Part shown: positions 1 through 64,000 of the stretch, piece after piece | How the letters are laid out: each line of letters begins with the position of its first letter | Position numbering within the stretch: position 1 is the first letter of the stretch | Source of the DNA: Roseibium sp. MMSF_3544 | GTDB lineage: Bacteria; Pseudomonadota; Alphaproteobacteria; Rhizobiales; Stappiaceae | Reading direction: 5' to 3' | DNA: 64,000 nt | Assembly: GCF_030732845.1 (NCBI RefSeq) | Contig: NZ_JASHKA010000005.1 | Span: 248,001 to 312,000 of the forward strand | Notes under the pieces: model-generated | Database searches by the model: none | What the model was told of the DNA's origin: nothing | Seen by the model: only the letters and a program-made list of their open reading frames with translations | Translations under genes and position numbers: made by a program

Positions 1-193
1 TAATCATGATTTCAAGTGTCGTTTTTGACTTTTTTGTGAAATTTGCGATGGCCGGGCCGCACAGGCTTTTCAAGTTTTGCGATCGGGGTGCTTTTCCAAG
101 AGCAGTCAACCTGTTACAGTTTTGGCAACGAAAGATATGGCCCGGGATTGCGCCGCCTGGAAGGCAGGAGCAGCAGGGCCTGAAAGGCAAAAC

Positions 194-1912
194 GTGACTG
201 AGTCAGGTCAGGAACCGCCCGTTTCCGGGCGTCGTACCGCTGACGAGTCCGGCAACAGTGGAACTCGGTCGGAGTTCAAGGGGTCCAACCGCCGTCGCAG
301 AAAGCGCCGGAAGGGACAGGGACCACAAGGCAAGCTCGCAGGCCCGGACAACGTGGCCGCGGCACCGACTCAAGGAGCGGGAGAATTCCCGGCTCAGGCT
401 GTTACTGGAATCGTCGCAAATCAAAACCAAGCACAGGCGCAGGCCGTGCAGGACGGATCGATTCCATCCGCCCCTTCGAAACGCCGGAGAAAGCGCCGAC
501 GTGGCCGTTCGGATCAAACTGGCGCGGGGCATGGGCAGGGTGTCCAGTCCGCAGACCACAGCCAAGCTGTAAGCGGCCAGCCAGGTACCGATACCTTTAC
601 AAGTCCAAAGGGGAAAAAGGCGGCCAATCGGCGTGGTCGGAAGCGCTGGCAGGCTTCCAAAAACACAAAAAGCAGCCAGACGACGAAGCGTGATGAACCG
701 CTTGCAAAAGAGGCAGCGGCGTCCGCCAATGACGGAACTCTCGCGGTAGAAGAAACGATACGGGACAAAAACGCCCTTCAAAAGGAAGGCTTCCGTCCAC
801 CGTCGTCGCGCGACGAAGCGACCGGGGTCACCCGAAACGAACCCGGCAAAAGGCGTGCGCGCACCGGTCAGCACAAAGCACCGCTTTATGCCGCGCTCGA
901 TCTGGGTACAAACAACTGCCGCTTGCTGATTGCAAGGCCGGAAGTGCGCGGATTTCGTGTTGTCGACGCCTATTCGAGGATCGTGCGTCTCGGCGAAGGT
1001 GTTGGATCCAACAAGCTACTTAGCGCGGCCGCAATGGATCGTGCCATTGATGCGCTCGCCAATTGCCACAGAAAGCTTGCCGATCGCGGTGTGCTCCGTT
1101 CTCGGCTCATTGCCACAGAAGCCTGCCGAGCCGCTGAAAACGGCATCGACTTCATAGACCGCGTTAAGGCGGAAACAGGTCTTGCGCTTGAAGTTGTCAA
1201 CCGGGAAACGGAGGCGAGGCTCGCTGTCGCAGGATGTGCCTCGCTTGTCGATCATGACGCGGACGGCGTCATCCTGTTCGACATCGGCGGGGGATCATCG
1301 GAAATCGTTTGGCTGGATCTGCGCAATAGGTGTGGCGCCAGAGGCTATGCCCTCACCAGGTTTATCAGGTCCTGGATTTCGCTTCCGGTCGGGGTCGTCA
1401 ATCTTGCCGAACGACATGGCGGCGTCCATGTGACGCCGGATATTTTTGAAGCCATGGTGGAGGATGCTGCCGATCATCTTGCTGCATTCAGCCTCGCAGA
1501 CAATCTGTCCGAGGCGATTTCCTCCGGGCGTGTGCACATGCTCGGCACGTCCGGCACCGTGACGACGCTGGCCGGTGTCCACCTGGGGCTGAGACGGTAC
1601 GACCGCAGACGTGTCGACGGCACCTGGCTCGATGACAACGATGTCGCGGCGATGATTGAACAACTGCGGCACATGCCGTATGAGGCCCGCGTGGAAAACC
1701 CCTGTATCGGCGCCGACCGCGCCGATCTTGTGCTGGCCGGCTGTGCCATTCTGGAAGCGATCCGCCGGCGCTGGAGCTGTTCGAGGCTTCGCGTTGCCGA
1801 CAGGGGACTTCGTGAAGGTATCTTGACCGAATTGATGGCTGCCGATGGCGTATGGGCCAACAGGAGGTCCGGCAAGCGCCAGGATCGCAGGCGCCAAAGG
1901 AATGCAATATGA
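194..1912 (+). CDS. Ppx/GppA family phosphatase with basic N-terminal tail
   Basis: Predicted exopolyphosphatase/guanosine pentaphosphate phosphohydrolase of the ASKHA fold, 572 aa. The catalytic core starts near residue 233 ([14 protein letters not shown], phosphate-binding loop 1), with loop 2 [13 protein letters not shown] near 360 and [13 protein letters not shown] near 449. The first ~225 residues are low-complexity and very basic, with three similar clusters ([24 protein letters not shown]), probably disordered and nucleic-acid or polyanion binding. I chose the GTG at 194 because AAAGG lies just upstream. An in-frame ATG at 137 and an open frame back to 77 are alternatives. The stop overlaps the rlmE start (ATGA), so the two genes are likely co-transcribed. 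Whether the substrate is polyphosphate or pppGpp cannot be told from sequence. Confidence 0.88.
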
Positions 1913-2616
1913 GCCGTTCAAGAAAAGGGTCTGGCGACCGGGGCCTGCACGTCAAAGTCAAAACGGCCGCCGGCAGGCGCGAATCCTCCACACGCTGGCT
2001 GGAACGTCAGCTGAACGACCCCTATGTGCGTCGGGCTAAAGCGGACGGGTACCGGTCGCGGGCGGCCTACAAGCTGATTGAGATTGACGACAAGCATAAG
2101 CTTTTGAAGCCGGGATACCGGGTGGTCGATCTTGGATGTGCGCCGGGGGGCTGGTGCCAAGTGGCTGTGGAACGGGTCCAGTCGGGTGTCGATGCACCGA
2201 AAGTTGTCGGCATAGATTACCTCGATATGGATCATGTCCGCGGAGCGACCTTTCTCAAAAAGGACTTCCTTGATGACGATGCTCCGGCGGCATTGATGGA
2301 AGCGCTCGGAGGAAAAAAGCCTGATGTCGTTCTGTCTGACATGGCTGCGCCCACGACTGGCCATAAGCAGACCGATCACCTCCGCACCACGCATCTTTTC
2401 GAGATTGCAATCGATTTCGCGCGCCGAAACCTGGTTCCGGGAGGGTCTTTCCTGGCCAAAGTGTTCAGGGGTGGTACAGAAAACGCGTTGCTTCAGGATC
2501 TGAAACGCGAATTCAAGTCGGTTTCGCATCTGAAGCCACCGGCTAGCCGGAAGGAAAGTCCGGAACTCTATGTAATCGCAAAGGGGTTTCGCGGCAGCGA
2601 TCTGGATCCGGATTGA
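1909..2616 (+). CDS. rlmE: 23S rRNA (uridine-2'-O)-methyltransferase RlmE (FtsJ)
   Basis: SAM-dependent 2'-O-methyltransferase that modifies U2552 (E. coli numbering) in the ribosomal A-loop, helping late 50S assembly; 235 aa, usual size for the family. SAM-binding motif [11 protein letters not shown] is clear. The K-D-K-E catalytic tetrad can be read in [26 protein letters not shown] and RKESPELY. The ATG at 1909 is preceded by AAAGGA and overlaps the stop of the phosphatase gene by ATGA, so translational coupling is likely. A longer open frame back to 1852 is unlikely to be used. Confidence 0.95.
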
Positions 2617-2739
2617 GCGCGGTGTCAGTGGCCGTGAATAAGGACGTCCGAGCGGGAAAATGAGAGCCCTTTTCTTTCTGTCACCTGCGTGTTATTGACC
2701 CGCGCCAACTTCTCCGGCAACGCCGAAGCGACTCGATAG

Positions 2740-4296
<1,557 letters not shown>

Positions 4297-4346
4297 CCTG
4301 TTCTTGCGGTCTGAGGTGAAGCCTTGGACCGCACCAAAGGATCAAC

Positions 4347-5639
4347 ATGAAAGACGGCGGACGCCTGGCGGCTGCAATTGAAGTCCTGAGCGAGGTGGAA
4401 AGCCGCCACAGGCCGGCACAGGTCGCACTCAGGGACTGGGGAACGTCCCACCGGTTCGCCGGATCTGGCGACAGAACCGTGATCGGCAATCTCGTCTTTG
4501 ATGCATTGCGGAACAAGGCCTCGCTCGCGGCACGGATGAAGAGCGATCAGCCAAGAGCGCTTGTACTTGGAACTTACGCGCTGACCTGGAACAAGGGTGT
4601 TGAGGCGGTCGTTTCCGCCATTTCCGAAGACCGGCACGCGCCCGAACCGCTCGAGGCCAGCGAGATGTCGGCGCTCGGCGAGGACAACACGAAAGACATG
4701 CCTGCTGTCGCGAAGGCCGATGTTCCCGACTGGTTGTGGCCTGCGTTTACCACCGCCTTTGGAGACGCCGCCGTAGACGAAGGCAGTGCGCTTGCGGCCC
4801 GCGCACCCGTGGATCTACGGACCAACACTTTGAAGTCCGACCGGGACAAGGTCCTGAAGCGGTTGGCACATACACAAGCCGTTGCAGCGAAACTGTCTCC
4901 GCTCGGGATTCGAATTGACGCCAAGCCAGGTCTCGGGCGCATGCCCCACGTACAGGCCGAAGAAGGATATCGGAAAGGCTGGTTCGAACTCCAGGACGAG
5001 GCCAGCCAGTTGGCTGCGATCCTGGCTCAGGCTGCACCGGGTGAACAGGTTCTTGACTATTGTGCCGGAGGGGGCGGCAAAACGCTGGCGCTTGCCGCAT
5101 CCATGCAGAACAAGGGACAGCTTTACGCCTACGATGCCGACAGGTTGCGCCTTGCGCCCATCCATGAACGTCTGCAAAGGGCAGGCGTGCGCAACATTCA
5201 GGTTCGCGATCCCGCCAGTTCGTCGCTCGAGGATCTAAACGGCCAGATGGATCTGGTATTTATCGATGCACCTTGCACAGGAACAGGTGTTTGGCGCCGC
5301 AGACCGGATTCAAAATGGCGCCTTACGGAAAAGGCGCTGGCTGACCGGATTCAGGATCAGCGTGACGTGCTCGAACATGCCGCCGATTATGTGAAGCCGG
5401 GCGGACGCCTGGTCTATGTGACCTGTTCGGTGCTGCCCGGTGAAAACCAGGCTCAGGTGGACTGGTTCTTGGAGAAAAACAACGGTTTCCAGCCAAAAAG
5501 TGTTGCTGATGCCTGGCAAACGCTTTTGCCGGGAGCAGCACCCCCCACTTACATCACCGAACGCGGTGAAATTTTGCTGACACCGGCCTCGACAGAAACA
5601 GACGGTTTTTTTGTCTCAATGCTGGAGCGGCAAGCCTGA
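4347..5639 (+). CDS. rsmB: RsmB-family rRNA m5C methyltransferase
   Basis: RsmB/NOP-family SAM-dependent RNA cytosine-5 methyltransferase, probably acting on 16S rRNA C967. 430 aa: an N-terminal NusB-like helical region (about 1-130), then the Rossmann methyltransferase domain with VLDYCAGGGGKTLALA (SAM motif I), FIDAPCTGTGVWRRRPD (motif IV, Pro-Cys) and YVTCSVLPGENQAQV (motif VI, Thr-Cys nucleophile). Start ATG with AAAGGA eight bases upstream. Follows guaB by 50 nt and may share its transcript. Exact target base is inferred from the family; other RsmB-like paralogues exist in this class. Confidence 0.85.
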   Translation: MKDGGRLAAAIEVLSEVESRHRPAQVALRDWGTSHRFAGSGDRTVIGNLVFDALRNKASLAARMKSDQPRALVLGTYALTWNKGVEAVVSAISEDRHAPEPLEASEMSALGEDNTKDMPAVAKADVPDWLWPAFTTAFGDAAVDEGSALAARAPVDLRTNTLKSDRDKVLKRLAHTQAVAAKLSPLGIRIDAKPGLGRMPHVQAEEGYRKGWFELQDEASQLAAILAQAAPGEQVLDYCAGGGGKTLALAASMQNKGQLYAYDADRLRLAPIHERLQRAGVRNIQVRDPASSSLEDLNGQMDLVFIDAPCTGTGVWRRRPDSKWRLTEKALADRIQDQRDVLEHAADYVKPGGRLVYVTCSVLPGENQAQVDWFLEKNNGFQPKSVADAWQTLLPGAAPPTYITERGEILLTPASTETDGFFVSMLERQA

Positions 5640-5640
5640 A

Positions 5641-6855
5641 TTAGGTGCGGTCGCGTCGTTGGAGCCCGAGCACGTTGGGCTGAGCCTCTTTGTGTGACAA
5701 CGGTTTGGGCACCGGCTTTTGCAATTCGGAACGTGGTTCGGTGATGTCTGTTGTCTCTGAACGCGTAACAGAACGTTCTTCGTTGCCTGACAAACCCGCT
5801 TCGCGCTGTCCCAAACTCTCAGATTCGCTTGCCGCTGCCGTCGCTTGTGAAGCGGTCTCGAGCGAACGCATCACCTTGATCTGATGCTCGGCGATCAAGC
5901 CTTCGGCAAGTTTTCTTGTTTTGTCATCGAGCGCCTTTCCGGCGGCAATTCCGGTCAACACGCCGCGAGCCTCTTCGGGAAATTTGAGCGCGGCCAACGC
6001 AGCACCAATTGCGTTGAGAGGATCAGCTGCACGCGTGTCGAGAATGTGGGCATCAAGGGAATACTTGAGCGCCTGAATCAGGTCTCCGCGTTTTCTGGCA
6101 AGCACACTCAGTCGCACAAGAACCGATTGAGAGTCCGGTTGAAGCTTCAGCGCCGCTTCACCGGCTTCATACGCATCGTCCAGGGCGCCTTTGCCTGCAA
6201 GGGCATCTGACAGGATCTCAAGTGGCAATGGATCGGCCGGTGCTACTTCGTTCGCCCTGATTGTGAGTTCGATCACCTCGTCATAGCGTTTTCTCAACTG
6301 GAGAACGTCTGCGAGACCCAGCAGCGATTCAAAATGGGACGGATCCGCCTTGAGCGCCTTGCGGTAGGCGGCGATTGAAGCAGCGCTTTGCCCCGTCTTT
6401 GCCTGCGTTTGTGCAAAGAGTGAAAGTACGGCCGGAGAATCAGGGAGCAGATTGATGAGTTGTTTTGCAGGTGCCAATGCGTCAGCGGGTTTGCCTGCTT
6501 TTAGGTAGACGCTCGCGAGGCCATAGAGTGCGTTGCGATTTTCAGGAACGTGCGCGAGTACATCCTTGAAGTTTTGCAGGGCGTTTTCGCTATCGCCGAG
6601 CAGCAACTGGCAATTTCCAAGGCTCGCGCGTGCATTCAGATTATCAGGTTCGGCAAAGACGATGCGACGCAATTGCGATTGCGCTTCTTCAAGATAACCC
6701 GCCTGCAGCAGCGCGGATGCCGTCTTGTAGGCGATCTCCGAATCTTGTGGGGAAAGCTCCTGGGCCTTTAGGTAAGAGACAAGTGCCTTGTCGAGATTTC
6801 CCGACTGCTCCAGGGCTAGTGCTTCCTCGAACACCGTGCGGGCGTTTGCGGTCAT
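5641..6855 (-). CDS. Tetratricopeptide repeat protein
   Basis: 404-aa protein made mostly of TPR helix pairs from residue 1 to about 330 (typical units such as ALVSYLKAQELSPQDSEIAY, then LGNCQLLLGDSENALQNF). The tail from about residue 340 is polar, rich in Ser, Glu and Ala, and looks disordered. No signal peptide or membrane segment is visible, so it is probably a cytosolic scaffold for protein-protein contacts. Specific partner unknown. It ends one base after the rsmB stop (convergent) and is divergent from guaA. Confidence 0.82.
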   Translation of the reverse strand: MTANARTVFEEALALEQSGNLDKALVSYLKAQELSPQDSEIAYKTASALLQAGYLEEAQSQLRRIVFAEPDNLNARASLGNCQLLLGDSENALQNFKDVLAHVPENRNALYGLASVYLKAGKPADALAPAKQLINLLPDSPAVLSLFAQTQAKTGQSAASIAAYRKALKADPSHFESLLGLADVLQLRKRYDEVIELTIRANEVAPADPLPLEILSDALAGKGALDDAYEAGEAALKLQPDSQSVLVRLSVLARKRGDLIQALKYSLDAHILDTRAADPLNAIGAALAALKFPEEARGVLTGIAAGKALDDKTRKLAEGLIAEHQIKVMRSLETASQATAAASESESLGQREAGLSGNEERSVTRSETTDITEPRSELQKPVPKPLSHKEAQPNVLGLQRRDRT

Positions 6856-7116
6856 TTCATATCCGATGCGTTGAAGACCCGATCCATGCCCGATCCATTG
6901 ATGTGATTTTTGCGGTTGCCCAAATTTTAGGGAGCAGTGGGCAGCGGGTCAAAATGGAAATTCAGCCGTGCACAGCTTGTCGTTCTATCCGGTCGCGAGA
7001 GTGTCAGCCGTACAGGCGCGCAAATCGGCGCTGTGACCTTAGATTTTCCTGTGCGAGATGCGTTTCAAAGCCATATCCTGCTTCTCTTTGAAAGTCAGAC
7101 CGGTTAGAAGCTGCGC

Positions 7117-8673
7117 ATGACCCATCATGATCGCCTTCTCATCATAGACTTCGGCTCCCAGGTGACCCAGCTCATCGCCCGGCGCCTGCGTGAATTGAGT
7201 GTCTATTGCGAAATTCACCCATTTCAGAACGTTACTGACGCATTCATTGCGGAGTTCAAACCGAAGGCAGTGATTTTTTCCGGTGGCCCGTCATCTGTCT
7301 TCGCTGACGGAGCACCGATGCCGCCAAAATCGGTGTTTGAGTTAGGTGTCCCGATCCTGGGTATCTGCTATGGCCAGCAGGTCATGATGCACTTGCTCGG
7401 CGGCAAGGTTGAACGAGGTCATGGAACCGCAGAATTCGGCAGGACCTATGTTACGCCAAAGGACACGCAACTGGCGCTGCTTGAAGGCTGGTTCGATGAC
7501 GATCGGGAACAGGTCTGGATGAGCCACGGCGACCACGTAAGTGAGATCGCGCCAGGCTTCGATGTTTACGGCACCTCGCCGAATGCACCCTTTGCGATCA
7601 CCGCCGACACCCAACGGAAATTCTTCGCAGTTCAATTCCACCCGGAAGTGCACCACACGCCGAACGGTAAGAAGCTCTACGAAAATTTCGTTCGCCTGTC
7701 TGGCTTTACCGGCGACTGGACGATGGGTGCCTATCGCGACGATGCGATTGCCAAGATCCGTGAACAGGTCGGCGACAAGAAGGTCATTTGCGGCCTGTCC
7801 GGAGGCGTCGACAGCTCGGTCGCGGCGGTTCTGATCCATGAAGCGATTGGCGATCAACTGACGTGCGTGTTCGTCGATCATGGCCTGCTTCGGCTCAATG
7901 AAGCAGACGAAGTGGTGTCCATGTTTCGCGATCACTACAACATTCCGCTGATCCATGCGGATGAAACAGACTTGTTTCTTAATGCCCTTGAAGGGGTGTC
8001 TGATCCCGAAACGAAGCGCAAGACGATCGGCAAACTGTTTATCGACGTATTTCAAAAATACGCCAACGAGATCGACGGCGCCGAGTTTCTGGCCCAGGGA
8101 ACGCTTTATCCCGACGTCATTGAAAGTGTCAGCTTTTCCGGAGGGCCGTCCGTCACCATCAAGTCTCACCACAATGTGGGTGGACTGCCGGAGAAGATGG
8201 GCTTGAAACTGGTTGAGCCGCTTCGCGAACTGTTCAAGGACGAGGTGAGGGCGCTCGGACGTGAACTTGGTCTGCCGGATCACTTTATCGGTCGGCACCC
8301 GTTCCCCGGTCCGGGACTTGCAATCCGCTGCCCGGGCGAGATTACGCGCGACAAGCTTGAAATTTTGCGCCGGGCGGATGCCGTCTATATCGACCAGATA
8401 CGCAAGCATGGTCTTTATGATGACATCTGGCAGGCGTTTGTTGCGATTCTACCCGTGCGCACAGTTGGGGTCATGGGCGACGACCGGACCTACGACTATG
8501 CTTGCGCATTGCGGGCTGTCACGTCCGTCGACGGAATGACCGCGGACTATTTTCCTTTCAGCCACGAGTTCCTTGGTGAAACGGCGACGCGCATCATCAA
8601 TGAGGTGCAAGGAATAAACCGGGTTACCTACGACATCACCTCCAAGCCTCCGGGCACGATCGAGTGGGAGTAA
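7117..8673 (+). CDS. guaA: GMP synthase (glutamine-hydrolysing) GuaA
   Basis: Converts XMP to GMP using ATP and glutamine ammonia. 518 aa, with an N-terminal class I glutamine amidotransferase (Cys84 in GICYGQQ, later [10 protein letters not shown] with the catalytic His/Glu). The ATP pyrophosphatase domain has the PP-loop [11 protein letters not shown] at about 227-237. The C-terminal dimerisation domain ends in the family-typical KPPGTIEWE. It is complete. The reading frame stays open after the TAA stop, into the next ORF (see the 8725-9201 entry). Confidence 0.97.
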
Positions 8674-8724
8674 CTTTCAATCGAGTTCTCACCGGATTGC
8701 AGCTCATGTGCCGCGCTTTGTTGC

Positions 8725-9201
8725 GTGGTCTTTGCCTTTGACAAATCGGAGTCCTTCGGCATCGACAAGAATGCGGGAGAAGTCTGTCCTCATCTGACAG
8801 CTGCCGATCGATGTGGAATATTCGCTCTGAGGGAAGATCGCGGCTTCAAGGGATGCATCACTTATGACTGCTATGGCGCCGGTCAGCGTGTAACCCAAGA
8901 GGTCTTCGAGGGAAGAAGCTGGCGGGACGATCCTGCTTTGAAGGCGCTCATGGGGGAAGCGCTCTCTGTCATGCGCCGGATTCACGAACTTCTCCTGTTG
9001 CTGCAATCCGCAAAGCAGTTTCCGTTAACCGGTAGCGAGAAGGCAGAACTTGTGAAGTGGGAGCAAAAGTTGATCCCGGAAACTGCGTGGACACAAGCAG
9101 GCCTTCGCGCGTTTCCATTGGATACAACCACGCGCGGCGTGAAGACCTTCCTGGAAACGTTGCGTCACCACGTTACGTCGCTTGCTACTGGGCACACTTG
9201 A
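8725..9201 (+). CDS. Cys-motif protein (N-terminal domain type of pentapeptide-repeat proteins), start unresolved
   Basis: From the GTG at 8725 the frame gives 158 aa including CPHLTAADRCGIFALRE and FKGCITYDCYGAGQRVTQ. I recognise this Cys-rich signature from proteins often annotated as pentapeptide-repeat containing, though no pentapeptide repeats occur here. The characteristic DCxxCxALCC element is encoded just upstream in the same frame (8695-8724: DCSSCAALCC), but no ATG, GTG or TTG precedes it. The frame runs back to the guaA stop at 8671-8673. An ATC at 8680 sits 9 nt after a GGGAG, and would give 173 aa. The 3' end overlaps the end of the convergent DksA-type gene by 17 nt. Function unknown; a Cys-ligated metal or redox site is conceivable. 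Confidence 0.6.
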   Translation: MVFAFDKSESFGIDKNAGEVCPHLTAADRCGIFALREDRGFKGCITYDCYGAGQRVTQEVFEGRSWRDDPALKALMGEALSVMRRIHELLLLLQSAKQFPLTGSEKAELVKWEQKLIPETAWTQAGLRAFPLDTTTRGVKTFLETLRHHVTSLATGHT

Positions 9202-9517
9202 TACAAAACGCGGCCGCCGGGTCGACCTCTAGACGCTTTTCGGCGATTTCCTCATCGCAGCCAACGCAGTATCCGTAGTCGCCATCGTCAAGTCGCTTCA
9301 AGGCAGCCGATATTTTCTGGATATCAGCACGCCGTTGCCGTTCTGAGGCCTGTGCCATCGCCTGACCCTGCAGCGCATCCATGCGCGAAAGCCTGCCAAC
9401 GGACTGTTGGTCGAGTGTGACCGTCGCTCTCGCGTCTTCAGAGAGTTCGCTATAAGATTCAAGTTCTTGTTTGAGAGCCATGAGCCGGTCGCGCACGGTC
9501 TTTTCATCAAACGGCAT
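9185..9517 (-). CDS. DksA/TraR-family C4 zinc finger protein
   Basis: 110-aa protein. An N-terminal coiled-coil helix pair (about 1-75) is followed by a DksA-type zinc finger, CVGC-x17-CIKC, at the C terminus. Short DksA/TraR-like proteins bind the secondary channel of RNA polymerase, and this one lacks the longer N-terminal part of canonical DksA. The ATG at 9517 has a strong GGAGGAAA Shine-Dalgarno. The open frame continues upstream to 9742 but that part is not protein-like. Whether it senses ppGpp or acts as a minor paralogue of DksA is unknown. Confidence 0.85.
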   Translation of the reverse strand: MPFDEKTVRDRLMALKQELESYSELSEDARATVTLDQQSVGRLSRMDALQGQAMAQASERQRRADIQKISAALKRLDDGDYGYCVGCDEEIAEKRLEVDPAAAFCIKCAQ

Positions 9518-9682
9518 TTGTTTCCTCCAGCTAAAACAATGGAGAAAGCGGACCCAATACGCAAGCAGGGGAAATTCTGCAGCTTTGACGGGTTTCAAAG
9601 AAAGAAACGCATGACGTATTCGTGACTTTGTATCGGCGGCAACCGTTTGCAAGGATGCGCGACACTTCAAGGAGTTAGACAT

Positions 9683-10060
9683 ATGAATTTGCGAAAGATC
9701 CTGCGCCTTGCCACTATGCTGACCGCGATTATTGGGTTCCACGCGCCAGCCAGTGCAGGGGATGTTGAAATCGTCGAAGCAACGGCCAGGAAGAGCGGCG
9801 ACAACTGGACGTTTTCAGTAACACTCAAACATGGCGACACCGGCTGGGATCATTACGCGGATCTCTGGCAGGTCTATGCGCCTGACGGCACGCTTTTGGG
9901 GGAACGTGTTCTTTTGCATCCCCATGTCGAAGAGCAGCCGTTCACACGTTCGCTATCCGGCGTTGTTGTTCCTGACGACCTTGACGAAGTCGTCATCCGG
10001 GCAAGGGACACCGTTCACGGCGTGTCGCCTCAGGAATACAGGCTCAAGTTGCCTCGTTAG
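9683..10060 (+). CDS. Small secreted protein, function unknown
   Basis: 125 aa with a clear Sec signal peptide (MNLRKILRLATMLTAIIGF, cleavage probably after HAPASA). The mature part is about 100 residues, predicted beta-rich, with alternating hydrophobic strands and the sequence GDTGWDHYADLWQVYAPDG. ATG 9683 has AAGGAG at 9669-9674. The gene is divergent from the DksA-type gene. I recognise it only as a conserved hypothetical periplasmic protein; no catalytic motif is seen. Confidence 0.75.
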   Translation: MNLRKILRLATMLTAIIGFHAPASAGDVEIVEATARKSGDNWTFSVTLKHGDTGWDHYADLWQVYAPDGTLLGERVLLHPHVEEQPFTRSLSGVVVPDDLDEVVIRARDTVHGVSPQEYRLKLPR

Positions 10061-10074
10061 GCCATGAGTGTGCT

Positions 10075-10710
10075 TTAGCCACCCATCAACGTGAGCACAC
10101 CATCGGCGACGAATTGAACCGAAAGTGCAGCCAACAAGACACCCAGCAGACGCGTGATGACGAGCTGCGCAGTTTCGCCAAGCAACCGCTCCAGCTTGTC
10201 TGCAACGAGAAACGCACCCAAACAGCTAAGTAGGATGATCGCGATCACACCGCCAAGACCGGCATAGCTCACAGTATCCGGCGCCTGGCTTGAAAGAAGA
10301 ATAATGGCGGAAATCGTCGCCGGGCCCGAAATCAGCGGGATCGCCAGTGGAAAGATGGCAATTTCATTGACGGTACCGTGGTGTCCCTGCGCCTCGACGG
10401 CCTTTTCTGCCGTCTCTGCTTTTCGTTCCTGTCTCTTGCCGAAGACCATTTCAATTGCGATCAGGAAAAGCAGGATGCCGCCGGCGACGCGAAAGGCTGA
10501 CACGGAAATACCAAGCACATTGAGGACGGTCTGACCGGAAGCATAAAAGATCAGGAGAATGCCTGCCGCCGTAAGCGTCGCCCTTATCGCAACTTTTCGC
10601 CGGTCTGCCTGGCTCATCCCGGCGGTGACAGCCAGAAACATAGGCGCCAAACCGACTGGATCGATAGTCACGAAAAGGGTCGCAAATGCGTTGATGAAAT
10701 AGTCGACCAT
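10075..10710 (-). CDS. MarC-family inner membrane protein
   Basis: 211 aa with about six hydrophobic helices and the MarC/UPF0056 signatures TIDPVGLAPMFLA near the start and FPLAIPLISGPATISAIILL in the middle. A basic/acidic cytosolic loop (FGKRQERKAETAEKAVEAQG) separates the two halves. The family is widespread but its transported substrate is not established; the old link to multiple antibiotic resistance was not upheld. Convergent with the secreted protein gene, 14 nt apart. Confidence 0.9.
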   Translation of the reverse strand: MVDYFINAFATLFVTIDPVGLAPMFLAVTAGMSQADRRKVAIRATLTAAGILLIFYASGQTVLNVLGISVSAFRVAGGILLFLIAIEMVFGKRQERKAETAEKAVEAQGHHGTVNEIAIFPLAIPLISGPATISAIILLSSQAPDTVSYAGLGGVIAIILLSCLGAFLVADKLERLLGETAQLVITRLLGVLLAALSVQFVADGVLTLMGG

Positions 10711-10993
10711 TTCGGGTCATTTCCTTGAAAGCAGACATTGTTGAAACAGCAGATTGAAGCCTGCTTCGGGAGGGTATCACACAGCCTTGCAACGTGCCGT
10801 TTGAGGCTTGGATTCGGCCTTGTTACAGCGGTTTGAAGGCGACCGCGACCTGCTTTTGGCAAATCATTTTACAGCCCTGTGAATACTCTCCTTAAAGTAC
10901 TGAAACAAAATGTCTTTTAGCTACGCGGAAAACCACTTCAAATTTGGCCCGCGCACTTGAATCGGCTATAAAAGAGGCAGCAATAACAATGAA

Positions 10994-13834
10994 ATGAGTT
11001 CTTCTTTGGCTGACCAGGACAACAGCACCCCTTCAGACGGTTTGCCGTCCGATATCAAACCGGTCTCCATCGTCGATGAAATGAAGCGCAGCTATCTCGA
11101 TTACGCCATGAGCGTGATCGTGTCCCGTGCGCTTCCCGACGTGAGAGACGGCCTGAAACCGGTTCACCGACGCATTCTCTATTCGATGCACGAAAACGGC
11201 TATGAGTGGAACAAGCCGTATCGAAAATCCGCGCGTGTCGTCGGCGATGTCATGGGTAAATATCACCCACATGGCGATAGTGCGATCTATGACGCCCTGG
11301 TGCGTATGGCGCAGGATTTCTCACTGCGTCTGCCGCTGATCGACGGGCAGGGCAATTTCGGTTCTGTTGACGGTGATCCTGCCGCAGCCATGCGTTACAC
11401 CGAATGCCGCCTTGAAAAGGTTGCCCATAAACTCTTGGACGATATCGACAAGGAAACCGTCGATTTCCAGGAAAACTACGACAACTCGGAAAGCGAACCG
11501 GTCGTTTTGCCGGCGAAATTTCCGAACCTTCTCGTCAACGGTGCCGGCGGTATTGCCGTCGGCATGGCGACCAATATCCCGCCACACAATCTGGGCGAAG
11601 TGATCGATGCAGCCATCGCTGTCATGGAAAACCCGGCAATGACGCTCGGCGAGCTCATGGAAATCGTGCCTGGACCCGATTTCCCGACGGGTGCCATGAT
11701 TCTTGGCCGTTCTGGTATCCGCAATGCCTATGAGACGGGTCGCGGTTCGATCGTGATGCGGGCAAAGGTCGATATCGAGGAAGTCCGCAAAGACCGCAAC
11801 GCCTTGATCGTCACGGAGATTCCCTACCAGGTCAACAAATCGACCATGATCGAGAAGATCGCTGAACTTGTGCGCGACAAGCGCATCGAGGGGATCTCCG
11901 ACATTCGCGACGAAAGCGACCGGTCTGGCATGCGCGTCGTGATCGAACTGAAGCGCGACGCAGTGCCTGATGTTGTGCTCAACCAGCTCTATCGCTTCAG
12001 CCAGCTGCAAACGTCGTTCGGCGCAAACATGGTTGCATTGAATGGCGGTAAACCGGAACAGCTCAATCTGTCCGACATGCTGCGCGCCTTCGTTGCCTTC
12101 CGTGAAGAGGTTGTGCAGCGCCGGACGCGTTATCTCCTCAAGAAAGCACGAGACCGGGCTCACATATTGGTCGGCCTCGGCATTGCGGTCGCAAATATTG
12201 ACGAAGTCATTCACCTGATCCGAACCGCACCCGATCCGGCAACTGCACGGGCGCAGTTGATGGAGCGAGACTGGCCGGCGCGCGACGTCGAGCCGCTGAT
12301 CCGGCTGATCGACGATCCTCGCCATCAGGTGCAGGAGGACGGCACTTACAAGCTGTCCGAGGAACAGGCCCGGGCCATCCTGGACCTGCGTCTGCAGCGC
12401 CTGACGGCTCTCGGCCGCGACGAAATCGACGATGAGCTGAAAAAGATCGGTGCGGAGATTTCCGACTTTCTGGACATTCTGCGCTCACGTGCACGCATCC
12501 AGGACATTGTCCGGAGCGAGATGCTGGAAATCAAGGAAGAGTTCGCAACGCCGCGCCGCACGGAGATCGTCGAGGGTGGTGCCGATTTTGACGACGAAGA
12601 CCTGATCCAGCGCGAAGACATGGTCGTGACCTTCTCACATGGCGGTTACATCAAAAGGGTGCCCCTTGCGACCTACCGGGCACAGCACCGTGGCGGCAAG
12701 GGCAGAGCCGGCATGGCGACGAAGGACGAGGATTTCGTCACGCGTCTCTTCGTTGCCAATACGCACACGCCCGTTCTGTTCTTCTCCTCGCGCGGCATCT
12801 GTTACAAGATGAAGGTCTGGCGATTACCGTTGGGTGGGCCCACGTCCCGCGGCAAGGCACTTGTCAACATGTTGCCTCTCGAACAGGGCGAACAGATCAC
12901 CTCCATCCTGCCATTGCCGGAAGACGAGGACAGCTGGGCCAATCTCGACGTGATGTTCGCAACCGTGCGCGGCACGGTTCGCCGCAACAAGCTCTCCGAC
13001 TTCGTGAATATCAACCGTAACGGCAAGATTGCGATGAAGCTGGAGGAAGGCGACGGCATCGTCGGGGTGGACACCTGTTCGGAGCACGCCGATGTCATGC
13101 TGACGACGAATTCCGGTCAATGTATCCGCTTCCCGGTGACCGATGTCCGCGTGTTTGCGGGACGGAACTCCGTCGGCGTTCGCGGTATCCGCCTTGCTGA
13201 TGAAGATCGGGTCATTTCGATGCAGATCCTGCATCACATTGACGTAGACGCCGAGGAAAGGGCTGCGTATCTGAAACTCTCCCGCGCCATGCGCGGCGAA
13301 GCTGACGAAAACGGCAACGGGGCCGATGAAGACGGCGTCGTCGCGGGTGATTTGCCGCAGGAACGCTATGCACAGATGAGCGCAGCGGAACAGATCATCC
13401 TGACGGTATCAGAAAACGGCTACGGCAAACGGACATCGTCGTTTGAGTACCGGGTGACAGGACGCGGTGGCAAAGGCATTACAGCTATGGCCGTGAACGA
13501 CCGAAACGGTGGATTGGTTGCATCGTTCCCGGTCGAGGAGAGCCACCAGATCATGCTGGTAACCGATGGGGGGCAGTTGATCAGATGCCCGGTCGACGGG
13601 ATCCGCATCGCCGGAAGAGCCACTCAGGGCGTGATTGTCTTCAAGACCGCTTCCGACGAGAAGGTCGTGGCCGTTGAAGGCATTTCGGAAGTTGAGGATG
13701 AAGAAGACCTTTCCGGCGAAGAGCAGGAAGGGACTGAAATCAGCGGCGATGCAGCCGGAGATGCGGACGGCAGTGGCCCGTCTTCAGATGAAGGAAATGA
13801 CGGAGACGGCGAAACCGGGGATTCCGAGACCTGA
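10994..13834 (+). CDS. gyrA: DNA gyrase subunit A
   Basis: 946 aa, ATP-dependent negative supercoiling together with GyrB. Catalytic Tyr135 is in AMRYTE. The quinolone-resistance region [16 protein letters not shown] carries the susceptible-type Ser96 and Asp100 (E. coli Ser83 and Asp87). The C-terminal beta-pinwheel follows, with an alphaproteobacterial insertion of about 35 acidic residues (near [15 protein letters not shown]). It ends in a highly acidic tail of about 45 residues rich in Glu, Asp, Gly and Ser. The ATG at 10994 has only a weak, distant AGAGG upstream. Confidence 0.97.
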
Positions 13835-13859
13835 TACGGAAACCGTCTTCTAAAACGAC

Positions 13860-13893
13860 AACAGCGGCCAGGGTGGAACCTGAGCCGCTGTTT
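13860..13893 (+). terminator. Hairpin terminator after gyrA
   Basis: Perfect 9-bp inverted repeat AACAGCGGC / GCCGCTGTT, 15-nt loop, followed by TTTGCCGTTT. The T tract is short, so the terminator is weak or bidirectional. It lies between gyrA and the oppositely oriented 13929-14342 gene. Confidence 0.55.
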
Positions 13894-13928
13894 GCCGTTT
13901 ACGGGGAGTAGTTTGGAGGTAGTCTAAT

Positions 13929-14342
13929 TCAGTTGGTGGTCGGGAACCGTGCGAGAATGGTTTCGTTTACGCTCGGTGCCTTCTGTTCGACAGTAACGAA
14001 GGAAACGTTACGAACCTTGTTGGCGCCAGTCAGCGAGGCTGCACATTCTTCGCTCCAAGCACCCCATGCCTGGGCGTCGCAAGAAGCGGAAGTCTTTGAA
14101 ACCGCGACGCGATCGGACTTGGTGGTCGCCAGACCCTGGGTTGCCAGACTGGTGAGGCCTTCAGCCTGCGAAGCATTGCTCGGATGCATGCTCATCATGC
14201 CGGCGGCGATCATCGTCAGAAGTGCCAGAACAAAAATGGCTGCCATTTTGAAATGAACGGCCGGGTCTTTGGCTTTGGCCTGAATAGCAAAGGACGGCGC
14301 CTTGTTGCTGGCGGTCGGGTTGGATGTAACGTAGCTCCTCAT
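13929..14342 (-). CDS. Small membrane-anchored protein, function unknown
   Basis: 137 aa: a polar N-terminus of about 30 residues, one transmembrane helix (about 33-53, AAIFVLALLTMIAAGMMSM) and a periplasmic domain holding the pattern CDAQAWGAWSEEC. A similar Cys-x-Ala-Gln-x-Trp...Cys pattern is known to me from hypothetical proteins of Rhizobiales, where the two cysteines could form a disulfide. A good AGGAAA precedes the ATG at 14342. Function unknown. Confidence 0.72.
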   Translation of the reverse strand: MRSYVTSNPTASNKAPSFAIQAKAKDPAVHFKMAAIFVLALLTMIAAGMMSMHPSNASQAEGLTSLATQGLATTKSDRVAVSKTSASCDAQAWGAWSEECAASLTGANKVRNVSFVTVEQKAPSVNETILARFPTTN

Positions 14343-14493
14343 GATTCTGTTTCCTGCTCACACCTTGTTTTCGATGAACTCACCTTGGACCATTGCTGAA
14401 AAGACTTATGTGATGTCGGTCACACAATGTCGCGCAGGCATAAAAATCCAGAATTGCCGGGTGTTTTCCTTGTGACCCGCCTGAAGGCAGAGT

Positions 14494-15012
14494 ATGGAAA
14501 TGGCCATGACACGTATTGCGCTTTATCCCGGATCGTTTGACCCGGTCACTAACGGCCACATGGATATTTTGCATCAGGCGCTTGCTCTTGCCGACAAGGT
14601 CGTGGTTGCCATCGGCATCCATCCCGGCAAGACCCCCTTGTTCACATTCGAAGAGCGTCTCGATCTCATTCATGAATCTGCTCGGGCAGAATACGGTGCC
14701 CAAGAAGCAGAGCGGATCGAAGTGATTTCCTTTTCAAACCTGGTCATCGACACGGCGCGTCAGCAGGGGGCGGCGTATCTGGTCCGCGGTCTGAGGGACG
14801 GGACAGATCTTGACTATGAAATGCAGATGGCTGGCATGAATGGTACCTTGGCGCCCGATATCAGGACGGTTTTTCTGCCGGCCTCTCCAAATGTGCGCCA
14901 CATCACGGCCACCTTGGTAAGGCAAATCGCCAAAATGGGCGGAGAAATCTCCGCGTTCGTTCCGGAACCTGTCGCAGAACCGCTGCGATTGCGTGCACGA
15001 CCGGACAATTGA
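14494..15012 (+). CDS. coaD: Phosphopantetheine adenylyltransferase CoaD
   Basis: Penultimate step of coenzyme A synthesis: 4'-phosphopantetheine + ATP to dephospho-CoA. 172 aa; nucleotidyltransferase motifs [15 protein letters not shown] (T/HxGH type) and [15 protein letters not shown], plus the adenylate-binding loop [16 protein letters not shown]. The ATG at 14494 is favoured by GAAGG 7 nt upstream. In-frame ATGs at 14500 and 14506 would remove only two to four residues and match the usual family N-terminus MTRIALYPG. Confidence 0.96.
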
Positions 15013-15050
15013 AAGCCAATTTTCTCTGACCTGAACTTTAGGAGTCCCCA

Positions 15051-15590
15051 GTGTCACGAATTCTTGCAGTTTGCGCCGTTCTGGCGTCGTTTCTATTGCT
15101 TCCCGCCGTTTCAAGTGCCCAGGGCACTGATGCTGAAAATACCCTCTACCTGGATCTGAAGGACGGCCGTGTCGTGATCCAGCTTCGCCCGGACCTTGCA
15201 CCGAACCATGTTGAGCGCATCAAGAAACTGACGCGCGATGGCTTCTATGACGGCATCGTCTTTCACCGGGTGATCGATGGCTTCATGGCGCAGACCGGTG
15301 ACCCGACCGGGACCGGTATGGGTGGTTCGGAAGAACCGGATCTTGCTGCCGAGTTCTCGAATGCTCCGTTCAAGCGCGGAACGCTTGGTATGGCCAGAGC
15401 GGCCAGTCCGAACAGTGCAAACTCTCAGTTTTTTATCATGTTCGCGGATGGCGACTGGCTGAACGGGCAGTACACCGTGTTCGGTGAAGTCGTTGACGGC
15501 ATGGACGTGATCGACAAGATCACCCGCGGTGAGCCACCCGCAAACCCGGACAAGATCGTCAAGATGCAGGTTGCGGCAGACGCCCAGTAA
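15051..15590 (+). CDS. Secreted cyclophilin-type peptidyl-prolyl isomerase
   Basis: 179 aa with an N-terminal signal peptide (about 1-24, ending VSSAQG), so it is periplasmic. Cyclophilin core with FYDGIVFHRVIDGFMAQTG and NSANSQFFIMFADGDWLNG. GTG start at 15051, supported by AGGAGT at 15040-15045. Catalyses cis-trans isomerisation of Xaa-Pro bonds during folding of exported proteins. A cytosolic paralogue follows 44 nt downstream, a tandem pair typical of Rhizobiales. Confidence 0.93.
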   Translation: MSRILAVCAVLASFLLLPAVSSAQGTDAENTLYLDLKDGRVVIQLRPDLAPNHVERIKKLTRDGFYDGIVFHRVIDGFMAQTGDPTGTGMGGSEEPDLAAEFSNAPFKRGTLGMARAASPNSANSQFFIMFADGDWLNGQYTVFGEVVDGMDVIDKITRGEPPANPDKIVKMQVAADAQ

Positions 15591-15634
15591 GCCAAGTACC
15601 GCACAGCCCCAAATAATGACCCAAGGAGACAGAA

Positions 15635-16108
15635 ATGGCTGAAATCAAGGATGCCGAAAACACCCTTCTCATGGAAACGAGCAAGGGACCGATCGTGATT
15701 GAAATGAAACCGGATCTTGCGCCGGGACATGTTGCCCGCATCAAGGAACTCGTGCGCGACGGATTTTATGACGGCATCGTCTTTCATCGGGTCATCGATG
15801 GTTTCATGGCTCAGACCGGATGCCCTCAAGGCACCGGCACCGGCGGTTCAGGCCAGAAACTCCAGGCTGAATTCAGCCAGGAAAAGCACGTACGCGGCAC
15901 TTGCTCGATGGCCCGGGCGATGGATCCGAATTCCGGCGACAGCCAGTTCTTTATCTGCTTCACCGATGCTCCGTGGCTCGATGGCCAGTACACCGTTTGG
16001 GGTCAAGTGATCGACGGCATGGACAACGTTGACCAGATCAAACGCGGGGAGCCCGTGGTTGATCCGGACAACATTGTTTCGCTGAAAGTGGCCGCGGACG
16101 CGGAATAA
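15635..16108 (+). CDS. ppiB: Cytosolic cyclophilin-type peptidyl-prolyl isomerase
   Basis: 157 aa, no signal peptide. Cyclophilin core FYDGIVFHRVIDGFMAQTG is identical to that of the preceding paralogue over 19 residues, indicating a tandem duplication with one copy keeping a secretion signal. The substrate-site sequence SGDSQFFICFTDAPWLDGQY is present. AAGGAG precedes the ATG. Likely co-transcribed with the secreted copy, ending at the hairpin at 16131. Confidence 0.93.
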   Translation: MAEIKDAENTLLMETSKGPIVIEMKPDLAPGHVARIKELVRDGFYDGIVFHRVIDGFMAQTGCPQGTGTGGSGQKLQAEFSQEKHVRGTCSMARAMDPNSGDSQFFICFTDAPWLDGQYTVWGQVIDGMDNVDQIKRGEPVVDPDNIVSLKVAADAE

Positions 16109-16130
16109 CTCTGCTTTTCAGACACTTAGA

Positions 16131-16163
16131 CGGCGCGGAAATCTTTCCGCGCCGCTTTGCTTT
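16131..16163 (+). terminator. Hairpin terminator after ppiB
   Basis: 10-bp perfect stem CGGCGCGGAA / TTCCGCGCCG with ATCT loop, followed by CTTTGCTTTG. The T-rich stretch is interrupted, so strength is uncertain. Confidence 0.65.
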
Positions 16164-16249
16164 GCGCCGTGTGCAACGCGTGTTGACCTAGCTAGCAACG
16201 GCCTATATGAGCCGACCATCCCATAACAACTGGACAAATCTGTAACGCC

Positions 16250-17323
16250 ATGCGCGTCGACGAATTCGATTTTGACCTGCCGAATGAACGCATTGCCTTG
16301 CGGCCGATCCGTCCGCGCGATGCGGCTCGCATGCTCGTGGTCAAGCCGGGACATGAAAACCCGCTTCAAGACAAAGGGGTACGTGACTTACCGGCATTGC
16401 TGCAGCCGGGGGATGCGCTTGTTTTCAACGATACCAAAGTCATCCCGGCCCATCTGGAAGGTCATCGACTGCGCGGAGACATAAAGGCGAACATTACTGC
16501 AACGCTTCATTTGCGCGAAGCGCCTGATCGGTGGCGAGCCTTCGCGCGGCCGGCCAAGAAGCTGAAGGTCGCAGACAAGCTGATTTTTGAAAGTGCGGAC
16601 GCCCGCCTGACAGCGACGGTGACCGAGAAATTCGAGGGTGGTGAAGTTGTCCTGGTATTCGACCAGACCGGCGCGGATCTCGATATTGCCATTGCGTCGG
16701 TCGGCCACGTCCCGCTTCCACCCTATATCGCTCACAAGCGCGGCGAGGATGAACAGGACCGTCAGGACTATCAGACCATCTTTGCAGAAAAAGAGGGCGC
16801 AGTCGCAGCACCCACGGCCGGATTGCATTTTACTCCGGAGTTGCTGGCGGCTTTGGGGGAGCGGGGTATAGAGCAACACCGCGTAACCCTTCATGTCGGT
16901 GCCGGTACGTTCCTTCCTGTGAAGGCGGATGACACCTCAGACCACAAGATGCATGCGGAATGGGGCGAGATCTCCGAAGCGACTGCCGAAGCCTTGTTGG
17001 CTGTCAGGGCAAGGGGAAACAAGGTCGTCAGTGTCGGGACGACTTCTTTGAGAATCCTGGAAAGCGCGGCACAAAAGAATGGGACGATCTCGCCATTTCG
17101 AGGCGAAACGTCGATCTTTATCACGCCAGGTTACCGGTTCCGGGCGATCGATGCCCTGATGACCAACTTCCATTTGCCCAGATCGACACTCTTCATGCTG
17201 GTGTCTGCACTGTCCGGACTTGAAACCATGCACGGCGCTTACTCTCACGCAATCGGGAATCAATACCGTTTTTACAGTTATGGCGATGCTTCGCTGCTGT
17301 TTCCCGCGCCAACCGGTCAATAG
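16250..17323 (+). CDS. queA: tRNA preQ1(34) S-adenosylmethionine ribosyltransferase-isomerase QueA
   Basis: Transfers the ribosyl part of SAM to preQ1 in tRNA wobble position 34, giving epoxyqueuosine. 357 aa, usual size. Family features: [20 protein letters not shown] at the N-terminus, [30 protein letters not shown] and [11 protein letters not shown]. tgt starts 8 nt after its stop, so the two consecutive queuosine steps are encoded together. The Shine-Dalgarno of queA itself is poor. Confidence 0.96.
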
Positions 17324-17331
17324 AGGACAAG

Positions 17332-18483
17332 ATGAGCGACTCCCAGAAGAGCTTCGGATTCCGGCTGATTGCGACTGATGGAACTGCCCGGCGTGGTGAA
17401 ATCACGACGCCACACGGGATTGTCAGGACACCTGCCTTCATGCCAGTGGGGACCCAGGCAACCGTCAAAGCCATGTATCCTGGTCAGGTTCGTGAAGCCG
17501 GTGCGGATGTGGTCCTCGGCAATACCTATCACCTCATGCTCCGCCCGACCGCCGAACGCGTCGACAGACTGGGTGGATTGCATACATTCATGAACTGGCC
17601 ACACACGATCCTGACTGACAGTGGCGGATTTCAGGTTATGTCGCTCGCACAATTGCGCAAGTTGGACGAAGACGGCGTCCGTTTTCAAAGTCATATCGAT
17701 GGCCAGAAATATCACCTCACACCTGAAAGATCTGTCGAGATTCAGGGGCTGCTAGGCTCCGATATCCAGATGCAGCTTGACGAGTGTATCAAGTTGCCCA
17801 ATCCGAGGGACGAGATTCAAAGGGCGATGGAATTGTCGCTGCGATGGGCAGAACGTTCCAGAAATCAGTTCGAAGCGATGGGCGGCCCGGCAAAGGGGCA
17901 GGGGCTCTACGGCATTGTCCAGGGCGGCGATCAGCCCGACCTGCGCATCCGTTCAGCAGAAGAACTCTCAAAAATGCCGTTTGAAGGGTACTCCGTCGGT
18001 GGGCTTGCTGTTGGAGAGCCGCAGGAAGTCATGTTGCGGATGCTGGACATCACGACACCCGTCATGCCGTCTGAAAAGCCCAGATATCTCATGGGCGTCG
18101 GAACGCCGGATGACCTTTTGGAAAGCGTCAAACGCGGTATTGACCAGTTCGACTGCGTGATGCCGACCCGGGCCGGCCGGCACGGTCTTGCTTACACGCG
18201 ATACGGCAAGGTGAATTTGAAGAACGCAAGGCACCAGGATGATCCGCGTCCCCTCGACGAAGAGAGCGCCTGTCCTGCCGCAAGCACCTATAGCCGAGCC
18301 TACCTGCACCATCTGGTCCGCACCGGAGAGGGGCTTGCAGGCATGCTGCTGACCTGGAACAACATCGCCTATTACCAGCAGCTCATGCAGGGCATGCGGG
18401 ACGCTATTGAAGCAGGCCGGTTCGAAGCCTTTTATGCTCAAACGAAAGAGGACTGGGCGCGGGGCGACATCCCGGCGCTGTGA
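17332..18483 (+). CDS. tgt: tRNA-guanine transglycosylase Tgt
   Basis: Exchanges guanine 34 of GUN-anticodon tRNAs for preQ1. 383 aa TIM barrel with [30 protein letters not shown] and the catalytic-region MPTRAGRHG. The canonical zinc site C-x-C-x2-C...H (E. coli C302, C304, C307, H333) aligns here to Ser312, Cys314, Ala317 and Asn343, so three of the four ligands are missing although the flanking YSRAYLHHL and TWNN are conserved. I believe other Rhizobiales Tgt proteins look similar, so this is probably lineage-wide, not a defect. AGAGGA precedes the ATG. Confidence 0.95.
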
Positions 18484-18490
18484 GGTTTAT

Positions 18491-18925
18491 CTAGGCAGCA
18501 AACCCGTCAGATTTGGTGAGATAACACCCTGAAATCCGCCAGCTGCCATCTTCCTGTTTCTCAAAGCTGTAGAGTGCCAACCAGTTCTGTCCTTTCGGTC
18601 CCGTGACGTAGACTTCCTGCGTCGGCCCGAATTGGGTCATCTTCGATTGGCCGAAGGTCACGTTGCTTGGGTTGTAAACCGGTTGGTATCCCTGACGGAC
18701 CATTTCCATAAAAATTTCAGGTGTTTGAAAGCGTTTCTGAAGCGAGTTCGTGGCGAATGAAAACGCCTGGTTGGCATTTCCGGAAGCAAATGCGCTCATT
18801 TGGTTTTTGATGATGCTTTGAAAGGCCTGACTGTCCAGAGAATCGTCTGCCTTGACCGAGCCAAGTGAGAGAGAAAAGGCAATGCCGGCCGCAGCCGCTG
18901 TTTTCAAGAAAAGACCCTTCATCAT
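18491..18925 (-). CDS. Secreted DUF4864-like protein
   Basis: 144 aa with a Sec signal peptide (MMKGLFLKTAAAAGIAFSL, cleavage near GSVKA). The mature domain of about 120 residues resembles the DUF4864 fold, with IIKNQMSAFASGNANQAFSFA and FEKQEDGSWRISGCYL near the C-terminus, an NTF2-like pattern. The ATG at 18925 has AGAGG eight bases upstream; the open frame continuing to 19042 is not signal-peptide-like. Converges with tgt, 7 nt apart. Function unknown. Confidence 0.75.
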   Translation of the reverse strand: MMKGLFLKTAAAAGIAFSLSLGSVKADDSLDSQAFQSIIKNQMSAFASGNANQAFSFATNSLQKRFQTPEIFMEMVRQGYQPVYNPSNVTFGQSKMTQFGPTQEVYVTGPKGQNWLALYSFEKQEDGSWRISGCYLTKSDGFAA

Positions 18926-19382
18926 CTTCAGCACCTCTTTCCGTAATGTCGCAAAAGTATACGCTGAAAACCGCGACCCGGATCTAAAGTCCACGTGAAT
19001 ATCCACGAGTGGATCGTTCAGAAAAACCAATGGCCTGCGCAAATGAGCGAGATAATTTCTAAGTTACACGGCTAATGAAAAAAGCATAGCCGGAGAATTT
19101 GTTCGCAATTTCAATGTCTCAGGCGTCGCCGTAGAAATTGGCAGCAGCATTGCCGGCGCGACTTTCAATAAAAAAGCGACGGGAACAACGAGCAATAAGC
19201 CGCGCTGGAAGGCTCGAGACATGAAGCAGCGTTCCTGTCAGAAATATCAATATGTGAAGAATCAATAATAGCGTGGCGAGGACCGGAAATTGGCCAATTA
19301 GCGCCACGGTATGTCACATTCGAGAACCGGGCATGGCCGTCCGGTTCTCCTAAGAAGCCTGAAACAAATCCCTTGGTTCGCC
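18926..19382. other. Gene-free 457-base stretch between galU and the DUF4864-like gene
   Basis: No convincing coding region. Short hydrophobic frames on the minus strand here lack a ribosome binding site. It holds the 9-bp hairpin at 19322-19349 and presumably the promoter of the DUF4864-like gene; no clear -35/-10 pair could be singled out. Confidence 0.6.
19322..19349 (-). terminator. Inverted repeat behind galU
   Basis: Perfect 9-bp stem GAGAACCGG / CCGGTTCTC with a 10-nt loop, 33 bases after the galU stop. No T tract follows on either strand, so a Rho-independent role is doubtful; it may protect the 3' end. Confidence 0.4.
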
Positions 19383-20276
19383 TTACTCGGCGGCCTGAGG
19401 TTGCCGGATCATTTCTTCCATGAACGGAACAAGGTCCTGCGCAAGGTTCGGGTCGTCCATCCCAAAGGCGATGTTCGCGCTCAGGAACCCGGACTTGCTG
19501 CCGCAATCATAACTGCGGCCCTCGAACTTGAGAGAGGCAAACCCCTGATTGGACATGAGGGAGAGCATGCTGTCGGTCAGCTGGATCTCACCGCCGGCGC
19601 CTTTGCCCTGGCTTGACAGGAGTTCGAAGATTTCCGGCTGCAAGATGTATCGTCCGGTAATCATCAGGTTGGATGGAGCAGTACCGGGTGCCGGCTTTTC
19701 AACCATGTTGGAGATACGGCTCGCGTTTTCGTTGATCGTCTCTGCCAGTTCCACAATGCCATACTGGTGGGTCTGATCCTCCGGCACTTCTTCCACAGCG
19801 ATGATGTTGCCGCCGGTCTGCTCGTAGAGTTCGACCATCTGCCTCAGGCAGCTCACCTTGGACTTGATGATCACATCGGGAAGCAGGATCGCAAACGGCT
19901 CATCGCCGATGATATCGCGTGCGCACCAGATCGCGTGACCAAGACCCAATGGGGCCTGCTGACGGGTAAAGCTCGTTGATCCGGGTTGCGGCCGATGCTT
20001 TTCAAGAAGTTCAAGGGCTGCAGATTTGTTACGCGATTTCAGCGTGTCTTCGAGTTCGTACGCGACATCGAAATGGTCTTCAATGACGTGTTTGTTTCGG
20101 CCCGTCACAAAGACAATGTGTTCGATCCCCGCGGCGCGCGCCTCATCGACAACATATTGAATGATGGGTCGGTCCACGATCGTCAGCATTTCTTTTGGTA
20201 CGGCCTTTGTCGCCGGAAGGAAACGAGTTCCGAGACCGGCAACAGGCAATACGGCTTTGCGAATGGGTTTGTTCAT
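19383..20276 (-). CDS. galU: UTP-glucose-1-phosphate uridylyltransferase GalU
   Basis: Makes UDP-glucose for polysaccharide and glycolipid synthesis. 297 aa from the ATG at 20276, which has GGAAGG at suitable distance; the upstream part of the frame (to 20327) is not conserved-looking. Nucleotidyltransferase signature AVLPVAGLGTRFLPATKAVPKEM, then VDRPIIQYVVDEA, ALPFGLGHA-type region LGLGHAIWCA, and FEGRSYDCGSKSGF near the C-terminus. Complete. Confidence 0.95.
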   Translation of the reverse strand: MNKPIRKAVLPVAGLGTRFLPATKAVPKEMLTIVDRPIIQYVVDEARAAGIEHIVFVTGRNKHVIEDHFDVAYELEDTLKSRNKSAALELLEKHRPQPGSTSFTRQQAPLGLGHAIWCARDIIGDEPFAILLPDVIIKSKVSCLRQMVELYEQTGGNIIAVEEVPEDQTHQYGIVELAETINENASRISNMVEKPAPGTAPSNLMITGRYILQPEIFELLSSQGKGAGGEIQLTDSMLSLMSNQGFASLKFEGRSYDCGSKSGFLSANIAFGMDDPNLAQDLVPFMEEMIRQPQAAE

Positions 20277-20658
20277 TTCAGGCCTTCCAAATGTAACTGT
20301 CGGGGGATATGGGCCCCATCTGTTCATGATTGGACGAAAGGGACAATAAACTCAGGGTTCTGAAGCGGTAGTTTCGAGACGAGCGCTTCCCGGGTTGCGC
20401 AGGCGATAACAATCCAAAACGATGACCTTTAGTGATATATCTTGCTGCATGTGCGAAGCAAAGATGAAACTCCGGCGGAAAAGTGGCGTCCGGTGTCGGT
20501 CTCTCTGCCTTAAATCGATTTAAAAGAACTTTCGGCAGCTGCTAATCGGACTGTTGCAGCCTGCTGAAAAGAACGGTATGGAACACGCAATTTTGCTGCG
20601 GGGCAAAACCTGTGAAGGGTTAGGGCGGTAAGTTCCGTCCAGGAATACAAGGTGACGA
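20277..20658. other. Divergent intergenic region galU/kdsA
   Basis: 382 bases without a supported gene. It must contain both divergent promoters. The notable element is a perfect 14-bp palindrome TTAAATCGATTTAA at 20511-20524, a possible operator. Confidence 0.6.
20511..20524. promoter_or_regulatory. Perfect 14-bp palindrome upstream of kdsA
   Basis: TTAAATCGATTTAA reads identically on both strands and lies about 135 bases before the kdsA start. It could be a regulator binding site. No known box is matched with certainty. Confidence 0.3.
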
Positions 20659-22912
<2,254 letters not shown>

Positions 22913-22943
22913 TCGAAGCCGGTTGTTTCGATCTTGGCAAGGA

Positions 22944-22972
22944 GCCTCGCGGAAACGCGGGGCTTTTCTTTT
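22944..22972 (+). terminator. Rho-independent terminator after eno
   Basis: 8-bp stem GCCTCGCG / CGCGGGGC (one G-U pair), GAAA tetraloop, then TTTTCTTTTG. Classical form. Confidence 0.85.
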
Positions 22973-23016
22973 GAGTTTCAGCAGTCATCCAGATTGAAAT
23001 GGTCGCAATTGCTAGC

Positions 23017-23556
23017 CTAGCGCACGCCTAGGTCAATCGCCCGGTTGATTTCGATGCCCCTGTTCGCCGCGTGATAAGTCGGAAACGGCAAACGGTTTGA
23101 CGTCACGATTTCGCGGCGAAGCCACTCTCGCTCCTCCAACTGATGCAATGACGTCGACAAGGCCCGATCGGTGATCGGCGCCAGGTCAGACTTGATGATT
23201 GAAAAGCGCCGTGGGGATGCCGTGAGTGCCAGGATCGGCACCGTCCAGCTCCGGCGTAGCAACGCAAATTCTCGGTCATCTGGAACTGCTTTCACGATCC
23301 TGCTTGCGATTGCGGCAGCTTCTACACCTTGCGGGGTCAGGCGGAATTCCGGCCGCAGTGGATGTCCGTGACCCGGGTTTCTTTCCAAAAAACCAAGCTC
23401 GACAAGATGGTCCAGGCTCGAAGCAAAGGACGTACGGCTTGCACTTGTTGCAGCAAGCAGGGGTGCCTGACGTCCAGGCATGCCTTCATGCATCAGGGCC
23501 AGGATATTCAACGACCACGCACGGGACGTAAGCTTGACAAGCGACTTAATGTCCAT
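23017..23556 (-). CDS. HxlR-type transcriptional regulator with two winged-helix domains
   Basis: 179 aa. Two winged helix-turn-helix units in tandem: residues about 1-85 (SRTSFASSLDHLVELGFLERN) and about 95-179 (RRSWTVPILALTASPRRFSI, ALSTSLHQLEEREWLRRE), the second giving the HxlR pattern. Most HxlR proteins have one such domain and dimerise, so this is a fused form. Divergent from the VOC protein gene with only 40 bases between, where a 6-9-6 inverted repeat sits; it probably controls that gene and itself. Confidence 0.8.
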   Translation of the reverse strand: MDIKSLVKLTSRAWSLNILALMHEGMPGRQAPLLAATSASRTSFASSLDHLVELGFLERNPGHGHPLRPEFRLTPQGVEAAAIASRIVKAVPDDREFALLRRSWTVPILALTASPRRFSIIKSDLAPITDRALSTSLHQLEEREWLRREIVTSNRLPFPTYHAANRGIEINRAIDLGVR

Positions 23557-23577
23557 AAAGTATAGTTACATTACTTT
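23557..23577. promoter_or_regulatory. Candidate HxlR operator
   Basis: AAAGTA-N9-TACTTT, a perfect 6-bp inverted repeat in the 40-base gap between the divergent regulator and VOC genes. It touches the regulator start codon. Position and symmetry fit autoregulation. Confidence 0.45.
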
Positions 23578-23596
23578 TAAACAAAAGGGAAGTTTC

Positions 23597-23971
23597 ATGC
23601 CACTCGTCTCATTGGACAACACCATTACGCTTGCCATGTCAGTCCGGGACCGTCATGCAAGCGCAGACTGGTACGCCGCCAAACTCGGGTTCGAATTGAT
23701 CCACCATATTGACGAAGCTGGATGGAGCGAAATGCAAACCAAAACAGCTGGTGTCACCCTTGGACTGGGGGAACAGACCGAGCCTGCGCCCGGTAACACG
23801 GTTCCGGTCTTTGGCGTTGCCGATATCAAGACCGCAAGAGACGCCCTTGAAACCGCCGGGGTGAGGTTCGATGGCGATACTGAGACCATTGAGGGAATGG
23901 TGAGTACGGCGACATTTTACGATCCGGACGGCAACGCCTTGATGCTGGCTCAGGATTTGTCCAAGAGCTGA
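23597..23971 (+). CDS. VOC-family (glyoxalase/bleomycin resistance fold) protein
   Basis: 124 aa, two beta-alpha-beta-beta-beta modules as in glyoxalase I-type proteins: VSLDNTITLAMSVRDRHAS ADWYAAKLGF-type start and ATFYDPDGNALMLAQDL near the end, where Asp/Glu-type metal ligands usually lie. Start ATG 23597 with AAAGGGA. Substrate unknown; the neighbouring HxlR regulator suggests inducible response to an electrophile or antibiotic, which is inference. Confidence 0.82.
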   Translation: MPLVSLDNTITLAMSVRDRHASADWYAAKLGFELIHHIDEAGWSEMQTKTAGVTLGLGEQTEPAPGNTVPVFGVADIKTARDALETAGVRFDGDTETIEGMVSTATFYDPDGNALMLAQDLSKS

Positions 23972-24038
23972 GGGGAGCGAGGCAGGTAACGGTCCGGATA
24001 CCCCGAGTGGTGTCGGAGCCAGCTTTGGCGGCTGTGAC

Positions 24039-24713
24039 CTAACCCTGCTGTTCCGCTTCAGAATCCGTCCGTGTTTCGTCGGCGTGCTGCAGGGCGGCTG
24101 CGATGGTTTCGGCTTTTTCTGCACCGGCAAGAACAAACCTGCCGTCAATGATGAAACAGGGCACGCCGGTGATACCGGACTGCTGCGCTCTTTCGATCTG
24201 CGCCTCGGTCTTGTCGAGATCCGTTTCCGTTTCCAGGAGCTGCTCGACCAGGTCGGATTGCATCCCGGCCTCGTCGGAGATGCGCACCAGCGTCTCCGAC
24301 TTTGTCAGATCTTCTCCGTCGAGAAAAAACGCTTTGAACAGTCGCTCGACGACTTCGTCTTGCAGATCGTCCGCGCGTGACCACAGGATCAGCCGATGGC
24401 AATCAAGCGTGTTTGGCGACAGCTTGATGTCGTCGAAGGCAAAATCAATTCCTTCTTCCTGTCCGGCGGCCTTGATCCGGCTGTAGATCGTATCGGCCTG
24501 ATCCATGCCGCCGAACTTGTCACTGAGATATTTTTTTCGGTCCTTGCCCGTTTTCGGAAGCGTCGCGTCCAACTGGAAGGGGTGCCAACGCACGGCTACG
24601 TCGAGCTGCGGGACTGATTTCAACGCAGCTTCCAACCGCCGCTTGCCGATGAAGCACCAGGGACACATGACATCTGAAACGACATCGACAGTTATCGGGG
24701 AGGGAGTGGTCAT
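24039..24713 (-). CDS. FrnE-like DsbA-family oxidoreductase
   Basis: 224 aa, thioredoxin fold with a helical insertion as in 2-hydroxychromene-2-carboxylate isomerase/FrnE proteins. Active-site motif CPWC lies in VVSDVMCPWCFIG near the N-terminus; SGITGVPCFIIDGRFVLAGA holds the cis-proline loop (GVP). No signal peptide, so cytosolic. ATG 24713 was chosen; the open frame goes back to 24821 without conserved sequence. Role likely in disulfide or glutathione chemistry; substrate unknown. Confidence 0.85.
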   Translation of the reverse strand: MTTPSPITVDVVSDVMCPWCFIGKRRLEAALKSVPQLDVAVRWHPFQLDATLPKTGKDRKKYLSDKFGGMDQADTIYSRIKAAGQEEGIDFAFDDIKLSPNTLDCHRLILWSRADDLQDEVVERLFKAFFLDGEDLTKSETLVRISDEAGMQSDLVEQLLETETDLDKTEAQIERAQQSGITGVPCFIIDGRFVLAGAEKAETIAAALQHADETRTDSEAEQQG

Positions 24714-24869
24714 GGATCTACCGAATTCTTGGTTGTTATGCCGGAATCCTAGTGATTTCCGCGCATTTTCCAACCCCAAAACGATGCATATCCCTGGATT
24801 GCGGTCCCTTTTGAAGAACACGAAAGCGTGTGAGGGTTTCCAGTTCTCTTCGGTGACCTCGAAAGAAAC

Positions 24870-26051
24870 CTAACGCACGGTATGCGTCAAGATTGAGCTG
24901 ATCCGCTTTTGAAGCCGCACGGTACCCGCCTCGTTTTTCAAGACGGCGACGGGTCCAAGATCCTTGACCAGGCATACGAGGTCTTCGTCCCGGCTCGTGG
25001 CATCGGCGATCGACAACAGTGTGGTGTTGAACTCTTCAAGCTCTTCAGGCGTGGAGACGGTGATCCCGAAACTCTCCGGTTTCAATCGCAATTCCCAGAG
25101 ATCCAGTCCTCGGACGGCCAGCGCATTGCTGCAGGTCTCTAGATAGTTGGCGTAGTATTCTGTCCCGAGACCGCCTTCATTTATCTGCTGGCGAAGCCAC
25201 ATCTGGCTCTCCGCAAGAATCCGGTCAGCCAGCCTTCTTCGCTTACCAAAGCGGATCGCTGAAGCCATCCGCATTGTGAGTGTCTCCTTGAGGTTGTCGC
25301 CGACAATCACGTCGGAAGCCCCGTTGCGGAATAAAAGCGCGGTATCTTCTTCCTTTTCGCAAACTGCCAAAACCGGCAGGCCGGCGAACCGGGCGTCACG
25401 CCTGATCTGCCGTATGTAGTCGACGGCTTCCTCAAAGGGAGCGTCGATGACCACGGCATCAAAGGCGCGCATTGACATGAACTCGACCGCCATCTTGCCG
25501 TCGAACGCGCCGACGACCTCGACTTTCTGGTCGCTTGCGTCCTGCCACTCCAGAAAACGTCCACTCAGGCCAACGACCATCAGGCTGCTGGTCCCGGTAT
25601 GATGCGGGGCCGTGCCAAAGCCAGGTATGCGGCCAAACACCTTTCGACGAAGCTGGGCCTCTTCTGTTCGCATGAGTGCACGCTGGTGAATGCAGATCAA
25701 CATCAGCAACACATCGTCCGGCACAACGCGGTCAATAATTGCAGTTGCCTGGAGCCCTTCGGGCAACACGTCGTCGCCATCTGTCAGGACATAGAACGGA
25801 ACGTCGCAGGTCAGCGCAGCGATTGTCGGCAAGAGCCATTCGAAGAAAGGCTGTTTTTGAGTTTCGTTCAGGCACTTGATATCCACGACGACCGCTGCTG
25901 GCAGAGCAGTCGGAAGCGAGCTGCCTCGTTCGAACATCTTTAGCAGCGACACGTCAAGATCTTCGGGCGCGTCACCATTGCTGCTCCGTTTGGGCCGCCG
26001 GCCGGCATACCAATATGGTCCACGCCACGAAAGCGACGTTTCTAAATCCAT
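24870..26051 (-). CDS. Receiver-domain-like protein, degenerate PleD-type
   Basis: 393 aa. I see two CheY-like alpha/beta regions. The first (about 55-130, AAVVVDIKCLNETQKQ and FYVLTDGDDVLP) and the second (about 155-265, SSLMVVGLSGRFLEW, AFDAVVIDAPFEEAVDYI, LPVLAVCEKEED) resemble receiver domains. The phospho-acceptor region of the second reads VVIDAPF. After about 280 comes a cyclase-like region without a GGDEF motif (EGGLGTEYYANYLE). It is probably a signalling protein that cannot make cyclic di-GMP. Start ATG 26051 is preferred over the TTG at 26075. Partner and input unknown. Confidence 0.6.
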   Translation of the reverse strand: MDLETSLSWRGPYWYAGRRPKRSSNGDAPEDLDVSLLKMFERGSSLPTALPAAVVVDIKCLNETQKQPFFEWLLPTIAALTCDVPFYVLTDGDDVLPEGLQATAIIDRVVPDDVLLMLICIHQRALMRTEEAQLRRKVFGRIPGFGTAPHHTGTSSLMVVGLSGRFLEWQDASDQKVEVVGAFDGKMAVEFMSMRAFDAVVIDAPFEEAVDYIRQIRRDARFAGLPVLAVCEKEEDTALLFRNGASDVIVGDNLKETLTMRMASAIRFGKRRRLADRILAESQMWLRQQINEGGLGTEYYANYLETCSNALAVRGLDLWELRLKPESFGITVSTPEELEEFNTTLLSIADATSRDEDLVCLVKDLGPVAVLKNEAGTVRLQKRISSILTHTVR

Positions 26052-26230
26052 GCCCTGTCCCCACCTAGGGACCAAAGAGGTTCAGGGTTCAATCGTGGTG
26101 CGCGTCGGATATTGGCCACGAGTAAAACCAGAACTCCAAAGTCCCTCAAGGCCCCGCTTTTGTTGCCCACGCGGGTGCCATTCAAGTTCGGAAACGATCA
26201 TTGAACTACGGCGATACTAGGTTCTTTGAT

Positions 26231-27859
26231 CTAAGCCACCGCGGCCGGCAAACGCTGCGTCCGCATGGTCAGCTTTTCTCTGAAAATTGTACCATCAGGA
26301 TTGCGCGGCAGTGACTGCAAAATCAGCACGCGATGCGGGATTTTGGCAAGATCCACACCTTCGGCATCCAGATAGGCAAAAAACGAGGACGCGTCGGGCA
26401 CGCTGGCTGCTTCTGGAACCAGCGCAGCGTACATCCGCGCGCCGAGCGTCGGGTCTTCAACGACGAATGCGGCTGCTTCTTTTATGCCCGGATAACTCGC
26501 ATATATGACATCAATAGTCTCCAGATTGCCGGTCCCGACAGCATAAACGCCCGGTATTCCAAAGCCGGCAATTCCATCGTCGGCAAGCTGAACCTTGATG
26601 TTGGTATTGAGGAAACCGGTTCCCTCCCAGCGCACGCGCCGTTGTTCACCGTTGAGGGTCCGCCAGCCGATGTTTGGAACCATCGGCCCCTTCACCAGCA
26701 AGGTGGGTGTTTGTGCCTCCACCTCTGTGACTGCAATTTCCAGAAGGGCTGGCCCGCTCTCACACCCGTTTGGCCCGTTATGCTTTCCCAAGGCTGTCGC
26801 CTTGACTTTCGCCGATGGTCCGCGCGCCTTGGCAACGAGCGCAAATTCGTCGGCAACGTGAAGGTCGACAAGCCGTCTGCGTGCGACAAACGTCGTCGGA
26901 TGTGGCGCCGAGATGTTCCAGGCGGCAAGGACGGTGGTCTTTGTATTGGTCAGTTTGCGGTCGAGTGTTTGCGCCAATGGGCCAGGTGTCAGGACGACAT
27001 CGGCCTGCACTTCATTTGCGTGTGCCGCGAGATTCGCAAGCGACGTCGGGTGATGAAGATGCAGCGTGCTGCCGGTCATCAGAAACGGCACCAGCCCCCC
27101 GCCAAGCCCTGTCAGGCCGCTGAGCGAGTAGGGCACCAGGATCGAGCTGCCGTCCTTGATATGGGATTCATCAACAATCATCTGACCGGCGGAGACCCAG
27201 TGATTGTGGCACCGGCTCACCGGTACGTTCTCTTCGCCACTCCGGCTCCAGCAGATCGTTGCCGTATGATCAGCCGGATCTGGACGTTCATTGGAGACGA
27301 ATTGCAACTCGTCGCCCATCTCCGTGAGCATCGGTCCAAGTTCGATGAGGCCGTCCGGAATGTCTTTTCCAAGCCCGAACACAAAGCGCAGCGCAAAGAG
27401 GTCTGCCGCGACGTCCCGGGCAGCGATGCCGACATCCCGCGTCTCGACCCTGTCGGCAGCAATAAAGCCTTTTGCGCCAATCGAATTCAGCGCTTCCAGC
27501 ACATTCTTTTGCCGCCAGTGCAGCGGCAGCGGGGAGACAATCAGGTCAGCGCGTAGTGCTGCCATGAAGGCAATGACGGTATCAACGGTGTTTGGCGCCT
27601 GCATACCGATGACATGGTCCGCGCTCAGCCCGACAGTCTTGTAAAACGCTGCGAGACGGTCAATTTCCCCGTCTGCTTCGCTATAGGTCAGTTTGCGCGG
27701 TTCTCCACCGGTCCATGTGGCCCGGTCCGGTGCATCTACCAGTGCAAGCCGGTCGGGATGTTCTGCAGCGGTCTTGCGGAGAAGTTCGTCAAGCGGCACA
27801 TCGGACCAGGCTCCGCTTTCGTGATATTCCTTGGCAAGGCTTTCGTGGGTGGCTTTCAT
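26231..27859 (-). CDS. Adenylate-forming (ANL/AMP-binding) family protein, degenerate active site
   Basis: 542 aa with the overall layout of acyl-CoA synthetases (TYSEADGEIDRLAAFY, then VIGMQAPNTVDTVIAFMAAL). The ATP-binding motif A3, normally like YTSGTTGxPKG, reads CWSRSGEENVPVS. The TGD motif is replaced by EGTGFLN. The hinge GRxxD is missing around AVGTGNLETIDVIYAS. The catalytic lysine region PRxxxGKxxR reads LPRNPDGTIFREKL. Adenylation activity is therefore doubtful. Starts 24 nt after the peptide-binding protein gene, same strand, so probably one operon. Could be a ligand-binding or regulatory relic. Confidence 0.7.
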   Translation of the reverse strand: MKATHESLAKEYHESGAWSDVPLDELLRKTAAEHPDRLALVDAPDRATWTGGEPRKLTYSEADGEIDRLAAFYKTVGLSADHVIGMQAPNTVDTVIAFMAALRADLIVSPLPLHWRQKNVLEALNSIGAKGFIAADRVETRDVGIAARDVAADLFALRFVFGLGKDIPDGLIELGPMLTEMGDELQFVSNERPDPADHTATICWSRSGEENVPVSRCHNHWVSAGQMIVDESHIKDGSSILVPYSLSGLTGLGGGLVPFLMTGSTLHLHHPTSLANLAAHANEVQADVVLTPGPLAQTLDRKLTNTKTTVLAAWNISAPHPTTFVARRRLVDLHVADEFALVAKARGPSAKVKATALGKHNGPNGCESGPALLEIAVTEVEAQTPTLLVKGPMVPNIGWRTLNGEQRRVRWEGTGFLNTNIKVQLADDGIAGFGIPGVYAVGTGNLETIDVIYASYPGIKEAAAFVVEDPTLGARMYAALVPEAASVPDASSFFAYLDAEGVDLAKIPHRVLILQSLPRNPDGTIFREKLTMRTQRLPAAVA

Positions 27860-27883
27860 TTCGTCTTTCGTCCGTAGGTCCGA

Positions 27884-29755
27884 TTATTGCGCGGTCGCAG
27901 ACCACCAGGTGTCAAATTCATGTCCATAGAGGGAGTGATGATCAGGTGGAACGACGACCTTCCATCGTGCGACCCAGTCGTCAGATACGTGATAGAGCGG
28001 AACGGCGTAGGCGCCTGAAATCAGCACTCTGTCAAAGGCTCTTACCGCGTCCACGAACTCGTCGCGGCTGCGCGCGCCGACAATCACATCGATGAGAGCA
28101 TCGATCGCCGGCTCGTTTGCTCCAACGAAATTGAAAGAGCCTTCGGCGTCTGCTGCTTGCGACGACCAGCGGCCGTATTGCTCCGCGCCGGGCGAAAGCG
28201 AGGCGTACCAGGTGTTGAACACCATGTCGAAGTCGCGTTTTGTCCGGCGGTCTTCAAACTGCGATGGATCGACACTACGCACGCTGACGCCAATGCCGAG
28301 AAGCTCCACCGTGCGGGCATAGGCCAGAGCAAGTTTTTCTTCGTCTTCGTTCTTGGCAAGGATTTCAAACGCAAGCTGCTGTCCGTCGGCTTCGTTGACA
28401 AGCTTGCGGTCTTTCAAAGCGTATCCGGCCGATTTGAACACGTTCAGAGCATCTCGCAGAACCTTGCGATCACGCCCGGATCCGTCAGCGTCCGCGGGGC
28501 GCCAGGTGCCGGCCATGACTTCCGGATCAACAGCGTCAGGGAAGGGGGCCAGCAACTCCTTCTCCCGCTCGCTTGCCGCGCGACCGACGGAGGAAAGCTC
28601 GGAGTTATCCCAGTACCCGACAGTTCGCGAATAAAGATCGTAGTAAAGGTTGCGGTTGACCCATTGGAAATCGAACAGCATTCGTAGCGCTTTTCTGACC
28701 CTTACATCTGAAAATTGAGCGCGTCGGGTGTTGAACGCAATTCCCTGCATCGGGGCGGGCACGCCGCGCGCAATGTCCATCTGGACAACATCGCCGTCTT
28801 TTGCCGCCGGGAAGTCAAAACCGGTCGCCCAGCGCGCCGGATCCCGGAATTGAAGCGCATTGACCAGTCCCTTCTTGAAGGCTTCCTGCAACGTGGTCTC
28901 ATCGCGGAAATATTCGATGCGCATCTCGTTGAAATTGTCGAACCCGGCCTTTACCGGCAGGTCCTTTGCCCAATAGTCGGGATTTTTTTCATAGACCACG
29001 AGCCGGCCAGGTTCGATTGTCTTGAAGGTGTACGGGCCACTGCCGACCGGCGGGGTCAGTGACGACTTGTCGAAGTTCTCAGCATCGGTGTTTTTCTTTG
29101 AAAAAATGGGAGCCAGAGCGATCAGCAGCGGCAATTCCCGGTTTTCTCCATTTTCAAACACCAGTTTGAGCCGGTTCGGCTCCGTAACTTCTTTATCAAC
29201 AATAGCGGCGTACCAGTTGCGGAAGGGCGGGCGACCCTTGTCCCGGATTATTTCCAGGGAAAAAATGATGTCGTCGACTGTTACGGGCGTACCGTCGGAG
29301 AATTTGGCATCCGGGTTCAATTCAAACTCGATCCATTCCCGGCTGTCGGGCATGCGCACACGTTGGGCAACCAGACCGTAGAGCGAAAACGGCTCTGCGT
29401 ATGAACGAACCATCAGGCTTTCAAGAATGTTGTTGCCGAACTGGCGTTCCCGCATGCCGCGCGCTGAGGTCCAGCCTCCCTGAACGATGAAGGAGTTCAG
29501 GCTGTCGAAGGTTCCCTGGACACCGAGCGTGATCGTGCCGCCTTTTGGGGCGTCCGGATTTGCATATGGGAACGGCTCACCGGGAGCGAGAGCAGGAGAC
29601 CCGTGCATGGAAATTGCGTGAGTCCAAGGGACATCCTCGTCAGACCCGTGGGCGACCCCGGTAAGAGCGGGCATCGTCAGACAAAGCAAGGTCAGGGCCA
29701 TTCGCCGTGCAGGATGTGTCCCGATAGCAGCCCTCACAATTTCAAAGAAACGCAT
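27884..29755 (-). CDS. Family 5 extracellular solute-binding protein (YejA-like)
   Basis: 623 aa, periplasmic peptide/opine-type binding protein of an ABC importer. An N-terminal signal peptide is visible (about 14-40, RRMALTLLCLTMPALTGVAHG). Family features include DAPKGGTITLGVQGTFDSLNS, the DGTPVTVDDIIFSLE motif and KNPDYWAKDLPVK. No permease or ATPase genes lie nearby, so it must work with a transporter encoded elsewhere or act alone. ATG 29755 was preferred to the GTG at 29761. Ligand unknown. Confidence 0.88.
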   Translation of the reverse strand: MRFFEIVRAAIGTHPARRMALTLLCLTMPALTGVAHGSDEDVPWTHAISMHGSPALAPGEPFPYANPDAPKGGTITLGVQGTFDSLNSFIVQGGWTSARGMRERQFGNNILESLMVRSYAEPFSLYGLVAQRVRMPDSREWIEFELNPDAKFSDGTPVTVDDIIFSLEIIRDKGRPPFRNWYAAIVDKEVTEPNRLKLVFENGENRELPLLIALAPIFSKKNTDAENFDKSSLTPPVGSGPYTFKTIEPGRLVVYEKNPDYWAKDLPVKAGFDNFNEMRIEYFRDETTLQEAFKKGLVNALQFRDPARWATGFDFPAAKDGDVVQMDIARGVPAPMQGIAFNTRRAQFSDVRVRKALRMLFDFQWVNRNLYYDLYSRTVGYWDNSELSSVGRAASEREKELLAPFPDAVDPEVMAGTWRPADADGSGRDRKVLRDALNVFKSAGYALKDRKLVNEADGQQLAFEILAKNEDEEKLALAYARTVELLGIGVSVRSVDPSQFEDRRTKRDFDMVFNTWYASLSPGAEQYGRWSSQAADAEGSFNFVGANEPAIDALIDVIVGARSRDEFVDAVRAFDRVLISGAYAVPLYHVSDDWVARWKVVVPPDHHSLYGHEFDTWWSATAQ

Positions 29756-29806
29756 AACCACCGCCTGATTTTTCCTTGATTCCCGCCTTTGAGCCTAGCA
29801 CATGGT

Positions 29807-29829
29807 TTGTTGCAACGCGCCTGCAACAA
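29807..29829. promoter_or_regulatory. Inverted repeat in the divergent region before ialB
   Basis: TTGTTGCA-N7-TGCAACAA, a perfect 8-bp dyad about 50 bases upstream of the solute-binding protein gene and 190 bases before ialB. It has the shape of a repressor operator. The cognate regulator is not identifiable. Confidence 0.4.
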
Positions 29830-30021
29830 CACACAAAGACAAAGATATACAGATTTGAATCAAACAAGAGCATTGCGTTGCATATCGGCCACCCTCTTGC
29901 CCTAATTCAGTGCCTTACCATGCAATTCACAGATCTATTGTTGTAACGGGCCTTGCGGTAAACTCCGGAATGCCTCAGAACAACGCGAAGATTTCGCACA
30001 TGCACGATTGAGGACGTTTCG

Positions 30022-30633
30022 ATGAAGAGTGTATTGAAAAGAGGATTGTTCGGATGCGCCGCTGCGGCATTCGTGGCCGTGTCTTCTTTTGCAGCTGCTC
30101 CCGCATCCGCCCAGGAAGACAAGAGCCCTTGGACAAAGGCGTGCAACACAAACCCGGAAACGCAGAAAGAAATCTGCTTCATTTCGATTGAGTTGCGCAC
30201 AAATACCGGTCAGTTCCTGAGCAACATCGCCATCCAGGAGACTGAAGGCGAGGCTCGCAAGAAGTTGTTGGTTGCCGTTCCGACCGGTGTTCTGATCCAA
30301 CCCGGACTGCGCATCCAGATCGACGACAGCAAGCCGGTCCAGGCGAAGTACAGCATCTGCGCCCCGAACGCCTGTTATGCCGAACTTGCGATTGACGACA
30401 CTTTCGTCAATGCCATGAAACAGGGCGGCGAAATGCGCGTCGCGCCGTACAATCAGCAGGCCAAGGAAATCGTCTTCAAGATGACCCTGATCGGTTTCAC
30501 CAAGGTCTATGACGGCGAACCGATGAACCTTGCCGAATTGCAGGCGCGTCAGGAAGAATTGCAGAGCGAACTGCAAAAGCGGGCAGATGAAGCGCGCCAG
30601 AAGCTGATCGACGCTCAAAAGGAAAGCCAGTAA
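30022..30633 (+). CDS. ialB: Invasion-associated locus B (IalB) family protein
   Basis: 203 aa exported protein with a signal peptide (about 1-34, ending APASAQ). The IalB domain follows: SPWTKACNTNPETQKEICFI, then VPTGVLIQPGLRIQIDD and YSICAPNACYAELAI with paired cysteines likely forming disulfides. The C-terminus (about 165-203) is a charged helix, LAELQARQEELQSELQKRAD, probably coiled coil. In Bartonella the name-giving protein supports erythrocyte invasion. In free-living relatives the role is unknown, so no virulence meaning should be read into it. Ends in a strong terminator. Confidence 0.9.
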   Translation: MKSVLKRGLFGCAAAAFVAVSSFAAAPASAQEDKSPWTKACNTNPETQKEICFISIELRTNTGQFLSNIAIQETEGEARKKLLVAVPTGVLIQPGLRIQIDDSKPVQAKYSICAPNACYAELAIDDTFVNAMKQGGEMRVAPYNQQAKEIVFKMTLIGFTKVYDGEPMNLAELQARQEELQSELQKRADEARQKLIDAQKESQ

Positions 30634-30652
30634 GGCCGAGCCTTACTCGAAC

Positions 30653-30686
30653 AAAAAGGCCGGAACGACTGTTCCGGCCTTTTTTG
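30653..30686 (+). terminator. Bidirectional terminator between ialB and hspQ
   Basis: Stem AAAAAGGCCGGAAC / GTTCCGGCCTTTTT, GACT loop, six T residues on the plus side and a matching A tract on the other arm, so it can also serve the convergent hspQ. Confidence 0.9.
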
Positions 30687-30716
30687 TGTCTGCTGAACGA
30701 AAAATGACGTTGCCTT

Positions 30717-31040
30717 CTAGTGGATCTCGACACTGCGCGGCAAATAAGACCCGTCCGTCTGCTCTTCGAAAATTTCCTCGACCTGAGGATGACGAACCGG
30801 TTCGCCCGTCATGTCGGGTTCCAGGTTCTGTTCGCTGACATAGGCAACATATTCGGTCTCCTCGTTTTCCGCGAGAAGATGATAGAAGGGCTGGTCGCGC
30901 ACCGGACGCACGTCCTCGGGAATGGCATTCCACCATTCTTCCGTGTTGCTGAATGTCGGGTCGACATCGAAAATCACACCCCGAAAAGGGTAAATCCGGT
31001 GCCGGACGACCTGACCTATTCTAAATTTTGCCGTTCGCAT
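30717..31040 (-). CDS. hspQ: Heat shock protein HspQ
   Basis: 107 aa. Compact beta-barrel (YccV-like) protein that in E. coli is a Lon specificity factor and binds hemimethylated DNA. Signature: KFRIGQVVRHRIYPFRGVIFDVDP, FYHLLAENEETEYVAYVSEQNL. Start ATG 31040; the upstream extension to 31112 is not conserved-looking. The C-terminal tail is acidic. Complete. Confidence 0.9.
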   Translation of the reverse strand: MRTAKFRIGQVVRHRIYPFRGVIFDVDPTFSNTEEWWNAIPEDVRPVRDQPFYHLLAENEETEYVAYVSEQNLEPDMTGEPVRHPQVEEIFEEQTDGSYLPRSVEIH

Positions 31041-31142
31041 GGTTACTCGTCCGCCTACTGCATGCAACGCCGGGATACCGTGTCGGCAGCCTGCTTGCAA
31101 GCGTTGTAACATTAAACACTAAACCAGAGGCCTTGCGAATTT

Positions 31143-32183
31143 CTAAAATCCGTAGACTTGAGCAAGGTCTGCATCCTTACTTGCGACCAGCTTGGCCAAA
31201 TCGACAATGACCTTTGCCTGTTTCCAGGTTGCATCATCCTGCATCTTTCCGTCAATCATGACGGCTCCGGTTCCATCCGGCATCGCGTCCAGAATTTTCC
31301 GTGCAAAGGCAACTTCGGCAGGATCGGGCGAAAACACCCTTTTCGCGATTTCGATCTGGCTCGGATGCAGCGACCATGCACCCAAACAGCCCATCAGAAA
31401 GGCGTTGCGGAACTGGCTTTCACAAGCCTGCGGATCGGAAAAGTCACCGAAGGGGCCGTAAAACGGTTTGATCCCGTAAGAAAGGCAGGCATCAACCATC
31501 TTGGCGACGGTATAGTGCCACAAGTCCTGCTGATAGGCGGTTCGCGATCCGGTGTCACCGGCGTCTGAAAGCACAGCGTAATCCGGATGGCCGCCGCCGA
31601 CACGCGTTGTCTTCATGCCCCTAGACGCAGCAAGGTCGGCAGGGCCGAGGCTCATACCGTGCATCCTCGGACTTGCAGCAGCGATTTGCTCGACGTTTTT
31701 GACACCTTCGGCAGTTTCAAGAATGGCATGGATCAGGATCGGCTTGGAAAGTCCGCCCTTGGCTTCTAGTTGCGCAAGAAGCTGGTCAAGGTAGTGAATG
31801 TCCCAGGCGCCTTCGACCTTGGGCAACATCACGACATCCAGCTTGTCTCCAATGGCTTCGACGATTTCCAGAATATCGTCCAGGAACCATGGGCTGTTCA
31901 AGCAGTTGACCCGCGTCCAGAGGCCTGTCGTTCCGAAATCGTTCTCCAGGGCCATTTGAATAAACCCGTTGCGGGCTTCGCCCTTTGCGTCGGCCGGGAT
32001 AGCGTCTTCAAGATTGCCAAGCACGACATCAACCTTGTCGATCAGGTCCGGCACCTTTGCCCGCATCTTTTCGATATGCGGTGGCACAAAGTGGATCATG
32101 CGTTCAAGCGAGACGGGAATGTCGCGAAACGGCTCCGGTGCGCCAATGGCAAGCGGCTTGTAAAATGCGCGTGGGGACTTCAT
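31143..32183 (-). CDS. mcl: L-malyl-CoA / beta-methylmalyl-CoA lyase, Chloroflexus type
   Basis: 346 aa HpcH/HpaI aldolase-citrate lyase family enzyme, cytosolic. From memory it matches the Chloroflexus aurantiacus Mcl protein closely along its whole length ([12 protein letters not shown] start, [64 protein letters not shown]). Such enzymes cleave or form malyl-CoA, methylmalyl-CoA or citramalyl-CoA, used in the ethylmalonyl-CoA and 3-hydroxypropionate routes of acetate or glyoxylate metabolism. No other gene of these routes lies in the window. Direction and exact substrate are inference. A GGAGGAG lies rather far (12 nt) from the ATG. Confidence 0.88.
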
Positions 32184-32277
32184 GAGACGGCGTTACTCCT
32201 CCAGTTCGAGCATTAGCTATAGCGCTTATGTTGCGCTGCAACTATCCCCCGATAGGAGAACACGGACGGCTCCAATC

Positions 32278-33243
32278 TCAGTTTTCCAGCGACTTTGCAG
32301 CGGCGGCGCGCTGTTCCTGTCTTCTTTTCAGGCTTTTGCCGGGCGGCGCCCACTTTTTGTGTATCCACATCCATTGCTCGGGATGTTCGGTGATCCACTC
32401 CTGGAAGCATTCGTGCATGAGGGCAGTGGCCGCCTTGATGTCGGCTTGGCGGTCATCGGTTTTGGGAACGGTGATGGCGCGCCCCTCAACGCGAAAATGC
32501 ACGCCTTTCTTCCGGATGACCCTTCCGAGCACAATTGGAACGTTGCACGAGCGCGCAAGCGACGCCGGCACGGGGTTGGCGTAGGCCAACTGTCCAAAGA
32601 AGGGGACCTGGACGCCCCGTGCTTCCCGAAGATCTCCCATCATGGCGACGACGCCGCCGCCCTTCAAAGTACTGATAATCTTGCGCGCGGTGTCAGGGCT
32701 TTTGGAGAGCAGGCCGCCGCGGTAGAGGTCCCGGCGCAGCGAGCGCAATGCCTTGTCTGCCTTCGGGTTGCGCAAGGCCTGATAAACACCCGTGATTTCC
32801 ACGTCGCGGCTCACGACCGGTTGGACGCATAGTTCCCAGTTTCCACTGTGAAACGAGACGAGCAGGCACGGTTGCTCACCGGCAAGAACCTTTTCCGTGA
32901 TCTCATCCGGATCGGCCTCGAAGCGGTAGTCCTGTTTGAGGAGGCGGTCGATGTGAAACGTCTCCGCTGCGACTCGGCCGAGGTTTTCCCACATGCCTTT
33001 GACGATGGCTTCGCGTTCCTTTTCGCTCATGGACGGAAAGGCGCGTTCCAGATGAGCCAGAGCACGCTTGTGACGGGGATTGAACGGCGCGAATAGGCGC
33101 CAGCCTGCGCCCATCAGGTAGGAGGCGATATCCACGGGAATGAGCCGAAACAGATAAATTGCGAGTCTCAGAACGATCCCTTCGAAGCGATTCTGATACT
33201 TCAGGCGCTTCGGGTGTTCTCTTTGTCTTTTCTTTCGCGACAT
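32278..33243 (-). CDS. LpxL/HtrB-type lysophospholipid acyltransferase
   Basis: 321 aa inner-membrane acyltransferase of the lipid A late acyltransferase family, adding a secondary acyl chain to lipid A or a related lipid. One N-terminal membrane helix (about 22-50) and the catalytic H-x4-E in LLVSFHSGNWELCV. Also GDLREARGVQVPFFGQLAYANPV-type region (ARGVQVPFFG) and EQWMWIHKKW near the C-terminus, both typical. The N-terminus is very basic (MSRKKRQREHPKRLKYQNR). Which chain it adds cannot be told. Confidence 0.85.
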   Translation of the reverse strand: MSRKKRQREHPKRLKYQNRFEGIVLRLAIYLFRLIPVDIASYLMGAGWRLFAPFNPRHKRALAHLERAFPSMSEKEREAIVKGMWENLGRVAAETFHIDRLLKQDYRFEADPDEITEKVLAGEQPCLLVSFHSGNWELCVQPVVSRDVEITGVYQALRNPKADKALRSLRRDLYRGGLLSKSPDTARKIISTLKGGGVVAMMGDLREARGVQVPFFGQLAYANPVPASLARSCNVPIVLGRVIRKKGVHFRVEGRAITVPKTDDRQADIKAATALMHECFQEWITEHPEQWMWIHKKWAPPGKSLKRRQEQRAAAAKSLEN

Positions 33244-33470
33244 TTCAGCGTGGATACTCTCGATATTATCTGCTCACTCTGCCGACGTGGCAGCTTTGGG
33301 CCATCTCAGCCGGATTGAGCACTTGCGGTACCTGCGCAGACCTGATTGGAATGCGAAACGTCAGTCATGCTCCGCACGTGACGCGTCCTTATCCAAGCTC
33401 AACGCGAGATGCAAGCACCTTTACCTGTTCGCCCTTCATGCCGACCGTCACATTAGAACCTGGACTTTAA

Positions 33471-34421
33471 ATGCTGGAAGTCATCACTCTGGCCTTGCCC
33501 TTCTTCGGATTGATCGTTCTTGGCTACGGCGCCGGGAAGTTCAAAAATCTGCCCGAGTCCGGCCTGGCCTGGATGAATTTTTTCGTCATCTATTTGGCGC
33601 TGCCGGCCCTGTTTTTCAGGCTCCTGTCAGAAACACCGTTCGAACAACTGGCGAATGTGTCTTTTATCGCCGCCACGACCTTCACCACATATATTGTCTT
33701 TGCCATTTCGTTTTGCATCGGCGTGGTCGCGACCCGCGGCAGCATTGCCGAATCCACGATTCTTGGAATCGCCGGAGCCTATTCGAATGTGGGCTATATG
33801 GGTCCCGGATTGACGCTTGCGGTCCTGGGCGAGCAGGCAACGGTGCCAACGGCACTCATCCTGACTTTCGACAATGCTTTGATGTTCATTCTGGCGCCGC
33901 TTCTCATGGCCGTGGCAGGAACTGAGAACGAGACGATCCTCGGAACGGTAAAGCAGATCCTGACGAAGATTTTCACGCACCCGTTCATCCTGGCGACAAT
34001 CGCAGGTGTGTCCGCAGCCGCGTTCGAATTGCGCCCGCCCGAGGCGGTGAACACGCTCTTGCTTTATCTAAGCAGTGCAGCAGCACCTTGCGCCCTTTTT
34101 GCCATGGGCGTCAGCATAGCGCTTCGTCCGATAGGAAGGATACCGGTCGAGTTGCCTCTGGTCCTGGCGGTCAAGCTTTTGCTCCACCCGATCCTGATTT
34201 TTCTGCTTCTGACCTGGCTCGGCGGTTTTGATCCGAACTGGATTGCAACAGCGATCCTGATGTCCTGTCTGCCGCCGGCAACCAATGTGTTCGTCCTGGC
34301 TCAGCAATACGGCGTCTATGTTCAGCGCGCTTCAAGCTTTGTCTTGATTGGGACTGCTGTTTCCGTGGTGACTGTGACTGCGTTTATCTGGGCTCTCACA
34401 TCCGGCTTTTTGCCGTTGTAG
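33471..34421 (+). CDS. AEC-family transporter
   Basis: 316 aa integral membrane protein with about ten predicted helices, auxin efflux carrier family. Bacterial members export or import small organic acids such as malate. Typical elements: LPFFGLIVLGYGAGKF at the N-terminus, YSNVGYMGPGLTLAVLG in the crossing helix, and SCLPPATNVFVLAQQYG near the end. The ribosome binding site is weak. Substrate unknown; the neighbouring malyl-CoA lyase is only a loose hint toward organic acids. Confidence 0.88.
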   Translation: MLEVITLALPFFGLIVLGYGAGKFKNLPESGLAWMNFFVIYLALPALFFRLLSETPFEQLANVSFIAATTFTTYIVFAISFCIGVVATRGSIAESTILGIAGAYSNVGYMGPGLTLAVLGEQATVPTALILTFDNALMFILAPLLMAVAGTENETILGTVKQILTKIFTHPFILATIAGVSAAAFELRPPEAVNTLLLYLSSAAAPCALFAMGVSIALRPIGRIPVELPLVLAVKLLLHPILIFLLLTWLGGFDPNWIATAILMSCLPPATNVFVLAQQYGVYVQRASSFVLIGTAVSVVTVTAFIWALTSGFLPL

Positions 34422-34452
34422 CGGTCCCGGTTCAATCAAGTAGAATGACAAT

Positions 34453-34869
34453 ATGAACAAAGCCCGGCAGACACTGGACCTGATAGGCAGCTACCCCGAA
34501 CCTGTTCGCGGCGGTTTGCGTCGACTGCGGGAGATCATACTGGAAACCGCGGCATCAACCGAGGACGCAGGGACGCTCGAAGAAACTTTGAAATGGGGAC
34601 AGCCGAGTTTCGTCTCTGTCAAACCGCGGACCGGCACGACAATCCGTATTGACCGTGACAAGACGGATGCCGGCGATGTTGCCCTCTTTGTCAATTGCCA
34701 GACATCTCTCGTGTCTGACTGGCGCACGCTTTTCCCGCATCTGCGTTTCGGCGGCGACCGAAGCGTGCATTTCAGCCTTGGCGAAGATCTGCCGGAAAAC
34801 GAAATCCGTCATATGGTCGCGATGGCACTGACCTACCACACGCGCAAAAGCGCACGGAAAGCGCGCTGA
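34453..34869 (+). CDS. DUF1801-domain protein
   Basis: 138 aa, cytosolic. Contains the YdhG/DUF1801 pattern: LRRLREIILETAAST, then EETLKWGQPSFVSVKPRTGTTI, LFPHLRF and RHMVAMALTYHTRKSARKAR at the basic C-terminus. Small SRPBCC-like or YdhG-fold protein with no established reaction. Lies 31 bases after the AEC gene on the same strand and may be co-transcribed. Confidence 0.8.
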   Translation: MNKARQTLDLIGSYPEPVRGGLRRLREIILETAASTEDAGTLEETLKWGQPSFVSVKPRTGTTIRIDRDKTDAGDVALFVNCQTSLVSDWRTLFPHLRFGGDRSVHFSLGEDLPENEIRHMVAMALTYHTRKSARKAR

Positions 34870-34886
34870 AAGAAACCATCAACGGT

Positions 34887-36092
34887 TCAGTGCCTTGGCG
34901 GGTACAAACCTGTACCGGGCGCCATTCCTTCGCGCATCAGGAGCCTTCGGAACGGCCCAACCTTTCCGGCCATGTACATCCCCATGCTCCGAGCCATTTG
35001 AACCGGCAAGAACGAGGTGAGGAGGGACCGGTTCAAAAGGTCGACTGCGTTGGTACGTGTCTTGATGTCACTGCGGCGTTTGGATTCGTAAATTTCAAGA
35101 ACGGCTGGCGAGCCAATGTCCTGTTGCCTGGCTTGTGCGTGCGCAACAACACTCGCCAGATCATCAATGTCCCGGAGCGACAAATTGAGCCCCTGTGCAC
35201 CGATCGGTGGGAAAACATGGGCTGTTTCACCGACAAGCGCCAGCCGCTCCCCGGCGAGCCTTTGCGCATTCAGTCCGGACAATGGAAAGCTTTGCACCTC
35301 CGACGCCAGCTTGAACTCCCCTAAAATGGAATAAGCGCGCCGCTCAAGTTCCATCTCCAGGTCGTCAGATGTCAACGACAGGAGTTTGTTTGCTCCCTCG
35401 TTGGTCTCCACACAGACAATCGAAGACTGACGGCCCGGCAGGGGCACCAGCGTGTAGGGACCGGTCGGCGTGTGAAACTCGGTCGAGATGTTGTGATGCG
35501 GCAGTCTGTGGTCAACGTTGAGCACGACGGCCACCTGAGGGTAAGACCAGGCTTTGACCTCTATGCCGGCAGTCTCGCGAAGCCTGGAATTGCGGCCATC
35601 GGCAGCCACGGCCAGACGCACCTTGAAAGTCTTTCCGCCTGACGTGGATATAGTGACAAAGTCGGGAGAAAAATCGGCGGATTCCGCCGTGTCGCTTATG
35701 CAGGTCAGCGTGTCTTGCAGCTCACAAGCTTCTTCAAGTACCGCGTTCAGTTCTCTATTTAAGATGTTGAAACCAAACTCTTCAACACCAATTTCCGTAG
35801 CGTTAAATACGACTTCAGGTGCCCGTATAAGCCGTCCGGTGTCGTCGATCATCCGCATCTTTTTCAAGGATTCGGTGTTTCCCGAGAGCTTGGACCAGAC
35901 GCCGATATCCTCCAACAAGCCGATCGATCGCTGCCAAAGTGCTGTGGTGCGGCCGTCAGGTCGTGCTGACTGGGGCGCCACCAACACCGTTGAAAGGCCA
36001 AGCCTTGCCAGTTTCAGCGCCGCAGTGCGTCCCGAGGGACCGCCACCAACAACGGCAACATCGAAGAGGTCCGGTTTTTTCGATTTGGGCAT
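34887..36092 (-). CDS. UbiH-family FAD-dependent monooxygenase
   Basis: 401 aa flavoprotein hydroxylase of the ubiquinone-biosynthesis type. N-terminal dinucleotide fold VAVVGGGPSGRTAALKLARLG, middle DG motif VAADGRNSRLRETAG, and a C-terminal FAD-ribityl motif that normally reads GDAAH but here reads LVGETAHVFPPIGAQGLNL, i.e. Asp replaced by Glu. It could hydroxylate a ubiquinone precursor; Alphaproteobacteria carry several paralogues (UbiH, UbiL, UbiM) and I cannot assign which. Convergent with the DUF1801 gene. Confidence 0.8.
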   Translation of the reverse strand: MPKSKKPDLFDVAVVGGGPSGRTAALKLARLGLSTVLVAPQSARPDGRTTALWQRSIGLLEDIGVWSKLSGNTESLKKMRMIDDTGRLIRAPEVVFNATEIGVEEFGFNILNRELNAVLEEACELQDTLTCISDTAESADFSPDFVTISTSGGKTFKVRLAVAADGRNSRLRETAGIEVKAWSYPQVAVVLNVDHRLPHHNISTEFHTPTGPYTLVPLPGRQSSIVCVETNEGANKLLSLTSDDLEMELERRAYSILGEFKLASEVQSFPLSGLNAQRLAGERLALVGETAHVFPPIGAQGLNLSLRDIDDLASVVAHAQARQQDIGSPAVLEIYESKRRSDIKTRTNAVDLLNRSLLTSFLPVQMARSMGMYMAGKVGPFRRLLMREGMAPGTGLYPPRH

Positions 36093-36292
36093 GGGGCAGT
36101 CCTGATTGATCGCCGTTTAGAAGAGAATGTGTCCTTCCGGTCAAATTATTCAACAGGACGAAACCACGCAGGCAAGTGTGCGTCTGCCCGACGCCTTTTC
36201 TTGATTGGTTGAATGCGCGAGATCAATTCCGTTCGGAAAAATTGCTATATGCTGCGCTTCAAACATCGTGCTGAGGCTGCTGACCTGACTAC

Positions 36293-37207
36293 ATGAGCGT
36301 TGTCACATCAAATAACGGCTCGCAAGAGCAATCGGGGCTTCACGCCAGCGGGCGCGGCTGGCCGATTGTGCTTGCCTTCGTCGCAATACTGAGCATTGGC
36401 GGGTGGACTTATCTTGTCGCAATGATTGCGGACATGGTCCCGGTAATGGACATGACCGAGGCCGGGCCCGGTATGGGACTGTTCAACCAGTTCAACATCT
36501 TCAGAGGGCTTTCCGATGAGGCGCGCGCCGCGCTCGCGGTAATTTGTCTCCCGGCGGGCGCAACCTTCGGAATGCCGACACCCGACCTGAACGGCATCGA
36601 TCTGCTTAAGGTTTTTCTTATGTGGTCGATGATGTCCATGGCCATGATGCTGCCGACGGCAGTCCCGATGCTGAAAACCTACTTTGGCTGGATCGGCACC
36701 GAGGGCAATGGCGAACGGTCTGTGACCTTCGCAGTGATGGCCTGTGCGCTCGGATATCTGTCCATCTGGCTCGGTTATGCGGTGGCCGCAACGCTTGCTC
36801 AGTGGTTGCTGTCAAAAGCCGGCGGGTTGAGCGACATGATGGCGCCGGCAACACTCGCATTGACGACGTCCGTTCTTTTTGCAGCTGGTCTTTATCAGTT
36901 CACACCTGCAAAGAAATCTTGCTTGCAGCGCTGCTGGTATCCGCGTTGGGTGTTTTCAGGTGAGCGCCAAGCCGGGATGACGTCCGGTTATCGAGAGGGC
37001 CTTATTCAGGGTCTGACATGCCTAGGATGTTGCTGGGCGGTAATGACCGTCATGTTTGCGGTCGGGCTGATGAATATTGTCTGGATAGCGCTTCTCGGCG
37101 GCGTCATGGCTCTGGAAAAGACCTTCCCGAGCCGCGTTTTCCCTGCGGTAATTGGTGTTTTTCTGATTGCCTGGGCGAGTTTTCTGACCGCAACCATCTA
37201 TTTCTGA
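36293..37207 (+). CDS. DUF2182 integral membrane protein
   Basis: 304 aa, about six to seven hydrophobic helices. Family signature MWSMMSMAMMLPTAVPML with its run of methionines and a second LTCLGCCWAVMTVMFAVGLMN with Cys pair; both occur across DUF2182 proteins, which are sometimes called metal-binding membrane proteins. The Met and Cys clusters make copper or another soft metal conceivable, but that is inference. The N-terminus (about 1-20) is cytosolic and polar. Confidence 0.82.
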   Translation: MSVVTSNNGSQEQSGLHASGRGWPIVLAFVAILSIGGWTYLVAMIADMVPVMDMTEAGPGMGLFNQFNIFRGLSDEARAALAVICLPAGATFGMPTPDLNGIDLLKVFLMWSMMSMAMMLPTAVPMLKTYFGWIGTEGNGERSVTFAVMACALGYLSIWLGYAVAATLAQWLLSKAGGLSDMMAPATLALTTSVLFAAGLYQFTPAKKSCLQRCWYPRWVFSGERQAGMTSGYREGLIQGLTCLGCCWAVMTVMFAVGLMNIVWIALLGGVMALEKTFPSRVFPAVIGVFLIAWASFLTATIYF

Positions 37208-37388
37208 CTTGGCGCCAATTGTTTCTTGCAGATTTGCGACAAGGGCTATTTTTTCTGTTCACACTGTCATACGATTGCAATATTAGTCCCCGGCGACGTT
37301 TGACGAGAGTTCACCGGGGAAGAGCGAATGGCTCGATACCGGGCGCGAACTCGACTCGCGCCATGTTCTCTTGATATGAGGATTTCCC

Positions 37389-38105
37389 GTGACGGACTTT
37401 ACGCCTGGCAAAGAGGCGCCGGAACCAGCTTTATTTCTTATCCATGTCTTGACGGCTTCCGGGGCGCCCATCGCCCTGATCGCGCTTCTGGCGGGGGCAC
37501 AGGGCAATTGGGCAGAAATGTTCGCCTGGCTGGGACTGGCATTCTTTGTTGACGGCATCGACGGCCCGCTTGCGCGCCGGTTTAACGTTGCCGAGCGTTT
37601 GCCGCGCTGGTCCGGGGCGTCACTCGATTTTGTCATCGACTACGCGACATATGTCTTTCTGCCAGCATTCGCGCTGTCGTGGAGCCTGATGCTGTCGCAA
37701 CCCTGGAACTGGATTTGCGGCGGGTTGGTTGTTTTCACCGGAGCGCTTTATTTCGCGGACAACGGCATGAAAACGCCCGATGGGTCCTTCAAGGGGTTTC
37801 CCGCAGGATGGAACATGGTCGTGTTCGGGTTGATGATCCTGTCGCCTTCGCAAGCCTTCACGATCGCAATTGTAATCTTGTGCTGCGCACTGACATTCGC
37901 ACCGATCCGCTTTGTCCATCCCGTCCGTGTTCAGCGCTGGCGGATCGTGACCCTTCCCGTCACGCTTCTTTGGATGGGATTGGCCGCATTTGCGATCGTG
38001 GACGGTATGACTCTCAACGGGATCACGGCGATTTTGTTCACTGTCGCCAGCATTTATCTGTTTTCCGTCTCTGCAATCCAGCAACTCCTCGACCGGGTCG
38101 ATTGA
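37389..38105 (+). CDS. pcs: Phosphatidylcholine synthase Pcs
   Basis: 238 aa membrane enzyme that makes phosphatidylcholine directly from CDP-diacylglycerol and choline, a route mainly known from Rhizobiales and other host- or algae-associated bacteria. The CDP-alcohol phosphotransferase motif DG-x2-AR-x-G-x3-D-x3-D is visible as DGPLARRF followed by SGASLDFVIDY. About eight hydrophobic helices. GTG start at 37389 with TGAGGA seven bases upstream. Implies access to external choline. Confidence 0.93.
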   Translation: MTDFTPGKEAPEPALFLIHVLTASGAPIALIALLAGAQGNWAEMFAWLGLAFFVDGIDGPLARRFNVAERLPRWSGASLDFVIDYATYVFLPAFALSWSLMLSQPWNWICGGLVVFTGALYFADNGMKTPDGSFKGFPAGWNMVVFGLMILSPSQAFTIAIVILCCALTFAPIRFVHPVRVQRWRIVTLPVTLLWMGLAAFAIVDGMTLNGITAILFTVASIYLFSVSAIQQLLDRVD

Positions 38106-38214
38106 CCTGAACAATGGTCTTTGCGGCACGCCTCGAACTGATTAATGTTCCGGCGAGGCGATAGAGCCCCTGAGTCAATTGTTGAGAGAGGCAGCAAGCC
38201 TCCTGGAGGGTTAG

Positions 38215-39192
38215 ATGGTTCAAGCAATCCGCGTTCACGAGACCGGCGGTCCAGATGTCATGCGCTGGGAGCATGTGGATGTTGGTGAGCCAGGGCCCGG
38301 TGAAGCACGCATTCGTCAAACCGCAATCGGTTTGAACTTCATCGACACCTATTTCCGGTCCGGTCTTTATCCGGCTCCCGCCGGTTTGCCGTTCACACCG
38401 GGCAATGAAGGGGCCGGTATCGTGCAGACGGTGGGCGAGGGCGTCACTTTCCTGAAACCTGGCGACCGGGTTGCTTACGTCGGACCGCTTGGCGCTTATG
38501 CGCAGGAGCGAATCGTGCCGGCCGACAGGCTTGTCCTGATACCTGACGGTATCGACGACAAGACCGCTGCCGGCATGATGCTGAAAGGCATGACGGCTCA
38601 GTATCTTCTGCGTCAGACTTTCAACGTCGGCCCGGAAACCACACTCCTTTTTCATGCAGCTGCCGGCGGAGTTGGGCTGATTGCCGGCCAATGGGCATCG
38701 TACCTTGGAGCCACTGTCATCGGTACTGCCGGCTCAGACGAAAAAATCGCTTTGGCAAAAGCGCATGGCTACCAGCACATGATCAACTACCGCACCGAAA
38801 ACTTTGTGGACCGCGTCAAGGAGATCACCGCCGGAAAAGGCTGTGACGTTGTCTATGATTCCGTCGGAAACGATACTTATCCCGGATCGCTGGATTGTCT
38901 CAAACCGCGCGGTCTTTGGGCCAGTTTCGGCCAGTCCTCCGGGCCGATCACGGACTTCAATCTGGGCTTGCTCGCGCAGAAAGGGTCTCTGTTTGCGACC
39001 CGCCCGACATTGTTCAATTACATAGCGACGCGAGAAGCCCTGGAAGCAACAGCCGGGGACCTGTTTGATGTGGTGAGCAAAGGCATCGTCAAAATCGAGA
39101 TCAATCAGGAATACCGGTTGGCGGATGCCGTTCAGGCGCATCAGGATCTGGAAGGCAGAAAGACAACCGGCACGACGGTCTTTTTGCCGTAG
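38215..39192 (+). CDS. NADPH:quinone oxidoreductase, zeta-crystallin type
   Basis: 325 aa medium-chain dehydrogenase/reductase without structural zinc cysteines. GroES-like N-terminal part with FIDTYFRSGLYPAP and PFTPGNEGAGIV, Rossmann part with FHAAAGGVGLIAGQWA (nucleotide loop), and ASFGQSSGPITDFNLGLL, typical for QorA. Reduces quinones with NADPH in one-electron steps. CTGGAGGG lies before the ATG. The LysR gene starts 9 bases after its stop, so both may share a transcript. Confidence 0.9.
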   Translation: MVQAIRVHETGGPDVMRWEHVDVGEPGPGEARIRQTAIGLNFIDTYFRSGLYPAPAGLPFTPGNEGAGIVQTVGEGVTFLKPGDRVAYVGPLGAYAQERIVPADRLVLIPDGIDDKTAAGMMLKGMTAQYLLRQTFNVGPETTLLFHAAAGGVGLIAGQWASYLGATVIGTAGSDEKIALAKAHGYQHMINYRTENFVDRVKEITAGKGCDVVYDSVGNDTYPGSLDCLKPRGLWASFGQSSGPITDFNLGLLAQKGSLFATRPTLFNYIATREALEATAGDLFDVVSKGIVKIEINQEYRLADAVQAHQDLEGRKTTGTTVFLP

Positions 39193-39201
39193 TCCATTGG
39201 T

Positions 39202-40158
39202 ATGGCAATGTTATCCGGTCGGGCCCAAGATCTGTCGCGCAATCTGTACAGCCCCGCCATGCGCTACTTTCTCGCGGCGGCAGAGGCGGGGTCCATTCGG
39301 GCTGCGTCGCGGGAGCTCAACGTGGCATCGTCGGCGGTCAACCGGCAAATCCTGTGGCTTGAAGAAGCACTCGGTCTGCAATTGTTTGATCGCGTCGGAC
39401 GCCGGATACGCTTGTCTCAGGCGGGCGAATTGTTGCTGGCACATATCCGCAGAACCTACTCCGATTTCGAAGGGACAGTGGCGGAACTCGACGCGCTTAA
39501 GGGGCTCAGACGCGGAACCGTCTCAATTGCGTCCGTTGAAAGCGTGTCGGAAAAACTCCTGCCGTCAGTGATCGGCAGCTTTCGTAAGAGCTATCCCGGA
39601 ATTCACGTCAACGTTTCGATCTCGTCTTCGCAGGAGGCCGCACGCAAAGTGGAGGCAGCGGAAGCGGATGTCGGCTTCACATTCGATCCTCCGGATGCTT
39701 CTGCGCTCACGGTGGCCTTTCAGCACGATCTCGTCATCGGCGCCCTGATGACACCCGATCATCCGCTTTCCGGGCAATCAAAACTCTGCCTGCAGGACTG
39801 CCTCGCGTTTCCAGTCGCCCTTCCGGCAGAGGGTCTGTCACTCAGGACACGGATCGATCTTGTCCGAAGTCATATTCCGGGCGCCTCCAGAACCTATGTG
39901 GAGGCCAACTCCCTGCGATTGATGCGGGCCTTGGCAAAGGAAGAAGGCGTTATCGGGTTTCAGACACTTATCGGGTGCGAAGACGATCTTGCCGCAGGTA
40001 CCCTGATCTTCAAACCGTTGACAGATGCGCCGCTTCAAGCCGATCGATTATGTGTGATAACCTCGTCCTTGCGTGCGCTCGCACTTGCACCGGGAATGTT
40101 TTTTGATCATGCAGTGCTCGTCTTGAAGGACCATCTTCCTGCCATTGATGCCATTTAG
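39202..40158 (+). CDS. LysR-family transcriptional regulator
   Basis: 318 aa. N-terminal helix-turn-helix (about 20-80, MRYFLAAAEAGSIRAASREL, ASSAVNRQILWLEEALGLQLF) and a C-terminal periplasmic-binding-like effector domain from about 105. No good ribosome binding site before ATG 39202; translation may be coupled to the quinone reductase gene. It sits directly before the sigma-54 driven purine operon and could regulate it, but orientation in tandem instead of divergent makes that uncertain. Confidence 0.88.
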   Translation: MAMLSGRAQDLSRNLYSPAMRYFLAAAEAGSIRAASRELNVASSAVNRQILWLEEALGLQLFDRVGRRIRLSQAGELLLAHIRRTYSDFEGTVAELDALKGLRRGTVSIASVESVSEKLLPSVIGSFRKSYPGIHVNVSISSSQEAARKVEAAEADVGFTFDPPDASALTVAFQHDLVIGALMTPDHPLSGQSKLCLQDCLAFPVALPAEGLSLRTRIDLVRSHIPGASRTYVEANSLRLMRALAKEEGVIGFQTLIGCEDDLAAGTLIFKPLTDAPLQADRLCVITSSLRALALAPGMFFDHAVLVLKDHLPAIDAI

Positions 40159-40204
40159 GCATCATTAAGGTCTCAAATGAGCGCTTTGGTTCCATGTTTT
40201 TTTA

Positions 40205-40219
40205 AGGCACATTTTTTGC
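40205..40219 (+). promoter_or_regulatory. Sigma-54 promoter of the purine operon
   Basis: AGGCACATTTTTTGC: the -24 GG and -12 GC are exactly 10 bases apart, and GGCAC-N5-TTGC matches the RpoN core. Predicted transcription start near 40231, 29 bases before the uraH ATG. Fits nitrogen-limitation control of purine use. Confidence 0.7.
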
Positions 40220-40259
40220 GACAGTTTTGCGGCATTTGGCCGCGAGAGGGAGGAATTTG

Positions 40260-40610
40260 ATGGGGCGTTTGACCACACACGTGTTGGACACCGCTCTGGG
40301 ACGGCCTGCAGAAGGCTTGAAAATCGACCTGTGGACGCAGGACGAACCACCCATGCATGTCTCTTCCCACACAACCAATGCCGACGGCCGCATTGATGGA
40401 GCCATACTTGAAGGTGATGCCTTCAAGGTCGGCACGTATGAACTGCGGTTTCATGCCGGCGATTATCTCAAGGCAACAGGTGGGTCGCTTCCAGACCCCT
40501 TGTTTCTCGATGTCATACCGATCCGGTTCGGAATTGCAGATGAGGATGGACACTACCACGTGCCGCTTCTGCTATCGCCCTTTGGATATTCCACCTATCG
40601 CGGGAGCTGA
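40260..40610 (+). CDS. uraH: 5-hydroxyisourate hydrolase (transthyretin-like)
   Basis: 116 aa. Hydrolyses 5-hydroxyisourate, the uricase product, toward OHCU and allantoin. Family motifs: [17 protein letters not shown] at the N-terminus (catalytic His), [11 protein letters not shown], and the C-terminal signature [11 protein letters not shown]. Strong GGGAGG before the ATG at 40260. First gene of the purine operon; xdhA starts 3 bases after its stop. No uricase or OHCU decarboxylase gene lies in the window. Confidence 0.94.
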
Positions 40611-40613
40611 ACG

Positions 40614-42095
40614 ATGCGGGACACGATCCGCTTCCTGAAAGGGGGCGAAATCATCGAACTTGAGAATGTCGGCCCGACTGAAACCCTGCTGGATTATCTG
40701 CGTTTGCGCCGGCGCGAAACCGGCACCAAGGAAGGGTGCGGCGAAGGGGATTGCGGTGCCTGCACCGTCGCGCTCGGCCGGTTGGTCGACGGCAAGCTGA
40801 TCTATCAGCCCGTGAATAGCTGTATTTTGCTGCTCGGAATGGTCGACGGGGCTGAACTCGTGACCGTCGAGGATCTGGAGCAGGACGATAGGTTGCACCC
40901 TGTGCAAACCGCCATGGTCGACTTGCACGGTTCGCAATGCGGATTTTGCACGCCCGGCTTCATCATGACGCTGTTTACGCTTTATCATGCAGAAAACGAG
41001 GAGAAGTCGCGCAAGAACGTGACGGATTGGCTGGCTGGAAATCTTTGCCGTTGCACCGGATACCGGCCCATTGTCGATGCCGCTCTCCAAGCCTGTTTCG
41101 AAGCGACCGACGACGCGTTTTCCTGGCGCTCCAACGATACGCGGGAAAAACTGCAGCTTCTGGCAGACAGCCGCGATATTTTCATCGGTGACAGCGAAAG
41201 TTTCTTTTCGGCTCCCGCCACGCTGGACGGGCTGGCCGTGCTCTATGGACAGCATCCGGAAGCAACGCTCATTGCCGGTGGGACGGATGTCGGTCTCTGG
41301 ATCACCAAACAGCTCCGGGACTTGCCCAAAATGATCTGGCTTGGCCGCCTTGAGGGACTGGATCGCGTGGAAGAGAGCCCGTCCGGTGTCCTGATCGGTG
41401 CTACGGCGACGTATCAGACAACCGAACTGGCCATGACGCGGCTGTCGGAAGACCTCGGCGAACTCTGGAAGAGGATCGGCTCAAAGCAGGTGCGTGCATC
41501 CGGCACCGTCGGTGGGAACATTGCCAACGGTTCTCCCATCGGCGACACACCGCCCGCATTGATTGCCCTGGGCGCAACGCTGGAGCTTCAGTCGGGAGAT
41601 GGCTCACGGGCTCTGCCGCTTGAAGAATTCTTCATCGAATATGGCCGGCAGGATCGTCATCAGGGTGAATTCGTCACCGGTCTGTTCGTACCCCGGTTGT
41701 CCAGCAATCAGGCGTTCCGCTGCTACAAGATATCGAAACGGTTTGATCAGGATATTTCATCCGTCATGGGTGCGTTCCGGTTCACGATTGAAGACAACAT
41801 GATTGTCGCAACGCGGATTGCATATGGCGGCATGGCGGGAACGCCCAAGCGTGCCTTGAATGCGGAAAAGGCACTGACCGGTGCCAGCCTGGACGATCCA
41901 TCGACCTGGGGCGCGGGCATGCAGGCGCTTCTGTCTGACTTTACGCCTCTGACGGACATGCGCGCGAGCGCTGAATACCGGATGGAGACAGCCAGGGCTC
42001 TTCTTGCCAAGGCGCTGATGGAGATCAGCGGCACCGCACCCGAAAATGTCCGTGTTCTGACAAGGCGGGAGGCAGACAATGACCGCGCCGCTTGA
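40614..42095 (+). CDS. xdhA: Xanthine dehydrogenase small subunit (FeS/FAD)
   Basis: 493 aa. N-terminal plant-type 2Fe-2S site CGEGDCGACTV, second 2Fe-2S domain CGFCTPGF and CRCTGYRP, then the FAD domain (about 200-370) with LIAGGTDVGLWITKQ and SGTVGGNIANGSPIGDTPP, and a CO-dehydrogenase flavoprotein C-terminal domain. Passes electrons from the molybdenum subunit to NAD+. Its 3' end overlaps xdhB by 17 bases. The bipartite organisation with XdhB is as in Rhodobacter. Confidence 0.96.
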   Translation: MRDTIRFLKGGEIIELENVGPTETLLDYLRLRRRETGTKEGCGEGDCGACTVALGRLVDGKLIYQPVNSCILLLGMVDGAELVTVEDLEQDDRLHPVQTAMVDLHGSQCGFCTPGFIMTLFTLYHAENEEKSRKNVTDWLAGNLCRCTGYRPIVDAALQACFEATDDAFSWRSNDTREKLQLLADSRDIFIGDSESFFSAPATLDGLAVLYGQHPEATLIAGGTDVGLWITKQLRDLPKMIWLGRLEGLDRVEESPSGVLIGATATYQTTELAMTRLSEDLGELWKRIGSKQVRASGTVGGNIANGSPIGDTPPALIALGATLELQSGDGSRALPLEEFFIEYGRQDRHQGEFVTGLFVPRLSSNQAFRCYKISKRFDQDISSVMGAFRFTIEDNMIVATRIAYGGMAGTPKRALNAEKALTGASLDDPSTWGAGMQALLSDFTPLTDMRASAEYRMETARALLAKALMEISGTAPENVRVLTRREADNDRAA

Positions 42096-44418
42096 CCGGA
42101 ACAACCTCGTCACCCCGATGAAGCATGTCCGCAAGGGATTGCCGCATGACAGCGCGATCAAGCATGTAACTGGCAAAGCGACCTATATCGACGACATTGT
42201 CGAACCGCTCGGCACGCTGCATGTTGTGCCGGGATGGGCCAGACATGCGGTCAGGGGAAGGCTGAATGCAGTTCACCTGGAAGAGGTCCGGGCGATGCCG
42301 GGTGTCGTCGCGGTCCTGACAGCAAAAGACATTGCCGGGATCAATGACTGCTCGTCGGCTTTTGGCGATGACCCCGTTCTGGCGGAAGAGGAGGTTCTCT
42401 TTTACGGTCAGGTCGTCTTCGCTGTCGTTGCCGAGACACGGGAAGTAGCGAGAAAGGCAGCGCTCAAGGCGAACATTGATGTTGCTCCGCTGACGCCGAT
42501 CCTGACCCCTGATGATGCGGTCGCAGCCGACACCACGGTGCTTCCCGATTACCAGTTCCGCCGCGGATCGCCTGAAACGGGGCTTCAGGCATCAAGCGAA
42601 GTACTTGCCGGTACAATGATGATCGGCGGTCAGGAGCACTTTTATCTTGAGGGACAGGTCGCAATGGCCATTCCCCAGGAAGACGGTGGCATGCTGGTTC
42701 ATTCCTCAACCCAGCATCCAACCGAAATCCAGCATACGGTCGCCAAGGTCCTCGGAGTTCCGGATGCCGCGATCACGGCGGAAGTCCGCCGAATGGGTGG
42801 CGGGTTTGGCGGAAAGGAATCCCAGGCCAACCAATGGGCGGCATTGGCGGCACTTGCTGCCCGGAAAACAGGACGCGCCTGCAAGATGCGTCTTGATCGG
42901 GATGATGACATGATCATGACCGGCAAGCGGCACGACTTTAAGGTCAACTGGAAAATCGGACACAATGGAACCGGCAGAATTCGGGCCGTGGACATTGAGT
43001 TTCTGTCGCGGTGCGGCTACTCCGCCGATCTTTCGCTCGGCGTGAACGACAGGACGATGTTTCACGCTGATTCCAGTTACTTTTACCCGGATGCGTCTAT
43101 CCGCTCCAGAAGACTGCGCACGGACACGTGTTCAAACACCGCCTTCCGCGGATTTGGCGGCCCCCAGGGAATGCTTGCGGCTGAACGAATGATCGATGCG
43201 ATTGCCATTCAGCTCGGCAAGGACCCGCTGGAAATCCGCAAACTGAATTTCTATGACGGTGAGCGGAACCTGACACCCTATGGCATGCCGGTCGAGGAAC
43301 ACGAGGTCATGCATGACCTCATTTCGCGATTGGAAGTCAGAAGCAGGTACTGGGAGCGGCGCGAGGAGATCAAGGCTTTCAACGAGACCAACGCGGTGCT
43401 CAAGAAAGGACTGGCGCTTACGCCGGTGAAGTTCGGAATTTCCTTCACGCTCAAACATCTCAATCAGGCCGGTGCGCTGGTGCATCTTTATACGGACGGC
43501 TCGGTTCACCTGAATCATGGTGGAACAGAGATGGGGCAGGGGCTCTACCAGAAAGTTGCCCAGGTCGTGGCCGAAGAATTCGGCGTCACGATGGACAAGG
43601 TCGCCATCACGGCCACCAACACGTCCAAGGTGCCGAACACCGGGCCGACAGCAGCGTCATCCGGCACGGACCTGAATGCCATGGCTGCAAAACTGGCAGC
43701 GCAGGAAATCAAGTCCCGTCTTGTTACTATGTTGTGCGAACAGCACCAGTGCGGCCCGGAGGCCATTCACTTCGGCGACAATAAGGTCCTTGTTGGCGAG
43801 CAGGCTTACTCGCTGTCGGAAATTGCCAAACAGGCCTACGTGTCGCGCATCCAATTGTCCCATGCCGGATACTATGCGACGCCCGGTATTACCTGGGACA
43901 GGGAGAGCGTAACAGGCCGGCCCTTCTACTATTTTGCGTTTGGCGGTGCTTGCTCGGAGGTTACCGTCGACACCATGACCGGTGAAATGACGGTCGACCG
44001 GGTCGATATCCTTCATGACGTCGGCCATTCCCTCAATCCAGCCATCGATCTAGGTCAGATCGAAGGTGGCTTCGTGCAGGGGATGGGGTGGCTGACGACG
44101 GAAGAGCTTGTCTGGGATGAGGAGGGCCGTTTGCGGACGCACGCACCTTCAACCTACAAGATTCCAACGGCCTCAGATCTTCCGGCAGAGTTCAATGTTC
44201 AACTCTATGAGGGGGATGGAAACCCGCAGGAGACAGTCTACCGCTCCAAGGCTGTCGGCGAGCCACCGGTCATGCTCGCAAACTCTGTGTTTTGCGCAAT
44301 CACGGACGCCATCGCGAGCCTTTCGCCGGGCCTGTTGCCCAACCTCGATGCGCCCGCAACGCCCGAAGCGATCATGAAAGCGGTTCAGGACATGCGGCGC
44401 AGAAGGTCTTCGTCATGA
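42079..44418 (+). CDS. xdhB: Xanthine dehydrogenase large (molybdopterin) subunit
   Basis: 779 aa, oxidises hypoxanthine to xanthine and urate at a molybdenum cofactor. Family motifs: RMGGGFGGKESQ, NTAFRGFGGPQGML, HGGTEMGQGLYQKVAQV, GQIEGGFVQGMGW, and near the C-terminus VGEPPVML, which holds the catalytic glutamate. Complete. Start overlaps xdhA, and its stop overlaps xdhC (ATGA), so all three are translationally coupled. Confidence 0.97.
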   Translation: MTAPLDRNNLVTPMKHVRKGLPHDSAIKHVTGKATYIDDIVEPLGTLHVVPGWARHAVRGRLNAVHLEEVRAMPGVVAVLTAKDIAGINDCSSAFGDDPVLAEEEVLFYGQVVFAVVAETREVARKAALKANIDVAPLTPILTPDDAVAADTTVLPDYQFRRGSPETGLQASSEVLAGTMMIGGQEHFYLEGQVAMAIPQEDGGMLVHSSTQHPTEIQHTVAKVLGVPDAAITAEVRRMGGGFGGKESQANQWAALAALAARKTGRACKMRLDRDDDMIMTGKRHDFKVNWKIGHNGTGRIRAVDIEFLSRCGYSADLSLGVNDRTMFHADSSYFYPDASIRSRRLRTDTCSNTAFRGFGGPQGMLAAERMIDAIAIQLGKDPLEIRKLNFYDGERNLTPYGMPVEEHEVMHDLISRLEVRSRYWERREEIKAFNETNAVLKKGLALTPVKFGISFTLKHLNQAGALVHLYTDGSVHLNHGGTEMGQGLYQKVAQVVAEEFGVTMDKVAITATNTSKVPNTGPTAASSGTDLNAMAAKLAAQEIKSRLVTMLCEQHQCGPEAIHFGDNKVLVGEQAYSLSEIAKQAYVSRIQLSHAGYYATPGITWDRESVTGRPFYYFAFGGACSEVTVDTMTGEMTVDRVDILHDVGHSLNPAIDLGQIEGGFVQGMGWLTTEELVWDEEGRLRTHAPSTYKIPTASDLPAEFNVQLYEGDGNPQETVYRSKAVGEPPVMLANSVFCAITDAIASLSPGLLPNLDAPATPEAIMKAVQDMRRRRSSS

Positions 44419-45422
44419 CGGTTTGGCAGCACATCGTCGACTGTTTGAACAGCACCGGGTCTTGCGCCCTCGTGACGGTAACGCAAGTCAGCGGCTCAAC
44501 CCCACGAGAGGCTGGCGCCAGAATGGTGGTTCGTCCGGACATGGCCTTTTTCGGCACGATAGGCGGAGGCACACTGGAATTCGAAGCCATCCGCAAGGCA
44601 TCGGAAGCTGCCCGCATTGGCGAACCGGCTTTTCTCCAGCAATCCGTTTCACTCGGTCCAGATCTCGGTCAGTGCTGCGGCGGGCGCGCCAAGATTGCAA
44701 TCGAGGTTCTGACGGCTGACGCGCTCCCGGCCGCCGAACACCTCGCATCTGTTGAGGCCGGGACCCGTACCTTCGGGACGTATGCAGAATTCTCCGACGG
44801 CCGCGTCAGCGACAGGCAGGTGCTCGAACAAGCGCCGGAGGATCCGTTTGCTCTGGAGGAAGAGGATGGTTTCCTCAGGTCGGTGACCGAGCGGTTCGGA
44901 GATGCGAGGCAGCCCCTGTTTCTCTTTGGAGCGGGCCACGTCAGCAAGGCCCTGATTCTCGCGCTTGCCCCGTTGCCGTTTTCCATTACCTGGATCGACA
45001 GCCGGGCCGACCAGTTTCCCGGAGCGGTTCCTGCCAACGTTATCAAAGTCTGTCCGAAGGATCCGGCAGCTGTGCTGGATGAAGCACCTGACGCAGCGTT
45101 TGTTCTTGTCATGACCCATTCGCATACTCTTGACGAGGAAATCATGGCACGAGCCTTGCTAGGTCAAAGGTTTGGCTATTGCGGTGTCATCGGATCGAAG
45201 ACCAAGAGAGCGCGGTTCATAAAGAGATTGAAAGCACGAGGGATAGACGAGGGACTGGTGTCGAGCATGGTCTGCCCGGTCGGAAAAACAACAATAAAAT
45301 CAAAGCATCCAGCCGCCATCTCGGCCGGGATTGTTGTTGACCTTCTGGAGAGGGTTGAAGCTGGCCGTCAGCTGGCTGCCTCGACTCGTGAAACTCTACA
45401 AAAAGCGACACGTGGTCAATAA
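44415..45422 (+). CDS. xdhC: Xanthine dehydrogenase accessory protein XdhC
   Basis: 335 aa molybdenum-cofactor chaperone that binds MPT, promotes sulfuration and inserts the cofactor into XdhB. N-terminal domain with VSGSTPREAGARMVV and the conserved GQCCGGR; C-terminal Rossmann-type domain with LFLFGAGHVSKALI and GYCGVIGSKTKRARF. Start ATG 44415 overlaps the xdhB stop; a longer open frame from 44292 lies inside xdhB and is not used. Confidence 0.95.
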   Translation: MTVWQHIVDCLNSTGSCALVTVTQVSGSTPREAGARMVVRPDMAFFGTIGGGTLEFEAIRKASEAARIGEPAFLQQSVSLGPDLGQCCGGRAKIAIEVLTADALPAAEHLASVEAGTRTFGTYAEFSDGRVSDRQVLEQAPEDPFALEEEDGFLRSVTERFGDARQPLFLFGAGHVSKALILALAPLPFSITWIDSRADQFPGAVPANVIKVCPKDPAAVLDEAPDAAFVLVMTHSHTLDEEIMARALLGQRFGYCGVIGSKTKRARFIKRLKARGIDEGLVSSMVCPVGKTTIKSKHPAAISAGIVVDLLERVEAGRQLAASTRETLQKATRGQ

Positions 45423-45446
45423 ATCGGCAGCGGCGTGGGGGAAAGT

Positions 45447-47030
45447 GTGGCAGAGACAACTCTTTCAGAGGTGGAAAACAAGACGGTCCGCGTGGACAGG
45501 GCCGACAAGGAAACCTTGTTGGATGCACAGGGGCTGACCAAGCGGTTTGGTGACATTCTCGCCAATGATCGTGTCGACCTAGTCATCAACAAAGGCGAAA
45601 TCCACGCGCTTCTTGGGGAGAACGGTGCAGGCAAATCGACCCTTGTGAAAATGTTCTACGGGTCACTGGACCCGGACGGCGGTGAAATCTTCTGGGAAGG
45701 CCGAAAGGTTTCCATCGGCAATCCTGCGGCGGCACGCGAGCTTGGAATCGGTATGGTTTTCCAGCATTTCTCGCTCTTCGAAGCTCTGAATGTGGTTGAA
45801 AACATTGCACTGGCGCTCCCGAACCCCGGGAACATGTCCGAACTGGCCAGCCGTATCGAGACCGTCTCCAGGGACTACGGGTTGCCACTAAACCCGGATG
45901 ATATTGTCGCGGACCTGCCGGTCGGGATCCGGCAGCGTATCGAAATCGTCCGCTGCCTGTTGCAGGAACCGCAACTGATTATCATGGACGAACCAACGTC
46001 TGTTCTGACACCGCAGGAAGCGGATCAGTTGTTTCAAACGCTCCAGCGCCTGGCGGAAGAGGGGTGTGCCGTCCTTTATATCAGCCACCGTCTTGAGGAA
46101 GTGAAACGGATCTGCCACCACGCAACAATCCTGCGTCACGGGCAGGTCGTGCGCGAATGCGACCCGACCCTTGAAACACCTGCCTCGCTCGCGAGCATGA
46201 TGGTAGGTGCGGATGTCGCCTCCGTAAGCGCTGGAGACCAGGCGCCGGATATCGGCGAAACACGCCTGACTTTGCAAGAACTGAGCGCTAAGGCTGCGAC
46301 GCCGTTTTCAACAGCACTCAATGGGATTTCCCTGGAGCTGCGCGCTGGAGAGGTTGTCGCCATAGCAGGTGTTGCCGGCAACGGGCAGGGGGAACTCTTC
46401 GACGCGATCTCCGGCGAGATGCCGGTGGCGCCCGCTATGGTGCACCTTGACGGGAAACCTTGCGGCAACAAAAACATCACCTGGCGACGCAAGCAAAACG
46501 CGGCATTCGTGCCGGAAGAGCGCCTCGGTCACGGCGCCGTGCCTGGCATGAAACTCTCCCAGAACATCGTGCTCACCCGCCATAGCACGGGCGACGGACT
46601 TGTCGGTGGCGGTTTTGTTTCCAATGCGAAGGCAGCCGACCTGGAAAAGCGGATCAAGCAGGCCTACGACGTGCGCATGTCGCACGACGATCCCGAAGCC
46701 CGGTCCTTGTCGGGCGGAAACCTGCAGAAATTCGTGGTCGGTCGCGAGCTCGACCGGAAGCCGGGCATTCTGGTGGTGAACCAGCCTACCTGGGGCGTCG
46801 ATGCCGGTGCCGCCGCGCTGATACGCCAGGCTCTGATCGATCTCGCGCGCAGCGGATCGGCGGTTCTGGTGATCAGTCAGGACCTCGACGAGATTTTTGA
46901 GATCGCCGACAAGGTCGCTGTGATTTCGCGAGGCTACCTGTCTGCGGCAGAACCTGCCGCCGAGATGACGCGAGAGCGGGTCGGTCTGTTGATGGCCGGT
47001 GGTGCCGAAGCGCAAGGGGAGGTCGCCTGA
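45447..47030 (+). CDS. ABC transporter ATPase of the BMP/nucleoside type (tandem domains)
   Basis: 527 aa with two fused ATPase domains. Domain one has Walker A GENGAGKST, LPVGIRQRIEIVR in place of the LSGGQ signature, and Walker B LIIMDEPTSVL. Domain two has Walker A-like GVAGNGQGELFD, signature LSGGNLQKFVVGREL and ILVVNQPTWGVD. Asymmetric, as usual for sugar/nucleoside importers. I chose GTG 45447 (GGGGGA upstream) over GTG 45435. Linked to the xdh genes, so the cargo is probably a purine base or nucleoside (inference). Confidence 0.92.
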   Translation: MAETTLSEVENKTVRVDRADKETLLDAQGLTKRFGDILANDRVDLVINKGEIHALLGENGAGKSTLVKMFYGSLDPDGGEIFWEGRKVSIGNPAAARELGIGMVFQHFSLFEALNVVENIALALPNPGNMSELASRIETVSRDYGLPLNPDDIVADLPVGIRQRIEIVRCLLQEPQLIIMDEPTSVLTPQEADQLFQTLQRLAEEGCAVLYISHRLEEVKRICHHATILRHGQVVRECDPTLETPASLASMMVGADVASVSAGDQAPDIGETRLTLQELSAKAATPFSTALNGISLELRAGEVVAIAGVAGNGQGELFDAISGEMPVAPAMVHLDGKPCGNKNITWRRKQNAAFVPEERLGHGAVPGMKLSQNIVLTRHSTGDGLVGGGFVSNAKAADLEKRIKQAYDVRMSHDDPEARSLSGGNLQKFVVGRELDRKPGILVVNQPTWGVDAGAAALIRQALIDLARSGSAVLVISQDLDEIFEIADKVAVISRGYLSAAEPAAEMTRERVGLLMAGGAEAQGEVA

Positions 47031-48118
47031 TGCGCATCGAGCTCGTCAAACGCAAAGAACACAGTCAGGCGATGGCGCTGCTGTCCCCGTTGATCGCGGT
47101 TGCATTGACGGCATTGGCTGCTGCAATCATTTTCTTAATTTCCGGCCATAATCCGCTGGAAGCACTCTATAAATTCTTTATAGAACCACTGACCCAGCAA
47201 TGGTCCCTCGAAGCAACGATCGACAAGGCAACGCCCTTGATCCTGATTGGTTGCGGATTGGCTGTTTGTTACTTGTCCAACAACTGGAACATCGGCGCTG
47301 AGGGCCAGTTTGTTGTCGGGGCAATCTTCGGCTCTGTGCTTCCGGTGTTGTTTCCGTCCTTTGAGAACGTGGCGACGCTTCCGCTTATGTTGCTGTTCGG
47401 CGCAATTGGAGGGGCGCTTTGGGCGCTGATCCCGGCGCTGTTGAAGACCCGTTTCAATACAAACGAAATCCTGACCAGTCTGATGCTGGTCTATGTCGCC
47501 GGTCTCCTGCTGGACTACCTTGTGCGTGGGCCCTGGCGGGATCCTGGGGGCTACAACTTTCCAGAGTCCCGGATCTTTTCCGATGCAGCGACATTGCCGG
47601 AAGTCTTTGGCGGTACAATGAGCCTGTCCGCGCCCATCACAATTGTCGTTGCAGTTGTCCTCGCGGTCGTGCTGGCCAAAACGCTGAAAGGCTTCGAAAT
47701 CAGGGTCATGGGTGAAAGCCCGCGCGCTGGAAGCTTTGCTGGTTTTTCCGCCAAGGGATTGACGATCTTCTCGTTTGCGCTTGCAGGTGCTCTCGCAGGA
47801 CTTGCCGGAACCATGGAAGTTTCCGGTGCACTCAATCAGCTTCTGCCCTCCATCTCTCCGGGCTATGGCTTCACCGCCATCATCGTTGCCTTCCTGGGGC
47901 GCCTTAATCCGATTGGCATCATCATTGCCGGTTTCGTCCTGGCGCTCAGCTATATCGGCGGGGAGGGCGTTCAGTCGGCGATGGGCGTTTCGAACGAAAT
48001 TGCCAGCGTAATTCAAGGCCTCCTCCTCTTCTTCGTTCTCGCCTGCGACACGCTGATCCTTTACCGGATCCGGATAACCGGGCAGCGCGCGTCAACCGGG
48101 GAGGCAAGCCATGTTTGA
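47030..48118 (+). CDS. ABC transporter permease (BMP/nucleoside type)
   Basis: 362 aa inner-membrane protein of the BPD_transp_2 family with about nine to ten helices; conserved AVCYLSNNWNIGAEGQFVVGA and EVSGALNQLLPSISPGYGFTAII. ATG overlaps the ATPase stop by one base (TGATG). Pairs with the following permease as a heterodimer. Confidence 0.93.
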   Translation: MRIELVKRKEHSQAMALLSPLIAVALTALAAAIIFLISGHNPLEALYKFFIEPLTQQWSLEATIDKATPLILIGCGLAVCYLSNNWNIGAEGQFVVGAIFGSVLPVLFPSFENVATLPLMLLFGAIGGALWALIPALLKTRFNTNEILTSLMLVYVAGLLLDYLVRGPWRDPGGYNFPESRIFSDAATLPEVFGGTMSLSAPITIVVAVVLAVVLAKTLKGFEIRVMGESPRAGSFAGFSAKGLTIFSFALAGALAGLAGTMEVSGALNQLLPSISPGYGFTAIIVAFLGRLNPIGIIIAGFVLALSYIGGEGVQSAMGVSNEIASVIQGLLLFFVLACDTLILYRIRITGQRASTGEASHV

Positions 48119-49025
48119 AGCCGTTCTTCTAACCGTCATAACGGCAGCAACCCCGCTTTTGATCGCCGCGGTCGGCGAACTCGTTGTGGAGCGGTCTGGC
48201 GTCCTCAATCTCGGTGTCGAGGGTATGATGATCATGGGGGCCGTGATCGGATTTGCAGTCGCCAACCAGACAGGATCAGGAACACTTGGTGTCTTTGCGG
48301 CCGTTGGCGCTGGAATGGCAATGTCGGCGCTCTTCGCTGTGCTGGTTCTTTTCCTGGTGGCCAACCAGGTTGCGACCGGTCTTGCCCTGACGATCCTCGG
48401 CATCGGGTTTTCCGGTATGATCGGTGAAGCTTTCATTGGCGTCCCCGGTCTCGATCTGCCGCAGCTCTACATTCCGGTCTTGTCCGAAATACCGTTCATT
48501 GGTCCGGTTTTCTTTCAACAGGACGCTCTGGTCTATATCAGCTTTGCACTTGTCGCCTTGGTCGCCTACGGCCTGTTTCGAACCAGGGTTGGTCTCGTGC
48601 TCAGGGCTGTTGGTGACAATCACGGCTCCGCACACGCCCTTGGCTACTCCGTTGTGAAAATTCGCTTCATGGCGATCCTTTTCGGCGGCGCATGCGCCGG
48701 CCTGGCGGGAGCCTATCTGTCGCTCGCCTACACGCCACAATGGGTGGAGAACATGACGGCCGGGCGCGGCTGGATTGCACTTGCGCTGGTGGTTTTCTCG
48801 TCCTGGCTGCCGCTTCGGGTGGTTGTTGGGGCGTACCTGTTCGGCGCTGTAAGCGTCCTAAACTTGCATGCACAGGCGCTGGAGTTCGACATCCCGTCGC
48901 AGCTCCTATCAAGCTTGCCGTATCTTGCGACTATTGTTGTGCTTGTCCTTATCTCCGCAAACCGCAGACTGACGCTCGTGAACACACCAGCGTGTCTAGG
49001 GAAACCGTTCGTACCAGACCGGTAA
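48111..49025 (+). CDS. ABC transporter permease (BMP/nucleoside type)
   Basis: 304 aa second permease of the same importer, about eight helices; ERSGVLNLGVEGMMIMGAV and RAVGDNHGSAHALGYSV are typical of the YufQ-like partner. Overlaps the preceding gene by 8 bases. Confidence 0.93.
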   Translation: MFEAVLLTVITAATPLLIAAVGELVVERSGVLNLGVEGMMIMGAVIGFAVANQTGSGTLGVFAAVGAGMAMSALFAVLVLFLVANQVATGLALTILGIGFSGMIGEAFIGVPGLDLPQLYIPVLSEIPFIGPVFFQQDALVYISFALVALVAYGLFRTRVGLVLRAVGDNHGSAHALGYSVVKIRFMAILFGGACAGLAGAYLSLAYTPQWVENMTAGRGWIALALVVFSSWLPLRVVVGAYLFGAVSVLNLHAQALEFDIPSQLLSSLPYLATIVVLVLISANRRLTLVNTPACLGKPFVPDR

Positions 49026-49124
49026 TCTCCCAGCAGCCGGTCCGGCCTGAACCCGAAAGCGATCGCGGGTGAGGCTGAAGAAGAGATCGCAAAAAGAGAG
49101 ATCAAAGAAGAGGGGAATGACCAT

Positions 49125-50189
49125 ATGAAATCTCTTTTGAAAGCAACCGTTGCCGCCGTGGCTTTTGCCGCTGCCGGTTCCGCTGCAAATGCAGCGGACG
49201 TCAAGGCCTGCTTCGTTTACGTCGGCCCAGTCGGTGACTTCGGCTGGACCTACCAGCACGACCAGGGTCGTCTCGCCGTCGAAGAACATTTCGGCGACAA
49301 GGTCGAGACTGCGTTCCTGGAAAGCGTTGCAGAAGGCCCTGACGCAGAGCGCGCGATTGAACGCTTTGCGCGTGAGGGCTGCAACGTGATCTTCACGACG
49401 TCCTTCGGTTACATGAACCCGACGATCAAGGTCGCCAAGAAGTTTCCTGATGTGAAATTCGAGCACGCAACCGGCTACAAGACCGCTGACAACGTTGCGA
49501 CCTATAACTCCAAATTCCATCAGGGCCGCTACATCATTGGCCAAATCGCCGCCAAGCAGTCCAAAACAGGTGTCGCCGGCTATATTGCTTCCTTCCCGAT
49601 CCCGGAAGTCGTTTCGGGCATCAACGCGTTCCTGCTGGGCGCGCAATCGATCAATCCGGATTTCCAGGTCAAGGTGGTCTGGGTCAACACCTGGTTCGAT
49701 CCGGGCAAGGAAGCTGACGCTGCCAAGGCGCTGATCGACCAGGGTGCGGACATCATCACGCAGCATACGGATTCAACCGCCCCGCTTCAGGTGGCGCAGG
49801 AACGCGGTGTGCATGGCTTCGGCCAGGCGTCTGACATGATCAATTTCGCCAAGGATGCGCAATATACGGCTATTATCGACGACTGGGCGCCGTACTACAT
49901 CGAACGTGTTCAGGAAGTTCTCGATGGAAACTGGCATTCGCACAGTTCCTGGGAAGGGCTGGCTGAAGGACACGTTGTGATGGCGCCCTATACCAACCTG
50001 CCGCCGGACGTGGTTGAGATGGCTCAGGCCACCGAGGCCAAGATCAAGGGGGGCTGGGAACCGTTCACCGGCCCGATCATCAAGCAGGACGGAACCGTTG
50101 CAGCTGAAGAAGGCGTCACGCTTGATGACGGCGCGATCCTCGGCATGAACTGGTATATTCAGGGCGTCGACGACAAGTTGCCTGAATAA
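49125..50189 (+). CDS. BMP-family substrate-binding protein, purine type
   Basis: 354 aa periplasmic lipoprotein-like/BMP (PnrA-like) binding protein. Signal peptide about 1-25 (AAGSAANA), without a lipobox cysteine. Fold markers: CFVYVGPVGDFGWTYQHDQGR, IFTTSFGYMNPTIKVAK, HQGRYIIGQIAAKQS, GADIITQHTDSTAPLQVAQE. PnrA-like proteins bind purine nucleosides. Its place at the end of the xdh operon supports purine capture, though the exact ligand is inferred. A hairpin follows at 50200. Confidence 0.93.
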   Translation: MKSLLKATVAAVAFAAAGSAANAADVKACFVYVGPVGDFGWTYQHDQGRLAVEEHFGDKVETAFLESVAEGPDAERAIERFAREGCNVIFTTSFGYMNPTIKVAKKFPDVKFEHATGYKTADNVATYNSKFHQGRYIIGQIAAKQSKTGVAGYIASFPIPEVVSGINAFLLGAQSINPDFQVKVVWVNTWFDPGKEADAAKALIDQGADIITQHTDSTAPLQVAQERGVHGFGQASDMINFAKDAQYTAIIDDWAPYYIERVQEVLDGNWHSHSSWEGLAEGHVVMAPYTNLPPDVVEMAQATEAKIKGGWEPFTGPIIKQDGTVAAEEGVTLDDGAILGMNWYIQGVDDKLPE

Positions 50190-50199
50190 AACGACTTTG

Positions 50200-50226
50200 C
50201 CGGCCCGCGAGAGATTTGCGGGCCGG
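50200..50226 (+). terminator. GC-rich hairpin after the BMP binding protein gene
   Basis: Perfect 9-bp stem CCGGCCCGC / GCGGGCCGG, 9-nt loop. The T tract is missing, so it may end the operon with Rho or protect the 3' end. Confidence 0.55.
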
Positions 50227-50352
50227 TCACATTGACGGCTCGCCAATTCGCACCTAGCTCAATACGCAAAGTGCAACGAAATTGGACCGGCTGGTTGTCA
50301 GTGATCGCAGCAGATGGGATTGTTGCTTCCGACCTAATGCGGATGTCCTTCA

Positions 50353-51294
50353 ATGATCCAGCGACGTGATCTCATGCTCTCAGCCATCGCGGCAGGTGGC
50401 GCTGTCTTGACAAAAGCTGGCAAGGCCGCAGCTTCCACCAAGGTTTCAAGCCAGCCGACAGACAATTCTGAAAAGAACGGCTTCGTGATCGCGCTTGGCG
50501 GTGGTGCAGCCAAGGCCTTTGCGCATATCCCGATCCTGGAAGCCCTCGACGAACTCGGTGTTGAGCCTGCTGAGATTGCCGGCACCTCAATGGGGGCGAT
50601 CCTGGGAGGCCTTTATGCAAGTGGCATGAGTGGCCTGGAGATCCGAAAATACGGCATCGAACTGTTCACCCCGAAAACGCAGCTATTTCAAAAGCTTTTT
50701 TTGAAGGACGGCCGGACCTGGTCCTCGCTCTTCAACATGGTGCGCCCGGCGATCATCGAGCCGACTGTCCTGTTTGAAAAGATCTTCCCCGAGACGCTCG
50801 CCGACAATTTCTCAGATTTGCGCATTCCGTTGAGGATTGTGGCGACCGACTTCTATACGCAATCCCAGGTCATCCTGGACGAGGGACCTCTTTTGCCGGC
50901 AATTGCTGCATCATCCGCCTTGCCGATGCTGCTGACACCCGTTGAAATCAACGGCCGCGTTCTCATCGACGGCGGTTTTGTCAATCCGACGCCATTTGAC
51001 ATCCTCGATGACGGCAAACATTTCACCATCGGCGTCGACGTGACGGGCACTGACTTTCCAAGAACCAGCAATCTGCCGAGCGGGATGGAGACCTGGATCG
51101 GGTCGTTTTCAATCACGTTGAATTCACTCGTTACGGCGAAACTTCAGTGTGTCCACCCGGACCTCTTTGTCGATCTGCCGATCGAAACGTACAGCCCGAT
51201 GGATTTCTTCAGGATCGAAGACATTCTCGCGGCAGCCGAACCGGCAAAGGAGCCGTTCAAACGCGAGCTCGCAGCGCTTTTAGACGTCAACTGA
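50353..51294 (+). CDS. Patatin-like phospholipase
   Basis: 313 aa. N-terminus MIQRRDLMLSAIAAGGAV looks like a twin-arginine (Tat) signal, so export is likely. Patatin core: FVIALGGGAAKAFAHIPILEAL (oxyanion-hole glycines), nucleophile elbow GTSMG with Ser79, and the Asp of the catalytic dyad in LIDGGFVNPTPFD. Hydrolyses acyl esters of phospholipids. Convergent with the following alpha/beta hydrolase gene. Cargo export with the folded state is inferred from the signal. Confidence 0.88.
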   Translation: MIQRRDLMLSAIAAGGAVLTKAGKAAASTKVSSQPTDNSEKNGFVIALGGGAAKAFAHIPILEALDELGVEPAEIAGTSMGAILGGLYASGMSGLEIRKYGIELFTPKTQLFQKLFLKDGRTWSSLFNMVRPAIIEPTVLFEKIFPETLADNFSDLRIPLRIVATDFYTQSQVILDEGPLLPAIAASSALPMLLTPVEINGRVLIDGGFVNPTPFDILDDGKHFTIGVDVTGTDFPRTSNLPSGMETWIGSFSITLNSLVTAKLQCVHPDLFVDLPIETYSPMDFFRIEDILAAAEPAKEPFKRELAALLDVN

Positions 51295-51304
51295 CGCAAA
51301 CGCG

Positions 51305-52954
51305 CTAGAAAGCCGGACCGCGCCTGGAAAAGATGTCCTTCAACTCTTCGGCCCGTTGCGGCGACCAGCCTTCGGGTTCGACGACAGCGGCCCAGGCATC
51401 GATATAGTCCGGTGCAACGTAATAGTGACCGAACCTTGGAACATCGAGCGCAAACATGGAATCCAGCGCAAGCTGCAACATCGTAACGACCGGAAACCAG
51501 GACAGTTTTTCAGAGACATCGGGGGCCCTCGGCTGGTTCAGCCAGGCAGGTGGGCGCACAGAACTGTCGAAGGTGAAATTGACGATCGGGTCGCTGCCAT
51601 AATTGAGGAAGACTGAGCGTATCGGACCCCAGGGACGGAAATCGCCATCCAGCCCGCCATACTGGTCCATCACACGGACGAGGGATCCATTGCCGAAGGT
51701 CGGTCTCCAGGCGGGGCTTCCGGGATTTCGATGGTCGCGAACTTCAGACCAGTATCGGGAAAAGAAGGGCGATCCGGCCCACATGGCCCCCTGGATGGGA
51801 TCGCCAAGCATGTCGAACAAAGGCAGGGTTGCCTGAGAATTGAAGGCGCCCTGGCTGAGGCCGTGAACATAAAACTCCGGTCGCGTATCCTTCGGCAACT
51901 CGGTCCAGTAATCGTAGACCATGTCGAACAGTTTTCTCGACTGTTCAACGCCGTAGTCGGGGTGAGCGAGCAGCGACAGAACGCTCGTCAGGTAGGAATA
52001 TTGAACCGAGACCGTCGCGACATCGCCGGACAGCATGAAGTCCAGCGTGTCATGCGCACCAGGGTCCATCCAGCCGGTTCCGACAGGCACCATGACGACC
52101 AGGGTGGACCGATCAAATCCGCCAACCCTTATCAGTTCTTCAAGCGCCAGCTTGGCGCGTTCCTCGGCAGTATCTGCCGACCGCCTTCCGACATAAACGC
52201 GCACCGGTTCCTGAACGGGCCCGGATTGAAACTCTGAGATTTCTTCAATCGTCGGTGCCGTGGCGACGAAATGCCGACCCCAGCGACCCATTTCGTGCCA
52301 TTTGACAAGCGAAGAGGCGCTTCCTGTCTTGAGGGGATCTTGCGGCTGCGCAACGTCAGGTTCGATCAGAATGTCGGCTGCTTCGAACGAAGCATCGGCA
52401 GCGCGGAAAGCCGACCGTACCAGTGCACCGTCGATCAGTGCCCAGAACAACCAGCCGACAAGCGCAACGGAAAGCACGATGCCTACCTTGCGCGGCAGCA
52501 CCCTGTCCAGTTGACGGGCAACGAACCTGCGGATCACACCGGCGATGCGGAAAAAGATCCAAAGCCCAAGAAAAATCAGACCGCCAACGGCAAAAATATA
52601 GACAGGCGCGGCGGTGTCGAGCGGTGGTAAATCCACAGCGGCGCGGGTCGCGTTTTGCCAGGAAGCTGCCTTTGAAAGGGAATAAATCAGGATGCCGGCA
52701 CTCATCGCGAGCGCAAGCGCCCACCAGATCCACACCATTGCACCCTTGAAATCGGGAATTTCCAGATAGCGCCATAGGCTCCTGACCAGCATGCCGATCT
52801 CGTAACCAAGGCTGGCGGCAACCGCTGCGAGGGCGGCCTGAACCAAAGGATCGCGTGGCATCAGGGAAGGTGTGAGCGCCGCGCCGAAACAGCTAACGGC
52901 AACAACGAGACTGACTGCCGACAAACCGTTCCGGATCACTTGAACCAACGCCAT
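51305..52954 (-). CDS. Membrane alpha/beta-hydrolase (Abhydrolase_9/DUF2319 type)
   Basis: 549 aa. About five N-terminal membrane helices (about 10-195), then a hydrolase domain with the nucleophile elbow YVHGLSQGAFNSQ (G-x-S-x-G) and downstream FLNYGSDPIVNF carrying the likely catalytic Asp. Matches the pattern of the Abhydrolase_9 family, of unknown substrate. Start ATG 52954 has AGGTG five bases upstream; the open frame extends to 53035 without support. Convergent with the patatin gene by 10 bases, so two lipid-type hydrolases sit tail to tail. Confidence 0.82.
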   Translation of the reverse strand: MALVQVIRNGLSAVSLVVAVSCFGAALTPSLMPRDPLVQAALAAVAASLGYEIGMLVRSLWRYLEIPDFKGAMVWIWWALALAMSAGILIYSLSKAASWQNATRAAVDLPPLDTAAPVYIFAVGGLIFLGLWIFFRIAGVIRRFVARQLDRVLPRKVGIVLSVALVGWLFWALIDGALVRSAFRAADASFEAADILIEPDVAQPQDPLKTGSASSLVKWHEMGRWGRHFVATAPTIEEISEFQSGPVQEPVRVYVGRRSADTAEERAKLALEELIRVGGFDRSTLVVMVPVGTGWMDPGAHDTLDFMLSGDVATVSVQYSYLTSVLSLLAHPDYGVEQSRKLFDMVYDYWTELPKDTRPEFYVHGLSQGAFNSQATLPLFDMLGDPIQGAMWAGSPFFSRYWSEVRDHRNPGSPAWRPTFGNGSLVRVMDQYGGLDGDFRPWGPIRSVFLNYGSDPIVNFTFDSSVRPPAWLNQPRAPDVSEKLSWFPVVTMLQLALDSMFALDVPRFGHYYVAPDYIDAWAAVVEPEGWSPQRAEELKDIFSRRGPAF

Positions 52955-53285
52955 GGCGCACCTGCTTTCGGAAAAGTCTCGAGAAAATTCGTAAACGATT
53001 GATATTGTGCAATAATCTGATCGGAGATCAACCAAAAGAAATCGAAATTGCGAACAGCGAGCCCTTCCTCACGAAGGAAGCCACAGGTTCGCATTGTCTG
53101 CAAGAGCAGAGATTTCCGATAATTTCACGGTGCTAGGCAAGACAGGCGCCTTTGGGTCCAATGGCAGTGGATTGCCATCGAAAGCACTCCGAAGATGATT
53201 GGCGACCAGGGAATATGCTGGCATTCAGGATGCCATGCATGGGACGGGAAATTTGGTTTCCCGTCCGGCTGCTGCTTAAGGAAAC
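52955..53285. other. Gene-free stretch between the abhydrolase gene and the guanidine operon
   Basis: 331 bases. It contains the hairpin at 53242-53266 at the end of the guanidine operon and presumably the minus-strand promoter of the hydrolase. Plus-strand open frames here have no ribosome binding site and overlap the small membrane protein gene. Confidence 0.6.
53242..53266 (-). terminator. Hairpin at the end of the guanidine operon
   Basis: Perfect 10-bp stem GGACGGGAAA / TTTCCCGTCC with a 5-nt loop, 20 bases after the last gene of the operon. On the minus strand no T run follows, so it is a weak or Rho-assisted terminator or a 3' stabiliser. Confidence 0.5.
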
Positions 53286-53501
53286 TTACTTCGCTTTGCC
53301 GGTTCTGCGGCTCACTCTCCAAACGCCCGCAACAATGGCACCCGTGGCGATCGCTCCAAGCACCAGGGCTGCATGGAATGGCGAGCCAAAGAAGTGCGCC
53401 ACGGCTTCGCCCCAACCGGACATCTCATGATGGTTTCCCGGGTGCGCAAGCGCCGGTGAAGAGGTCGCGGCAACGGCCGCAGCAACAAGAAAAGATCTCA
53501 T
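53286..53501 (-). CDS. Tiny HupE-like membrane protein
   Basis: 71 aa. Signal peptide about 1-19 (ending SPALA), so the mature N-terminus is HPGNHHEMSGWGEAVAHFFGS, followed by one membrane helix (about 44-62) and a basic cytosolic end (RRTGKAK). The mature start HPG...H with later His resembles the nickel-binding N-terminus of HupE/UreJ nickel permeases, but only one or two helices remain of the usual six to seven. The ATG overlaps the stop of the His-rich gene (ATGA), so it belongs to the guanidine operon. Proposed periplasmic nickel capture; inference. Confidence 0.72.
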   Translation of the reverse strand: MRSFLVAAAVAATSSPALAHPGNHHEMSGWGEAVAHFFGSPFHAALVLGAIATGAIVAGVWRVSRRTGKAK

Positions 53502-53983
53502 TTGGCAATGTCTCCTTTGGCAAGACGGTTGGCAAGCACGTCGATCAGGTCGATGTCGTCGCGCTCGGTAAGCGAAACATAGGTGAAGGTCATGGTTTCC
53601 CGCTCCGACACCATGGAGCCGGGAAAGGGCATGTAGGCGAGCTCACGGGAAGCGAAGGCGGGCGAGGCTGTGCCGATTTGCCAGTTCGAGACAATCTTTG
53701 CATCGACAAGATGTTGGATAAGGCCGTCCGAACCGGGCTGATGAAACGGAACGCCGGCAAGCCTCAGATAGCTGGTCTTGTCCTCAGCCGAGCGGAAACC
53801 GTCGATGAAGCTTGTGGCAAGCGCCTGCAGTTCTTCTGCTTTTTCCGTGTCCGAGGCCCCATGCACATGGGAATGAAGGTGGTCTGATCCTGCGTGATTA
53901 TGCCCATGCAGGTGCCCATGACCGTGATGATGGCCATGATCATGTGAATGATGGTGATGATGATGGTCGTGGTCGTGGGTCAT
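53498..53983 (-). CDS. Histidine-rich protein, putative nickel chaperone
   Basis: 161 aa. Residues 1-42 contain 22 histidines alternating with Asp, Gly and Ser (MTHDHDHHHHHHSHDHG start), a metal-sink sequence like those of HypB or UreE tails. Residues about 48-161 form a separate domain of unknown family (LATSFIDGFRSAEDKTSYLR, NWQIGTASPAFASRELAYM). No signal peptide, so cytosolic. It starts 4 bases after the guanidine hydrolase gene stop and overlaps the HupE-like gene, so co-production with the enzyme is clear. Role as Ni2+ store or donor for the hydrolase is inferred. Confidence 0.8.
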   Translation of the reverse strand: MTHDHDHHHHHHSHDHGHHHGHGHLHGHNHAGSDHLHSHVHGASDTEKAEELQALATSFIDGFRSAEDKTSYLRLAGVPFHQPGSDGLIQHLVDAKIVSNWQIGTASPAFASRELAYMPFPGSMVSERETMTFTYVSLTERDDIDLIDVLANRLAKGDIAK

Positions 53984-53987
53984 CGGA

Positions 53988-55226
53988 TCACTCCACGTCC
54001 GGACCGGCTGGAATGGAAACCGGTTTGTTGATGATCGACTTGTGAGCGCCCATTTTGCCGTGGGAGACAAGCGTGCCGAGCACATCCACGATCACTCGCG
54101 TTGCCAGGAGTGCGGTGATGTCGGAGCAGTCATAGGGCGGCGACACCTCAACAACTTCAAGTCCGCAGATGCCTTCCTTGGCGACCAGCGACACGAGTTC
54201 CAGTGCTTCGCGCGGCAGGAAGCCTCCTGGTTCGGGCCAGCCGGTGCCGGGCACGAAGCCGCAGTCGACACTGTCGATGTCGAAGGAGATATAGACCGCA
54301 TCAGCGTCTTTCCACGCAAGTTCCAGCGCCCGCGCTGCGGTTTCCGCCAAGCCCATCTCTTCCACATCCCGCATCGTGAAGATGTTGGTGTTGCGCTCGC
54401 GGGCAACTTCAACGCCCTCGCGCGGAACCTGCCAGCCACCGATCCCGATCTGGACCAGGTTCACCGCTGGAACGTTGACGAGATCAGTGGCATGAAACCA
54501 CGGCGTTGTGTGCATGCGCTCGTCCAAGTCCTTCTCCTGGATATCGATATGCCGATCGAAATGAACGATGCCGATGCGTTTGGATGTGCATTCTGCTATG
54601 CCGCGCACGCACGGAAACCCGATGGAATGGTCGCCGCCGATCATGATCGGCAAAGCCCCGGACGAGGCAACATGCGACACGGCGCGGGTGATCTGATCGA
54701 AAGTCTTTTCGATATTGGCCGGGATCGTGAAAATGTCACCAACATCACAGAGCGTCATCTGTTCGCGCAGGTCGACGCCCATTTCATAGTTGTAGGGCGT
54801 GTAGAGCGCGGAGATTTTACGCACGCCTTGCGGCCCGAAACGGGTGCCCGGCCGGTAGGTGGTGCCGCCGTCGAACGGAATGCCGATGACAGCTGCATCA
54901 TAGGCCCCGACCTGTGTGACGTCTTCGATATAAGGCGCTTTCAGGAACGTGTTGATGCCCGCATAATGCGGCAGCTCACCGCGCGCAAATGTCGGGATCG
55001 ACTTGTCAGTCAAGCTGTCGGATCCGGTGAGCCCCATGCGAAGCGCCCAGGCCTTTTCCTTCTCCCAGGCCGCTGAGGGCAGGGTGCCTTCCTTTTCAGC
55101 CGCCTTCCAACCGCGAAGCTGGAGTTTGTCGAAATCCGGATGATGCTGTCTGGCCGCCGGCTGCCGCATCATGGAACCGGCTGCTTTATGCCGTGTGGCC
55201 GGGCCGAATGGGTCAGGAATTGGCAT
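53988..55226 (-). CDS. gdmH: Ureohydrolase, probable Ni-dependent guanidine hydrolase GdmH
   Basis: 412 aa arginase/agmatinase-superfamily enzyme. Metal ligands are intact: GGDHS (197-201), FDRHID (223-228) and SFDIDSVD (314-321). The usual DAHxD is DRHID here. The substrate region that in agmatinase holds HG-x-FR reads RMHTTPWFHATDL. An N-terminal extension of about 100 residues precedes the core. With a guanidine-I riboswitch leading the operon, an ABC importer before it and His-rich proteins behind it, guanidine is the likely substrate, split to urea and ammonia as known for cyanobacterial GdmH. An automated pipeline would call it agmatinase. It follows the ATPase gene by 9 bases, with GAGGAA before the ATG. 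Confidence 0.82.
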   Translation of the reverse strand: MPIPDPFGPATRHKAAGSMMRQPAARQHHPDFDKLQLRGWKAAEKEGTLPSAAWEKEKAWALRMGLTGSDSLTDKSIPTFARGELPHYAGINTFLKAPYIEDVTQVGAYDAAVIGIPFDGGTTYRPGTRFGPQGVRKISALYTPYNYEMGVDLREQMTLCDVGDIFTIPANIEKTFDQITRAVSHVASSGALPIMIGGDHSIGFPCVRGIAECTSKRIGIVHFDRHIDIQEKDLDERMHTTPWFHATDLVNVPAVNLVQIGIGGWQVPREGVEVARERNTNIFTMRDVEEMGLAETAARALELAWKDADAVYISFDIDSVDCGFVPGTGWPEPGGFLPREALELVSLVAKEGICGLEVVEVSPPYDCSDITALLATRVIVDVLGTLVSHGKMGAHKSIINKPVSIPAGPDVE

Positions 55227-55235
55227 GGACGTTCC

Positions 55236-56069
55236 TCATGTTTGTTTGCTGTTTGAAGGATTAGATGTGTTGGCGGCCGGCTTTGACGCGATTGATCCTG
55301 CAATGGTTTCGGGATCAATTGTCTCCGGTCCCGTAACGGGGGCAGCCAATGGAAGGTCATAGGTGATCGTCGCACCAAAGGCTTCCGGGGCCTGCGGATC
55401 GTGACGGATCTTGTCGAAAACCAGCAGACGCGTGCCGAGCTTGAAGGCCTCGTGGATGTCATGCGTGACCATGAAAACGGTCATGTTGAGGTCCTGCCAG
55501 AGACTGAGCAAAAGCGCATGCATATCGACGCGAATGCCCGGATCAAGCGCCCCGAAGGGTTCGTCCAGAAGCAATATGCTCGGCTTCTTCACCAGCGCTT
55601 GGGCAATTGCAAGGCGCTGCTGCATGCCGCCGGAAAGCTGAACCGGATATTTGTTGGCCGCAGCACTCAAGCCGATCCGCTCCAGCAGCTCTTCGATTTC
55701 GGCGATGGCAGCGCGCTTTGAGGCGCCGAAGAGCTTTCCGGTAAAGGGTGATTTTTCAAATTCACCCGCCAGAATGAGGTTCTCCGCAACGGTAAGGTGC
55801 GAGAACACCGAATATTTCTGAAAGACGATCCCGCGATCGGGTGTCGGTTCCTCGGGCAGGGCATTGCCGTCAAGCAGGATTTCACCCCGCGTTGGATGCT
55901 CTTGTGACAAGAGCATGCGCAGGAAGGTCGACTTGCCGCATCCCGATGCCCCCACAATTGTGCAGAACGATCCGGTTTCGACGTCCAGGTCGACCCGCTC
56001 GAGAACCGGGGTGCCGTCGTAATACTTGGAGACAGCCTTGACGGAAAGTTTTTTCGCGGCCTCGTTCAT
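55236..56069 (-). CDS. ABC transporter ATPase, guanidine importer
   Basis: 277 aa, nitrate/sulfonate/taurine-type (TauB/SsuB-like) ATPase. Walker A GASGCGKST, Q-loop IVFQKYSVF, signature LSGGMQQRLA, Walker B ILLLDEPFGALD and H-loop VTHD. The C-terminal 30 residues are Pro, Ser and Asn rich and probably disordered. ATG overlaps the permease stop by ATGA. Assigned to guanidine from operon position behind the riboswitch. Confidence 0.9.
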   Translation of the reverse strand: MNEAAKKLSVKAVSKYYDGTPVLERVDLDVETGSFCTIVGASGCGKSTFLRMLLSQEHPTRGEILLDGNALPEEPTPDRGIVFQKYSVFSHLTVAENLILAGEFEKSPFTGKLFGASKRAAIAEIEELLERIGLSAAANKYPVQLSGGMQQRLAIAQALVKKPSILLLDEPFGALDPGIRVDMHALLLSLWQDLNMTVFMVTHDIHEAFKLGTRLLVFDKIRHDPQAPEAFGATITYDLPLAAPVTGPETIDPETIAGSIASKPAANTSNPSNSKQT

Positions 56070-56887
56070 AGGGCATCTCCACCCAGATGATGCCAGCGGA
56101 AGGCCCGTCGCGAGATCAACAGAAGAAGGCGATCGAGCAGGAAGGCGAGCAGGGTGATCCAGACGACATACGGCAGGATCACGTCCATCGCGAGGTAGCG
56201 TCGGACCAGAAAGATCCTGTAGCCGAGACCGGTCGTTGACGCGATCGCTTCAGCCGAGATCAGGAATATCCAGGCCGGCACCAGTCCCAGCCTGAGAGCT
56301 GTTATCAGCTTCGGCAGCACCTGCGGAATGACGAGGCGCGTGATCATCTGCCAAACGGATGCGCCGAGCGTTTCCGCCTTGATGATCATTTCCCTTGGGA
56401 TGTCCAGCACCGCCTGTGCGGTGGATCGGATCATTATCGGCGCGGTTCCGATCACGATCAGCGCAATCTTGGAAACCTCTCCCAGCCCGAATGTAATGAA
56501 GAGGATAGGCAGGATGGTGATCGGCGGGATCAGCGAGAAAGTCGCCAGATAGGGCGCCAGCGTGCTGCGGATATGGGGAATGAAGCCAATGGCGATCCCG
56601 ATTGTGAGAGCCAGCAACGTGGAAACGGCCATACCGCTGCCAAGCCGCCACAGGCTGTCGAACGTATCGATCCACAAGAGCAGATCGCCCGACCGCCGGT
56701 CCGGAACCGCCGCCATGCGCCAGAATGCGGCCCCCATGCTTTCCAGCGAGGGCAGAAGCTTGTCCGCAGGGTTCTCAAGCCGCCGGTAGTGGCTCGCAAT
56801 CGCGTAGGTCACGACTGTTGCCAGGAAGGGCAGAAGGCCAAGCGCCAGTGCGGTCACCCGGGACGGTTTCCGGTTGATGATGCGCAT
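56066..56887 (-). CDS. ABC transporter permease, guanidine importer
   Basis: 273 aa, BPD_transp_1 type with about six helices; EAA loop region LGASVWQMITRLVIPQVLPKLI is clear, with GLGYRIFLVRRYLAMDVI near the C-terminus. Probably a homodimer. An AGGAT lies before the ATG; the 71-base gap to the binding-protein gene holds a strong hairpin. Confidence 0.9.
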   Translation of the reverse strand: MRIINRKPSRVTALALGLLPFLATVVTYAIASHYRRLENPADKLLPSLESMGAAFWRMAAVPDRRSGDLLLWIDTFDSLWRLGSGMAVSTLLALTIGIAIGFIPHIRSTLAPYLATFSLIPPITILPILFITFGLGEVSKIALIVIGTAPIMIRSTAQAVLDIPREMIIKAETLGASVWQMITRLVIPQVLPKLITALRLGLVPAWIFLISAEAIASTTGLGYRIFLVRRYLAMDVILPYVVWITLLAFLLDRLLLLISRRAFRWHHLGGDAL

Positions 56888-56914
56888 TTGGGATCCTAGG
56901 GCTGTCGGAGAGGA

Positions 56915-56940
56915 GGGTCCGGCCGAACCCGGCCGGACCC
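56915..56940 (-). other. Intercistronic hairpin behind the binding-protein gene
   Basis: Perfect 11-bp stem GGGTCCGGCCG / CGGCCGGACCC with a 4-nt loop, 18 bases after the binding-protein stop. Such hairpins between a binding-protein gene and its permease gene commonly protect the upstream mRNA so the binding protein is made in excess. Confidence 0.7.
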
Positions 56941-56958
56941 GTTGGTAAAACCCGTCGC

Positions 56959-58029
56959 TTAAAGCGCGCCGTCAGCCGCCATTTGCATGAAGCTCGCGTC
57001 GAAGCGCAGCTTGACGTTGTTGGTGTCGCCGTAAACCGACCCGTCCGGGAAGGCGACGCCGACAAATTCAGGGCTCGGTGCTCCTTCGCCGAGAATGCCT
57101 TTGTCGTAGAGGAACTCGGCAACGAATTTCATAGTCGCCGAGAGTTCGGCGGCTTTCGAAAATTCGACGGCCTCGGCGGGCGTATAGAACATTTTCGTCG
57201 TCGCGAGCTGGGCGTCGTAGCCTGCCAGATCCGTGCCCGAAGCTTCCGCCATCGCGGTGCGGGCGGCAATGCCTTCTTCAGAGTCAGACGACATGATCGC
57301 CATCAATTCATACCAGGCACCAACTAGTGCCTTGCCGAAATCCGGGTTGTCGGCGAGCGTTTCGGTGTTGACCATCATCACGTCGATGATTTCGCCCGGA
57401 ATGCCGGCGCTGTCGAAGACCTTGGTCGCGTTTGGTTGCGCCTCGATTTCAGACAGCAGCGGGTTCCAGGTGACAACGGCGGTCACATCGTCGGTGGCAT
57501 AGGCCGCGATCATGTCCGCATCCGACGTGTTGACGACGGTCAGGTCCTTTTCGCTGAGATCTACGGTGTCGAGCGCGCGGGCGAGCAGGTAATGGGAAAC
57601 CGAGAGCTCGACCAGGTTGACGGTCTGGCCCTTGATATCGGCAAGTCCGCTCTTGTCTTTCAGGATGATGCCGTCATTGCCGTTGGAATAGTCGCCGACA
57701 ATCAGTGCCGTGGTGTCGACACCGCCACCGGCCGGAATGGAGAGCGCGTCCATGTTGGTCATGGAGCAGCCGTCATATTCGCCTGCCGTGTACTGGTTGA
57801 TCGATTCGACATAGTCGTTGATCTGCACGATCTCCACGTCGATCCCGTATTTGTCGGCCCATTTCTTCATGATGCCGCTGTCCTGAAGATAGCCCCAGGG
57901 CATCCAGCCGACATAGATCGACCAGCAGACCTTGAAGTCCTTCTTTTCCTCGGCCTGAACGGAGGGAACGGAGAGCGGCAACGAAAGCGCGGCCGCGAGT
58001 AGGGAAGCTTTGAAGAGTGATTTCAGCAT
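56959..58029 (-). CDS. Periplasmic binding protein of the guanidine ABC importer
   Basis: 356 aa NMT1/TauA-type solute-binding protein. Signal peptide MLKSLFKASLLAAALSLPLS ending VQA. The mature part starts KVCWSIYVGWMPWGYLQDSG, where the many aromatic residues could form a cation-binding pocket, followed by GEYDGCSMTNMDALSIP, DIKGQTVNLVELSVSHYLL and AVVTWNPLLSEI. ATG 58029 has AGGAG ten bases upstream; the frame extending to 58101 lies in the riboswitch expression platform and is not used. First gene after the guanidine-I riboswitch, hence the proposed ligand. Confidence 0.88.
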   Translation of the reverse strand: MLKSLFKASLLAAALSLPLSVPSVQAEEKKDFKVCWSIYVGWMPWGYLQDSGIMKKWADKYGIDVEIVQINDYVESINQYTAGEYDGCSMTNMDALSIPAGGGVDTTALIVGDYSNGNDGIILKDKSGLADIKGQTVNLVELSVSHYLLARALDTVDLSEKDLTVVNTSDADMIAAYATDDVTAVVTWNPLLSEIEAQPNATKVFDSAGIPGEIIDVMMVNTETLADNPDFGKALVGAWYELMAIMSSDSEEGIAARTAMAEASGTDLAGYDAQLATTKMFYTPAEAVEFSKAAELSATMKFVAEFLYDKGILGEGAPSPEFVGVAFPDGSVYGDTNNVKLRFDASFMQMAADGAL

Positions 58030-58132
58030 CTGTGCGCGTCTCCTGTCTTCAGCCCGGTGGAAGGAACCTTCCGGGTATGAGTCTTTGAGTTTCTTGCGCA
58101 CGTCCGGGAGCAGGCTCGCGCGCGCGAAACCT

Positions 58133-58260
58133 CGTGCAGTTGTCTCCCGGGTTTTTGTCCCGCCGTGTCACCGGACTATGTCGGCCATTGCCTATAAACG
58201 TCCGGCTTGCACCTCTCGGTCCTGCGTCGTCATCGACCGGATCCCTAGGCGCGCTGCACG
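58133..58260 (-). ncRNA. Guanidine-I riboswitch (ykkC motif)
   Basis: On the minus strand all conserved blocks of the ykkC/guanidine-I aptamer occur in order: CCTAGGGATCCGG, AGGACCGAGAGGT, then ACACGGCGGGACAAAAACC and CCGGGAGAC. The closing helix P1 pairs CGTGCAG (58260-58254) with CTGCACG (58139-58133) perfectly. A lineage-specific longer P2 arm (GCCGGAC...GTCCGGT) lies in the middle. The RNA senses free guanidinium and usually turns expression on. It ends about 100 bases before the ABC binding-protein start. Confidence 0.96.
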
Positions 58261-58271
58261 AACGGAACATC

Positions 58272-58286
58272 GCAAGCGGTGTGCCA
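58272..58286 (-). promoter_or_regulatory. Sigma-54 promoter of the guanidine operon
   Basis: TGGCACACCGCTTGC on the minus strand: exact TGGCAC-N5-TTGC core, -24 GG and -12 GC ten bases apart. With -12 at 58272 the start site falls on 58260, the first base of riboswitch helix P1. RpoN dependence implies an enhancer-binding activator such as NtrC. Confidence 0.85.
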
Positions 58287-58346
58287 GTTTTTCGGATGGT
58301 GGAATTACGTGTTTTAAATTAGTGAGTTAGAGGAGAGGCGCGCTTA

Positions 58347-58371
58347 GGCGTTCTTCGTTGCAAGGAACGCC
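58347..58371. promoter_or_regulatory. Inverted repeat upstream of the sigma-54 promoter
   Basis: GGCGTTC-N11-GAACGCC, 7-bp perfect arms, about 60-100 bases upstream of the promoter and behind the LuxR gene stop. Could be an activator site for the RpoN promoter or a 3' hairpin of the LuxR transcript; no T tract follows. Confidence 0.35.
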
Positions 58372-58432
58372 AGACTGACAATTGGTTAAAAAACAGGCAG
58401 GGGTGGGTAGAAATCGGTCAGTGGTTTTGCCT

Positions 58433-59596
58433 CTAGTCATCGGCTAGGTAATTTGCGCCGAAGCTCATGAGCAATCTTATAAACTGGGTGCGGGTTGAAC
58501 AGCCAGTCTTGGTCAGGATCGCGTTGACCTGGTTGCGGATTGTGGCAACAGCCCGGTTGTTTTGCTCCGCGATTTGGGTGTTTGTCTGCCCCTCTGCCAG
58601 TTGGAGCACAAGTGCCGTTTCGGCCTGTGTGAGACCAAAGATTTTCTGAACCGGGTAGGGGTCGAGACTGACGGGTTTTGTCGTATCGAGACTGTGCAGC
58701 ACATATCCGGCGAATTCACCGGAACCGATCTCTTCGGCCTTGTTCAGATGCTGCAACTCGATACAGAGATGCTCACCGTTCCGGTTGGAAATCACTTCCT
58801 TCCGGGGTCTGGCGCCGAACTGGCCGTGATTTTGGACGTCTGATTTCAGTTCCTCAAACCGTTTCTGATCGGCGTCTCGACTGAATTGCAATGCGCCGCC
58901 AGGGGCTTTGACGAAGACACCGGTGTCCTTTCGCTGGCGCCTGAATTCTTCGTTTTCCTGAACAATCCGGCCCTTGGCATCGAGGACGCAAATCCCGAGG
59001 GCAAGTCTGTCCATCGCAGCCATAAGCTGAAGCCTGTGTGTGGCAAGATGCTGCGTTGGCCGGCTGAGATCGATGGCTTTTGCAAGATGTGGCAGCACCT
59101 TGTTGAGAACGGACAGTTCTTCGGCAAGCGCCGGACCGCGACCATCCGGATACTGGAGGGTGAATTGCCCGACATTGAGATTGTCCTTGTTCAGGAACGC
59201 AATCACCCGATGCCTGAGACCAATCTCCATAAGCGACCGGACATTGGGACGAGACAGGAACTCGTCATAGTCATCATAGACGGGCTCGTCGCTGAGTGCT
59301 TCGATATCGTCCTTCATCGATATGATCGACTTGGCAACGGAACGATCAGCTATTTCCTGCTGCAGGTTGTCGTGGACGTAATCGTCCATAGCCCTTTCAG
59401 AAAACGACCCGCACATGTGAGTGATCAGAAAGGGTCTTTTGGGCAGGTTTTCGGCGTATTCGAAAATCGAGCAACTTCTCGCGCCGGCAATTTCGGCGCA
59501 GCGGTCGAGAACATCGGGCCAAAGCGACGGATCGAAAGCCGCGTCATACATGGAGAAAACCAGATCATCGGCGTGCCGATCTCGCCTTGCCGTCAT
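58433..59596 (-). CDS. LuxR-type transcriptional regulator
   Basis: 387 aa. C-terminal LuxR helix-turn-helix at about 322-380 (LTQAETALVLQLAEGQTNTQIAE split as LTQAETALVLQ and NNRAVATIRNQVNAILTKTG). The N-terminal 300 residues include a PAS-like sensory region (about 195-300, LALGICVLDAKGRIVQENEEF). Not a quorum-sensing LuxR by the visible N-terminus. Lies upstream of the guanidine operon in the same direction; any regulatory link to it is unproven, and a sigma-54 promoter would need an AAA+ activator, which this is not. Confidence 0.85.
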   Translation of the reverse strand: MTARRDRHADDLVFSMYDAAFDPSLWPDVLDRCAEIAGARSCSIFEYAENLPKRPFLITHMCGSFSERAMDDYVHDNLQQEIADRSVAKSIISMKDDIEALSDEPVYDDYDEFLSRPNVRSLMEIGLRHRVIAFLNKDNLNVGQFTLQYPDGRGPALAEELSVLNKVLPHLAKAIDLSRPTQHLATHRLQLMAAMDRLALGICVLDAKGRIVQENEEFRRQRKDTGVFVKAPGGALQFSRDADQKRFEELKSDVQNHGQFGARPRKEVISNRNGEHLCIELQHLNKAEEIGSGEFAGYVLHSLDTTKPVSLDPYPVQKIFGLTQAETALVLQLAEGQTNTQIAEQNNRAVATIRNQVNAILTKTGCSTRTQFIRLLMSFGANYLADD

Positions 59597-59655
59597 TGCG
59601 TTCGGAACCTCCCGAAATAATGTGTCCTGACCCTAAGTATCATAAATTGGAAAAA

Positions 59656-59698
59656 CGGTTGTTTTGCAACCGCTTCGGCTTGAATGTGCCTTAGGCAC
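59656..59698. repeat. Two small inverted repeats upstream of the LuxR gene
   Basis: CGGTTG-N5-CAACCG at 59656-59672 and GTGCC-TTA-GGCAC at 59686-59698 lie 60-100 bases before the LuxR start, in a 221-base gap with no gene. Candidate autoregulatory sites; no known box assigned. Confidence 0.3.
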
Positions 59699-59817
59699 CG
59701 AGGTTTAGGATTCAAGATTATCGCAAGAACCCGCAGCCTGAAGGGCAAAGCCCTACAAGGCAGCACGAAAGGGAACGCACTAAGGAACGACTGAACCTAG
59801 TCTTGTGGAGCCTGACG

Positions 59818-60132
59818 TCACGCCGATATCTCAGCCTCGATCAGTTTTCCCAATCGCGGCATGAGTTCAAGTATCCAGTCGGCCTGCCGATTGCCGTGAA
59901 TTGAAAGCCAAAGGCGTGAAGGTTTGGCGACCTCGTCGCGCGCCCACCAGGTCACCTCCAGGACGCCGCGCTCGTCGCGCCTCTTGAAGTGCCAGTGCAC
60001 GCAGCCAGGATACTTTTTCAAAGTGGTCTTAAGCGTGGCATCGAGCGCTTCCTTGGCGCAGACATTTTCGACGGCACGCATGACCGCATCAGGATCCACA
60101 GACGCAGGTAAATCGATCTCAAAATCTTGCAT
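59818..60132 (-). CDS. Conserved hypothetical protein
   Basis: 104 aa, soluble, no signal peptide. Contains an alpha-beta pattern with LKKYPGCVHWHFKRRDERGVLEVTWW-like central strand pair (PGCVHWHFKRRD, GVLEVTWW) and a C-terminal helix. Spacing of charged and aromatic residues suggests a small alpha/beta domain. Start ATG 60132 preferred over the GTG directly before it. No family recognised. Confidence 0.65.
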   Translation of the reverse strand: MQDFEIDLPASVDPDAVMRAVENVCAKEALDATLKTTLKKYPGCVHWHFKRRDERGVLEVTWWARDEVAKPSRLWLSIHGNRQADWILELMPRLGKLIEAEISA

Positions 60133-60237
60133 CACGTCGCACGCCTAAGGGACAGGGCAGGAGCAATAAAGCCAGCTTGAAAACAGAGCTTAAAGGTCCG
60201 AGCGTCGGTGATTTGTTCTGGAAACGCTATTGTTTAT

Positions 60238-60276
60238 CGAAAACAGTCGCGTGTGTTCTCCTGAATCCCACGCGAC
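60238..60276 (-). terminator. Terminator of the TRAP operon
   Basis: On the minus strand GTCGCGTG / CACGCGAC, 8-bp stem with a 15-nt loop, then TGTTTTCG, 30 bases after dctM. Confidence 0.6.
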
Positions 60277-60306
60277 GAACACGCTTCAAGGTCTGCGCAT
60301 TCTTTC

Positions 60307-61563
60307 TCAGCGGAAGACCATTCCGGGGAAAACGCTGAGCAAGACCACCACCAGGGCCGCAACGCCGACAAAAGGGAGTGCGGACTTGAAGATCGCACCG
60401 GCCTTCACGTTGGAGACGGTCGCGGCAACATAAAGCGCGACACCAACCGGAGGTGTCACCAGTCCGAGTGTCAGGTTCAGACACAGAACGACGCCCAGAT
60501 GATAGGGATCGATTCCATATACGGATGTTGCTACCGGCAGAATGATCGGCACGACCATGATCAGGGCCGGAATGCCGTCGATGATCATGCCCACCGCCAG
60601 CATGATCACGTTGACCAGCAGCAGGAACAGGATCGGGTTCTCGGCAACGGTGACCACCCATTCGGCAAGGCTTTGAGGTATCTGCCCGTAAATCAGAATC
60701 CAGCTGAAGACGTTTGCCGTTGCCACCATGAAGAGCACAAGCGCCGCGTTGGAGCCGGCCGTCAGCAGCATTTTCGGGATTTCCCGGTCCGAGAGTTCGC
60801 GCGTCAAGAACTTGCCGATCAGATAGGCCATGACTGCAGCGATGGCCGCGGATTCAGTTGGGGTGGCAATGCCGAACAAGATACTCCCGATGATCGAAAC
60901 GGGAATGACCAGCGTCAGCAATCCGTCGCGAAGCAATCCGATCCGTTCTTGCTTAGATAACGGCGGAGCGACAGGGAACGGGCTAACCAGACCGATCAGA
61001 AAAATCACCACCATGAAGCCGGCGGCCATCAGCAGACCCGGGACGATACCCGCAATGAAGAGATCGCCGATCGAAATCTGGGCGAGCACACCATAAACCA
61101 CGAACATCATGGAGGGCGGGATGATCGGGGACAGCAATCCCGCCGATGTTGTGGTCGCAACCGCAAAGGTTTTCCGGTATCCGGCCCTTTCCATTTCCGG
61201 AACCATGACTTTCGACATGATGGAGATCTGCGCGGTGGCCGATCCCAGGATTGATGCCATCATCATGTTGGCGAGAATGTTCACATAGACCAATCCGCCT
61301 TTCATTGTTCCGACAACCGCCCGCGCCATCCCGATCAGACGGCTGGTGATGCCGCCGCCATTCATCATCTCACCGACCATCATGAACAGCGGGATCGCCA
61401 GCAGACCGTATTTTCCGATGCCGGACTGCAATTGAAGCGCATAGGAGCCGATGAGAGCCACGTTTCCGGTGTCCAGCACATAGACAATGGCCGAGACCGC
61501 GAGAACGATGCCGATAGGTGCTCCGATGAAAAGCAGAACCACAAACACAAAAGCAGTGATCAT
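60307..61563 (-). CDS. dctM: TRAP transporter large permease (DctM type)
   Basis: 418 aa, about twelve helices, the ion-coupled translocation subunit. Family signatures FIGAPIGIVLAVSAIVYVL, GLLAIPLFMMVGEMMNGGGI and SAGLLSPIIPPSMMFVVYG, and near the end NLTLGLVTPPVGVALYVA. Start overlaps the dctQ stop by ATGA. Confidence 0.95.
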   Translation of the reverse strand: MITAFVFVVLLFIGAPIGIVLAVSAIVYVLDTGNVALIGSYALQLQSGIGKYGLLAIPLFMMVGEMMNGGGITSRLIGMARAVVGTMKGGLVYVNILANMMMASILGSATAQISIMSKVMVPEMERAGYRKTFAVATTTSAGLLSPIIPPSMMFVVYGVLAQISIGDLFIAGIVPGLLMAAGFMVVIFLIGLVSPFPVAPPLSKQERIGLLRDGLLTLVIPVSIIGSILFGIATPTESAAIAAVMAYLIGKFLTRELSDREIPKMLLTAGSNAALVLFMVATANVFSWILIYGQIPQSLAEWVVTVAENPILFLLLVNVIMLAVGMIIDGIPALIMVVPIILPVATSVYGIDPYHLGVVLCLNLTLGLVTPPVGVALYVAATVSNVKAGAIFKSALPFVGVAALVVVLLSVFPGMVFR

Positions 61564-62111
61564 GGCCGAACCCCTTTTTCAGGAGGGCCGTGAAGGTCCT
61601 GAAGAAGGCACGCCGCGCTGTGGATCGTCAGCGTGATCGCAAAGACCGGCATGATCAGGAAGAACCACAAGCGGCGTACACCGATTGTGTTGGTCACTTC
61701 CTGGTAGACGCTGTTGAACGTGCTTTCGAAGAATGTTTGCAGGTCAAATCCGCTCCGCGCCAGAGTGAGAGGGTCGAACCAGACCCAGCTGGCATAGGCC
61801 AGAAACAGCGCGAAGCCAAGATTGACACACTGGACGGCAATAGACAGCCGGCGACGCATGGTTTTGGAGACCGCATCTGTAAGAAGCGTCACCGAAAAAT
61901 TTCGTCTTTGGGCAAACATCAGGCTGGAACCGACAAAGGCGAAGACAACCATCAGGTTGATTGCCAGCTCATCGACCCAATACAAGGACCAGTTCACGGC
62001 TCGGCTTGTGACATTGAGTATCATCAGCAAGAGCACTGCGGCGACCAGCAACTTGAGAATGGCAGCCTCGATTTTTGCAATCCAGTCCGATGTTTTCAGC
62101 AAAACATTCAT
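61560..62111 (-). CDS. dctQ: TRAP transporter small permease (DctQ type)
   Basis: 183 aa, four helices, partner of DctM; NWSLYWVDELAINLMVVFAF-like second helix region with WVDE is typical. ATG 62111 has AGGGG six bases upstream; the TTG start at 62141 is less likely. Confidence 0.92.
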   Translation of the reverse strand: MNVLLKTSDWIAKIEAAILKLLVAAVLLLMILNVTSRAVNWSLYWVDELAINLMVVFAFVGSSLMFAQRRNFSVTLLTDAVSKTMRRRLSIAVQCVNLGFALFLAYASWVWFDPLTLARSGFDLQTFFESTFNSVYQEVTNTIGVRRLWFFLIMPVFAITLTIHSAACLLQDLHGPPEKGVRP

Positions 62112-62172
62112 CTGCGCCCCTGTCGGTTTGGCCTTGGGCAAAGCGCCCGCGCCGTGACGCGGGCGATCACAT

Positions 62173-63162
62173 TTACTGCGTTAGCGCATTTGCTTCTGCC
62201 TGTAGGGCGGCGATGGAAGGCGCTTTGGGTTCCCAGATGGCTTTCCATTCGGGGATCGTGTCTCCGAAGAATCCCGGCGCCGCATCGACGACATTTATCC
62301 CGGTTCCCTTGAGATCACCCAGCCATTTGGGCTCGTACTCGATGTATTGCGCAAAGAGCCAATCGATCTGCTCGGAGACGGACTGCGACAGCATCTGCTT
62401 TTCTTCGTCGCTCAAAGCCGCCCAGTACCGGCCGGACACCACCGCAACGACAGGGAACATCATCTGGCTGGTGATGGTGAGGTTGGGGGCCTGATCATAA
62501 AGCTTCAGCTTCCAGGCGAGCTCCAGGTCGATGTCCGCACCATCGACTTGTCCGTTGGCAAGAGCATCGAACAGGCCGGGCAGGGGCACCGGCGTCGGGG
62601 CCACATTCATCAGTTCGTAGAAATCGCGGAGCGGCGCAAATGGTGTGATGCGATATTTTCGCCCGGCAAGGTCTGCCGACGTCAGGCCCGGTTCACGCGA
62701 GATCAGGTGCCGCATGCCACCCAGACCGAAGCCGAGCCCTTTCATGCCAAGCTTGGTGTATTGGTCGAGCATCCCAGTTGCCGTCGGTCCGGTCAACAAT
62801 TTCGACGCCTGGCTCACATTCTGCACCAGATAGGGCGTGAACAGAGCCGCCATGTCGTCAATGCGGTTGGAAAATTCGGCAACAGTCAGGAACCCCATGT
62901 CGAGGCCACCGGACTGGATCTGCTGGATCATGGTTGCCTCGTTGCCCAGCTGGCCGGACGGGAAGACCTGGGTTTCGATCTTGCCGCCGCTCTTTTCCGC
63001 AAGAGACGTACCGACACGGTCCATTGTCTGGGTCCAGAAGTGACTGGCCGGCGTGATCGTTCCGATCCGGAGTGTTTTTTCAGCAGCGGCTCGCGCAAGT
63101 CCCGGTGCGGCCAGCATGGCAGCAGCAAGAGACGTTGTTTTCAAAAAATTGCGGCGGTTCAT
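62173..63162 (-). CDS. dctP: TRAP substrate-binding protein (DctP type), Tat-exported
   Basis: 329 aa. N-terminus MNRRNFLKTTSLAAAMLAAP is a textbook twin-arginine signal (RRNFLK). DctP core: LRIGTITPASHFWTQTMDR, VFPSGQLGNEATMIQQIQSG and DIDLELAWKLKLYDQAPN. Tat export is common for DctP proteins. Ligand likely a carboxylate or related acid, but it cannot be read from sequence. Between the SDR gene and dctQ in one operon. Confidence 0.94.
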   Translation of the reverse strand: MNRRNFLKTTSLAAAMLAAPGLARAAAEKTLRIGTITPASHFWTQTMDRVGTSLAEKSGGKIETQVFPSGQLGNEATMIQQIQSGGLDMGFLTVAEFSNRIDDMAALFTPYLVQNVSQASKLLTGPTATGMLDQYTKLGMKGLGFGLGGMRHLISREPGLTSADLAGRKYRITPFAPLRDFYELMNVAPTPVPLPGLFDALANGQVDGADIDLELAWKLKLYDQAPNLTITSQMMFPVVAVVSGRYWAALSDEEKQMLSQSVSEQIDWLFAQYIEYEPKWLGDLKGTGINVVDAAPGFFGDTIPEWKAIWEPKAPSIAALQAEANALTQ

Positions 63163-63191
63163 TTGTTTCCTCCCCGTTGGTTTGGTCTTGA

Positions 63192-63944
63192 TCAGTGAAA
63201 ATACGCCCCACCGTCCACGACCAGCGTCTGACCGGTCATGAAGGCTGCGTCCTGCGAAGCGAGAAACGCCACGGCACCGACGACGTCTTCGGGCTGTTGG
63301 TCACGCGCGATGACGCGTGCCTTTTGCGAAATATCCTGGAGCTTCTCGATCTGGTGCGGATTGGCCTTGACGCCGTCGGACATCGTGAAACCGGGTGCAA
63401 CGCCGTTGACGCGAATACCTGAGGCTCCCAATTCCTTGGCCAAGGCCTTCGTCATGGCATTGATGGCACCCTTGCTGGCAACGTAATGCAGCAGGTAGGG
63501 AACACCCTTGAACGGTGTGCCCGACGACATGTTCACGATCGACCCGGCACCTTGCGCCTGCATGGCCGGCAAGACAGCGGCCGTGGCAAAGGCCTGACCC
63601 ATCACGTTGACATTGAGAACGCGTTGCCATTCTTCGGGTGAAATGTCGCTGAAATCCGTCAGTTTGAGCGTGGAATAAAGACCGGCATTGTTCACCAGAG
63701 TATCGATGCGATCGAAGGCATCCAACGCTTCGGTAGCCATTTTCTCGCAGGACGCCGGGTCGGAGATGTCGCAGAAGACCCCGATCGCCGGAGCGCCCGT
63801 CGCCGAAATCTCCGCAGCCGCTTCGGCCGCGCCAGAAACATCGGCAATCACAACGGCGGCACCGTCCCTTGCAAAGCGATCCGCAATGGCGCGGCCAATC
63901 CCCATGGCCCCGCCGGTCACGATGACTACATGTCTTTGGTCCAT
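63192..63944 (-). CDS. Short-chain dehydrogenase/reductase
   Basis: 250 aa SDR. NAD(P) motif TGGAMGIGRAIADRF at the N-terminus, NNAG, catalytic Ser in MSSGTPF, and YVASK (Tyr and Lys of the catalytic triad). ADVSG after strand two (Asp) suggests NAD preference. First gene in the window of the TRAP operon (29 bases before dctP), so it may oxidise the imported compound. ATG 63944 fits the usual SDR length; the GTG at 63989 would add 15 basic residues. Confidence 0.92.
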   Translation of the reverse strand: MDQRHVVIVTGGAMGIGRAIADRFARDGAAVVIADVSGAAEAAAEISATGAPAIGVFCDISDPASCEKMATEALDAFDRIDTLVNNAGLYSTLKLTDFSDISPEEWQRVLNVNVMGQAFATAAVLPAMQAQGAGSIVNMSSGTPFKGVPYLLHYVASKGAINAMTKALAKELGASGIRVNGVAPGFTMSDGVKANPHQIEKLQDISQKARVIARDQQPEDVVGAVAFLASQDAAFMTGQTLVVDGGAYFH

Positions 63945-64000
63945 TGTTCTGTTCCCGTAGTTTCTGCGCCGCTTATCGGGCTTGCGCACTGCGCCGCAGG

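Follow-up and report, generated by a model that had tools for sequence, protein, structure and literature searches.

How might a guanidine hydrolase that is predicted to depend on nickel be supplied with its metal at a locus where no hypA or hypB gene was found nearby? These nickel chaperone genes are described as often present in published guanidinase operons, and PMC12186494 reports that Synechocystis GdmH needs Ni-delivery proteins. The window analyzed here, a stretch of 64,000 nucleotides from Roseibium sp. MMSF_3544, carries on its minus strand one guanidine-I riboswitch followed by a six-gene operon. We consider it likely that this is a guanidine-induced nitrogen-scavenging operon in which two small proteins, P0002 and P0003, supply nickel, with P0002 loading GdmH. 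The case is built from sequence: the riboswitch, the gene order, the enzyme family and its specificity residues, the pairing of gdmH with P0002 among the relatives sampled, and a search of the neighborhood that found no hypA/hypB. Its new part is the P0002 gene behind gdmH, for which we propose a place in a nickel-delivery module that stands in for HypA/HypB.

The riboswitch and its operon

The aptamer (58142..58259, minus strand) matched RF00442 over its full length at 58259-58142 with an E-value of 9.7e-10 and a covariance-model score of 67.1 bits, above the gathering cut-off of 63, and was the sole guanidine-I match of this search in the whole genome. The guanidine-I (ykkC) assignment made in the initial annotation is thus confirmed by score, and guanidinium binding and switching are predicted. 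Our own covariance model, R1, gave the aptamer 92.2 bits, the window itself being one of its 18 training rows. Among the best 80 of at least 584 related loci, a set skewed to close kin, the riboswitch is present in 79, one of them cut by a contig end. Binding of free guanidinium to the aptamer would release expression of the operon. A possible switching stem is formed by CTCCCGG (58104..58110, minus strand) and the complementary CCGGGAG of the aptamer (58150-58144): the MFE fold of the leader, modestly better than that of shuffles (z -1.88), contains all seven of these base pairs, and CTCCCGG recurs in loci L001-L025, 28-33 nt downstream of the aptamer. At least 6 nt of this anti-aptamer segment are found in 29 of 79 leaders from the best 80 of at least 584 loci and no such segment in the other 50, so the switching idea is limited to close kin. 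The segment is joined to a T run in one of these 79 leaders (L024), a combination absent from the window.

All six genes lie on the minus strand: a periplasmic binding protein of an ABC importer (56959..58029, with an alternative GTG start possible at 58101), an ABC permease (56066..56887, PF00528), an ABC ATPase (55236..56069, PF00005), gdmH (53988..55226), P0002 (53498..53983) and P0003 (53286..53501). The permease and ATPase genes overlap by 4 nt, as do those for P0002 and P0003, and 4 nt separate gdmH from the P0002 gene; these coordinates bear out the compact six-gene arrangement described earlier. The order riboswitch, binding protein, permease, ATPase, gdmH and P0002 is kept in 77 of the best 80 of at least 584 loci, so the arrangement is not due to chance. 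The exceptions are two loci cut by contig ends (L027 and L064) and one without the binding protein (L045); in four of the 77 (L007, L011, L017 and L020) additional coding sequence separates the binding protein gene from that of the permease. The binding protein scored 561.8 bits against TIGR03427, over the curated cut-off of 333.9, and the importer would carry guanidine inward. A perfect 10-bp hairpin without a T run, read from the letters about 20 nt past the last gene (53242..53266, minus strand), might mark the operon end; it was not among the two hits of a terminator scan, which found 4.9 in shuffles. A promoter scan found two, both on the opposite strand, and 2.0 in shuffles.

A GdmH-type ureohydrolase

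The ureohydrolase contains the arginase-family domain PF00491 (E 2.5e-77) and shares 65.5% identity with Synechocystis GdmH, while its identity with three other ureohydrolases is 31-38%. Its top PDB matches are two characterized guanidinases (7esr/7oi1 and 9fek; E 1.8e-162 and 7.1e-158), followed only at 1.8e-51 by the next entry, and solved agmatinases match far less well, with a best E of 4.1e-38 compared with 1.8e-162. The enzyme conserves each of the ten residues published for metal binding and specificity, namely the di-metal ligands His200, Asp224, His226, Asp228, Asp316 and Asp318 together with Thr123, Trp330, His239 and Glu360. Thr123 and Trp330 are the equivalents of T105 and W313 of the Nitrospira inopinata enzyme, the Thr/Trp pair given for guanidine specificity in PMC11410670. 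In a tree of 28 rows, run without an agmatinase and with five characterized rows as aligned segments only, 18 rows of the present type group in one clade (100/99) adjoining Synechocystis GdmH. A wider set (98/94) holds this clade, Synechocystis GdmH and the N. inopinata enzyme, and the enzyme stands apart from proclavaminate amidinohydrolase, guanidinobutyrase and guanidinopropionase. The grouping with both characterized guanidinases upholds the earlier GdmH-type assignment. Its sequence makes the enzyme a guanidinase and adds one more member to a known kind; guanidine as its substrate, nickel dependence and catalysis in this organism are inferred. We reject an agmatinase reading on the basis of identity, residues and tree. 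Phage records gave one weak ureohydrolase match.

It is very improbable that the enzyme acts on some other guanidino compound, such as methylguanidine or agmatine. The TIGR01230 agmatinase model reached 173.6 bits, barely under its cut-off of 174.3, and relatives are annotated as 'agmatinase family protein'; both points are countered by the identity values above and the retained specificity Thr and Trp, and in another operon the guanidine-I riboswitch is reported to bind guanidine but not methylguanidine (PMC12508155). As a guanidinase, GdmH would use nickel to convert guanidine to urea and ammonia, and the urea could be finished by the urease that is encoded elsewhere in the genome. A genome-wide search with the urea/guanidine carboxylase model returned 19 partial matches, all under the cut-off, which agrees with the initial annotation that there is no guanidine carboxylase; the strongest of them resemble biotin carboxylases by profile position. 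Three adjacent partial matches lie on contig C59. Guanidine is thus very probably imported and then hydrolyzed to urea and ammonia, a reading of the initial annotation that is well supported by aptamer, identity, residues, tree, urease and the lack of a carboxylase over the cut-off, with activity itself predicted.

P0002 and its pairing with gdmH

The initial annotation listed a 22-His protein after the ureohydrolase without giving it a role; we regard it as the more interesting finding. P0002 indeed has 22 His in its N-terminal 45 residues, and 24 overall, ahead of a conserved core that spans roughly 110 residues. Across members from the best 80 of at least 584 loci the number of His ranges from 6 to 33 (median 18), and Cys is absent in 67 of 79; the His run of L071 sits at the C terminus. 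Some members are poor in His over the whole protein (L027 with 6, L038 with 7 and L034 with 9), which speaks against the tail as a carrier. The core contains no invariant or near-invariant His or Cys, as expected for a docking domain joined to a mobile metal tail.

No family was matched when 28 members were searched against Pfam and NCBIfam at E 0.01, and P0002 did not match the HypA, CobW/HypB/UreG or UreE_N/UreE_C models. The full-length predicted model gave no usable structural match (best Foldseek E 0.41, best VIA Z 3.3), and its confident core gave no clear PDB match (best Foldseek E 0.60, best Z 2.7, with weak COMMD-type rows); such predicted models do not demonstrate a new fold. No mention of a P0002-like protein was found in the literature searched, which did not extend to the Funck 2022 GdmH paper and its supplements, where an earlier mention is possible.

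The P0002 gene comes next after gdmH in 79 of the best 80 of at least 584 loci, and the remaining locus ends at a contig edge. In three overlapping genome samples (289, 398 and 297 genomes; among those with gdmH, G000 occurs in three samples and G365, G440 and G107 in two), all 40 distinct genomes that have a gdmH of this clade, each of them alphaproteobacterial, carry it behind that gene on the same contig and strand, with a median gap of 39.5 nt. Excluded beforehand were G064 and G079 (55-56% identity, partial) and G778 (54%), in which P0002 had no match. This strict pairing shows a shared role, the kind of which the pairing itself leaves undefined. One locus labeled as an Anaerolineae MAG (L027) has both genes, possibly through mis-binning.

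Several roles could account for the pairing. We think it unlikely that P0002 is a co-induced nickel store, buffer or detoxifier, with GdmH loaded spontaneously or through other chaperones of the genome. Disordered, very His-rich tails would fit storage and the genome encodes HypB and UreE, but the conserved part of P0002 is its folded core (63% mean column identity); the protein is also single-copy in the genome and occurs without gdmH in the three samples only as one decayed remnant, whereas one might expect a general nickel store to appear next to urease or hydrogenase genes as well. That P0002 serves as a structural or regulatory partner subunit, its tail only tuning or protecting the site, seems quite unlikely. 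The pairwise-distance correlation between GdmH and P0002, 0.916, is the highest among ten gene pairs, and metformin hydrolase depends on a second subunit (PMC11399263), but neighbors inherited together are also expected to correlate highly, a plain subunit would not need a His tail, and PMC11410670 describes the N. inopinata enzyme as a homohexamer that resembles GdmH and has no such partner.

We therefore favor nickel delivery, in which P0002 would hold Ni2+ on its disordered His tail while the folded core docks on apo-GdmH, so that the di-metal site is loaded, the job done by the HypA/HypB homologues (GhaAB) in cyanobacteria. More likely than not, P0002 represents a new class of nickel metallochaperone, with a mobile polyhistidine tail and an undescribed alpha-beta docking core, no GTPase partner and dedication to guanidinase, which together with the HupE-tip protein P0003 would form a minimal nickel line replacing HypA/HypB in Alphaproteobacteria. 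The pairing makes the nickel question of guanidinases directly testable, for example in Roseibium aggregatum or Sinorhizobium fredii NGR234, extends the likely range of guanidine users to marine roseobacters and rhizobia, and provides a small accessory protein that may aid the production of active guanidinase in E. coli.

Proposed nickel supply and known systems

P0003, a small membrane protein of 71 aa, shows by eye a signal-peptide-like start, a predicted mature N-terminal His and a single membrane segment. It looks like the tip of HupE, but neither PF04955 nor PF13795 was matched at E up to 1, so the HupE likeness noted earlier goes no further than resemblance. Positional equivalents are found in 47 of 79 loci from the best 80 of at least 584, against 9 of 1600 control windows. 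In the proposed module P0003 would capture Ni2+ at the periplasmic face through its N-terminal and further His, or present it to a permease. A HupE nickel permease gene directly follows P0002 in S. fredii NGR234 and in genome G440, and full-length proteins in loci L110 and L113 match PF04955. Against a nickel-supply module, a HupE query found none in the best 80 of at least 584 loci, and in 32 of the 79 no P0003-like gene was detected. Neither hypA nor hypB was found in the same best 80 loci; the genome itself encodes a HypB with a HypA-like neighbor (by eye), which could serve GdmH and thus counts against a dedicated loader. Such a loader is not always needed, since the guanidinases of L106-L108 (two Rubrobacter records and one Nonomuraea record) have neither P0002 nor detected hypA/hypB alongside and the N. 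inopinata enzyme works without a known chaperone according to PMC11410670.

UreE and HypB encoded by this genome, both confirmed by family models (UreE by UreE_N and UreE_C), carry His-rich stretches similar to those of P0002; P0002 members, in contrast, match neither family. P0003 resembles the Ang-1/Ang-2 domains of HupE/UreJ-2 permeases, where His right after the signal peptide is proposed to capture metal at the membrane (PMC12537917), but is 71 aa long, has a single membrane segment and lacks a permease domain. The operon of Synechocystis sp. PCC 6803 GdmH (Sll1077) likewise unites a guanidine-I riboswitch, an Ssu/Tau-type ABC importer, gdmH and nickel accessory genes (PMC8390497, PMC10119275, PMC12186494); its accessory genes are hypA/hypB (GhaAB), whereas here a His-tailed protein outside known families and a tiny membrane protein take their place. 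A guanidine-I riboswitch is likewise present in the N. inopinata operon, and its guanidinase falls into the same wider clade, but that operon has an APC permease rather than an ABC importer and no recognized nickel loading protein, its loading route being described as unclear (PMC11410670). The metformin hydrolase operon (hypA-hypB-mefH alpha/beta-hupE) also encodes a nickel ureohydrolase together with chaperones and HupE, and differs in its HypA/HypB chaperones, two enzyme subunits and other substrate (PMC11399263); in one study of that enzyme, co-expressed chaperones were without effect in vitro, yet were required for growth (PMC11271267).

The guanidinase, its riboswitch and the probable pathway

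P0001, the GdmH ureohydrolase of the window, is an arginase-family member that, among solved structures, matches Synechocystis GdmH (7esr/7oi1, E 1.8e-162) and the N. inopinata guanidinase (9fek, 7.1e-158) best, with proclavaminate amidinohydrolase next (E 1.8e-51). It shares 65.5% identity with Synechocystis GdmH, 61.5% with the N. inopinata enzyme and 31-38% with three other ureohydrolases. After correction for PDB sequence numbering, which runs two ahead of the published one, 10 of 10 published positions are kept (Thr123, His200, Asp224, His226, Asp228, His239, Asp316, Asp318, Trp330 and Glu360); Thr and Trp are the criterion for calling an inferred guanidinase in PMC11410670. Phylogeny sets the window enzyme beside Synechocystis GdmH: in a 28-row tree with long outgroup branches, no agmatinase and five characterised rows present as aligned segments only, Synechocystis GdmH adjoins a clade (support 100/99) of 18 rows, comprising the window, 15 alphaproteobacterial loci of the 80 retained below, NGR234 and the relative locus L027. 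The N. inopinata enzyme falls just outside this clade and the alphaproteobacterial locus L096 further out.

Every feature listed in the initial annotation was found, including the guanidine-I aptamer and the six minus-strand genes behind it. In the suggested Rfam search the aptamer, at 67.1 bits, exceeds the gathering score (63), covers the whole model and is the sole guanidine-I match across the 6.88-Mb genome. Our own covariance model, built on 18 aptamers, recovers the riboswitch in 79 of the best 80 of at least 584 relative loci (one truncated by a contig end), 14 of the 80 matching by construction because they were used in building the model. Of 10 loci run against Rfam, 6 of them from the 80, 9 gave the aptamer match; the Rubrobacter radiotolerans locus L108 did not. 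A CTCCCGG segment complementary to the aptamer's conserved CCGGGAG lies 28-33 nt downstream of the aptamer in the window and loci L001-L025, and is absent from most other leaders. All seven pairs are present in the window's MFE fold, the leader scores a statistically weak z of -1.88 against shuffles, and no T run follows the segment in the window, where we infer translational or Rho-dependent control.

The permease and ATPase match upstream of gdmH in 80 of the best 80 of at least 584 loci, among which the nearest named ones belong to Roseibium, so that the window probably comes from this genus or one close to it. The binding protein does so at 78 loci, the exceptions being L027, whose contig begins within the permease, and L045. 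In L045 (4987-6056) the binding-protein gene is absent and the riboswitch stands immediately 5' of the permease gene. The window's binding protein scores above the TIGR03427 threshold ('putative urea ABC transporter substrate-binding protein'); judging by the enzyme and the riboswitch, the importer's substrate would be guanidine. Urease alpha (977 bits) and UreE are encoded elsewhere in the genome, UreE with UreF and UreG beside it by eye. In line with the initial annotation, the genome search gave no urea/guanidine carboxylase match above the model cut-off, and hydrolysis is the pathway that fits best.

Directly upstream of the operon, on the same strand, a 387-aa protein (58433-59596) has no Pfam match at E 1e-5 and, by eye, a LuxR-type HTH-like C-terminal end. 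To the left of the operon (42079-50189), genes for a xanthine-dehydrogenase-like molybdopterin hydroxylase and for ABC transporters are possibly a second nitrogen-scavenging neighbourhood, for purine or nucleoside salvage.

A His-tailed companion of gdmH

P0002, the His-tailed protein encoded next, lies downstream of gdmH in 79 of the best 80 of at least 584 loci; in the exception, L064, the contig stops 18 nt past the gdmH match. In a class sample of 289 genomes, gdmH of this clade occurs in 7 and P0002 in 8, 7 of these adjacent. The eighth P0002 (genome G125; locus L105, 7091-7360) has a decayed core interrupted by a stop codon. The initial 13 kb of the contig, in which this core lies, hold no match to gdmH, and the core is likely a relic of a lost guanidinase operon. 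The phylum sample (398 genomes) holds each gene in the same 7 genomes, and the order sample (297) holds gdmH in 32 and P0002 in 31, the genome lacking P0002, G778, having a 54% identical enzyme. When the samples are merged, gdmH of this clade is found in 40 distinct genomes, and in 40 of these 40 P0002 shares its contig and strand, at a median gap of 39.5 nt (range -24 to 502). Of 5 genomes sampled from the window's genus, 2, among them that of the window itself, have both genes and 3 have neither, so the two were gained or lost jointly. Across the 77 loci that have all five genes, GdmH and P0002 also show the highest correlation of pairwise distances, 0.916, compared with 0.758-0.876 for the other pairs; this is minor support because co-inherited neighbours score high too.

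Two further P0001 matches in the class sample belong to a different branch: ureohydrolases of about 55% identity with a ~20-residue insert, containing HTHMH in locus L095 (genome G064) and HHDHSHMH in L096 (G079). The specificity Trp is replaced by Thr in L096, and the L095 sequence ends before that position; neither genome has a P0002 match. Their substrate probably differs from that of the guanidinase. A 50% identical homologue on an Embleya plasmid (L109, 6001-7083) is probably not a guanidinase, since its specificity Trp is Thr. On a Rubrobacter indicoceani plasmid (L106), a guanidine-I riboswitch (5861-5971) precedes a guanidinase, a sodium:solute symporter, an opposite-strand formamidase and then urease genes (6052-13242), and neither hypA/hypB nor P0002 was detected at the locus.

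P0002 consists of a variable N-terminal tail and a ~110-residue core. Its 79 members contain 6-33 His residues over the whole protein (median 18), 67 of them are Cys-free, and none of the nearly invariant core positions is His or Cys; in L071 the His run is C-terminal instead of N-terminal. AlphaFold confidently predicts two helices, six strands and a last helix for the core (mean pLDDT 92, 80 sequences; 83 at full length, 28 sequences). Foldseek and VIA-align gave no convincing PDB match to the predicted structure, a result that falls short of proving the fold new, and 0 of 28 members match Pfam or NCBIfam at E 0.01. The core profile finds a single copy in the window's genome, and the accessible parts of the literature searched, a scope that excludes the original GdmH paper, hold no description of the protein.

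Accessory genes and a proposed nickel supply

The 71-aa membrane protein P0003 follows P0002 in the window. Similar ORFs (40-95 aa with a hydrophobic start, Ala-His and a second hydrophobic segment) start no more than 120 nt from the stop codon of P0002 at 47 of 79 loci, a count that does not include the window's own P0003, which matches the same description; 9 of 1600 random windows pass this test. The overlap with P0002 is 4 nt in 40 of the 47, and an H-x(1,2)-H-G motif occurs in 17. An A-x-A type site immediately precedes the His in 46 of 47, a figure that is partly selection because the test demanded His near Ala. By eye, these ORFs resemble the N-terminal tip of HupE; N-terminal His domains on HupE/UreJ-2 permeases are metal-binding, according to PMC12537917.

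In the literature, hypA and hypB are frequent in guanidinase operons (PMC8390497; PMC10119275), GdmH activation depends on such nickel loaders (PMC12186494, PMC11271267), and nickel loading of the N. inopinata guanidinase is termed unclear (PMC11410670). Using the genome's own HypB and HypA as tblastn queries (E 1e-4; HypA picked by eye), we detected hypA/hypB in 0 of the best 80 of at least 584 loci, with flanks of up to 7 kb as contigs allow; the HypB query had the sensitivity to pick up UreG at 31% identity. A HupE query likewise matched 0 of these 80. A HupE/UreJ permease gene does stand immediately after P0002 in S. fredii NGR234 (L110, E 6.4e-45) and in genome G440 (L113, E 7.7e-50), and the genome's HypB and UreE bear His-rich stretches resembling those of P0002. 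Taken with the published need for nickel loaders, the lack of hypA/hypB matches at the 80 loci, the HupE neighbours and the His-rich HypB and UreE point to nickel delivery as the putative role of P0002.

A 2OG-Fe(II) dioxygenase-like ORF separates the binding-protein gene from the permease gene in four relatives, L007 (3550-4662), L011 (3607-4662), L017 (4321-5373) and L020 (3635-4699), its Pfam match being confirmed in L020 alone; an extra ORF follows it at least in L007, L011 and L020.

The guanidinase operon itself is of a known type, and its novelty lies in the accessory genes. The order of P0002 and then HupE in NGR234 and G440 resembles the metformin hydrolase operon (PMC11399263), and the dioxygenase-like ORF, although located in guanidinase operons, may be likened to the methylguanidine hydroxylase/lyase pair MgdH/MgdL of a guanidine carboxylase operon (PMC12508155).
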